40,853 bases of DNA, taken from positions 1 through 40,853 of the forward strand of contig JANWWK010000091.1 in the NCBI GenBank assembly GCA_025056175.1, in the 5' to 3' direction. A program made the position numbers and the translations under genes. Below the pieces are notes generated by a model. The model was given only the letters and a program-made list of their open reading frames with translations, was not told where the DNA came from and made no database searches. This DNA comes from Anaerolineales bacterium (GTDB lineage: Bacteria; Chloroflexota; Anaerolineae; Anaerolineales; Villigracilaceae). Positions 1 through 40,853 of the stretch are shown piece by piece. Position 1 is the first letter of the stretch; the number at the start of each line of letters is the position of its first letter.

Positions 1-1004
1 GGCATCCCCGTTTCCAGTGGCTGACAGGAGGCCAGCATCAGGCGCGGAAACCCTCGCTGACGGCGGAAGAATTCCTGCACCAGGCGCGTTTTTCCCGACC
101 CGGCTTCTCCATAAATCAGCACACCGCCGCCGATGCGGTAGGCACGCTCCATTTGTTCGAGCAGTTCTTCTTGCCCAATGAAGGGAGCTTGTAAGCTCTG
201 GCGTACGTTCCAATCGGGCGGCAGGGCCGGCAAATCGGAGGAGGGAGAGGCATAAATACGTCCTTCCATTGCGCGCACACCAGGCGGGTAATCGGCGGCA
301 TCTCCGTAAATTTCTTCCAGGGATTCGTAATATTCTCTGGCTTCCTTAAGAGCATCACTTTTCAGATAATTTTCCAAAATGGCCTGGTGAACTTCGGCAT
401 CGAATTCATCGAATTGCAGTGCCTGCCTGAGCCAGCGGTTGGCCTGGTCGGGATGTCCGGCGGTGGCCTCGTGCGCTGCCAGCCGCCGCGCCAGGCGCGA
501 TAGTTGTCGGCCCAGCGTTTCTTCTGTTTCCCGCATCCAGTCGCTCAGCGCGTCGGAGTATTCCACATCGCCGCCAGGCAGAAAGCCGCGCCCATCCCAT
601 AACTGCATCAGCCGCAACATCTGACGATATGTTTCTGCGGGCAGCGAGGCCTGTTCGGGCAGTTTGCGGCAAGTCGTTTGAACTGTCTCAAGCAGAGCTT
701 GCATTTCGAGCAAATCTACCGAAATGCGTTGGAAATCGAGCGTCACGCTCTCGCGGGTGGCCTGAAGCAGGTTTTTCTCCGGCAAGGCTTCGCGCACCTT
801 ACCCAGCGCATCGCGTAAAGACGCACGCGCTTTTTCGAGCGGTTCATCGGGCCAGAAGCGGTCTATCAGATGGTCGCGCGTCACAGGGCGGCCTTGTGCA
901 GCCAGGTAATAGAGCAGGGCGCGCGTCAGCCGGCGCGGAATCACCACCGGTTTGCCGGTTTCGTCGTACACTGCCGGCGCGCCAAACAAATGAATGCGGA
1001 GCAT
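1..1004 (-). CDS. BTAD-family transcriptional regulator with P-loop ATPase domain (partial, N-terminal 334 residues)
   Basis: An open frame runs on the minus strand from ATG at 1002-1004 off the left edge. It begins MLRIHLFGAPAVYDETGK, the usual opening of the OmpR-like winged-helix domain of SARP/BTAD regulators (residues 1-95, including a typical DRFWPDE stretch). An all-helical BTAD/TPR-like region follows (about 100-245). Then comes the start of an AAA/STAND ATPase with Walker A GEAGSGKT at 299-306. Family members bind DNA and use the NTPase and C-terminal repeats for signal-controlled activation; the sensing C-terminus lies outside the window. There is no clear Shine-Dalgarno before the ATG, and a TAAAAT box lies only 8 nt upstream (1012-1017 on the minus strand), so the mRNA may be leaderless. 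Target and ligand are unknown. The family call is firm; the function is not. Confidence 0.85.
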   Translation of the reverse strand, partial: MLRIHLFGAPAVYDETGKPVVIPRRLTRALLYYLAAQGRPVTRDHLIDRFWPDEPLEKARASLRDALGKVREALPEKNLLQATRESVTLDFQRISVDLLEMQALLETVQTTCRKLPEQASLPAETYRQMLRLMQLWDGRGFLPGGDVEYSDALSDWMRETEETLGRQLSRLARRLAAHEATAGHPDQANRWLRQALQFDEFDAEVHQAILENYLKSDALKEAREYYESLEEIYGDAADYPPGVRAMEGRIYASPSSDLPALPPDWNVRQSLQAPFIGQEELLEQMERAYRIGGGVLIYGEAGSGKTRLVQEFFRRQRGFPRLMLASCQPLETGM

Positions 1005-1093
1005 AGCGTTTATTTTATCCCCCAACACTCCAAATTGAACAGGCGTGATAACTGCGTTCTCAACGTTTCTGGGAATCTCGGTTTGCTCTCTCT

Positions 1094-1246
1094 TTGTAAC
1101 TATCTAGCCTCCCTCACCCCCAACCCCTCTCCCGTTGGGAGAGGGGAGAAATGGCCTAGATTTTTGCCGCCTTTGGCAGTGACATCGCCGATTTGCGGCC
1201 GTTTCCCTCTCCCTTTGGGAGAGGGTTAGGGTGAGGGTAGATAGTT
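1094..1246. repeat. 153-bp imperfect inverted-repeat (MITE/REP-like) element
   Basis: The ends are perfect 11-bp inverted repeats (GTAACTATCTA at 1094-1104 and its complement at 1236-1246). They extend inward as imperfect C/T-rich and G/A-rich arms (to about 1131 and from about 1215). Each arm also contains its own small palindrome of the CTCTCCC...GGGAGAG type (about 1124-1143 and 1204-1223). No reading frame of note lies inside, so the element is non-autonomous. The same CCCTCACCCC(C/T)AACCCC core recurs inside purQ at 31566-31646. This marks it as a dispersed family in this genome. Confidence 0.7.
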
Positions 1247-1312
1247 ACCTCTCTTTCATAAATTGCAAAACAACCTGCGCGGAACCTCCAGGCACAGTGT
1301 GCCGGATGGGCT

Positions 1313-1318
1313 TATAAT
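1313..1318 (+). promoter_or_regulatory. Putative -10 box (TATAAT) for the 1339 gene
   Basis: A perfect TATAAT lies 20 bp before the ATG at 1339. No good -35 hexamer is visible 16-18 bp upstream, so this rests on the -10 alone. A CGGAG ribosome-binding site lies between the box and the start codon (about 1325-1329). Confidence 0.35.
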
Positions 1319-1338
1319 TCGAGGCCGGAGCACAGGCC

Positions 1339-1953
1339 ATGATACACGCTTACGAAATTAACGGAATTCCCCTGAAAACGGGTGACATCATCTGCACGAT
1401 GAACGGCAAGCCGGATATTCTCCCCGGCGAGTTCTGGCGGCTGATTGGGATGCTCGTTCCTGGTGATGTAGACCATATTGCCATTTACCTCGGCCCGGAA
1501 GGGCGTTGTATCGAGGCTGGAGCGCTGGGTGTCGTCACTTTTCAGGTACGCGATGGACTTTGGGATGCTGAACATACCATGCCGGAGCGTGGCTTGCTGG
1601 TAGATACTTTTTACGGCGTGGCGTACCCTCTGCAAGGGATGGGGCTGAGCCATGAGGAAGAGACGGCTATCCGCGAGGGCGTAGCCGCCTATTGCCTGGC
1701 CCAGGTGGGGAAACCCTACAACCTGAACTTTCTTGACCCGGATACCGACCAGGCCTTCTATTGCAGTCAGCTGGCCTACAAAGCCTACCTGCCCTTTGGC
1801 ATCAATCTCAATACCGGTATGTTCATGGAGCAACTGCCTGGTACGAACCAGATTATCTACCCCCAGGAAATCTGGGATGGCTGTCCACATGCGATGGACC
1901 CCAATCTTAAGCCGGGCTCTCATCCCGTGCCGCGCATCGTGCGCGAGGCTTGA
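1339..1953 (+). CDS. YiiX/NlpC-P60-like permuted papain-fold hydrolase
   Basis: This is a 204-residue cytosolic-looking protein with no signal peptide. The N-terminal GDIICT motif, the DHIAIYLG motif with His46, and a C-terminal FYCSQLAYKAY motif with Cys142 match circularly permuted papain-fold enzymes (YiiX/YycO type). In these the catalytic His precedes the Cys. Family members are amidases or peptidases acting on peptidoglycan peptides or lipids; the substrate here cannot be read from the sequence. The ATG at 1339 follows a CGGAG ribosome-binding site. The stop codon is 4 nt before the epimerase ATG at 1957, so the two genes are probably translationally coupled. No direct pathway link between them is apparent. 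Confidence 0.75.
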   Translation: MIHAYEINGIPLKTGDIICTMNGKPDILPGEFWRLIGMLVPGDVDHIAIYLGPEGRCIEAGALGVVTFQVRDGLWDAEHTMPERGLLVDTFYGVAYPLQGMGLSHEEETAIREGVAAYCLAQVGKPYNLNFLDPDTDQAFYCSQLAYKAYLPFGINLNTGMFMEQLPGTNQIIYPQEIWDGCPHAMDPNLKPGSHPVPRIVREA

Positions 1954-1956
1954 CCG

Positions 1957-2880
1957 ATGAACTTCCTCATCACCGGCGCTGCTGGCTTTCTCGGCTCTGC
2001 TCTTGCCAACCAGCTCGTGCGCGAGGGGCACCTTGTGCGCGGCCTGGATGACCTTTCCACCGGTGACCCGCAGGCGCTCTCTCCTGATGTTCACTTCACG
2101 CGCGGCGACGTAAATGACCGCCCCAAACTGTGGACTCTGCTCCAGGATATAGACTGCGTCTATCACCTTGCGGCGCGTGTCTCCGTGCCGGAATCGGTTC
2201 TGTATCCACGGGAATACAACGCCGTTAACGTGGGCGGCACGGTCAGCCTGATGGAAGCCATGCGCGATGTCGGTGTGCGGCGGGTCGTTCTTGTCTCTTC
2301 GGGGGCAATTTATGGTGACCAGGCCGAACAACCCCTGCGCGAGACGATGCCCCCTAACCCGCGCTCGCCTTATGCCGTTTCCAAACTGGCCGCTGAGTAC
2401 TACGTCAACACCATTGGTGACCTGTGGAACATCGAAACTGTGTGCTTGCGCGTCTTCAATGCCTATGGACCAGGCCAGCACCTGCCGGCATCTCATCCGC
2501 CGGTCATTCCCTATTTCCTGCGCCAGGCGCTTCGCAATGGCACGCTGGTCGTGCATGGCGACGGCACCCAAACCCGCGATTACGTTTACGTGGATGACGT
2601 GGTTTCGGCGCTTATTGCTGCTTCTACCGCTCCTGGCGTAGATGGTCTGGTCATCAACATCGGCTCCGGCAAAGAAACCTCGGTGCGAGACCTGGTCAAA
2701 GCCGTCCTTGAAGTCACCGGCAGCAAATCCGAAGTCATCTACAACCCCAAAACCGGCGGTGGCGTCTCGCGCATGTGCGCCGACCTGACCCTGGCCGCTG
2801 CCAGACTGGGCTATCGTCCTTCCATCCCGCTTGGGCATGGCCTGCGGCTCACCCTGCAGCGCGACCCACGCTTCAAATAG
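1957..2880 (+). CDS. NAD-dependent epimerase/dehydratase (extended SDR, GalE-like)
   Basis: This is a 307-residue extended short-chain dehydrogenase/reductase. The N-terminal Rossmann motif GAAGFLG is at 7-13, the active-site Ser region at 114-115 (VLVSSGAIYG), and catalytic Tyr139 and Lys143 in SPYAVSK. The C-terminal sugar-nucleotide region contains a RDYVYVDDVV signature typical of UDP-hexose epimerases and dTDP-glucose 4,6-dehydratase relatives. It probably converts a nucleotide-activated sugar for envelope glycans. At 307 residues it is close to the short bacterial UDP-glucose 4-epimerase-like proteins, but substrate specificity cannot be assigned. It follows the YiiX-like gene by 3 nt of spacer and precedes the PanE-like gene by 41 nt. 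It could also feed UDP-galactose metabolism with galK at 20176, but that is speculative. Confidence 0.88.
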   Translation: MNFLITGAAGFLGSALANQLVREGHLVRGLDDLSTGDPQALSPDVHFTRGDVNDRPKLWTLLQDIDCVYHLAARVSVPESVLYPREYNAVNVGGTVSLMEAMRDVGVRRVVLVSSGAIYGDQAEQPLRETMPPNPRSPYAVSKLAAEYYVNTIGDLWNIETVCLRVFNAYGPGQHLPASHPPVIPYFLRQALRNGTLVVHGDGTQTRDYVYVDDVVSALIAASTAPGVDGLVINIGSGKETSVRDLVKAVLEVTGSKSEVIYNPKTGGGVSRMCADLTLAAARLGYRPSIPLGHGLRLTLQRDPRFK

Positions 2881-2921
2881 CAAGAACAGACAATCAGCGC
2901 CACGTTCTCTTGAAAAATGCT

Positions 2922-3995
2922 ATGGATAAACTTAACATCCTCTCCCTCGGCGCCGGCGCCATCGGCACTTACATTGGCGGTTCGCTGGCGCTGGCAGGCC
3001 ACAACGTCGTCTTTTTGGAACAGCCCGCTGTGGTGGACACGTTACGTGCGCAGGGTTTGACGCTCGATTTGGGGCTTGACCCGCGCCGCAAACCGTCTCT
3101 CTTCCGGCTGAATCCCCCTGCCGTTACCTTTACCTCCTCGCTCGCCGAAGCGTTGTCTCACACACGCTTCGACGTCATGCTCTTTGCTCTCAAATCGTTC
3201 GATACCGAAGCAGCCCTTCGCTCCCTGACTTCAACGGTTTCCCCCACCGACCTGCCCCCTGCGCTTTGCCTGCAAAATGGCGTGGACAACGAACCCGCCA
3301 TTGCCGCCGCGTTGGGTCCGCAAAACGTCATTTATGGCACAGTCACCTCGGCAGTGGGGCGCAAAGGTCCCGGCCAGGTTGTGCTGGAAAAACTGCGCGG
3401 CACAGGCATCGCCGCCGGGCATCCGCTCTCCGAGCGGCTTGTTCGTGCGCTGGATGAAGCCTATCTGAACGCGCGGCTGTTTCCGAATGCTGCTGATATG
3501 AAGTGGTCGAAACTGCTCACCAACCTGCTGGCAAACCCCACTTCGGCCATTCTGGATATGAGCCCCGCCCAAATTTTTGCTCACCCGGCCCTTTATCGCC
3601 TGGAAATTGAACAGTTGCGTGAATGTCTCGCCGTCATGCGGGCACAGGGCATCCGCATAGTAGATTTGCCCGGCACCCCTGTCCGTGCATTGGCATTCGC
3701 TACCAGACTCCCGCTCTGGCTTTCCAAACCTTTCCTGGCCAGAGCTGCCGGTGCAGGGCGGGGCGGCAAAATGCCATCCTTCCACATTGATTTGCACGCC
3801 GGGCGCAAACAGAGCGAAGTCACCTATCTGCACGGCGCAGTTGTCCGCGCCGGCAAGCGGCTGGGAATCCCCACTCCGGTCAACCAGTTGCTCACCGAAA
3901 CCCTGCTGGCGCTCACTGAAGGACGGATTCCGCTCACCGAATTTGCCCATCAGCCGGAGAAACTGCTGGCCCAATTGCCAGGCAGCGCGCGGTAA
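2922..3995 (+). CDS. panE: 2-dehydropantoate 2-reductase family protein (PanE/ApbA)
   Basis: This is a 357-residue NADP-dependent reductase of the ketopantoate reductase family. The N-terminal LSLGAGAIGTYIGG forms the nucleotide-binding glycine motif (residues 8-20). The ALKSFDTEAAL stretch and the DMKWSKLLTN motif (candidate catalytic Lys196 in KLLTN) follow the family pattern, as does the all-helical C-terminal domain. In pantothenate synthesis PanE reduces ketopantoate to pantoate on the way to coenzyme A. Paralogues in this family act on other 2-oxoacids, so the role is likely rather than proven. The frame is open further upstream, but the ATG at 2922 starts exactly at the conserved N-terminus; upstream sequence overlaps the epimerase gene. 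No other pantothenate gene is in the window. Confidence 0.8.
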   Translation: MDKLNILSLGAGAIGTYIGGSLALAGHNVVFLEQPAVVDTLRAQGLTLDLGLDPRRKPSLFRLNPPAVTFTSSLAEALSHTRFDVMLFALKSFDTEAALRSLTSTVSPTDLPPALCLQNGVDNEPAIAAALGPQNVIYGTVTSAVGRKGPGQVVLEKLRGTGIAAGHPLSERLVRALDEAYLNARLFPNAADMKWSKLLTNLLANPTSAILDMSPAQIFAHPALYRLEIEQLRECLAVMRAQGIRIVDLPGTPVRALAFATRLPLWLSKPFLARAAGAGRGGKMPSFHIDLHAGRKQSEVTYLHGAVVRAGKRLGIPTPVNQLLTETLLALTEGRIPLTEFAHQPEKLLAQLPGSAR

Positions 3996-4057
3996 ACCCC
4001 CGAACTGTCTGGCATAGGTGAACGACGGCTACTTCATTTCCACCCTTTCATTGCACC

Positions 4058-5761
4058 ATGACCGTTTTTCGCTTTACCTCTCCCTCCTCTAACATTCAGG
4101 TTCATCTGCCCGATGGGCGCACCCTGGAAGGGCCGCGCGGCGCAACGGCGGAGGCCTTCCTTCGCCCGGTGTTTGCCGATTGGCCTGCGCCGATTGTTGG
4201 CGTCATCGTCAACGGAGAACTCCATGAGTTGACTTATCCCATCGAACTGGAAGCGCGCCTTCAGCCCGTTACGATGTCTGACCCGGATGGCGCACGCATC
4301 TATCGCCGCTCGCTCACCTTCCTGCTCGAAGCCGCGTTTTCCAACCTGTTTCCACAGGCCGGCTTATACATTGACCATTCAGTGGCCTCGGGCGGTTACT
4401 ATTGCGAAGTGCAAGGCCGCGAACCACTTTCGGCACAGGAAATTGGCGCGTTGGAAGACGAAATGCGCCGCCTGGCGCAGGCCGACCTGCCCTTCAGCCG
4501 CCGCGAAGCCGCGCTCGAAGAAGCCATTGCCTGGTTCCAGGCCCAGAACTATCCCGATAAGGTGCGCTTACTGCGTCATCGCCGCAAACCCTACGTGACG
4601 CTGTATCAATTGGGTGACCATGTGGATTACCATCATGGTTACATGGTGCCGTCCACCGGCTATTTGCGCTGGTTTCAACTGGCGCCTTCCAACGGCGGCT
4701 TCACCTTGCGGTTTCCGCGCCGCCACACGCCCAACACCCTCACGCCGTTAGAAGACTTCCCCAAACTCCTGGCAGCGTTTCGACAATACGGCGGTTGGCT
4801 CGAACGGCTGGGAATCGACTCGGTGGGCGCGCTCAACGACGCCATCGAAACCGGACGCAGCCGCGAAATCATCCTCGTCTCCGAAGCCCTGCACGAACAG
4901 CACATTGCCTCCATTGCCCGGCAAATTGCCGAAAAACGTGAGCAGATTCATCTCATCCTCATCTCCGGGCCCTCTTCTTCTGGCAAAACCACCTTTGCGC
5001 GCCGGCTGGCCGTGCAACTCCTGGCGCTGGGGCTTTCGCCGTTTGCACTGGAGATGGATAACTACTTCGTAGACCGTCATAAAACCCCGCGGGACGAGAA
5101 TGGCGAATACGATTTCGAGACCATCGAAGCGCTCGACCTGTCTCGCCTGGGCGACGATTTGGAGCGTTTACTGCGCGGCGAAGAAGTGCGAATGCCGCGC
5201 TACAACTTCAAGACTGGCTTGAGCGAACCCGGAGAAACCGTGCGTTTACGTCCCGGGCAGTTGATTATCCTGGAGGGGATTCATGGCCTGAACCCGCGCC
5301 TGATTCCGGCTTCGCTGGCCTCCCAAAGCTTCAAAATTTACGCCTCGGCCCTCACGCAACTCAACCTGGACCGACACAACCGCGTCTCCACCACCGATAC
5401 CCGCCTGATTCGTCGCATTGTGCGCGACGCGCGCGAACGCGGCTACAGCGCGCAACAAACCATCAGCCGTTGGGAATCGGTGCGGCGCGGCGAAAAACGC
5501 CACATCTTTCCCTATCAGGAAAATGCGGATGTCATGTTCAATTCGGCGCTGGCCTACGAACTGGCTGTTCTCAAACCACTGGCCGAGCCGCTTCTGCGTC
5601 AGGTGCCGCACAACACGCCGGAATTCATCGAAACCAAACGCCTGCTGGCTTTCCTGGAATGGTTCCTGCCGCTGGAAATGGACTGGATTCCTGACAACTC
5701 GATTTTGCGTGAGTTCGTCGGCGGTTCGATTCTGAAGGATTTCAAGGTGTGGAGCGCCTGA
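4058..5761 (+). CDS. Nucleoside (uridine-type) kinase with N-terminal TGS and ThrRS-like domains
   Basis: This is a 567-residue three-part protein. Residues 12-75 form a TGS-like ubiquitin-fold domain, as in threonyl-tRNA synthetase. About 80-240 resembles the second additional (editing-like) domain of ThrRS, with a YIDHSVASGGYYCEV stretch. Residues 295-500 form a P-loop kinase of the uridine kinase/phosphoribulokinase superfamily, with Walker A GPSSSGKT at 304-311, a downstream DNYFVDR motif and a RRIVRDARERG lid. Such fusions are annotated as nucleoside or uridine kinases in anaerobes and would phosphorylate a nucleoside with ATP. The function of the synthetase-like half is not established. 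The 3' end overlaps the next gene by 13 nt. Confidence 0.85.
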   Translation: MTVFRFTSPSSNIQVHLPDGRTLEGPRGATAEAFLRPVFADWPAPIVGVIVNGELHELTYPIELEARLQPVTMSDPDGARIYRRSLTFLLEAAFSNLFPQAGLYIDHSVASGGYYCEVQGREPLSAQEIGALEDEMRRLAQADLPFSRREAALEEAIAWFQAQNYPDKVRLLRHRRKPYVTLYQLGDHVDYHHGYMVPSTGYLRWFQLAPSNGGFTLRFPRRHTPNTLTPLEDFPKLLAAFRQYGGWLERLGIDSVGALNDAIETGRSREIILVSEALHEQHIASIARQIAEKREQIHLILISGPSSSGKTTFARRLAVQLLALGLSPFALEMDNYFVDRHKTPRDENGEYDFETIEALDLSRLGDDLERLLRGEEVRMPRYNFKTGLSEPGETVRLRPGQLIILEGIHGLNPRLIPASLASQSFKIYASALTQLNLDRHNRVSTTDTRLIRRIVRDARERGYSAQQTISRWESVRRGEKRHIFPYQENADVMFNSALAYELAVLKPLAEPLLRQVPHNTPEFIETKRLLAFLEWFLPLEMDWIPDNSILREFVGGSILKDFKVWSA

Positions 5762-6579
5762 AGCCAAAACCGCATCCGCTGGCCGTGCCGAAAAAACCGC
5801 AAGGGCAGGTCACGCGTGGCAAAACCGCCCGCAATCGTTTGCGCCAGGTAGATAACTTCGTCCTGCGCTACGACCCTGCCCTGCTCACCCGCCGTGATGG
5901 CGATTTTGCCGATGCCCTGTTTGTAGATTTGGGATACGGCGCCGAGGCCGTCACCACACTCGAATCGGCTGGGCGCTTTCGACGTTTGAACCCCGACCTG
6001 AAAGTGCTGGGAGTGGAAATCGAACCTGAGCGAGTGGCCGCCGCCCTGCCATTTGCCGATGAACGCACCTTCTTTCGCCTGGGTGGGTTCAACCTGCCGC
6101 TTCAGCCTGGGGAACACGTCCGCCTGATTCGCGCCTTTAACGTTTTGCGCCAGTATGAAGAGCGCGATGTTTTGCCGGCGTGGGAGCAGATGGCGCGCGG
6201 AGTCTTGCCGGGTGGGTTACTCATCGAAGGAACATCCAACCCTACCGGCGCGCTCTGGGCGGCGAATGTGTTGCGGCGCATCGAGAGCGGCTGGCGGCAG
6301 GAGGCCCTGGTCTTCTTCACCAACTTTCATCTCGGTTTTGACCCCGAACTGTTCCAGAGCATTTTGCCCAAGAATTATATTCACCGTGTCTTGCCGGGTG
6401 AACCGATTGGAGAATTCTTTGCTGCCTGGAAGGCCGCTTATGCCGAAACCAGTCCCGTCCGCACGTGGGGGCTGCGCGCCTGGTTTGCAGCCTCTGCCGA
6501 AGGTCTGGCGCGGCGCGGCTACGCCATCCACTTGCGGCGCAAATGGCTGGCAAAAGGCTGGCTGATTTGGCGTCTGTAG
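5749..6579 (+). CDS. Class I SAM-dependent methyltransferase-like protein
   Basis: This 276-residue protein starts at GTG 5749, inside the end of the kinase gene. The overlap and absence of spacer imply translational coupling. The N-terminus is basic and Pro/Lys-rich (1-30). VDLGYGAEAVTTLE (59-72) fits SAM-binding motif I and LGVEIEPERV (87-96) fits the acidic motif II loop. LPGGLLIEGTSNPTG continues the Rossmann-like core. The substrate is not identifiable and part of the C-terminus is family-specific. It may be an orphan methyltransferase or a degenerate SAM-fold protein. The earliest alternative starts would shorten the basic N-terminus without affecting the fold. Confidence 0.68.
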   Translation: MERLKPKPHPLAVPKKPQGQVTRGKTARNRLRQVDNFVLRYDPALLTRRDGDFADALFVDLGYGAEAVTTLESAGRFRRLNPDLKVLGVEIEPERVAAALPFADERTFFRLGGFNLPLQPGEHVRLIRAFNVLRQYEERDVLPAWEQMARGVLPGGLLIEGTSNPTGALWAANVLRRIESGWRQEALVFFTNFHLGFDPELFQSILPKNYIHRVLPGEPIGEFFAAWKAAYAETSPVRTWGLRAWFAASAEGLARRGYAIHLRRKWLAKGWLIWRL

Positions 6580-6741
6580 TGTCAGACGATACGCCTGAAT
6601 GATGGATTGTGCTTAAGGGAGGAGTTTTGTACGCCCGCGTTCATGACGCTTGGCACTACCCGCTTTCTTCCGAAAACGACATAATGAAACTGCAGAGAAT
6701 ATCTGCTAATTTTTGTCCAACTTCTCATAAAGGAGTAGCGA

Positions 6742-6984
6742 ATGCCCGCAAAAGGTTGGATTGAAGTATCTGACCAGTACTGTAAAGGTTGCGAACTCTG
6801 TATCAGCGCCTGCCCGCAGGGGGTGATAGAACTCGATATGAGCCGTCTGACCCCGAAAGGCTATCACCCGGCTCATCTCTTCAAAGATGGCTGCACCGGA
6901 TGCGCAATTTGTGCGCTCGTTTGTCCGGATGCAGCCATTACTGTCTATCGAGAAGTTGCCAAACCCGTTCCGGCGGCAGCGTAG
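6742..6984 (+). CDS. 2-oxoacid:ferredoxin oxidoreductase delta subunit (2[4Fe-4S] ferredoxin)
   Basis: This is an 80-residue ferredoxin with two complete CxxCxxCxxxC clusters: Cys14, 17, 20, 24 and Cys51, 54, 57, 61. That is enough for two [4Fe-4S] centres. It is the electron-transfer (KorD/VorD-type) subunit and would pass electrons from the TPP site to soluble ferredoxin. An AAGGAG ribosome-binding site precedes the ATG (about 6730-6735). The gene is 8 nt upstream of the alpha subunit, in the order delta-alpha-beta-gamma. The 162 bp before it presumably hold the operon promoter, but no hexamer pair with good spacing stands out. Confidence 0.92.
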   Translation: MPAKGWIEVSDQYCKGCELCISACPQGVIELDMSRLTPKGYHPAHLFKDGCTGCAICALVCPDAAITVYREVAKPVPAAA

Positions 6985-6992
6985 GAGGCAGT

Positions 6993-8108
6993 ATGGCTCG
7001 ACAGTTAATCAAAGGCAACGAAGCAATGGCCGAAGCTGCCGTGCGCGCCGGGCTGGAAGCGTATTTTGGCTACCCCATCACGCCCCAATCTGAAATTTTG
7101 GAACATCTCTCACGCCGTTTACCGGAGTTAGGCCGCGCTTTTGTGCAGGCCGAGAGCGAAGTGGCCGCCATCAACATGGTCTATGGGGCGGCCTGCACGG
7201 GTGCGCGGGTCATGTCCTCTTCCTCCAGCCCGGGCGTTTCCCTGATGATGGAGGGAATCTCCTATATTGCCGGGACCGAAGTACCGTGCGTTCTCATCAA
7301 CGTCATGCGCGGCGGCCCCGGTCTGGGCAACATTGCTCCGGCCCAGGGTGACTACTTCCAGGCCGTGTATGGCGGCGGCCATGGCGATTACAAAGTGATT
7401 GCCCTGGCGCCTTCCACCGTTCAAGAAGCGATTGACCTTACGGTTTTGGCCTTCGACCTGGCCGAAAAATATCGTTCTATCGTCATGATTCTGGCCGATG
7501 GCTCGCTGGGGCAGATGATGGAACCTGCTGAATTGCCGGAACTGCGCCCGGTGGTTCGTAAGGACTGGGATTGGGCTGTGACCGGTGCCATTGGTCGCCC
7601 GCGCCGCATTCTCTCTTCAATTTACCTGGAACCCCATGATGAAGAAGTGACCAACTTGCGCCTGCTGCAACGCTGGTTTGAAATCGAACAAAACGAAGTG
7701 CGCTACAAGGAGTACTACCTGGAAGATGCTGAATTCGTGGTGGTCGGCTTTGGCACGGCAGGGCGTGTAGCGCTTTCGGCGGTGCGCGAGGCGCGTCAGA
7801 TGGGACTCAAAGTCGGTTTATTGCGGCCAGTCACCGTCAGTCCCTTCCCGTTTGCCGTTCTGGAGCAGCTCTCACGCCGCGTGCAAGGCTTCCTGGTGGT
7901 GGAAATGAACACCGGTCAGATGCTGAATGATGTTTTGCTGGCAGTCAAAGGCCGCGCTCCGGTTGAGTTCTACGGACGTCCGGGTGGCATTGTGCCATTT
8001 GCCGATGATATTCTGACCGAAATCCAGCGCATGGTCTCTTCTCCTTTGCACGTGGTCAGCGACCCACGCAAGGCCTGGCTGGAACGCATGTTGACGGTTG
8101 TGCGATGA
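6993..8108 (+). CDS. 2-oxoacid:ferredoxin oxidoreductase alpha subunit (KorA/VorB-like)
   Basis: This is a 371-residue protein beginning MARQLIKGNEAMAEAAVRAG. It carries the family signatures YFGYPITPQSEILE, QAESEVAAINMVYGAA and a SSSSSPGVSLMMEG stretch of the pyruvate/2-ketoisovalerate/2-oxoglutarate:ferredoxin oxidoreductase alpha subunit. It forms the TPP-dependent complex with the beta subunit. This would oxidatively decarboxylate a 2-oxoacid with CoA to acyl-CoA, CO2 and reduced ferredoxin, or run in reverse. The start at 6993 is set by a strong AGGAGG site 5 nt upstream; longer frames only run into the ferredoxin gene. Branched-chain 2-oxoacids (VOR) or 2-oxoglutarate (KOR) are both plausible substrates, and sequence inspection does not separate them. 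Confidence 0.92.
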   Translation: MARQLIKGNEAMAEAAVRAGLEAYFGYPITPQSEILEHLSRRLPELGRAFVQAESEVAAINMVYGAACTGARVMSSSSSPGVSLMMEGISYIAGTEVPCVLINVMRGGPGLGNIAPAQGDYFQAVYGGGHGDYKVIALAPSTVQEAIDLTVLAFDLAEKYRSIVMILADGSLGQMMEPAELPELRPVVRKDWDWAVTGAIGRPRRILSSIYLEPHDEEVTNLRLLQRWFEIEQNEVRYKEYYLEDAEFVVVGFGTAGRVALSAVREARQMGLKVGLLRPVTVSPFPFAVLEQLSRRVQGFLVVEMNTGQMLNDVLLAVKGRAPVEFYGRPGGIVPFADDILTEIQRMVSSPLHVVSDPRKAWLERMLTVVR

Positions 8109-8119
8109 CGAGGTGAAAC

Positions 8120-8911
8120 ATGGTTACTGTGGATGCAGAAATTGTCAAACCTGAAAATCAAGTCTATTGCCGTCCGCGTTCATTTACCGATTTTTCAACA
8201 CATTATTGCCCGGGGTGTACGCATGGCGTGGCTCACCGCCTGATTGCCGAAGTGCTGGATGAAATGGGCGTGCAGGAGAAGACCATCGGCGTTGCGCCAG
8301 TGGGTTGTTCGGTCTTTGCTTATAACTACTTCGATGTGGATTTTGTGGAAGCAGCGCACGGACGCGCTCCAGCCATGGCAACTGGCATTAAGCGCGTTTT
8401 GCCCGACCGGGTGGTATTCACCTATCAAGGGGATGGTGACCTGGCCTCGATTGGCATGTCTGAAATCATGCACGCAGCCGGACGCGGTGAAAACATCACT
8501 GTCATCTTCATCAATAACGCCATCTATGGCATGACCGGCGGGCAGATGGCGCCCACCACCTTGCCAGGACAGAAGACAACTTCTTCCCCGCTCGGCCGGG
8601 ATGTGGAACTGCAAGGCTACCCGCTGCGGATGTCTGAGATGATTGCCAAAATGGATGGCGCAGGCTATGTGGTACGCCGTTCCTTACATGATCCTGCCAA
8701 CATCCGCAAGGCCAAAAAGGCCATTCGCACGGCTTTCGAGACTCAAGTGCGCGGGTTGGGCTTCTCGATGGTGGAACTGCTCTCCACCTGCCCAACAAAC
8801 TGGGGCATTAGCCCGGTCGAGGCGCTCAAATGGGTCGAGCAAAACATGGTACCGGTCTTCCCGCTGGGCGATTTCAAAGTATCGTCGGCGGTGGGTGATT
8901 TGCGATTTTAG
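8120..8911 (+). CDS. 2-oxoacid:ferredoxin oxidoreductase beta subunit (TPP-binding)
   Basis: This is a 263-residue beta subunit. It has the conserved YCPGCTHG motif (Cys30, Cys33), a second conserved Cys63 (VAPVGCS) and the thiamine-diphosphate/Mg motif GDGDLASIG (104-112), followed by [11 protein letters not shown]. These are the hallmarks of the TPP-binding half of the KGOR/VOR family. Together with the alpha subunit it holds the active site. It starts 11 nt after the alpha stop with a GAGGTG ribosome-binding site, and the gamma subunit follows 12 nt after its end. Length and motifs are complete. Confidence 0.93.
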
Positions 8912-8923
8912 GACGGAGAAACT

Positions 8924-9481
8924 ATGCAAAAAGAAATCATCATTGCCGGGTTTGGCGGGCAGGGTGTTCTGTTTGCCGGGCAGGTGTTGGCCTATGCCGC
9001 TATGGATTTGGGCAAAGAAGTGACCTGGATTCCCTCCTACGGCCCTGAAATGCGCGGCGGCACGGCCAACTGTACGGTGGTGATTGCCGATGAAGAAATC
9101 GGCTCGCCTCTCGTCAAGCGTCCCCCATTTGCGATTGCCCTTAACCTGCCTTCGTTCGATAAATACGAACCGCTGATGCAGCCGGGCGGCGTGCTGGTGG
9201 TCAATCAGTCTATGGTAGACCGCGGCCCAAAGCGGAGCGACATTCAGGTCATTCTGGTCCCGGCCAACGAAATTGCCGAAGAAATCGGCAACAAAAAACT
9301 GACCAACATGGTGACGGTGGGGGCGCTGGTGGCGGCGATGCCTGAATTGCTGACACTCGAAGCCGTTGAAGAAGCTTTGCGCGGGCATTTGCCCGCACGG
9401 CATCAGCACCTTTTGCCGCAAAACTTTCAGGCATTGCGGCGCGGTTACGAGACTGCCAGAGAGCAGATGGCAACGGTGTAG
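8924..9481 (+). CDS. 2-oxoacid:ferredoxin oxidoreductase gamma subunit
   Basis: This is a 185-residue protein beginning [20 protein letters not shown], the diagnostic glycine-rich N-terminus of the gamma (CoA-binding) subunit of ketoacid:ferredoxin oxidoreductases. [18 protein letters not shown] is the second conserved block. It completes the four-subunit enzyme. It is preceded by a GGACGGAG ribosome-binding site and followed almost at once by a perfect 12-bp hairpin. This supports delta-alpha-beta-gamma as one transcription unit ending here. Confidence 0.93.
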
Positions 9482-9486
9482 TCAAA

Positions 9487-9520
9487 CGTAGAGCGAGAAG
9501 TTCTCTCGCTCTACGCTTTT
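9487..9520 (+). terminator. Rho-independent terminator of the oxidoreductase operon
   Basis: A perfect 12-bp stem (9487-9498 with 9504-9515) and a 5-nt loop are followed by CTTTT. It lies 6 nt after the gamma-subunit stop and just beyond the stop codon of the converging lipoprotein gene, so it may block read-through from both sides. Confidence 0.88.
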
Positions 9521-9521
9521 A

Positions 9522-10163
9522 TTACGGTCCTGGTGTTCGTGTGGGGACAGAAGTGCCAGGGCCGGCCACCACAATCAAAACGCTGACAAACTCTCCAAAC
9601 GGTTCGCCCTTGCTGTTGAACAACCGCCAAACGCCTCGATAAGCGCCCGGCTTGAACGGCGCCGTGAGACGCACGGTGACATGGACTGTTTCGTTCGGCG
9701 CCACCACAGCAGGTAAGGGGCGGGTCACTCCACCCAGCACGTCACCGCTTACCCAGCCGATGGTATAACCCTCTTTCCAGGAACAGCGCCCCGTATTTTG
9801 AAACGACCATGTTTTCTCAAAAACCTGTCCGGGTGACAGAAGTGTGCCATCAGGGATGGTGACATCTTCCAGGAATTTGGAATTATCACAGAAGGTTTCT
9901 ACCACCGAAGTCGGCGGGACCGGGGTGGGGGTGGGTGTTTCGCTTGGGGTGAGCGTGACTGTGACCGTGGGGGTCAGCGTAGGCGGACGAGTGTTGGTGG
10001 GCAGGGGGGTAGCCGTATCACGGGCGGCAATGGTTTGTTCCACCGCCGTCTGAAATTCTGCCGTTAGTTCGGCGGCAGGCCGCACGCTCACCGTGCCGCA
10101 CGCGGCCAGGAGAAGCGGAAGAAGCAGAAAGAGAGGGACAATGCGCGCAATTCGTTTCGACAT
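9522..10163 (-). CDS. NBR1 Ig-like domain lipoprotein
   Basis: This is a 213-residue exported lipoprotein. The signal peptide has a hydrophobic core and lipobox LLAAC, with Cys22 as the lipidation site. A low-complexity Thr/Pro stalk follows (about 50-85). Residues 92-200 form an NBR1-type Ig-like domain, recognisable by the FEKTWSFQNTGRCSWKEGY motif, where Trp and NTG..CxW are conserved. A short Pro/Thr tail ends the protein. The domain is a beta-sandwich found in autophagy receptors and widespread in secreted Chloroflexota proteins; its bacterial ligand is unknown. An AGGAG ribosome-binding site lies 7 nt upstream of the ATG. The gene is transcribed toward the oxidoreductase operon and divergently from clpP. 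Confidence 0.88.
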   Translation of the reverse strand: MSKRIARIVPLFLLLPLLLAACGTVSVRPAAELTAEFQTAVEQTIAARDTATPLPTNTRPPTLTPTVTVTLTPSETPTPTPVPPTSVVETFCDNSKFLEDVTIPDGTLLSPGQVFEKTWSFQNTGRCSWKEGYTIGWVSGDVLGGVTRPLPAVVAPNETVHVTVRLTAPFKPGAYRGVWRLFNSKGEPFGEFVSVLIVVAGPGTSVPTRTPGP

Positions 10164-10191
10164 GGGGTAACTCCTGTATGGGAAAGCATAT

Positions 10192-10219
10192 ATTCTAACT
10201 CGAGTTAATGCAATTCCAA
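10192..10219 (-). promoter_or_regulatory. Putative sigma70-type promoter of the lipoprotein gene
   Basis: Read on the minus strand: TTGGAA at 10214-10219, a 16-bp spacer, and TAGAAT at 10192-10197. This would place the transcription start about 20 nt before the AGGAG site of the lipoprotein gene. Confidence 0.5.
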
Positions 10220-10250
10220 CGAAAACCGGGTATCATTAGCCCATTCAATG

Positions 10251-10257
10251 CAGGAGG
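10251..10257 (+). promoter_or_regulatory. Ribosome-binding site that fixes the clpP start
   Basis: CAGGAGG lies 8 nt before the ATG at 10266. It immediately follows the in-frame ATG at 10248, ruling that one out as the main start. Confidence 0.8.
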
Positions 10258-10265
10258 AACCCCGA

Positions 10266-10871
10266 ATGAGTCCCAACTTCAAGAACGTTACCCCGTATGT
10301 CATCGAGTCGTCCAATTATGGCGAACGGTCGTATGACGTTTTCACGCGCCTGCTCAAAGAGCGCATCATTTTTCTCGGCACGGGCATTGATGACCAGGTT
10401 GCCAACATCATCGTAGCACAACTGCTCTACCTCAACCACGAAGACCCGGAAAAAGAAATTCAGATGTACATCAACTCTCCGGGTGGGGTGATTTATGCCG
10501 GCCTGGCCATTTACGACACAATGCAGATGATTTCCAACCCCATCAGCACGGTGGCCGTCGGCGTGACGGCCTCGTTTGGCACAGTTCTGCTGGCCGCCGG
10601 CACGAAAGGCCGCCGCTACGCTCTGCCACACGCCACCATCCACATGCACCAACCGTTGGGTGGCGCCCAAGGCCAGGCCACCGACATCGAAATTGCCGCG
10701 CGGCAGATTTTGCGGCTCAAGGCCTTGCTGAATGACATCATGTCGAAACACACCGGGCAGCCGCTCGAAGTCATTGAACGCGATACTGACCGTGATTTTT
10801 ACATGGATGCGCGGCAAGCCGTCGAGTATGGCCTGGTGGACCAGGTGTTGGAGATGCCGGAGAAAAAGTAA
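10266..10871 (+). CDS. clpP: ATP-dependent Clp protease proteolytic subunit ClpP
   Basis: This is a 201-residue serine protease subunit. The catalytic triad is visible: Ser103 in GVTASFG, His128 in TIHMHQP, and Asp177 in [18 protein letters not shown] is the conserved oxyanion-hole strand. It assembles as a tetradecameric barrel and degrades substrates fed by a Clp ATPase, which is not encoded in this window. An ATG also exists at 10248, but it lies before the CAGGAGG ribosome-binding site (10251-10257), so 10266 is the start. The residue after the nucleophile is Phe, where many ClpPs have Met or Ala. It shares a short 12-nt spacer with the aldo/keto reductase gene. Confidence 0.97.
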
Positions 10872-10883
10872 CCGGATTCGTTT

Positions 10884-11852
10884 ATGGAATACCGCAATCT
10901 TGGCAAAACCGGTCTCAAGGTCTCTCGGCTGTGCCTGGGGACGATGCAATTTGGCTGGTCGGCAGACGAGGCGCTCTCGCACCGCATTCTCTCTGCCGCT
11001 TACCAGGCGGGCATCAACTTCCTGGATACTGCCGATATTTACTCCCGTTGGGTTCCTGGCAACCCCGGCGGTGTTTCAGAAGAAATTATCGGGCGCTGGA
11101 TGAAAGCCGCTGGCATTCCACGCCAGCAACTGGTGATTGCAACCAAAGTGCGCGGGCGCATGGGCGATGGCCCAAACGACGAGGGCCTCTCGCGGGCGCA
11201 CATCATGCAGGCAGTCGAGGCTTCTCTGCGTCGGCTGCAAACCGATTACATTGACCTGTATCAAACCCACTGGCCTGACGAAAATACCCCCATCGAAGAG
11301 ACCCTGCGCGCACTGGATGACCTGGTGCGGCAGGGTAAAGTGCGCTATATTGGCGCCTCGAACTACCAGGCGTGGGAATTAATGCAGGCCTTGTGGGCTT
11401 CTGACAAACACAACCTGGCGCGATATGATTGTCTGCAACCACATTACAACCTGATTCATCGCGCCGAATTTGAACGGGAGCTGGCCGCTGTGTGCAAAAC
11501 CTATGGGCTTGGCGTTATTCCCTACAGCCCACTGGCTGGCGGATTTCTCACCGGCAAATATCGGCGCGAAAACACGACCCCCGACTCGGTGCGTGCCAAA
11601 GGCCTGCAACGCGTCTGCATCGAAAAGAATTTCGCGCTGCTCGACGTGATGGACGGGATTGCCCAGGCGCATGGCGCTTCCGTCTCGCAGGTTGCTCTGG
11701 CCTGGCTACTGGCCGACCCGCTGATTACCAGTCCCATCATTGGCCCGAACCGGCTGGAACAGCTGACTGACAACCTCGGCGCGCTCGACGTGCGGTTGAC
11801 CGACGAAGAGCGAGAGCGCCTGAATCAGGCAACCGATTGGCGGGGAGAATAG
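10884..11852 (+). CDS. Aldo/keto reductase
   Basis: This is a 322-residue (alpha/beta)8 NADPH-dependent oxidoreductase. The catalytic tetrad is complete: Asp48 (FLDTAD), Tyr53, Lys88 (IATKVRG) and His129 (LYQTHWPD). The C-terminal [12 protein letters not shown] block matches the cofactor-phosphate-binding region. It resembles the YajO/Tas-like bacterial group rather than a characterised sugar reductase; the substrate is unknown. It starts 12 nt after clpP and is probably co-transcribed with it, with no obvious functional link. An 11-bp hairpin follows 25 nt after the stop. Confidence 0.92.
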
Positions 11853-11877
11853 GCCAGAACAACCTCACCTAGAAAAC

Positions 11878-11904
11878 ACCGGGCTGTGACTTACACAGCC
11901 CGGT
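11878..11904. terminator. Hairpin downstream of the aldo/keto reductase
   Basis: A perfect 11-bp stem (11878-11888 with 11894-11904) carries a 5-nt loop. It lies between the converging aldo/keto reductase and secreted-protein genes. No T-run follows directly, so it may act as a weak or bidirectional terminator. Confidence 0.6.
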
Positions 11905-11973
11905 ATTCGCTAGAGAGGCTCTTTTGTAGTAGATGACCGGTTTGGTCACAAGTAAACAAAAGTGCTGGTTGTA

Positions 11974-12522
11974 TTAGTACCACCAGTAATAGCCTCGACC
12001 AAAATTTGGCGGCAACCAGGGGCTATCACTCCCGTCAAGCGAGTAAATATACAGATATGTGTCTCCCCACAGAGGGTTATACCATTCGATGATATCTCCT
12101 TCCTGGGTTGCGGTTTCCTGGCAAATGACCCCCGCTTCTACCCAAACCAAACTAGTATCAAAGTCAAAAATGCTGTAACAAACGGGCGCTACTTTTGTGG
12201 TGAACGAAAAACCATTCACAGAACCGAAAACGGTTTTGCCGATAGATTTGCCGCCATCCGATGCGACGCAGGAGAGTTTTCCATCATCACGGAAATTGCA
12301 ATGCAGAGGATACGTTTTCCCTGCTACAGTGACACTGCCGCCGAATGAGTCAAAATTCCCCTTGACGTCAAACACAAAAACCGTTCCTTTGCCGGGAATG
12401 AAGTGCGCTGAGAAAATCTTGATAGATTTTTCTCCCGCGGCAGCAGCCGGTATTGCTGGGAGCGCAAACAGCATAGCAATGGTGGTCAGAACAGACGCAA
12501 GGAACAAAATGGACTTTTTCAT
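11974..12522 (-). CDS. Secreted protein of unknown function with aromatic C-terminus
   Basis: This is a 182-residue protein I do not recognise. A Lys-rich n-region, a hydrophobic stretch and AxA-type sites (about residues 25-29, PAAAAG) form a Sec signal peptide. The mature part is beta-rich, Gly/Phe/Val-rich and contains four Cys residues (HCNF, SCVA, VCYS, ICQE) that could form two disulfides. It ends in a Gly-Tyr-Trp cluster, GRGYYWWY. There is no Lys/Arg-rich or LPxTG sorting tail. An AGGAAA ribosome-binding site precedes the ATG. It stands alone between the clpP unit (convergent) and the ABC exporter genes (divergent). It could be a small extracellular structural or binding protein; no function is assigned. 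Confidence 0.7.
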   Translation of the reverse strand: MKKSILFLASVLTTIAMLFALPAIPAAAAGEKSIKIFSAHFIPGKGTVFVFDVKGNFDSFGGSVTVAGKTYPLHCNFRDDGKLSCVASDGGKSIGKTVFGSVNGFSFTTKVAPVCYSIFDFDTSLVWVEAGVICQETATQEGDIIEWYNPLWGDTYLYIYSLDGSDSPWLPPNFGRGYYWWY

Positions 12523-12793
12523 GGCATTTCCTTTCCCTATGTGAGTGTATTTTGGACAAACGAGTCGGACTGAATAGAATTTTAGGATGATGAGCTGTTT
12601 GCTGGCAATCCATCACCTCCTATCGTCGAAAATACAGAATCGCTGTCTTTATCATATCAAAAAAAATCGGAGTTTCAAGCCCCAAAATATGGAATACTCT
12701 GCTGACATAAGATTTATATTGAGTGAGGGTTTCCCCTCGAAAAATCCAGTTTTTTATGGTAAATTAGACAATCATCTAATATCACGTGTCTCT

Positions 12794-14602
12794 ATGGCCA
12801 CGTTTTCGACTTCCTCTCTCCCTGCTGAATTCACCATTGCGCGCCCAAACTATGTGCGCAGCGATGCACTGCGCTGGGTTCTGTCCCACATTTCGCATCA
12901 CTGGGGCATCATTTTGCTGGTATTGCTCGGCGCGATTGGGAATGCTGCTTTGGCCGCCGTCGTACCGGTGCTGGTAGGCGATGCCTTCCAGGCGATGCTT
13001 CAACCGCTTCCTGATACCGGCGTTCTTCTACCGTTGGCACTCCTGATTGGCGGCACACAGGTCTTGCGCGGCGTGTTGCAATTGGGGCGTAACTTTGGGG
13101 CAGAATTGTTGGGTCAACGTCTGGAACGCGAAATCCGTGACGAGTTGTACATTTCCTTACTCGGCAAGAGCATGACGTTTCACAGCCTGCAACCGGTAGG
13201 CGATACGATGGCGCGCGCTACCAACGATGTGCGCGAAGTGAACCTGATGTTTAACCCCGGCATTAACCTGGTAATTGGCTCGTTTTTCTTTCTGGTGATG
13301 CCGATTATGGCCGCGCCGCGCTATCATCCCTCGCTGGTTATCACGCCGGTCGTGTTCATGTTTGCTTATTTCATCGCCCTGGCACTGTATCTCAAGCAGT
13401 TGGCCCCCGTGTCAGATGAAGTGCGGACTTCTTTTGGAGCGATGAACACACACCTCTCGGAATCGCTGGATGGTGTAGAAACGGTCAAAGGCGCAGCGCA
13501 GGAAGACGCCGAGGTGGAAAAATTCGTGTTCAATGCCCGGCGTGTACGTGAAGCGTTCGTCAGGCAAGGAGATATGGAAGCCCGCTTTATCGCCTTTCTT
13601 TTGTACGGCATTGCCATTGCCGCCGGGCTGACCCATGCGCTGTTTCTGTTTCAGCAGGGGTTGCTCAATACCGGGCAGGTCATCGGCTACTTTGGCCTGT
13701 TGCGAATGCTCGATTTCCCCACCTTCACGTCCACCTGGGCATATACGCAAGTTTCGATGGGATTGGCCGGAGCGCGGCGTATTTTGGAGCTTATCAACCG
13801 TCACACCGACCTGGACCAGAACGCCGCCGGTTACAGCGGCCCCATGCGAGGCGAAATCGAATTCCGCAATGTGAGTTTTGCCTATTCGTCTCTTGCCTCC
13901 TTCGCCTCGCCCGAAGGAAATACGGCTGCTGGTGGCAGCGTGTTGGAAAACATTTCATTCAGAGTCTCGCCCGGTCAGACGGTTGCCATCGTCGGGCAGA
14001 CCGGTGCCGGCAAAACCTCGCTGGTGAAACTGGTCAACCGCACCTACGATGTGACCGCCGGCCAGATTTTGATAGACGGGCGTGATGTGCGCGATTGGAA
14101 CCTGGCATCCCTGCGCTCCCAAATTTCGATGATTGAGCAAGATATTTTCCTCTTTTCCCGCACCATTGCCGAAAACATTGCCTTTGGAAAACCCGGTGCG
14201 ACTCAGGCGGAAATCGAAGCTGCCGCCCGCGCCGCTCAGGCGCACGAATTCATCATGAGTTTTGAGAAGGGGTACGATACGGTCGTGGGTGAACGGGGAG
14301 TTACCCTTTCGGGCGGACAGCGCCAACGTCTGGCGCTGGCGCGTGCCTTTTTGACCGACCCGCGCATCCTTATCCTGGATGATTCGACCAGCGCGATTGA
14401 CTCGGCCACCGAAGACAAAATTCAGCGCGCTATTTTTGCCGCTGCGCAAGGACGTACCACCCTGCTCATCACCCATCGTCTGAGTCAGATTCGCTGGGCT
14501 GATTTGATTATCGTTTTGCGAAACGGGAAAATTGCCGCCGTCGGCACACACGATGAACTGATGAAAACATCCGAAGCCTATTCGAGAATTTTCAGGGAAT
14601 AA
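12794..14602 (+). CDS. ABC exporter half-transporter, subunit 1 (degenerate-site NBD)
   Basis: This is a 602-residue type IV ABC exporter half. The transmembrane domain spans about 30-330, followed by a nucleotide-binding domain. Walker A is GQTGAGKT (401-408), the signature motif LSGGQ (505-509), and Walker B ends LDDSTSAID with Asp530 where the catalytic Glu is expected. With the next gene, whose signature motif is altered instead, it forms a heterodimeric exporter with one degenerate and one competent ATP site. The substrate is unknown (drug, lipid or peptide). The frame is open back to 12587, but 12794 is the start that gives a normal N-terminus. There is no clear Shine-Dalgarno, so a leaderless or upstream start remains possible. 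Confidence 0.88.
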
Positions 14603-14681
14603 AACTGGCAGATTGTCCCTGCACTCCTCTACTATTCTCAGCCGCTCACCTTCCGCTCTCCAGCTTGCTGACCGTTCATTG

Positions 14682-14720
14682 CCCACTGCTCACTGATTAC
14701 TGATTACTGTTCACTACTCA
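14682..14720. repeat. Low-complexity CACTGATTACTGATTACTGTTCACT repeat-type spacer
   Basis: The 124-bp spacer between the two ABC genes ends in a stretch built from CACTGATTAC/TGATTACTG/TTCACTACTCAC words. Reverse-complement relatives (cAGTTATCAGT, GAGCAGTGAAC) occur inside purL and around its stop codon. This suggests a dispersed spacer-type repeat rather than random sequence. Confidence 0.5.
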
Positions 14721-14726
14721 CCACCT

Positions 14727-16568
14727 ATGGGTTTCTTTGCCGGATTGAACAACGAAAAGTACGACCGCCAATACTCCGACCGTGAGTTGTTTGGCCGCAT
14801 TGCCAACTACTTTGCTCCCCAGAAAGGCCGCCTGGCGGCGATGGTTGTGCTCGTCATGCTTATGGCCGGGTTGGGCGCTGCGTTGCCGGTGATTGTCAGC
14901 CGTATCATGGATTTGCTTGAAAATCGTCCTGCGTCACAGGCGATTGCCCTGGTAGGACTGGGGATGACTTTAATTGCCTTTTTGACATGGGGACTGAACT
15001 GGCTGCGGCGCTCCCTGACTGTACGCGCAGTGGGCGATGTGGTGTTGGAACTGCGAACCAAAGCCTTTCGCGCTGCTGCCGAACATGACCTGTCTTTTTA
15101 CGACCAGTTTTCCAGCGGGCGCATCGTCAGTCGTATCACCAGCGACACCAACGACTTCGGGCAGCTGGTGGTCATCGTGACCGATGTTGCTTCCCAACTG
15201 GTGCAAACGCTCTTGTTGGGCATTATTCTCTTCCGTGTGGAGTGGCGGCTGTTTCTGGTGATGCTGGCCTTCATGCCGATTGTGTTTGGGATTGCAATGG
15301 GTTTTCGCAAACTGGCGCGTATTGTCACGCGGCGTGGCATGCAGGCGATGGCCGATGTGAATGCCACCATCAAAGAGACGGTGAGCGGCATTGCGGTTGC
15401 CAAGAACTTTCGCCAGGAAGGGAGCATTTTCGATACGTTTGATGCTGCCAATCAACAATCGTATCGCGTCAACGTCCGGCGCGGGTTCGTCCTTTCGCTG
15501 GTCTTCCCGGTTCTCAACGCTGTCACTGGTATTTTTGTAGGCATTCTCGTCTATGCCGGTGGCTTTGGTGCCGCGGCAGGGGTTCTCACGGTGGGGGCGT
15601 GGTATCTCTTCATCAACTCGCTCGAATACTTCATGTTCCCCCTGCTTAACCTGACTTCTTTTTGGGCGCAAATTCAGGGCGGGCTTTCGGCAGCGGAACG
15701 TGTCTTTGCGCTGATAGATGCCGACCCGAACGTGCGACAGATTGCCCGGCGTGAAGTGCCGCCGCTCAGGGGTGAAATTCGTTTCGAGAATCTTGATTTT
15801 CGTTATAAAGAGAACGAACCCATTCTCACTCAATTCAATCTGCATATCCGCGCGGGCGAAACGCTGGCGCTGGTGGGACACACCGGCGCAGGAAAATCTT
15901 CAATTGCTAAACTGATTGCTCGCTTCTACGAATTTCAGGGTGGATGGTTGTGGATAGACGGCCACGACATCCGCACCTTTGACCTTCAGCAGTACCGCCG
16001 ACAGTTGGGCATCGTCTCTCAGGTGCCGTTTCTCTTCTCCGGCACTGTCGAAGACAATATCCGCTATGCCTGCCCGACTTGCACAGGGCGGGCCGAAATT
16101 CTGGCAATGGCGCGTAAAATTGGCGATGGAGAGTGGTTGGAGACGCTGCCGAATGGCCTGGATACGCAGGTGGGAGAACGTGGAAATCGCCTGAGCATGG
16201 GACAGCGTCAACTGGTTGCGCTCATGCGCGTTCTCGTTCAGAAACCCGCCATTTTTATCCTCGATGAAGCCACCGCCAGCATTGACCCGTTTACCGAGTG
16301 GCAGATTCAGCAGGCGCTCGACCTGATTTTGCATCAATCTACCAGTATTCTGATTGCTCACCGCCTTTCTACCGTCAAAGCCGCCGACCGAATTGTGGTG
16401 ATGAAGCAGGGCGCAATCATCGAGGAGGGCAATCACGACGGCCTACTGGCACAGGGGGGGCATTATGCTGAATTGTATAACACCTATTTCCGTCATCAAT
16501 CGCTCAGTTACCGCCCCGATTGGGTGGATGTCAAATTGCGTGGTGCGCCGGTGATGCCCACAGACTAA
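14727..16568 (+). CDS. ABC exporter half-transporter, subunit 2 (catalytic-site NBD)
   Basis: This is a 613-residue partner of the preceding half-transporter. The N-terminus is cytosolic (1-30), then six predicted transmembrane helices (about 35-320), then the NBD. Walker A is GHTGAGKS (384-391). The signature motif is LSMGQ (489-493) instead of LSGGQ. Walker B is FILDEATASID with an intact catalytic Glu514. The combination complements subunit 1: the competent site would pair this Walker A/B with the intact LSGGQ of subunit 1. This is the arrangement known from TM287/288 and BmrCD-type heterodimers. A strong terminator follows the stop. The substrate cannot be inferred. Confidence 0.9.
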   Translation: MGFFAGLNNEKYDRQYSDRELFGRIANYFAPQKGRLAAMVVLVMLMAGLGAALPVIVSRIMDLLENRPASQAIALVGLGMTLIAFLTWGLNWLRRSLTVRAVGDVVLELRTKAFRAAAEHDLSFYDQFSSGRIVSRITSDTNDFGQLVVIVTDVASQLVQTLLLGIILFRVEWRLFLVMLAFMPIVFGIAMGFRKLARIVTRRGMQAMADVNATIKETVSGIAVAKNFRQEGSIFDTFDAANQQSYRVNVRRGFVLSLVFPVLNAVTGIFVGILVYAGGFGAAAGVLTVGAWYLFINSLEYFMFPLLNLTSFWAQIQGGLSAAERVFALIDADPNVRQIARREVPPLRGEIRFENLDFRYKENEPILTQFNLHIRAGETLALVGHTGAGKSSIAKLIARFYEFQGGWLWIDGHDIRTFDLQQYRRQLGIVSQVPFLFSGTVEDNIRYACPTCTGRAEILAMARKIGDGEWLETLPNGLDTQVGERGNRLSMGQRQLVALMRVLVQKPAIFILDEATASIDPFTEWQIQQALDLILHQSTSILIAHRLSTVKAADRIVVMKQGAIIEEGNHDGLLAQGGHYAELYNTYFRHQSLSYRPDWVDVKLRGAPVMPTD

Positions 16569-16576
16569 CAAAAACA

Positions 16577-16610
16577 AACCTCCCCTGCAACCAGGCAGGG
16601 GAGGTTGTTT
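16577..16610 (+). terminator. Rho-independent terminator after the ABC exporter genes
   Basis: A perfect 12-bp GC-rich stem (16577-16588 with 16595-16606) is followed by GTTT, 8 nt after the stop codon. Its AAAACAAACCTCCCC arm resembles the hairpins in the 84-bp tandem repeats at the right end of the window. Confidence 0.88.
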
Positions 16611-16859
16611 CTGGGGCAGGAAAATGGCAGACGAAGGAAGAAAGAAAACCCCACAAAGGGCGTAAATGAAGGGGAAGGTGTGAATGCGCTGGGTGGAAAG
16701 GAATACGCCGGGCAGATGCCCCCTCACCGTCAAAGTATCCATACGTCAATTTCATTTTACTCTGTTTTCAGGGCAGGTCAACTCCTGTGAGCAGACAGGA
16801 ATACCCCCGCTTGCAAAATGCCAATGCAGATGAAATATACGCCTTTTGATTGAACAGGA

Positions 16860-16865
16860 TATAAT
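16860..16865 (+). promoter_or_regulatory. Putative -10 box (TATAAT) for the sensor kinase gene
   Basis: A perfect TATAAT lies about 104 bp before the ATG at 16970. No good -35 is visible at 16-18 bp, so an activator or another sigma factor may be needed. It would give a leader of about 100 nt. Confidence 0.35.
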
Positions 16866-16902
16866 AGACGTATCTATTCATTGCCCGGTATTGTGCGTCT
16901 GG

Positions 16903-16937
16903 GTGCGAGCGGCTCATCTTGAAGATGCGGTTCGCAT
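16903..16937 (+). promoter_or_regulatory. Possible leader hairpin upstream of the sensor kinase
   Basis: GTGCGAGC (16903-16910) can pair with GTTCGCAT (16930-16937) through Watson-Crick and two wobble pairs. A nested CATC/GATG helix lies inside. The structure sits between the putative -10 and the ribosome-binding region. Its role is unknown. Confidence 0.25.
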
Positions 16938-16969
16938 TTGGCGGCAATGCATAGCGGGAAAGGTGAATT

Positions 16970-19900
16970 ATGCCGCAACAGGAAAGTGCAGAGAAACGCC
17001 GCAAAACGGTTGGTGTGTTTGTTTCGCAGGTGGGACGGGTTTGGGGCGCCGATTACATGGCCGCCATCACCGATACTGCCAGAGCGCGGGATGTCAATCT
17101 CATCTGTTTTGTGGGCGGCCGACCAACTGCTGTCACCACGCCCGGACATCTCTCTCCCTCGTATGGTTTGTATGACCTCGCTAAAACTGCCGACCTGGAT
17201 GGTCTGATTCTCGCTGCCGATTTAGGACATGGTGTTTCCGGCGAAGAAATTCGTCAGTTCGCACAGCATTTCTCCACTTTTCCTCTCACGTCCACTGCGC
17301 TGGAAGTAGAACACACCCCCAACCTGATGGTGGACAGTGTCGGAGGAATGCGTTTGCTTATTCGACACCTTATCGAGACGCATGGCTATCGGCGGATTGC
17401 CTTCATTCGCGGCCCCAAAGGGCAAATCGAAGCCGAACAACGCTTGTTTGCCTACCGCGAGGAACTCAAGGCGCATGGTATCGAATATGACGAAAAACTG
17501 GTGACTTCGGGTGATTACAGCGTTGAAAGCGGACGTGCCGCCATCAAAAAACTGGTGGAAGACCGCAAGATGAAATTCCAGGCGGTTGCTGCCGCCAACG
17601 ACCGCATGGCGTTTGGGGCGATGGAAGCGCTTCGTGGTTATGGCATGAATATTCCCACCGATGTCGCTGTGACCGGTTTCGACGATGTGCGTGAAGCGCG
17701 TTCGCTGGGTGTTCCGCTCACCACCGTTCGCCAACCGTTTTATGACCTTGGCAAGAACACGTTTGAGACCTTGCTCAAGGTGATAGATGGAGATACCGAA
17801 CCGACCCTCACGACCATCCCCACCAGTCTGGTAGTGCGCTGGTCGTGTGGTTGTCAGCCGCGGTTCATTCAGCAAGCGCACATTTCCCGCGAGGAAGTGG
17901 CCCGCACCGGCACGCTTGAAAACAAGCAGGATGCCTGTATGCGCGCGATGTTTGAGGCCAGTGGTGTGCCAATGCCTTCCAAACCTGCGCTCCTCAAGGC
18001 TTATGCGCCAATTTGGGAAAATTTCCTGTTTGCCATGCGTGAGGAGCGTCCGGCAGAGAGTTTCCTGAGCGCCATTGAACAGGCCATTCTGACTCTACAA
18101 AAGTACAACGATGACCCCGGAGACTGGCACAATGTGCTCTCGGTTTTCCGCCGCCATGCGCTGGCGGGCATCATCCACAAAGATGCTACTTTACAGGCCG
18201 AAAATCTGTTTCAACAGGCGCGCATGTTGATTGGGGAACTCTCCCAGCGTCACCAGGCCTATCAACGGCTCGAACTGGAACAGGAAGAGCAGATTTTGCA
18301 ATCCTTCAGTTTCGATATGGCGCCCGCCATGAGTTTACAGGAAATTGGTGCGGCCATTCAAAAGAATTTTCCTTCGATGGGGGTTGAAAGGCTGTATGTG
18401 ATGTTCTACGACCGGATTGCTCGACCGCAATCGGCGTTGATTCCCCCCTCCCAGAGCCATCAACTTTTCCTGCAATACGAAAATGGGCGCTGTGAACTGT
18501 TCACCGAGCAACCAAAACTGGCGACCGGGCATCTGATTCCTCGCGCCAGCATCCCTACCGACCGGCGTTACACGGCGGTTGTCATGCCGCTGGCGCTGGC
18601 ACAAAGCCGGTTTGGCTTTATGTGGATTGAAACCAAAGCGGATAACTGGGAAGTGTGCGTTCGTGTGCGCAATCTGCTCTCCAGCGCGCTTTTGCGCATT
18701 ATGCTGGTCGAACAACGCGAGGCTGCCCAGCGCGAGGTGGAACGTCTGCTCTACGAGGCCAAACAGCGCGCCGAAGAATTAGACCGTTTGTACCAGCAGG
18801 AGCAGGAACGCCGCCGTGAGGCCGATGCCCTTGCTAAAGCGGCGCGAAATCTCTCCAGTGTCATCAGTGTCGAAGCCTTACCAGCCAAAATTTTGGAGCA
18901 ACTGGCAACGGTTATGCCGTATGAACGCGGCGCTTTGTTGATGGAAGAGTTCGACGGCACAGTCAGCCTGATGGCGCACCGCGGCTTTCCAGACGACCGG
19001 CGTGCGGATGAGTTGCGGATTCAAATTAACCCCGGCGGTGTGTATGACCAGATTGCCCGCTCCGGCGAGGTGAAAGTGGTGGATGACGTGACTCAGGAAC
19101 CGGGTTGGTTTCAGGTTGAATGGTTGCCCGTTCATCACTCCTGGGTTGGCATTCCGCTGTTTGCCAAGAATCGTGTGGTGGGCATGCTCTCGCTCACTCG
19201 CGTTCCAAAGGCCGCTTTTACCGCCGATGATTTGCTCCTGGCCTCCACGTTTGCAATGCAGGCTTCGATTGCCCTGCAAAACGCTCGCCTGTACGATGAG
19301 CAGGCGCGTTTCAACGAAATCATGGAACACGCGGTTGAGGCGCGCGTGGCAGAATTGCACGACGCTTTGAACACGCTCGAAAAGCTCAACAAGAACAAAA
19401 CCTCATTCATTCAGGTTGCCGCGCATGAATTGCGTACCCCGCTGACGGTTATGAAGGGTTACCTGGGCATTCTCAAGGGGCATTCAGCCCTTCAGGAGCA
19501 GGAAGCGTTGCTCCAGGCGTTGGACGGGGTGATGAAAGGCACCGACCGATTGCATCAGGTCATCAACGCGATGCTCGATGTTGCCAAACTTGACAGCCAG
19601 GCCATTACGCCGCACATGGAACCCACCATCATTGGCCTTGTGTTGCAGTTGGTGCAAAAAGAATACAAAAACGACCTCAAAGAACGCAACATCACGCTCA
19701 CGGTGGAGAGCAGTGTGAGCCAGTTGCCGCAAATTTTGGCCGACCCGCAATTGTTGCAAAAAGCGCTCGATGCTGTGGTGGTCAATGCCATTAAGTTCAC
19801 GCCCGATGGCGGCAAAATTACCATCAGCGGTGAGGTAGTGCAGGATGAACCCAGAGGGGAGTGGGTTGAAATTCGCGTTGCAGATACCGGTATCGGGATA

Positions 19901-20137
19901 GACCCCGCTAATCACAAAGTCATTTTTGAGAAGATGTATCAGATTGGCAAGGTGGAATTGCATTCTTCGGGGCGCACCAAGTTCAAAGGCGGTGGCCCGG
20001 GCCTCGGGCTGGCAATTGCTCAAGGCATTATCAAAGCACACGATGGGAAAATTTGGGTTGAAAGCCCCGGTTATGATGAAGAAAAATTGCCCGGCAGTAC
20101 GTTTTTCATCCGCCTTCCACTCCGTAAGCCGGCATGA
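16970..20137 (+). CDS. Soluble hybrid sensor: LacI-type ligand-binding domain, GAF domains and histidine kinase
   Basis: This is a 1055-residue protein without signal peptide or transmembrane helices. Residues 12-285 form a LacI/GalR-type periplasmic-binding-protein fold (KTVGVFVSQVGRVWGADYM, FIRGPKG, AAANDRMAFGAMEALRGYG, VTGFDDV) but lack the helix-turn-helix. A helical linker follows, then a GAF-like region (about 450-600), a coiled coil (about 585-635) and a second GAF (about 630-775). A HisKA domain carries His819 (HELRTP), and the HATPase domain has Asn939 (N box), ADTGIGID and GGGPGLGLA near 1007. It should autophosphorylate in response to a cytosolic small ligand, most likely a sugar or sugar phosphate, and pass phosphate to an unlinked response regulator; none is encoded nearby. 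galK directly downstream on the opposite strand fits a sugar theme. Confidence 0.88.
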   Translation: MPQQESAEKRRKTVGVFVSQVGRVWGADYMAAITDTARARDVNLICFVGGRPTAVTTPGHLSPSYGLYDLAKTADLDGLILAADLGHGVSGEEIRQFAQHFSTFPLTSTALEVEHTPNLMVDSVGGMRLLIRHLIETHGYRRIAFIRGPKGQIEAEQRLFAYREELKAHGIEYDEKLVTSGDYSVESGRAAIKKLVEDRKMKFQAVAAANDRMAFGAMEALRGYGMNIPTDVAVTGFDDVREARSLGVPLTTVRQPFYDLGKNTFETLLKVIDGDTEPTLTTIPTSLVVRWSCGCQPRFIQQAHISREEVARTGTLENKQDACMRAMFEASGVPMPSKPALLKAYAPIWENFLFAMREERPAESFLSAIEQAILTLQKYNDDPGDWHNVLSVFRRHALAGIIHKDATLQAENLFQQARMLIGELSQRHQAYQRLELEQEEQILQSFSFDMAPAMSLQEIGAAIQKNFPSMGVERLYVMFYDRIARPQSALIPPSQSHQLFLQYENGRCELFTEQPKLATGHLIPRASIPTDRRYTAVVMPLALAQSRFGFMWIETKADNWEVCVRVRNLLSSALLRIMLVEQREAAQREVERLLYEAKQRAEELDRLYQQEQERRREADALAKAARNLSSVISVEALPAKILEQLATVMPYERGALLMEEFDGTVSLMAHRGFPDDRRADELRIQINPGGVYDQIARSGEVKVVDDVTQEPGWFQVEWLPVHHSWVGIPLFAKNRVVGMLSLTRVPKAAFTADDLLLASTFAMQASIALQNARLYDEQARFNEIMEHAVEARVAELHDALNTLEKLNKNKTSFIQVAAHELRTPLTVMKGYLGILKGHSALQEQEALLQALDGVMKGTDRLHQVINAMLDVAKLDSQAITPHMEPTIIGLVLQLVQKEYKNDLKERNITLTVESSVSQLPQILADPQLLQKALDAVVVNAIKFTPDGGKITISGEVVQDEPRGEWVEIRVADTGIGIDPANHKVIFEKMYQIGKVELHSSGRTKFKGGGPGLGLAIAQGIIKAHDGKIWVESPGYDEEKLPGSTFFIRLPLRKPA

Positions 20138-20139
20138 AT

Positions 20140-20177
20140 CACATGGCGCAAGTCAGCGACTTGCGCCATGTGTTTTT
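20140..20177 (+). terminator. Rho-independent terminator of the sensor kinase gene
   Basis: A perfect 15-bp stem (20140-20154 with 20058+100-20172, i.e. 20158-20172) and a 3-nt loop are followed by TTTTT. The T-run overlaps the stop codon of the converging galK gene. On the minus strand no T-run follows the stem. Confidence 0.9.
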
Positions 20178-21348
20178 ACAACAAATGCGCGCCTGCCGAA
20201 GCTTTCGAGATGTAAATTTCTGGGGCGAGGCCTGTGCGGGCGCGGTAGCCCTCTGCAAGTGTTTGTGCGAACGTTTCGGCATGTTCGCGTGCAACCAGGT
20301 TAACCGTACAGCCGCCAAAGCCGGCGCCGGTCAGACGGGCGCCGTAACAGCCCGGCAGGGATTGTGCCACTTCCACCATGGCATCCAGTTCGGCGCAGGA
20401 GACTTCATACAGGTCGCGCAAACTGACGTGGCAGGCATTCATCAGTGCGCCGAAACCGGTCAGGTCGCCGGAGCGTAACAGGGAAATGGCCTGTTGCGTG
20501 CGTGCAATTTCTTCCACCACATGCCGGGCGCGCTTTTCGGTTTGCGTGGGCAGTTGAGCGGATAGGCGGTTGAAGTCGTCGGGGGAGACATCGCGCAAAG
20601 AACGGATGCCAGGCAGGTGGGTCTGCAAGTGGCGCACGGCCTCTTCACAGGCGGCGCGGCGGTTGTTGTACTCGCCGCTGGTCAGTTTACGGCGCACGGT
20701 GGTATCGGCGACCACAATCGAGACTGATTCGGGCAGGGCGAGTGCTTCCCATTCCAGCGAGCGGCAATCGAGCAGCAACAGGCGGTTTTCAATGCCGCAG
20801 GCCGAGGCGAACTGGTCCATGATGCCACAGTTGACGCCCACATAGTGATTTTCAGCACGCTGGCCGAGTTTTGCCAGCTCCATTGGCGGTAGAGACCACC
20901 CCCCCAGCGTTTGCCAGGCCACGCCAAAAGCCATTTCCACCGAAGCCGAAGAACTCAAGCCAGAGCCACGCGGTACGTTGGAGGCAAAGACGGCATTCAG
21001 AGCAGGCGTTTCCAGGCCGGCCTGGCGCAGGGCCCACATGACGCCGGCGGGGTAGCGCGCCCAATCGGGCAGGGGAGCGCCATCCAGGCCGGTTTTTGCC
21101 TCCAGCGTTTCAGGTGAAAAAATCGCTTGTTGGTCGAAATCCACCGCCCACAGCGTGGTCTGGTCGTTCTTTGCAGGGCTGAAGGCCACGAAGGTGGCGC
21201 GGTCAATCGCGGTGGGTAAGACGAATCCATCGTTGTAATCTACATGTTCGCCCAGTAAATTTACCCGCCCCGGCGCGCGGGCAATGAATGCGGGCGGCTG
21301 GCCGAATTTTTGCCGGAAGATGGCGGAAACGGCTTCAGGAAGGTTCAT
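20176..21348 (-). CDS. galK: Galactokinase
   Basis: This is a 390-residue GHMP kinase. The galactokinase signature GRVNLLGEHVDYNDG is at 28-41 (sugar binding). The ATP-binding GLSSSAS loop is at 130-136, the catalytic Asp178 in MDQFASACG, and the C-terminal GHMP motif in TGAGFGG. It phosphorylates galactose at C1 with ATP, the first step of the Leloir pathway. galT is not in the window; an epimerase of uncertain specificity lies at 1957. The ATG at 21348 follows AGGTG by 3 nt; a GTG at 21354 is the alternative start. It is convergent with the sugar-sensor kinase and divergent from the Reg_prop cyclase. Confidence 0.95.
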   Translation of the reverse strand: MNLPEAVSAIFRQKFGQPPAFIARAPGRVNLLGEHVDYNDGFVLPTAIDRATFVAFSPAKNDQTTLWAVDFDQQAIFSPETLEAKTGLDGAPLPDWARYPAGVMWALRQAGLETPALNAVFASNVPRGSGLSSSASVEMAFGVAWQTLGGWSLPPMELAKLGQRAENHYVGVNCGIMDQFASACGIENRLLLLDCRSLEWEALALPESVSIVVADTTVRRKLTSGEYNNRRAACEEAVRHLQTHLPGIRSLRDVSPDDFNRLSAQLPTQTEKRARHVVEEIARTQQAISLLRSGDLTGFGALMNACHVSLRDLYEVSCAELDAMVEVAQSLPGCYGARLTGAGFGGCTVNLVAREHAETFAQTLAEGYRARTGLAPEIYISKASAGAHLL

Positions 21349-21384
21349 AGTCACCTGCTGTGGTTGGGTTAGATGCGAATAGGA

Positions 21385-21390
21385 ATTATA
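21385..21390 (-). promoter_or_regulatory. Putative -10 box (TATAAT) of galK
   Basis: TATAAT is read on the minus strand, 37 bp before the ATG at 21348. This gives a leader of about 30 nt. The -35 region is not obvious. It lies back to back with the TATAAT of the divergent gene, 33 bp apart. Confidence 0.4.
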
Positions 21391-21423
21391 TCCCGTTCTC
21401 GTTCGGAAACACGCAAAGTTTTG

Positions 21424-21429
21424 TATAAT
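21424..21429 (+). promoter_or_regulatory. Putative -10 box (TATAAT) of the Reg_prop diguanylate cyclase gene
   Basis: TATAAT is 21 bp before the ATG at 21450. Transcription would start close to the AGAAGG ribosome-binding site (21434-21439), giving a very short leader. The -35 is weak. Confidence 0.38.
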
Positions 21430-21449
21430 GAGCAGAAGGTTGGTCCGTT

Positions 21450-24400
21450 ATGTTTGTTTCTCGTTTTTTGCTGGGCGTGCTGTGGAGTGTTGCACTGACC
21501 CTGACTCCGCTTTCTGCGCCACAACGCGTGGAAGTCGCCTCGTCAGACGGGTCGGCATTCGTGTATCGGGCCGATGCGCGCTTTGAGCGGCTGACGGTGG
21601 AAGATGGCCTGCCCAGCGGTACGGTGCTGGGAGTGCTTCAAGACAGGCAAGGGTTCATGTGGTTCGCCACGGCCGATGGGCTGGCGCGGTACGATGGGTA
21701 TGAGTTTAAAACGTATCGGCATGACCCGGAGAACCCCAACAGTCTCACCCACAACAACACGTTTGCCCTGCTGCAAAGCCGTGATGGGTTGATTTGGGTC
21801 GGCACCGACCCCGGCGGGTTGAATGTGTACGACCCGCAGACGGATACGTTTCGTGTGTATCGGCATGATCCCCAGGACCCCTATAGCCTGCCCAATGATA
21901 GCGTATGGTCTTTGCTCGAAGCCCAGGACGGCTCGATTTGGGTCGGGACTCGCAACGGACTGGGGCGGCTCGACCGTCAGACCGGACGATTCAAAAACTA
22001 TTTGCATGACCCCAACAATCCACGTTCGCTGGCCTGGCCGGTGGTTCAGCGCCTGTATCAGGACCGTGCTGGCACGCTGTGGGTTGGCACGCGGTCAGGT
22101 TTGCAGCGTTACAACCCACAGACCGATGACTTTACCACCTTTAAGAATGACTCGGCAAATCCCAGGAGCCTTTCTGCCAACAACGTATGGGCGATTTTAG
22201 AAGATTCGCAGGGAAATTTTTGGGTTGGGACGCGTGGCGGCGGCCTGAACCGCATGGACCGACAAACCGGCACGTTCACCGCGTATCGGTATGACCCGGT
22301 TGGCGCGAACCGATTGAGCGATGACCGCATCTGGAGCATTTACCAGGACTCCGCCGGGCGCTTGTGGATTGCGACCGAAAACGGCGGCTTGAACCTGTTT
22401 GACCCACAGACCGAATCGTTTACTGTCTTTCGACACAACCCGAATGACCCGTTCAGTGTGAGCGCCGATGACCTGTTCGCTATTTACGAAGACCGCTCCG
22501 GTGTTTTATGGGTGACAGGGCGCGGCGGCGGCGGGGTGAACTTGCTTTATCCGGCGCTGCAACGTTTTGGCTGGTATCGGCAAATTGCGAACGGGCCGGT
22601 TTCCCTCTCGAGCGGTAACGTCTTTGCTATTTTACCCGAAGGGGATACCCTGTGGGTTGGCACGTTTGGCGGCGGACTGAATCGCATTCAACGCAGCACT
22701 GGCGCGGTGCAGGTGTATCGCTACGATGTCGGCAACCCAAATAGCTTGTCGAGCGACAAAGTCTATTACATCTTCCGCGATTCGGAGGGTGTCTTGTGGG
22801 TGGCAACTTCAGGCGGCGGGCTGAACCGGCTGGATGAAACCACTGGGAATTTCACCGCTTATAAGTTGATTGCTGATGACCCGACCTCACTTCCCAGCAA
22901 TTTCATCACCACCATGGCGCAGGCCGGCCCGCATCGTTTGTGGGTTGGAACACTGGGCTGGGGGCTGGCCCTGTTTGATACGCGCAGCGGCAAAGTCATT
23001 CAGCTTTACAGGAACGACCCCAATGACCCTCTCAGCCTGGCGGAAGATACCATCTACGACCTGGAAACGGACTCGCAGGGAAATGTGTGGATTGCCACCG
23101 CACGAGGTGGCCTGAACCGGCTCGACCCACTCACCGGTCAGTTTACCCGTTTTCAGAACGCCCCGGACAACCCCAATTCCATCGCCAGTAACACCACTTA
23201 TGCTCTTTATCTGGATGAACCCAGCGGCGTTCTTTGGGTTGGTACCTCCGGCGGGTTGTGCCGGCTGGAGATTGCCACCGGAACCTGGCAAAACTATAAC
23301 AACCGCCGCGGGCTTGTTGGAGATACGGTGGTCGGGATTCAGCCGGATGGCGAGGGTGGCTTGTGGGTCAGCACCACGCGCGGCATTAGCCGTTTTGACC
23401 CGCTGCTGGGTGCTTTTCGGAATTATGATGTGCGCGACGGTCTGCAAGGCAATCAGTTTAACATCGCCAGCACTGCCCGCGCTTCCGATGGTGAGGTCTT
23501 CTTTGGCGGGCAAAATGGCGTCAATTTCTTTCACACACACGATATTTTCGATAATCCCTATGAACCGAAGGTGGTTTTTACCGGCCTGGAATTGTTCAAC
23601 CTGCCTGTGCCGGTGGATGGGGAAATTCTCAGCCAGCCTGTTGAAACCACCTCGTCGATCACCTTGCGCTACGACCAGTCGGTCTTCACCCTTCGCTTTG
23701 CCGGGCTGAGTTACCAGAATTCCGCGCGCAACCTGTACCGTTACAAATTGGAAGGTTTCGACAAGTCCTGGTCACCGCCCAAAACACTTCGCCAGGCCAC
23801 CTACACCAACCTGCCGGCAGGAACGTATAACTTTGTGGTGTATGCGGCCAACAACGATGGACAGTGGACTCGCACGCCGGCGCAGTTACAAATCACCGTC
23901 CTCCCGCCCTGGTGGGAAACGTGGTGGTTCCGTGGCCTGTCATTTTTGCTCCTGCTCGTGTTGCTGGTGGGAGGCGTGCAGTTGCGCGTGCAGCAAATCC
24001 GTCGGTTGAATGCCGAACTGGAGCGGCGCGTGGCAGAGCGCACTGCCGAACTCCAGCATGAAATTCTGCGGCGGCAGGCCGTGGAAGAGCAGTTGCAGCA
24101 AACCAACCGCGCCCTGCACGCGAAACTGGATGAAATTTTGGAATTACAGAACCAGTTGCGCGAGCAGGCCATCCGCGATGCGCTCACTGGCTTGTTCAAT
24201 CGCCGCCATCTGGCAGATGTAATGACCGGCGAATTGAGCCGCGCACGGCGTGCCAACTATCCGGTGACTTTTATGCTGATTGACCTGGACCATTTCAAAG
24301 AAGTGAACGACCGGTATGGACATCAAACCGGAGACGAGGTGCTGAAGGCAACGGGCCAAATGCTGCTTTCTCACATCCGGCAAGGCGATTATGCTTTCCG

Positions 24401-24695
24401 TTATGGCGGCGAGGAATTCCTTATTATTTTGCCTGGCACAGCTCCGCAAGACGCCCTGCACCGCGCCGAGCAGTTACGCGCCGATTTTGCGGCGCTTCGT
24501 GCGCAGGCCAATGGTACACCGATTGGTATCACTGTCTCAATTGGTGTTGCAGTATATCCCTTCGATGGAGACAAAACCGAAGACATCCTGCACTACGTAG
24601 ATGAAGCGCTTTATCAGGCGAAAGGCAAAGGCCGCGACCGCGTCATCCTTGCGCCCAACACGCGTAAGGCATTGAAGTCGGGTCAGGCAACGTGA
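21450..24695 (+). CDS. Reg_prop beta-propeller/Y_Y_Y sensor diguanylate cyclase
   Basis: This is a 1081-residue single-pass membrane sensor. A signal peptide (1-23) precedes about 14 Reg_prop repeats (about 35-690), seen as recurring LWVGT..GGLNR.D..TG.F..Y motifs. These would make two seven-bladed propellers. A Y_Y_Y domain follows (about 750-820; YRYKLEGFDKSW), then a transmembrane helix (about 828-848) and a coiled coil (850-900). The GGDEF domain ends the protein, with an active GGEEF at 986-990. RQGD at 977-980, five residues upstream, is a complete inhibitory I-site, so c-di-GMP should feed back on activity. The propeller probably binds a glycan or polysaccharide outside the cell, by analogy with hybrid two-component sensors of Bacteroides; the ligand is not identifiable. 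It is divergent from galK. Confidence 0.93.
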   Translation: MFVSRFLLGVLWSVALTLTPLSAPQRVEVASSDGSAFVYRADARFERLTVEDGLPSGTVLGVLQDRQGFMWFATADGLARYDGYEFKTYRHDPENPNSLTHNNTFALLQSRDGLIWVGTDPGGLNVYDPQTDTFRVYRHDPQDPYSLPNDSVWSLLEAQDGSIWVGTRNGLGRLDRQTGRFKNYLHDPNNPRSLAWPVVQRLYQDRAGTLWVGTRSGLQRYNPQTDDFTTFKNDSANPRSLSANNVWAILEDSQGNFWVGTRGGGLNRMDRQTGTFTAYRYDPVGANRLSDDRIWSIYQDSAGRLWIATENGGLNLFDPQTESFTVFRHNPNDPFSVSADDLFAIYEDRSGVLWVTGRGGGGVNLLYPALQRFGWYRQIANGPVSLSSGNVFAILPEGDTLWVGTFGGGLNRIQRSTGAVQVYRYDVGNPNSLSSDKVYYIFRDSEGVLWVATSGGGLNRLDETTGNFTAYKLIADDPTSLPSNFITTMAQAGPHRLWVGTLGWGLALFDTRSGKVIQLYRNDPNDPLSLAEDTIYDLETDSQGNVWIATARGGLNRLDPLTGQFTRFQNAPDNPNSIASNTTYALYLDEPSGVLWVGTSGGLCRLEIATGTWQNYNNRRGLVGDTVVGIQPDGEGGLWVSTTRGISRFDPLLGAFRNYDVRDGLQGNQFNIASTARASDGEVFFGGQNGVNFFHTHDIFDNPYEPKVVFTGLELFNLPVPVDGEILSQPVETTSSITLRYDQSVFTLRFAGLSYQNSARNLYRYKLEGFDKSWSPPKTLRQATYTNLPAGTYNFVVYAANNDGQWTRTPAQLQITVLPPWWETWWFRGLSFLLLLVLLVGGVQLRVQQIRRLNAELERRVAERTAELQHEILRRQAVEEQLQQTNRALHAKLDEILELQNQLREQAIRDALTGLFNRRHLADVMTGELSRARRANYPVTFMLIDLDHFKEVNDRYGHQTGDEVLKATGQMLLSHIRQGDYAFRYGGEEFLIILPGTAPQDALHRAEQLRADFAALRAQANGTPIGITVSIGVAVYPFDGDKTEDILHYVDEALYQAKGKGRDRVILAPNTRKALKSGQAT

Positions 24696-24728
24696 ATCTT
24701 CAAAACAGTCTGATTACGAAATGGAGAG

Positions 24729-26750
24729 ATGATGCAAAGCGAAAAAGAGTTCTTCGCCATCCCTGCCGGGATTTTGACCGTTGCTATCGTGCTGATTTGT
24801 TGTTGCTGCCTGGTAATTGGAGTGGGTGGGGGGGCGTTGTATTGGGCAGTAGACCAGATTGAATTACCGGACATTGACCAGCCGCCGGATTACGAGCAAG
24901 AATCGGGCGAACCCATTCCTGTCACCCCAATTATCGAACGCCCCGACCCGGCAGAACTTTCAGACGAGACGCTGGAGACTTTGCGAAACACGCTCGTGCC
25001 GGAAAATGACCCGCGTGAACTGGTTTGCCGCTTCAAAGGCATCTGCAACGTGCCGGAGACTTTCCCCCAGGGTCCGTTTCAGGTTGGCGATAAGAAGCAG
25101 TTCTGGGTCATGAACGTCCAGACCATCGAATACCGCCGTCTGACCGCTGTGTTAGCGTACAAAACCGATGTGGCCTACTTTTGGGTCGAGGAGGGGGTGC
25201 GCTTCAATCAGCGCGAGGCCGAAGCCCTGGTAGATGCCTTTAGCCGCAAGATGGTGCCGACCAACCGTGAGTTCTTCGGCATGGAGCCTTCGCCCGGCAT
25301 CGATGGTGACCCGCACATCTACCTGCTCTATGCGCGGGAGATTGGCGGCAGCACCGCAGGTTATTTCTCTTCGTCGGATGCTCTGCACCCGCGTGTGGAT
25401 GAATACTCCAACGGACATGAAATGTTTGTCTTCAATGCTGATAACTCGCCGCTAAACGATACGTACACGTATGGTGTGCTGGCACACGAGTTTCAGCACA
25501 TGATTCACTTCGGACGTGACCGCAACGAAACCTCCTGGCTCAATGAAGGTTTCTCTGAACTGGCCGTTTTGCTCAACGGCTACTCCACCGGGTTCAAAGA
25601 TTCGTTCTATCTCTCTCGCCCCGACCTGCAACTGACCGATTGGGGAGAAGATGTCGGTCAGAACGCACCGTACTACGGGGCGAGCTTTTTGTTTGCGACT
25701 TATTTTCTGGACCGCTTTGGAGAGGAAGCCACTCAGGCACTGGTGCGCGAGGCCGATAACGGCATGGACAGCGTAGACCGCGTGTTGGAGGCAATTGGGG
25801 CGACCGATGCGCGCACCGGTCAGCCCTTGCGCGCCGATGACCTGTTCATGGATTGGGTTGTTGCCAATTATCTGCAAGACGAAGCGGTGGCGGATGGCCG
25901 TTACGCCTATCAACGTTACACGCCTCTCCAGACGCCCTCCGAAGCCGCCTCCTTTTCCACCTGCCCGGCAGAATATACGGATACGGTCAACCAGTATGGC
26001 GTAGATTACCTTCGCTTTTCGTGCCAGGGGCAGTTTACCTTGCGTTTCGAGGGTTCCACCGTCACCACGCTTTTGCCGGTAGATGCGTACTCCGGCAAAT
26101 ATGCCTTTTGGTCCAACAAAGGGGATGAATCCGATATGACACTCACCCGTGCCTTCGATTTCACAGGGGTTTCTGGCCCACTGACGCTCTCGTACCGCAC
26201 CTGGTATGACATCGAAGAGGGCTGGGATTATGCATACGTCACCGTATCGGAGGATGATGGCAAAAGCTGGCAAATTCTGCTTACCCCCTCTGGCACGGCT
26301 GAGAACCCGGCGGGCAATGCGTATGGTTGGGGTTACACCGGGAAGACAAACGGCTGGGTGGAAGAATCCGTAGATTTGAGCGCGTTTGCCGGTAAAAAAG
26401 TGCTTGTGCGCTTTGAGTACATCACCGATGCCGCCGTCAATGGCGAGGGCTTTCTGGTAGATGATATTGCCATTCCCCAAATCAACTACTTTACCGATTT
26501 CGAGAACGGTGCAGATGACTGGCAAGCCGAAGGCTTTGTGCGTGTTCAAAACCGCCTGCCGCAAATCTTTCGACTGATGCTCATCCGCCGCGGTGGGCAG
26601 ATAACTGTAGAGAACATCCCTCTCAACCCTGACCAGACGGCGGAAATCACCCTGAATCTGGGTGGTGATACGCGGGAGGTCATTCTGGTCGTGAGCGGCG
26701 TTACGCGCTTTACGCGCGGGGTAGGGAGTTATCGGCTCACAGTCAGATAA
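24729..26750 (+). CDS. Membrane-anchored HExxH zinc metalloprotease (M30/M6-like) with immune-inhibitor-A-like C-terminus
   Basis: This is a 673-residue protein. A short cytosolic N-terminus is followed by one transmembrane helix (about 11-38) containing the unusual ICCCCL run, so the rest is probably extracellular and tethered. The zinc motif HEFQH is at 253-257, and NEGFSEL (272-278, Glu273) supplies the third ligand region. This pattern is shared with hyicolysin-type M30 and related gluzincins. The C-terminal 250 residues contain a jelly-roll region with a WDYAYVTVSEDDGKSW stretch and a VDDIAIP motif, typical of immune-inhibitor-A and MAM-like domains. The substrate is unknown. The ATG at 24729 follows a GGAGAG site, with a second ATG one codon later. 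It is 33 nt after the cyclase gene and 18 nt before the amidase gene. Confidence 0.82.
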   Translation: MMQSEKEFFAIPAGILTVAIVLICCCCLVIGVGGGALYWAVDQIELPDIDQPPDYEQESGEPIPVTPIIERPDPAELSDETLETLRNTLVPENDPRELVCRFKGICNVPETFPQGPFQVGDKKQFWVMNVQTIEYRRLTAVLAYKTDVAYFWVEEGVRFNQREAEALVDAFSRKMVPTNREFFGMEPSPGIDGDPHIYLLYAREIGGSTAGYFSSSDALHPRVDEYSNGHEMFVFNADNSPLNDTYTYGVLAHEFQHMIHFGRDRNETSWLNEGFSELAVLLNGYSTGFKDSFYLSRPDLQLTDWGEDVGQNAPYYGASFLFATYFLDRFGEEATQALVREADNGMDSVDRVLEAIGATDARTGQPLRADDLFMDWVVANYLQDEAVADGRYAYQRYTPLQTPSEAASFSTCPAEYTDTVNQYGVDYLRFSCQGQFTLRFEGSTVTTLLPVDAYSGKYAFWSNKGDESDMTLTRAFDFTGVSGPLTLSYRTWYDIEEGWDYAYVTVSEDDGKSWQILLTPSGTAENPAGNAYGWGYTGKTNGWVEESVDLSAFAGKKVLVRFEYITDAAVNGEGFLVDDIAIPQINYFTDFENGADDWQAEGFVRVQNRLPQIFRLMLIRRGGQITVENIPLNPDQTAEITLNLGGDTREVILVVSGVTRFTRGVGSYRLTVR

Positions 26751-26768
26751 CCGCAAAAAAGGCGCGCT

Positions 26769-28253
26769 ATGTTTACAATTCAAAATTTTCGTCTGTTCGA
26801 AAACAATCAACCCGTGCGCTTTGTCCAGTCGCCAAATGTAGATGTGACTTTGCAGGAGCGGCGTTTCGTCGTGATTCACTATACCGGCGGGGCAGGCTTT
26901 GCCGCTTCGGTAGCGTGGCTGGCCTCCCGCAAAAGTGGCGTTTCAGCGCACATCGTCATCGGACGAAACGGCGAAGTGGCGCAGTTGGTGCCGTTCAATC
27001 TGCGCGCCTGGCATGCAGGCGAGAGTAAATGGAGAGAATTTAACGGCCTGAACAATTACTCGATTGGAATCGAGCTCGATAACGCGGGGTTGATGAAGCG
27101 CAGCGGCAACCGTTGGGTTTCTTCGTTTGGACAGGTCTATCCCGATTCCGATGTGCTGGCCGCGCCGCACAAATCTACCCCAAATGTTGTTTACGGCTGG
27201 CACAAATATACCGAGGTTCAGCTCCAGACGGCAGCCCAGGTGGTGGCCGCGCTGGTGAAAGCCTACGGCATTCAAGAAATCATTGGGCATGACGATATAG
27301 CGATTGGACGCAAATGGGACCCCGGCCCGGCCTTTCCGATGGAGCAATTTCGGGAGCAGGTGGCTGCTCTGGTACAGGCGCAAAGCGGAGCACCCGCCGA
27401 GGGTGGGCCGGTGGTTATTGAACCACCCTCCTCCCCATCTTTTCAGCGTTATCGGGTAACCAATCTCGATACTGGTGGCGTGAGCGAATACAGGTGGAGC
27501 GCGCCATTTCTGCCGGCCTCGCTTTTGCCTGTGCCGTATGTTTCGCAATTGGGGCCGGGGGCCGATTCTCGCCAGAATGATTGCGGCGCGGCTTCGGCCA
27601 TCATGCTTCTGCGGGCATATTTTCCAAATTTGCGGATGACGCCGGATGAATTCTATACCCGCTTCAACATCCCTGGTCGTGACCCGTATTTGAGCGTCAA
27701 CCAGTTACGCGGCGCGATGGGGAGTATGGGACTGTTCACCGATTTTCAGGCTGGTCTCACAATGCAGGATTTGTTCAACGCCCTGGCAGCCGTCCGTCCA
27801 CCCATTGTCCTTCTGCGTTATAGCGTGTTGCAAGCCGCCGGCCTGACCGAACGTGATTTTTCAGGTCCGCATTTTGCTGTTGTTGTGGGCATGGACATTC
27901 GTTACATTTACCTGCACGACCCGCTCTACACACAGCCTGCCCATGGTGAAGCGCGTCCCTACCCGCTGGAAGTATTTTGGCGGGCCTGGAAAGAAGTCGC
28001 TGCAGACCCAAAATTTCCTAACCCCGAACGCTCTGCAATTCTTCCCAGCGTGGGAATTGGCGCTAAAACCGCCCGACGAGTGAAAGTAAATGTTTCGGCG
28101 CTGAATGTGCGCGCTTCCGGCTCGTTGAATGCACCTGTCTTGCGGACGTTGAAACAGGGCGAGGTCGTTGAGGTTGTCCGTGAAGTAAACGGGTGGGGTG
28201 AACTTGACCCTGCTCCCGGCTGGATTCTGCTCTCCTATACTGTCCCGGCGTGA
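26769..28253 (+). CDS. N-acetylmuramoyl-L-alanine amidase fused to C39-like peptidase and SH3 domain
   Basis: This is a 494-residue three-domain protein. Residues 30-200 form an amidase_2/PGRP-type domain with zinc-ligand His37 (VIHYTGG) and His174 (IIGHDDIAIGRKWDPG). Residues 255-415 form a papain-like C39-type peptidase with Cys272 (NDCGAAS), His368 (PHFAVVVG) and Asp384 (LHDPLY). Residues about 435-490 are a bacterial SH3 domain (VSALNVRASGS). Such a protein would cleave the MurNAc-L-Ala bond and a peptide, guided by SH3 wall binding. No signal peptide or transmembrane segment is visible, so export is unexplained. It follows the metalloprotease by 18 nt and likely shares its transcript. 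Confidence 0.87.
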   Translation: MFTIQNFRLFENNQPVRFVQSPNVDVTLQERRFVVIHYTGGAGFAASVAWLASRKSGVSAHIVIGRNGEVAQLVPFNLRAWHAGESKWREFNGLNNYSIGIELDNAGLMKRSGNRWVSSFGQVYPDSDVLAAPHKSTPNVVYGWHKYTEVQLQTAAQVVAALVKAYGIQEIIGHDDIAIGRKWDPGPAFPMEQFREQVAALVQAQSGAPAEGGPVVIEPPSSPSFQRYRVTNLDTGGVSEYRWSAPFLPASLLPVPYVSQLGPGADSRQNDCGAASAIMLLRAYFPNLRMTPDEFYTRFNIPGRDPYLSVNQLRGAMGSMGLFTDFQAGLTMQDLFNALAAVRPPIVLLRYSVLQAAGLTERDFSGPHFAVVVGMDIRYIYLHDPLYTQPAHGEARPYPLEVFWRAWKEVAADPKFPNPERSAILPSVGIGAKTARRVKVNVSALNVRASGSLNAPVLRTLKQGEVVEVVREVNGWGELDPAPGWILLSYTVPA

Positions 28254-28291
28254 AAGACACACTTGGTTTGCCAGGACGCCGTGCTGCGATG

Positions 28292-28320
28292 TTGACTAGA
28301 CATTTTTGGCGGTGTAAAAT
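28292..28320 (+). promoter_or_regulatory. Sigma70-type promoter of the purine cluster
   Basis: TTGACT (28292-28297), a 17-bp spacer and TAAAAT (28315-28320) make the best promoter in the window. It lies 30 bp before the purL ATG at 28351. The implied leader is only about 24 nt, so there is no room for a purine riboswitch; control, if any, would be by an operator overlapping the promoter. Confidence 0.72.
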
Positions 28321-28350
28321 CACCCCATCTTCCCCAAAGGTGAATTGTTC

Positions 28351-31203
<2,853 letters not shown>

Positions 31204-31232
31204 TTACGGAACATGGATAACTGGTAACTGAC

Positions 31233-32075
31233 ATGAAACCAACCGCCCTCATCCTGCAAGCGCACGGTACCAATCGCGACCTGGACGTGGCCGAAGCCCT
31301 GACCCTGGCTGGCGCTGACCCGGTCTTTGCCCCTCTGAATGAATTGCGCGCCGGCAAAAAGCGTTTTTCCGATTACCACCTGCTGGTCATCCCTGGCGGC
31401 TTCTCTTACGCCGATGCCCTCGGCGCGGGCAAATTGCTGGCCCTCGACCTGAACTCCTACTTTGCCGATGAAATCTCCGCCTTTGTGGAAGCGGGCAAAC
31501 CGGTGATTGGCATTTGCAACGGCTTCCAGGCGCTGGTCAAGTCCGGCATTTTGCCGGGGAACCGTCCCTCACCCCTAACCCCTTTCCCATCGGGAGAGGG
31601 GGATTCGCTCCCCTCCCCTACCGGGGGAGGGGCTGGGGGGGAGGGCGCAACGCTCACCTTCAATGCCCAGGGACATTTTGAATGCCGATGGGTGAATTTA
31701 CAGCCGATTTCGCAAAAATGTATCTGGACTCAAGGCCTTCGTGAAATCATTACCTGTCCTATCGCTCATGGCGAAGGCAATTTCCAAACCAATCGCCCGT
31801 CACTGCTTGCCAGGCTTACCGCCAACGACCAGATTGCCCTCACCTACGCCCACCCCGACGGCTCTCCCGCCAACGGCGAATACCCCTTTAACCCCAATGG
31901 CTCCCTGCTCGACATCGCCGGCATCTGCAACCCGCGCGGCAACGTTCTCGGTCTCATGCCGCACCCGGAGAATCACATTTATCCCTGGCAGCATCCGCGC
32001 CATACGCGCGGCGAAAGCGGTGGCAGCGGACTGGTGTTGTTTACGAATGGTGTCAGGTACGCTTCACAGGTTTAG
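31233..32075 (+). CDS. purQ: Phosphoribosylformylglycinamidine synthase subunit PurQ (with in-frame repeat insertion)
   Basis: This is a 280-residue class I glutamine amidotransferase. The nucleophile is Cys95 (GICNGFQALV), and the His244/Glu246 pair lies in MPHPENH. It supplies ammonia from glutamine to PurSSL. It is longer than the usual PurQ (about 225-265). Residues 112-138 (27 residues) are an extra Pro/Gly/Ser-rich loop encoded by an 81-bp C/G-rich repeat, placed right after KSGILPG and before the conserved TLTFNAQGHFECRWV strand. The reading frame is kept. The gene starts 29 nt after the purL stop and purC follows after 67 nt. Confidence 0.94.
   Translation: MKPTALILQAHGTNRDLDVAEALTLAGADPVFAPLNELRAGKKRFSDYHLLVIPGGFSYADALGAGKLLALDLNSYFADEISAFVEAGKPVIGICNGFQALVKSGILPGNRPSPLTPFPSGEGDSLPSPTGGGAGGEGATLTFNAQGHFECRWVNLQPISQKCIWTQGLREIITCPIAHGEGNFQTNRPSLLARLTANDQIALTYAHPDGSPANGEYPFNPNGSLLDIAGICNPRGNVLGLMPHPENHIYPWQHPRHTRGESGGSGLVLFTNGVRYASQV
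31566..31646. repeat. 81-bp C/G-rich repeat inserted in-frame in purQ
   Basis: It begins CCCTCACCCCTAACCCC and ends in a G-rich arm, with internal palindromes (CCC-ATC-GGG and CCCCT-ACC-GGGGG types). It belongs to the same sequence family as the inverted-repeat element at 1094-1246. Its length is a multiple of three with no stop codon, so it adds 27 residues without breaking the gene. Confidence 0.72.
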
Positions 32076-32142
32076 CAGTTATCTGTTTGCCACGTTTTTC
32101 CGTTGGAACTGGATAAGCGCACAACGATCAAGCGGAGTTTTG

Positions 32143-33120
32143 ATGATTTCACGTCAGAGATTGCTGGAATTGCTCCCCCTGGCCTGCGGCGAAACCGATT
32201 TGCCCCTGCCCGGCAGGCAGAGCGGCAAAGTGCGGGAGTGGTATTCGCTCGGAAACGGCAAGCGGCTCATCGTCACCACAGACCGGCTTTCAGCCTTCGA
32301 CCGGATTCTTGCCACAGTCCCCTACAAAGGCCAGGTGTTGAATCAATTATCTGCCTGGTGGTTCAGCCAGACTCAATCTATCCTTCCCAATCACCTGATT
32401 TCTCTCCCCGACCCGAATGCTGCCATCGTGGCCGAAGTTGAGCCGTTGCGGGTAGAAGTGATTGTGCGTGGTTACATCTCTGGTGTTACGACAACCGCTC
32501 TGTGGTATCGCTACCATCTGGGCGAGCGCGAAATTTACGGCTACCGCTTCCCCGAAGGGCTGCGCAAAAACGAGCGACTGCCCGAACCGATTATCACGCC
32601 CACCACGAAGGGCGGCCCCAGCGGACACGATGAACGCCTGACCTGCGCCGAGGTGGTCTCGAAGGGCATTCTTGACGCCGAAACGTGGGAACAGGTGCAG
32701 GCGGCGGCGCTCTCGCTCTTCAAACGCGGGCAGGCGTTGGCGGAACGCGCCGGGCTGATTCTCGTAGATACCAAATATGAATTTGGACGTGCGCCCGATG
32801 GCCGGATTTTGCTGATTGACGAAGTCCACACTCCCGATTCGTCCCGCTTTTGGAAGGCTGATACGTACGAAAGCCGCTTTGCCGCCGGCCTGGAGCCGGA
32901 GAACTTCGACAAGGAATTTGTTCGTATCGCTTACGCTGAAAAAGGCTACCGTGGTGAGGGAGAACCCCCAAAAATGCCGGATGAATTGTGGGTGGCGGCC
33001 AGCGAACGCTATATCACCATCTACGAGAGGCTCACCGGGCAGGAATTTGTGCCGGGCGCGTATCCGGTCAATGAGCGGTTGGTGAAGGCGGTTGGTAACC
33101 TGGTAGCTCGTGATGAGTGA
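32143..33120 (+). CDS. purC: Phosphoribosylaminoimidazole-succinocarboxamide synthase PurC
   Basis: This is a 325-residue SAICAR synthetase. Conserved elements are GKVREWYSL and DRLSAFDRIL near the N-terminus (ATP site), VRGYISG, a TKGG.SGHDE block, and the LVDTKYEFG / LIDEVHTPDSSRFW motifs. It joins CAIR and aspartate with ATP. The longer open frame from 31741 overlaps purQ in another frame and is ignored; ATG 32143 follows a CGGAG site and starts at the family N-terminus. At about 325 residues it is of the longer, fungal-like/bacterial type rather than the 240-residue E. coli type. Confidence 0.95.
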   Translation: MISRQRLLELLPLACGETDLPLPGRQSGKVREWYSLGNGKRLIVTTDRLSAFDRILATVPYKGQVLNQLSAWWFSQTQSILPNHLISLPDPNAAIVAEVEPLRVEVIVRGYISGVTTTALWYRYHLGEREIYGYRFPEGLRKNERLPEPIITPTTKGGPSGHDERLTCAEVVSKGILDAETWEQVQAAALSLFKRGQALAERAGLILVDTKYEFGRAPDGRILLIDEVHTPDSSRFWKADTYESRFAAGLEPENFDKEFVRIAYAEKGYRGEGEPPKMPDELWVAASERYITIYERLTGQEFVPGAYPVNERLVKAVGNLVARDE

Positions 33121-33173
33121 TTGGAGATTGAAATTACCAATTGCCATTTATCCCAAAACGAGGAGATGTTGAA

Positions 33174-33662
33174 ATGACTCCCCTCATCGGAATCATCATG
33201 GGCAGTAAATCCGACTGGGAAACCATGCAACACGCCAGCGAAACGCTCGACACCCTCGGCATTCCTTACGAAGTAAAGGTCGTTTCGGCGCACCGCACGC
33301 CCGATTTGCTGTTTGAGTATGCCGAATCCGCCGCCGGGCGCGGAATCGAGGTTATCATTGCCGGGGCGGGCGGCGCGGCGCACCTGCCAGGTATGACCGC
33401 CGCCAAGACCCATCTACCCGTTTTGGGCGTGCCGGTGCAATCGAAGGCGCTGAATGGCCTGGATTCTCTGCTCTCGATTGTGCAAATGCCGGCTGGTGTG
33501 CCGGTCGGCACGCTGGCAATCGGACGCGCGGGCGCGGTCAATGCGGCTTTGCTGGCGGCGGCTATCGTCGCAAATGCACACCCCGAATATCGCCATGCGC
33601 TGTTAGAATATCGCAGAAGCCAAACGCAATCGGTCCTGGAGAATCCCGACCCGCGAGAGTGA
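33174..33662 (+). CDS. purE: N5-carboxyaminoimidazole ribonucleotide mutase PurE (class I)
   Basis: This is a 162-residue protein with the PurE signatures [22 protein letters not shown] (His40, matching the catalytic His) and [12 protein letters not shown]. It isomerises N5-CAIR to CAIR. The presence of purK two genes downstream indicates the class I (ATP-dependent two-step) route. The ATG at 33174 follows an AGGAG site. The longer frame from 33141 adds residues unlike the family. Confidence 0.96.
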
Positions 33663-33693
33663 ACCGGCAAATGCCTGTAGAAAGGAGTGCGAA

Positions 33694-33927
33694 ATGGCCT
33701 GGTTCAGAACCCCCAAAGAATATCTTCTGACCGGCCTGGCCGGTTTCCTGGTGAGCGCAGTCTTGTTCTATCTTGCCGAAACGCTTTCCTCTGCCCCGAA
33801 CCCTGCGACGTTGATTTACCGACAATCGCAAATCTTTTTTGCAGGAATGGTTCTCTTTCTGGTCTCTGCAATTTTCTTTTTTGCCGGGCTGGGGGCGTTT
33901 GTGTATCGCTGGTGGAGAAAGGAATGA
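33694..33927 (+). CDS. Small two-helix membrane protein of unknown function
   Basis: This 77-residue protein has two predicted transmembrane helices (about 11-30 and 48-70), a polar loop between them and a basic C-terminus (YRWWRKE). An AAAGGAG ribosome-binding site 7 nt upstream supports expression. It sits between purE and purK, with spacers of 31 nt and 10 nt, so it is almost surely co-transcribed with the purine genes. I do not recognise a family. It could be a membrane protein unrelated to purine synthesis that hitch-hikes in the operon. Confidence 0.75.
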   Translation: MAWFRTPKEYLLTGLAGFLVSAVLFYLAETLSSAPNPATLIYRQSQIFFAGMVLFLVSAIFFFAGLGAFVYRWWRKE

Positions 33928-33937
33928 AAGGCCAGCC

Positions 33938-35059
33938 ATGACCACACTTGGAATTTTGGGCGCCGGACAATTGGGGCGGATGCTGGCCCTGGCGGGCTAC
34001 CCGCTGGGGATGCGTTTCCGTTTCTTCGACCCGGCCCCCGATGCTCCTGCCAAATTGTTAGCCGACCATCTCACCGCCGATTATGGCGATACCGACGCTT
34101 TGCGCCGCTTTGCCGACGGGGTGGATGTCATCACTTACGAGTTTGAGAACGTGCCGGTGGAGACGGCGCGCTTTTTGCAGCAGTTTTGCCCCGTTTACCC
34201 GCCGCCCATGGCGCTGGAGAAGGGGCAGGACCGCCTGGTGGAAAAGAATTTTTTCCGCGCGCTGGGCATTCCCACGCCCGATTTTGCAGCAATCAGCACT
34301 GAAACCGATTTGGAACCCGCCGCTGCACTGACCGGCTTTCCAGCGGTGCTGAAAACCCGCCGGATGGGCTACGATGGCAAAGGGCAGTTCACCGTCTGGA
34401 ACCGCGAAGAACTGGCCGAAGCGTTTCGCGCCTTGAACGGTCAGCCCGCCATTCTGGAGCAGTTTATCCCGTTTGAGCGGGAACTCTCCATCCTTGGCGT
34501 GCGCGGCCGGGATGGGGAGATTGTCTTCTACCCTCTGACCGAGAACACCCACCGGGAGGGAATTCTGCGCCTTTCTGTGGCCCCCGCTCCGCGCCGCCCA
34601 CAGACTTCGCAACTGCTGGCGTACCGTCAATCTACGCAATCGTTGGCGGAAATGTATGCCACAGCGCTGATGACTGCGCTCGATTACGTTGGCGTGCTGG
34701 CGATTGAGCTGTTTCAGGCCGGCGACCGCTTGCTGGCAAATGAAATGGCGCCGCGCGTTCACAACAGCGGGCATTGGACTCTCCAGGGTGCGGTCACGTC
34801 TCAGTTCGAGAACCATGTTCGTGCGGTCATGGGTCTTCCGCTGGGGAGCACAAACCCGCTGGGGGTGACGGCAATGGTCAACTTAATCGGACAGATTCCT
34901 CCGCTGGAATCTATCCTGAAAATCGAAGGCGCGCACCTGCACCTGTACGACAAAGCGCCGCGACCGGGTCGCAAGGTGGGGCATATCAACCTGACGGCGC
35001 GCACCCACGACGAATTGCTCTCAAAAGCAGAAATCATCAGAAAACTGGTGGATGGATGA
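33938..35059 (+). CDS. purK: N5-carboxyaminoimidazole ribonucleotide synthetase PurK
   Basis: This is a 373-residue ATP-grasp enzyme. It begins TLGILGAGQLGRMLALAG (nucleotide-fold glycine motif). ATP-grasp elements include FPAVLKTRRMGYDGKGQ, EQFIPFERELSILGVRG and a NEMAPRVHNSGHWT motif. It carboxylates AIR to N5-CAIR using bicarbonate and ATP, feeding PurE. Its last codons overlap the purF start (ATGA at 35056-35059), so the two are translationally coupled. Confidence 0.96.
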   Translation: MTTLGILGAGQLGRMLALAGYPLGMRFRFFDPAPDAPAKLLADHLTADYGDTDALRRFADGVDVITYEFENVPVETARFLQQFCPVYPPPMALEKGQDRLVEKNFFRALGIPTPDFAAISTETDLEPAAALTGFPAVLKTRRMGYDGKGQFTVWNREELAEAFRALNGQPAILEQFIPFERELSILGVRGRDGEIVFYPLTENTHREGILRLSVAPAPRRPQTSQLLAYRQSTQSLAEMYATALMTALDYVGVLAIELFQAGDRLLANEMAPRVHNSGHWTLQGAVTSQFENHVRAVMGLPLGSTNPLGVTAMVNLIGQIPPLESILKIEGAHLHLYDKAPRPGRKVGHINLTARTHDELLSKAEIIRKLVDG

Positions 35060-36513
35060 ACGCATGGCACGACGCGCCGCGTGAAGAATGCGGCATTATC
35101 GGTGTGTTTGCCCCTAACGAAGATGTCGCGCGTATGACGTTCTTCGGGTTGTTTGCGCTTCAGCACCGCGGTCAGGAGGCGGCCGGGATTGCAGTTGCAG
35201 ACGGTCAGACCATTTCGCTCTATAAAAATGTGGGGTTGGTTTCGCAGGTGTTTCGTGCTGGCACGCTGGATGAATTGCGCGGGCATTATGCCATTGGGCA
35301 TACCCGCTATTCGACCACCGGCTCTTCCCTTTTGCGAAATGCTCAGCCGTTCTTAATTGAGACGATGAACGGCCCTTTGGCGTTGGCGCACAACGGTAAC
35401 CTGGTCAATTCGGCGGAGTTACGCGCAGAATTGATGCGGCAGGGGGTGGGGTTTTCGTCTTCTTCAGATAGCGAAGTAATGACGATGATGCTGGCGCGCG
35501 ATGCCGGGCCAACGTGGGAAGCGCGCATCAAAGAAGCAATGAAAAAGTGGGTGGGAGCGTATTCACTCGCCATTCTGACGCGCGATTGCGTTTACGCGGT
35601 GCGCGACCCGTGGGGGTTCCGTCCGCTTGCGGTGGGGATGCTTCCCTCCGGTGGTTACGCGGTGGCTTCGGAGACGGGGGCATTGCGGACGTTGGGGTGT
35701 GAAGCCATTCGTGATGTGCAGCCGGGCGAAATTGTGACCCTCTCGGACAAGGCGTTGACGATTACGCAGGCGCTCCCGCCTGTGAATCCCTCGGCCCGCT
35801 GTGTGTTTGAGTTTATCTATTTCGCCCGCCCCGACCAGACGTGGGAAGGGGTGAACGTCCATGCCGTGCGGCAGCGCCTGGGCGAAGAACTGGCAAAGGA
35901 ATGGAAAGCGAATGTTTCTACAACGAATGCGGCGGATGTGGTCATTCCCGTTCCCGATTCGTCTATTCCGGCGGCGATTGGTTTTTCGCGTGTGAGCGGG
36001 ATTCCGTACAACGACGGTTTCGTGAAGAATCGTTATGTCGGACGCACGTTCATCGAGCCAACTGATTCGCTCCGCAAGCGCGGTGTGGGGATGAAATTCA
36101 ACGTGATTATCGAGAACGTGCTGGGGAAGCGCGTGATTGTGATTGACGATTCGATTGTGCGCGGGAATACCACCGGGCCGCTCATCCGCCTGCTGCGCCA
36201 GGCCGGGGCAAAAGAGGTGCATGTTTGTATTACCTGCCCGCCCATCAAGCATCCGTGCTTTATGGGCGTGGATATGGGAACGTATGACGACCTGATTGCC
36301 CATAAACGAACGGTGGATGAAATCCGTGAGGAAGTGGGGGCGGATTCGCTGACGTTCCTTTCGCTAGACGGGATGATGCGTGCCGTAGGCAGCGCAGAGG
36401 GCTACTGTCAGGCCTGTTTTACGGGGCAATATCCTGTGCCGGTAGATTTGTCAAGTGCAAAGACCGGGTTTGAGCTGCCCATCATCGAAAAACGAGGAAA
36501 AAAAGAACAATGA
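35056..36513 (+). CDS. purF: Amidophosphoribosyltransferase PurF (Fe-S type)
   Basis: This is a 485-residue enzyme for the first committed step, PRPP plus glutamine to phosphoribosylamine. A short propeptide (1-11) precedes Cys12 of the N-terminal-nucleophile glutaminase domain (EECGIIGVF). The PRPP-binding loop VIVIDDSIVRGNTTGP is at 360-375. Cys249, Cys401, Cys451 and Cys454 (ARCVFEF, HPCFMG, YCQAC) lie at the positions of the [4Fe-4S] ligands in Bacillus subtilis PurF, so this enzyme should be the oxygen-labile cluster type with propeptide processing. It overlaps purK upstream and purDM downstream by 4 nt each. Confidence 0.96.
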   Translation: MNAWHDAPREECGIIGVFAPNEDVARMTFFGLFALQHRGQEAAGIAVADGQTISLYKNVGLVSQVFRAGTLDELRGHYAIGHTRYSTTGSSLLRNAQPFLIETMNGPLALAHNGNLVNSAELRAELMRQGVGFSSSSDSEVMTMMLARDAGPTWEARIKEAMKKWVGAYSLAILTRDCVYAVRDPWGFRPLAVGMLPSGGYAVASETGALRTLGCEAIRDVQPGEIVTLSDKALTITQALPPVNPSARCVFEFIYFARPDQTWEGVNVHAVRQRLGEELAKEWKANVSTTNAADVVIPVPDSSIPAAIGFSRVSGIPYNDGFVKNRYVGRTFIEPTDSLRKRGVGMKFNVIIENVLGKRVIVIDDSIVRGNTTGPLIRLLRQAGAKEVHVCITCPPIKHPCFMGVDMGTYDDLIAHKRTVDEIREEVGADSLTFLSLDGMMRAVGSAEGYCQACFTGQYPVPVDLSSAKTGFELPIIEKRGKKEQ

Positions 36514-38813
36514 AAGATGGAAAGCGGATGAACGTTTTGATACTTGGTTCGGGGGGACGGGAACATGCGTTGGCCTGGAAAACGGCGCAATCCTCTCGGT
36601 TGGGTCAACTGTACATTGCGCCGGGCAACCCTGGAACAGCAACATGCGGCGAAAATGTGCCGTTGCATTTGCATGACCATGCCGAAATCATCCGTTTTTG
36701 CAGGGAAAAGACCATTGACCTGGTGCTGGTCGGCCCCGAAGCGCCGCTGGCAGAGGGAATTGCCGATTCACTGACCGGAGCAGGGTTTCGGTGTTTTGGG
36801 CCGAGCCGGGCAGCGGCGCAAATCGAGGCCTCGAAGGTGTTTGCCAAGCACTTCATGGCGCGGCATGGCATTCCAACCGCGCGCTATGCCACGTTCGATA
36901 AATTGAGTCAGGCGTTGGCCTATCTGGAGCAGATAGACTATTTGCCGGTGATCAAAGCATCTGGTTTGGCGGCAGGCAAGGGTGTGATTTTGCCGCACAC
37001 GCGGGCAGAAGCCGAAGCAATTGTGCGAGAGATGCTCGAAAGGCGGGCGTTTGGCGCGGCGGGAAGCGAAGTGGTCATCGAGGAGCGTCTGACCGGGCCG
37101 GAAGTCTCGCTCATGGCGTTTTCGGATGGCAAAACGGTAATTCCGATGCTTCCGGCCCAGGACCACAAGCGTATCTTTGACGGTGACCAGGGCCCGAATA
37201 CCGGCGGAATGGGCGCGTATGCACCCTCTCCTTTGCTGACAGCGGAAGGCGTTCGTGAAGCATGGGAGACGGTCTTGCAGCCGGCAGTGAACGGTTTGCG
37301 GCTGGAAGGCAGACCGTTTGTGGGCGTTCTCTATGCCGGGCTGATGCTGACCCCCGCAGGCTTGCGCGTGTTGGAATTCAACTGTCGCTTTGGTGACCCG
37401 GAAACGCAGGCGGTACTTTCTCTGCTTGAAACGGATTTGCTGGAAATTGCCGAAGCCTGCGTGGAAGGCCGTCTGTCCGAAATGGAAATTCGCTGGAAAC
37501 CGGGTGCTTCGGTCTGTGTCGTTTTGGCGGCCAAAGGTTACCCCGAACAGCCCGAAACCGGTCAACCGATTACGATGGGCGCCTTACCTGAGAACGTGGT
37601 CTGTTTTCATGCCGGGACGAAAATAGACACGGATGGACGCCTGGTCACTTCAGGAGGGCGTGTGCTGGGAGTCACCTCGTATGCCGCACACCTGTTCGAT
37701 GCTGTCAACCTGGCGTATGATGCGGTGAAACAGATTACGTTTGATGGGATGCAGTATCGGACGGATATTGCCGCCCGTGTCCTGAAGGCAGATTCATCTG
37801 CTTATGCGGCTTCTGGCGTTTCGATCGATGCTGGTAATCGTGCTGTCGAATTGATGAAATCCGCTGTCAAATCCACCTACACACCGGCGGTTCTGGCAGG
37901 AATCGGTTCGTTTGGCGGCTTATTCGATGCTTCGCTGTTGAAACAGATGCAAAATCCGGTTTTGGTGGCTTCGACCGATGGCGTTGGCACCAAGGTCAAG
38001 CTGGCAGCACAGGCCGGGCGGTATCGCAGCATTGGGCATGACATCGTCAACCATTGTATTGACGACATTCTTGTCCAGGGTGCGCGTCCGCTGTTTTTTA
38101 TGGATTATTTCGCTACTTCTCATTTGAATCCCGAACAAACGGCTGAAGTCGTGACCGGTATGGCGGAAGCCTGCCGGCAGGCTGGCATGGCTTTGCTGGG
38201 CGGTGAAACGGCGGAAATGCCGGGTGTCTATCAGCCGGGCGCCTTCGATGTGGCTGGGACGATTGTTGGCGTGCTGGAACGAGAACAAATGTTGCCGCGT
38301 CTCTCTGCGCTCAAGGCGGGGGATGTTTTGCTTGGTCTCCGTTCTTCGGGGCCGCACACTAACGGCTATTCGCTCATCCGCAAAGTGTTTGCAGACACCC
38401 CGCTCGAAACGGTGTTTCCTGAATTAGGCCTTTCGCTGGCAGATGCCTTGCTGGCGCCCCACCGCTCTTACCTGGATGTTCTGGCTTCGGTCATCACCCT
38501 GCCACACGTTAAGGCGCTCGCACACCTGACCGGTGGCGGGTTTATTGAGAACATCCCCCGTATCTTGCCGGAGAACCTGAGTGCCGTCATTCGTTTGGGT
38601 TCGTGGCCTGTGCCGCCGCTCTGGGGGCTGATTCAGCAAAAGGGGAATATCGCCTGCGAAGAAATGTACCGCGTCTTCAATATGGGCATCGGTATGGTCG
38701 TGGTTGTCGAGAAACAAGCCGTCAACGTCGTGCAAGCGAGTATTCCAGAAGAAACGTTCGTGATTGGGGAACTTGTCCCCGGCGCACACAAAACCATCCT
38801 GCAAGGCCTTTAA
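36510..38813 (+). CDS. purDM: Bifunctional phosphoribosylamine-glycine ligase / phosphoribosylformylglycinamidine cyclo-ligase (PurD-PurM fusion)
   Basis: This is a 767-residue fusion. Residues 7-426 are PurD (GAR synthetase), with MNVLILGSGGREHAL, the ATP-grasp VIKASGLAAGKGV, QGPNTGGMGAYAP and RVLEFNCRFGDPETQ. Residues 430-767 are PurM (AIR synthetase), with SIDAGNRAVE, VASTDGVGTKVKLA, DIVNHCIDDILVQGA, GGETAEMPG and a NGYSLIRKV stretch. It catalyses steps 2 and 5 of the pathway; step 3 (PurN) is encoded two genes downstream. The order matches the D-M order of yeast Ade5,7 and of animal GART. The start at 36510 overlaps the purF stop (ATGA); ATG 36528 is an alternative that begins exactly at the usual PurD N-terminus. 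Both halves look complete. Confidence 0.95.
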   Translation: MKDGKRMNVLILGSGGREHALAWKTAQSSRLGQLYIAPGNPGTATCGENVPLHLHDHAEIIRFCREKTIDLVLVGPEAPLAEGIADSLTGAGFRCFGPSRAAAQIEASKVFAKHFMARHGIPTARYATFDKLSQALAYLEQIDYLPVIKASGLAAGKGVILPHTRAEAEAIVREMLERRAFGAAGSEVVIEERLTGPEVSLMAFSDGKTVIPMLPAQDHKRIFDGDQGPNTGGMGAYAPSPLLTAEGVREAWETVLQPAVNGLRLEGRPFVGVLYAGLMLTPAGLRVLEFNCRFGDPETQAVLSLLETDLLEIAEACVEGRLSEMEIRWKPGASVCVVLAAKGYPEQPETGQPITMGALPENVVCFHAGTKIDTDGRLVTSGGRVLGVTSYAAHLFDAVNLAYDAVKQITFDGMQYRTDIAARVLKADSSAYAASGVSIDAGNRAVELMKSAVKSTYTPAVLAGIGSFGGLFDASLLKQMQNPVLVASTDGVGTKVKLAAQAGRYRSIGHDIVNHCIDDILVQGARPLFFMDYFATSHLNPEQTAEVVTGMAEACRQAGMALLGGETAEMPGVYQPGAFDVAGTIVGVLEREQMLPRLSALKAGDVLLGLRSSGPHTNGYSLIRKVFADTPLETVFPELGLSLADALLAPHRSYLDVLASVITLPHVKALAHLTGGGFIENIPRILPENLSAVIRLGSWPVPPLWGLIQQKGNIACEEMYRVFNMGIGMVVVVEKQAVNVVQASIPEETFVIGELVPGAHKTILQGL

Positions 38814-38846
38814 TCCAAAATCATCAACATCCCATCCCCCAAGCCT

Positions 38847-40019
38847 ATGAACTCTCTTCCTCTTCGCTACGGAATGAACCCCCAACAGACCCCGGCGCGT
38901 GTCTTTATGCGCGATGGCAGCGACTTGCCTTTGACCGTCTTGAACGGTTCGCCCGGCTACATCAATCTGCTCGATGCGTTGAATGGTTGGCAACTGGTGC
39001 GCGAGTTGAAAACCGTCACAGGTTTGCCCGGCGCGGCCTCTTTCAAGCACGTCAGCCCGGCGGGAGCGGCCGTGGGCTTGCCGCTCAATGACATCCTCCG
39101 AAAAATCTACTTTGTAGAAGATGCTGAACTCTCTCCACTGGCTTCCGCGTATGCGCGCGCACGTGGCGCCGACCGGTTGTGTTCATTTGGGGATTTCATT
39201 GCGCTTTCTGACCCTGTGGACGAGCCAACAGCCCGGCTGATTGCTCGTGAAGTCTCGGATGGCGTGATTGCGCCTGCCTACGAACCATCCGCGCTCGAAA
39301 TTCTCAGGCAGAAAAAACAGGGCAAATACGTCGTTTTGCAGATGGACCCCGCCTACGAAGCACCGTCCAGCGAAACCCGGGATGTGTTTGGAATTACGTT
39401 TGAGCAGGGACGCCATACCCGTCTGACCAGCCCGGCCGATTTTGAGAACCGGGTGACCCGCAATAAGAACCTGCCTTCGGAGGCTTTGCGTGACCTGCAA
39501 ATTGCCTGGATTACGCTCAAGTACACACAATCCAATTCGGTGTGCTTCGTCAAAGATGGACAGACGATTGGTGTAGGTGCTGGTCAACAATCGCGCGTTC
39601 ACTGCGTTCGCCTGGCAGCCCACAAAGCCGATTTGTGGCGCTTGCGCCAGCATCCGGTGGTGCTTTCTTTGCCCTTCCGCCCAGAAATCAAGCGCCCGGA
39701 GCGCGATAATGCGATTGACCAGTTCTTACGCGATGACATCACCCCGCGCGAAAAGGCTGCCTGGCCAGACATTTTTACCGCGTTGCCGCGTCAGCTGACG
39801 CCGGAAGAGAAACGCACCTGGCTGGATGGCCTGACGGATGTCGCCCTTGGGTCGGATGCGTTCTTCCCCTTTGCCGATAGCATTCACCGCGCGGCTGCCT
39901 CTGGCGTCCGTTACGTGTTCGAGCCGGGTGGTTCGGCACGCGATGCCGAAGTGATTGCCGCCGCCGATGATTACGGCATGGTGATGGCCTTTACCGGCGT
40001 GCGTTTGTTCCATCATTAG
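38847..40019 (+). CDS. Stand-alone AICAR formyltransferase (PurH-like, lacks IMP cyclohydrolase domain)
   Basis: This 390-residue protein corresponds to the C-terminal transformylase half of PurH. It has LRYGMNPQQTPARVF, the catalytic SFKHVSPAGAAVG (Lys67-His68), a KYTQSNSVCFVKDG block, IGVGAGQQSRVHC, DAFFPFADSIHRAA and the terminal VMAFTGVRLFHH. It formylates AICAR with 10-formyl-THF to FAICAR. The N-terminal MGS-like cyclohydrolase domain of ordinary PurH is missing, and there is no room upstream for it: purDM ends 33 nt before. The window therefore contains no enzyme to close the FAICAR ring to IMP. The upstream spacer has no strong ribosome-binding site. Confidence 0.93.
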   Translation: MNSLPLRYGMNPQQTPARVFMRDGSDLPLTVLNGSPGYINLLDALNGWQLVRELKTVTGLPGAASFKHVSPAGAAVGLPLNDILRKIYFVEDAELSPLASAYARARGADRLCSFGDFIALSDPVDEPTARLIAREVSDGVIAPAYEPSALEILRQKKQGKYVVLQMDPAYEAPSSETRDVFGITFEQGRHTRLTSPADFENRVTRNKNLPSEALRDLQIAWITLKYTQSNSVCFVKDGQTIGVGAGQQSRVHCVRLAAHKADLWRLRQHPVVLSLPFRPEIKRPERDNAIDQFLRDDITPREKAAWPDIFTALPRQLTPEEKRTWLDGLTDVALGSDAFFPFADSIHRAAASGVRYVFEPGGSARDAEVIAAADDYGMVMAFTGVRLFHH

Positions 40020-40024
40020 AGCCG

Positions 40025-40609
40025 ATGACCGCGCGTCTGGTTGTTCTCATCTCCGGGAATGGCTCGAACCTGCAAGCGATTCTGGATGCGTGTGCAGAAA
40101 ATCGTCTGTCAGCGATGGTCGTTGCGGTTATCTCGAACCGCCCTGACGCCTATGGCCTGACCCGCGCCCGCAATGCAGGTGTTCCGGCGCTCTCCTTTCC
40201 CAAACGTCCTGACGAATCCCGTCAGGAATACGATGCCCGTCTGGCAGAACTGGTAGCAGGCTTTCAGCCGGATTACGTCGTCCTTGCCGGCTGGATGCGT
40301 CTTTTGTCCTCCGTCTTTCTGAACGCGTTCCCGAATCGGGTCATCAATTTGCACCCTGCTCTGCCGGGTGCGTTTCCCGGCACACACGCTATCGAGCGTG
40401 CCTACGCGGCCTGGCAGGCGGGTCAGGTGGACCGTTCGGGCGTGATGGTTCATCTGGTGCCGGATGAGGGCGTTGACAATGGTCCTGTACTTGCCAGCGA
40501 GGAAATTTTCTTTCAGCCAGGGGAAACGCTCGAAGCCTTCGAGGCGCGTGTCCATGCACTTGAACATCGTCTGCTGGTCGAAACTCTGCAGCGACTGACG
40601 TCTGCTTGA
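40025..40609 (+). CDS. purN: Phosphoribosylglycinamide formyltransferase PurN
   Basis: This is a 194-residue folate-dependent GAR transformylase. The N-terminal VLISGNGSNLQAIL binds GAR. The catalytic trio is Asn108, His110 (INLHPALPGAFPG) and Asp151 (PDEGVDNGP). It uses 10-formyl-THF to convert GAR to FGAR, between the two activities of the PurDM fusion. It begins 5 nt after the transformylase stop and is the last gene of the cluster. Its stop is followed within 20 nt by terminator-bearing tandem repeats. Confidence 0.96.
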   Translation: MTARLVVLISGNGSNLQAILDACAENRLSAMVVAVISNRPDAYGLTRARNAGVPALSFPKRPDESRQEYDARLAELVAGFQPDYVVLAGWMRLLSSVFLNAFPNRVINLHPALPGAFPGTHAIERAYAAWQAGQVDRSGVMVHLVPDEGVDNGPVLASEEIFFQPGETLEAFEARVHALEHRLLVETLQRLTSA

Positions 40610-40627
40610 TACGCAGAGCGTTGCAAG

Positions 40628-40853
40628 CCACTCCAAAACAAAACCTCCCCAACGCGGGGAAGGTTTCGCAGGCTGGGGGCAGTGGACGCGCCCCCTCAAG
40701 GGGGGTACGAACCACTCCAAAACAAAACCTCCCCAATGCGGGGAAGGTTTCGCAGGCTGGGGGCAGTGGACGCGCCCCCTCAAGGGGGGTACGAACCACT
40801 CCAAAACAAAACCTCCCCAATGCGGGGAAGGTTTCGCAGGCTGGGGGCAATGG
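40628..40853. repeat. 84-bp tandem repeat array (at least 2.7 copies, cut by window edge)
   Basis: Units starting at 40628, 40712 and 40796 are identical apart from one C/T change (AACGC vs AATGC) and a G/A change near the edge. Each unit carries a hairpin (stem about 10 bp with one bulged A; 40641-40650 with 40656-40666 in the first copy) followed by TTTCGC. A smaller CCCCC-TCAA-GGGGG hairpin follows in the two complete units. The first copy is placed as a terminator for the purine cluster. The array continues past the window. Confidence 0.9.
40641..40666 (+). terminator. Terminator-like hairpin after purN (first tandem copy)
   Basis: AAACCTCCCC pairs with GGGGA(A)GGTTT, with a single bulged A and a 5-nt loop, 31 nt after the purN stop. 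The T-run is only three bases. The same hairpin recurs every 84 bp, giving three serial copies in the window. Confidence 0.65.

Follow-up and report, generated by a model that had tools for sequence, protein, structure and literature searches.

In the 40,853-nucleotide stretch of Anaerolineales DNA analyzed here (the window), one ORF encodes a soluble histidine kinase whose LacI-type core is probably a cytosolic sensor. In our best explanation, which we consider probable as a whole, the LacI core of this orphan kinase would read a metabolite and the phosphate would go to a remote regulator. The features concerned are the following.

16970..20137, + strand: LacI-type sensor histidine kinase, 1055 aa (ORF, ATG to stop)
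16997..17857, + strand: ligand-binding core of the LacI/GalR type without an HTH, residues 10-296 (Pfam, AlphaFold model, PDB match)
17837..17854, + strand: exit motif of the LacI core, R-x-S-C-G-C, residues 290-295 (aligned sequences)
17858..18289, + strand: first part of the transducer region, probably helical, residues 297-440 (conservation; poor single-sequence model)
18290..18739, + strand: putative cryptic GAF-like domain, residues 441-590 (hhalign, class-wide profile)
18740..18868, + strand: presumed coiled coil, residues 591-633 (helix 559-629 in the poor model)
18869..19279, + strand: GAF domain, residues 634-770 (GAF_2, 3.3e-15)
19397..19597, + strand: HisKA dimerization/phosphoacceptor domain with H819 in HELRT (Pfam PF00512)
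19742..20125, + strand: HATPase_c with N939, D972/G974/G976, and G1009/G1011/G1013 (Pfam PF02518)
20176..21354, - strand: galK, a convergent neighbor and not a conserved partner (TIGR00131, 374 bits; cutoff, 226.65)
24729..26750, + strand: InhA-like MAM-domain protein, the most frequent neighbor (27 of 41 loci)

The protein comprises, in order, a LacI/GalR core, a transducer region, and GAF, HisKA, and HATPase domains. Pfam placed Peripla_BP_1 at residues 14-287, Peripla_BP_3 at 132-293 (2.2e-29), GAF_2 at 634-770, HisKA at 810-876 (2.4e-13), and HATPase_c at 925-1052 (3.1e-24). The kinase end is of the HisKA type: H819 and the seven residues listed above for the N, G1, and G2 boxes are each present in 40 of 40 aligned sequences, and we take the HELRT around H819 to fit the ExxT phosphatase motif. 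Kyte-Doolittle hydropathy, read as 19-residue means, revealed no membrane segment (top mean, 1.47; maximum among the aligned 40, 1.68). The absence of a membrane segment and an intracellular LacI-type sensor joined to a kinase had both been proposed in a sequence-only reading of this DNA, and hydropathy and domain architecture support them. Soluble HisKA sensor kinases with GAF domains share the GAF-HisKA-HATPase arrangement and all catalytic motifs with this protein, whereas the input here is a LacI core followed by an unnamed transducer.

The protein is a conserved orphan kinase. Thirty-nine other full-length proteins aligned over nearly its whole length at 49-88% identity, and therefore a chance architecture is excluded. 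The alignment of 40 consists of these and the window protein, the truncated ortholog L087 having been dropped beforehand. By hand count, 86 of the 150 family genomes hold an ortholog (E <= 1.1e-104), with an open frame of 1041-1113 codons in 78 and a shorter, split, or cut one in 8.

Pfam, alignment, and structure matching all identified the ligand-binding core of LacI/GalR regulators in the kinase, and Pfam gave no PF00356 match, that is, no N-terminal LacI HTH. We also checked for an overlooked HTH. The open frame at the locus has 1056 codons for an ORF of 1055 aa, so no in-frame sequence lies ahead of residue 1, and residues 12-295 of the model align with LacI residues 62-328, so the kinase starts at the LacI hinge. 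A LacI/GalR fold without a DNA-binding domain, as initially described, is thus what the locus encodes, with no room for an HTH. The AlphaFold model of the core (residues 10-296) reached a pLDDT of 80.6 and matched PDB entry 9nt5 with a Z score of 30.3 over 266 residues. With LacI/GalR regulators (PF00532/PF13377 core; LacI, CelR, RbsR, CcpA, and PurR), the kinase shares the core fold, pocket positions, and length, but it differs from them in lacking the HTH, in its histidine kinase output, and in a CGC motif at the core exit.

The transducer region (residues 297-600) had no Pfam or NCBIfam assignment and no solved structure matching it by sequence at E <= 0.1, and it matches the sensor in conservation (majority share averaging 0.69-0.73 versus 0.69 in the aligned 40). 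Full-length AlphaFold prediction without an alignment gave a pLDDT of 38, so that its helical residues 297-440 and its helix at 559-629 were kept only as a rough hint of secondary structure. GAF domains had been proposed in the plural. One was recognized by Pfam (634-770); residues 441-590 had no Pfam match, and profile comparison only, by hhalign (82%, E of 1e-5), suggests a second, cryptic GAF-like domain there, which makes the plural tenable. The match came from class-wide transducer profiles alone; a narrow profile found nothing against GAF domains and nothing against the Ruminococcus linker.

An HTH-less LacI core, the CGC motif, and a transducer of about 300 residues, which we define here as a module, occur together in the kinase. 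In two phyla, relatives bear the same module on outputs of the HK-REC-AraC, GGDEF, HD-GYP, and STAS types; it is N-terminal to HK-REC-AraC in two paralogs from the window genome and in further ones from the class. These output swaps are a rough count on a tree made by a quick method, in which some "HK" and "GAF-only" rows were cut by contig ends or have C termini outside our small domain library. Judging by sequence, the HTH-less LacI core, CGC, and helical/GAF-like transducer thus appear to be a swappable cytosolic input module. Among 3,023 plasmid records matching residues 1-600, no place covered 80% of the residues, and the named features among the 40 records listed were mostly LacI-type regulators. 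In a broader account, which we put forward tentatively as possible but less probable, the module is unnamed and widespread, its CGC junction is obligatory, and in at least two phyla it has been shuffled among kinases, hybrid kinase-transcription factors, c-di-GMP enzymes, and STAS proteins; CGC would gate signaling by redox state or metal, so that a metabolite and a second cue are read together.

Textbooks treat LacI-type sensing as one-component regulation; in this family, a LacI sensor is freed from DNA and feeds into phosphorylation and c-di-GMP signaling by way of a dedicated transducer that has no name. In the open-access papers listed by our searches, neither titles nor abstract openings contained a description of this kinase or of the CGC hallmark. 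In the part of one review available to us, periplasmic binding protein-type domains of sensor kinases are periplasmic parts only (BvgS and EvgS), and cytosolic sensing domains are usually PAS or GAF (PMC8534201). The hybrid two-component systems of Bacteroides, which combine HK, REC, and AraC in one chain, are described as membrane sensors (PMC11253607); our paralogs share that output behind the module, whereas Pfam found neither REC nor an AraC HTH in the window kinase. A "Periplas_BP" domain, also present in LacI regulators, is listed among the sensory domains of c-di-GMP enzymes and may bind sugars (PMC8846402, in part). Relatives found here likewise place the module on GGDEF and HD-GYP, whereas the output in the window is a kinase; the portion of PMC8846402 consulted is silent on the transducer and CGC.

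The motif at the core exit is constant. R290, C293, G294, and C295 are present in 40/40 aligned sequences (window protein included), SCGC in 64/64 class-level fusions, and CGC in 8/8 module proteins from the Ruminococcus phylum. All 112 module proteins counted have CGC; L165, an ORF without a LacI core, was dropped ahead of the count. Two module proteins read ARTCGC. C-x-C was found at the corresponding place in none of 37 HTH-bearing LacI regulators (39 loci tried, 2 without an ORF), and the invariant columns listed include no cysteine other than C293 and C295. These observations are consistent with a redox or metal switch, by which the module would read its ligand together with redox or metal state. 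However, the invariance may be structural; 9 of the 37 HTH-LacI proteins already have SC or TC in their tails, so a lone cysteine there is not special; and the middle glycine is replaced in 12/12 Ruminococcus AraC-type relatives. We regard the switch as rather unlikely. Outside the count of 112, L261, a Ruminococcus protein with a LacI core and GGDEF, reads ESCGC and has a weak transducer match (4.4e-5).

What the core binds is suggested by its pocket. R158, Y183, N210, and D238 align with pocket positions of a LacI ancestor, where their partners presumably have ligand-pocket roles, and R158, N210, and D238 are each present in 40/40 aligned sequences. A sugar-like ligand is therefore plausible from the pocket residues, whose invariance suggests one ligand throughout the ortholog family. 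Some LacI-fold proteins, such as CcpA, respond to a protein, and CcpA and CcpA-HPr complexes were among the best structural matches, so we considered that the core might bind a protein, as CcpA binds HPr-Ser-P, or only dimerize. We find this unlikely, because the residues corresponding to the small-molecule pocket of LacI do not vary and the close matches also include sugar-bound LacI ancestors, CelR-cellobiose, and RbsR-ribose; since many LacI relatives fall within 1-2 Z units of one another, the structural ranking does not decide the ligand type. The recognized GAF domain could also be the true sensor instead of the LacI core.

In the preferred reading, with the LacI core as sensor, a small, probably sugar-like metabolite would bind the core in the cytosol and close it. 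Closure would be relayed from the CGC junction through the transducer, with its helical and GAF-like parts, and then via a coiled coil, the GAF domain, and another coiled coil to the DHp helices, where it would determine how autophosphorylation and phosphatase activity are balanced; phosphate would then pass to a response regulator encoded elsewhere. The kinase offers a soluble, tractable system for studying the control of a coiled-coil kinase by a LacI core and the possible role of the invariant CGC as a second switch.

The kinase converges on galK, as had been noted, with a 41-bp gap between them, and galK had been taken to hint at a sugar or sugar phosphate as input. The neighborhoods do not support an inference of galactose or a sugar phosphate from galK: the gene is present in only 3 of 41 kinase neighborhoods (the window, G011, and G033), all of the window's genus, and 35 of the 41 extend at least 4 kb downstream. 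Although the LacI fold and sugar-like pocket positions would suit a sensor of galactose or galactose-1-phosphate controlling galK, and galK is convergent at all three loci, such a sensor is very unlikely: the pocket residues suggest a single family-wide ligand whereas galK is confined to one genus, convergent genes have no common promoter, and no ABC permease family occurs among the 25 of 98 ortholog-neighbor families listed. A tempting, genus-limited galactose annotation is thereby corrected. ABC uptake genes adjoin more distant hybrid relatives.

Elsewhere, the commonest neighbors are the InhA-like gene, a ClpC-like ATPase, a methyltransferase, and a UDP-glucose-dehydrogenase-like gene, with cupin genes also prevailing; the InhA-like gene is linked to the kinase by co-location. 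Consistent linkage of homologs to non-sugar loci, which the sequence-only reading had named as evidence against itself, was seen for the most part, in the InhA-like, ClpC-like, methyltransferase, and cupin genes, but not in the sugar-nucleotide-type genes nearby: a UDP-glucose-dehydrogenase-like gene in 17/41 loci and a glycosyltransferase-like gene in 14/41 (both named by eye), each mainly in two genera. A glycan link in those genera is possible. A purine sensor resembling PurR, in step with the purine operon at 28345-40609, 8 kb downstream, is extremely unlikely: PurR matched the core structurally but no better than sugar regulators, and none of the other 40 neighborhoods holds purine genes, a weak test, as only 11 of the 40 extend downstream to the distance at which purL lies in the window.

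No response regulator lies near the kinase, in agreement with the sequence-only reading: a Pfam scan of 27 other ORFs of the window gave no receiver domain, and none of the 68 receiver matches in the genome is on the kinase contig (C35). ORF 20134-20478 was rejected as a response regulator, having no Pfam/NCBIfam match and overlapping galK in antisense. In two related genera, 13 of 20 loci have a DivK-like single-domain response regulator 2.4-5.2 kb downstream of the kinase, as against 0 of 21 loci outside them. As a general partner it was discarded, because DivK-like homologs also occur in genomes without a kinase ortholog (e.g., G004 and G028) and the match in the window genome is weak (1.6e-26). 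For the two related genera only, the DivK-like regulator is a candidate partner, and in some relatives the partner of the kinase may thus not be remote.

The kinase gene encodes a 1055-residue protein in which Pfam recognized a LacI-type core, a GAF domain and a histidine kinase.

Kinase gene and its Pfam domains
16970-20137, + strand: kinase open reading frame, 1055 residues
Residues 14-287: Peripla_BP_1, LacI-type periplasmic-binding-protein core
Residues 132-293: Peripla_BP_3 (2.2e-29)
Residues 634-770: GAF, the sole one found by Pfam
Residues 810-876: HisKA
Residues 925-1052: HATPase_c

An AlphaFold model of residues 1-307 (built from 15 sequences, pLDDT 80.6) superposed on the LacI ancestor 9nt5 (Z 30.3, 266 residues, rmsd 2.5) and on CcpA 2jcg (Z 30.6, 274 residues, rmsd 3.2), and its high Foldseek ranks included sugar-bound LacI ancestors, CelR-cellobiose and RbsR-ribose. 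Since model residues 12-295 aligned with LacI 62-328, the protein begins at the hinge, without the HTH; its frame has no upstream coding room. Pfam, the fold match and the search for an HTH thus agreed with the sequence-only reading of a LacI-type ligand fold joined to HisKA/HATPase without a DNA-binding domain, and hydropathy revealed no membrane-spanning segment, as had been claimed. The closest named match to residues 1-297 was a metagenome-assembled genome labelled Anaerolineae bacterium Nak57 (88% identity), which points to a Chloroflexota host. Downstream of the core, a scan of 40 orthologues gave scattered weak matches only for residues 296-608, any one family being found in at most 3 of 40 members by Pfam (best E 0.01) and at most 4 of 40 by NCBIfam (best E 0.006). 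We refer to residues 297-600 as the transducer (LINK) and to the LacI core as PBP in architecture strings.

Across 40 full-length sequences (the window protein and 39 others, 49 to 88% identical to it), H819, N939, D972, G974, G976, G1009, G1011 and G1013 were invariant, which predicts an active kinase, and we take its HELRT H-box to fit the bifunctional kinase/phosphatase motif. Alignment with the LacI ancestor matched R158, Y183, N210 and D238 to ligand-contact positions, presumably the counterparts of LacI R197, W220, N246 and D274; R158, N210 and D238 were kept in 40/40.

The core ends in a Cys-Gly-Cys (CGC) motif at its exit into the transducer. Orthologues carried R-x-[S/T]-C-G-C, with R290, C293, G294 and C295 in 40/40, and SCGC occurred in all 64 class-level fusions. 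Among eight proteins with the same module (HTH-less core, CGC and transducer) from the Ruminococcus phylum, which we take to be Bacillota, six had R-x-[ST]-C-x-C, all as SCGC, and the other two ARTCGC. CGC was thus present in 112/112 module proteins, which are related and do not represent independent events. The profiles behind most class proteins and the Ruminococcus-phylum proteins start past CGC, which avoids circularity for this part of the count, whereas 15 loci came from a query that includes the motif. HTH-bearing LacI regulators (29 of 30 loci of one set and 8 of 9 tried of another) had C-x-C in 0/37 within their last 55 residues, or the matching stretch for one long protein, and SC or TC in 9/37. 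Ruminococcus AraC-type proteins (loci L016-L027) had C-x-C at the core exit in 12/12, the middle residue being other than Gly. The cysteine pair may be structural, redox-active or metal-binding.

The module was also found on other outputs. Two more proteins of the window's genome carry the same N-terminal part on HisKA-HATPase-REC-AraC. A transducer profile matched 39 of 298 class genomes (9 from the window's family) and 14 of 301 phylum genomes, mostly from that family. We obtained 64 proteins with a LacI core and at least one other domain (from 55 loci, class-level and paralogue together); their architectures, counted approximately because contig ends cut some ORFs, were PBP-LINK-HK-REC-AraC (20), PBP-LINK-HK (9), and GAF arrays, GGDEF, HD-GYP, several REC, Hpt and one with STAS. 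When 74 core-plus-transducer sequences were placed in a quick tree, the 10 orthologues included formed one branch (support 100) and outputs were scattered, strongly supported branches alone giving at least five changes for AraC hybrids and at least four for GAF-only proteins. Among 199 Ruminococcus-phylum genomes, a 63-row profile (A9) detected the module in 5, in eight proteins whose outputs were HATPase, HK-REC, HD-GYP and GGDEF; the other 194 gave no match. At E <= 0.001, A9 missed the Ruminococcus LacI-AraC proteins in the five of their genomes searched, although the linker of these proteins could be aligned to the transducer's GAF-like half (87%, E 4e-6). The L016-L027 proteins combine an HTH-less LacI core, a GAF-like linker and, by eye, a degenerate GGDEF-like stretch and an AraC-type C-terminus. 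Locus L176 (3667-6441, + strand) encodes a LacI core, transducer, GAF and terminal STAS, an unusual output for a LacI-core sensor, and L189 (4518-6776 and 10643-12928, - strand) two closely spaced LacI-core/transducer/GGDEF proteins in one genome of the same taxonomic order as the window.

In the open-access literature, we found no paper describing a LacI-core kinase in its title or abstract start, with part of the queries relying on Pfam names, which need not appear in print. A passage of PMC8846402 counts Periplas_BP, a domain shared with LacI regulators, as one of the sensory domains of c-di-GMP enzymes; the excerpts of PMC8534201 and PMC1183210 mention no LacI-type kinase. Each of the domains is known by itself, and architectures of this kind may already be present in domain databases.

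Residues 1-600 were matched at E <= 1.1e-104 in 86 of 150 genomes of the family (hand count), 78 of them with an open frame of 1041-1113 codons. At E <= 1e-140, the transducer region matched 9 of 298 class genomes, all from the window's family, the best match outside it being 3e-46. We compared 41 neighborhoods (40 fetched and the window).

Common neighbors of the kinase gene
InhA-like protein: 27/41 (by eye and Pfam)
ClpC-like ATPase: 21/41 (by eye and Pfam)
UDP-glucose-dehydrogenase-like protein: 17/41 (by eye)
Methyltransferase: 17/41 (by eye and Pfam)
Glycosyltransferase-like protein: 14/41 (by eye)
Small cupin: 13/41 (by eye and Pfam)

The convergent galK gene (20176-21354, - strand), from which a sugar or sugar phosphate input had been proposed, occurred in 3/41 neighborhoods, each from the window's genus, with at least 4 kb downstream available in 35/41; it does not support that proposal and is best read as a local neighbor. 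The proposed survey of homologue neighbors gave largely non-sugar loci, the InhA-like gene being commonest, but UDP-glucose-dehydrogenase-like and glycosyltransferase-like genes also lie nearby, mainly in two genera. Many loci of one large genus have ClpC-like, InhA-like, sometimes cupin, and then kinase genes on the same strand, with a gap of roughly 65-330 bp 5' of the kinase; in genus g16 (4 loci), an Era-like GTPase gene (by eye) immediately precedes it or is separated from it by a single small gene. Pfam analysis of 114 near neighbors (±1 at all 41 loci, ±2 at every second locus, ORFs >=100 aa) gave InhA-like 13, methyltransferase 9 and ClpB-type 8, and ABC permeases (BPD_transp_1) were not among the best 25 of 98 families (down to 5 members). 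In contrast to this kinase group, 22 AraC hybrids had among 77 neighbors (±2, ORFs >=100 aa) 13 ABC permeases, 6 ABC ATPases (with 5 matches to an oligopeptide-transporter C-terminal region), 3 MocA-type oxidoreductases, one GH53 and one PfkB, which ties that subfamily to solute uptake, partly of carbohydrate.

No response regulator was found near the window gene, as previously stated: the genome's 68 receiver matches include none on the contig. In two other genera, 13 of 20 loci (L075, L079-L081, L084-L086, L088-L092, L094) have a single-domain regulator, DivK-like by eye, on the opposite strand 2.4-5.2 kb downstream; several of the 20 are cut short. This regulator occurred at 0 of the remaining 21 loci, one of which, L083, encodes another receiver protein upstream; we regard the DivK-like regulator as a lead, not as the partner in the window's genome. 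At two Ruminococcus-phylum module loci, the kinase stop is followed within a few bases by the start of a receiver gene. These HATPase-output modules (L266, 559-3117 with the receiver from 3122 onward; L267) and their receivers are likely cognate pairs served by the same input module.

Most likely, a cytosolic metabolite would close both lobes of the LacI core, and the change, judging from domain order, would travel via the CGC junction, the transducer with its helical and GAF-like parts, and the presumed coiled coils until it reaches the DHp helices, shifting the kinase/phosphatase balance; phosphate would then go to a regulator encoded elsewhere. Since the pocket residues do not vary although the gene context drifts, the family probably shares one ligand, likely a sugar-like one.

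The window's InhA-like MAM protein (24729-26750, + strand) has weak metalloprotease similarity, and such genes often lie downstream of the ClpC-like gene. Adjoining galK, 21450-24695 (+ strand) encodes a Reg_prop beta-propeller and Y_Y_Y fused to GGDEF, with relatives (E <= 1e-20) in 4 of 40 other neighborhoods. A purine biosynthesis run occupies 28345-40609 (+ strand), with PurL, PurQ, PurC, PurE, PurK, PurF-like, an AICARFT/IMPCHase match, a PurN-type formyltransferase and a PurD-PurM fusion (36510-38813).
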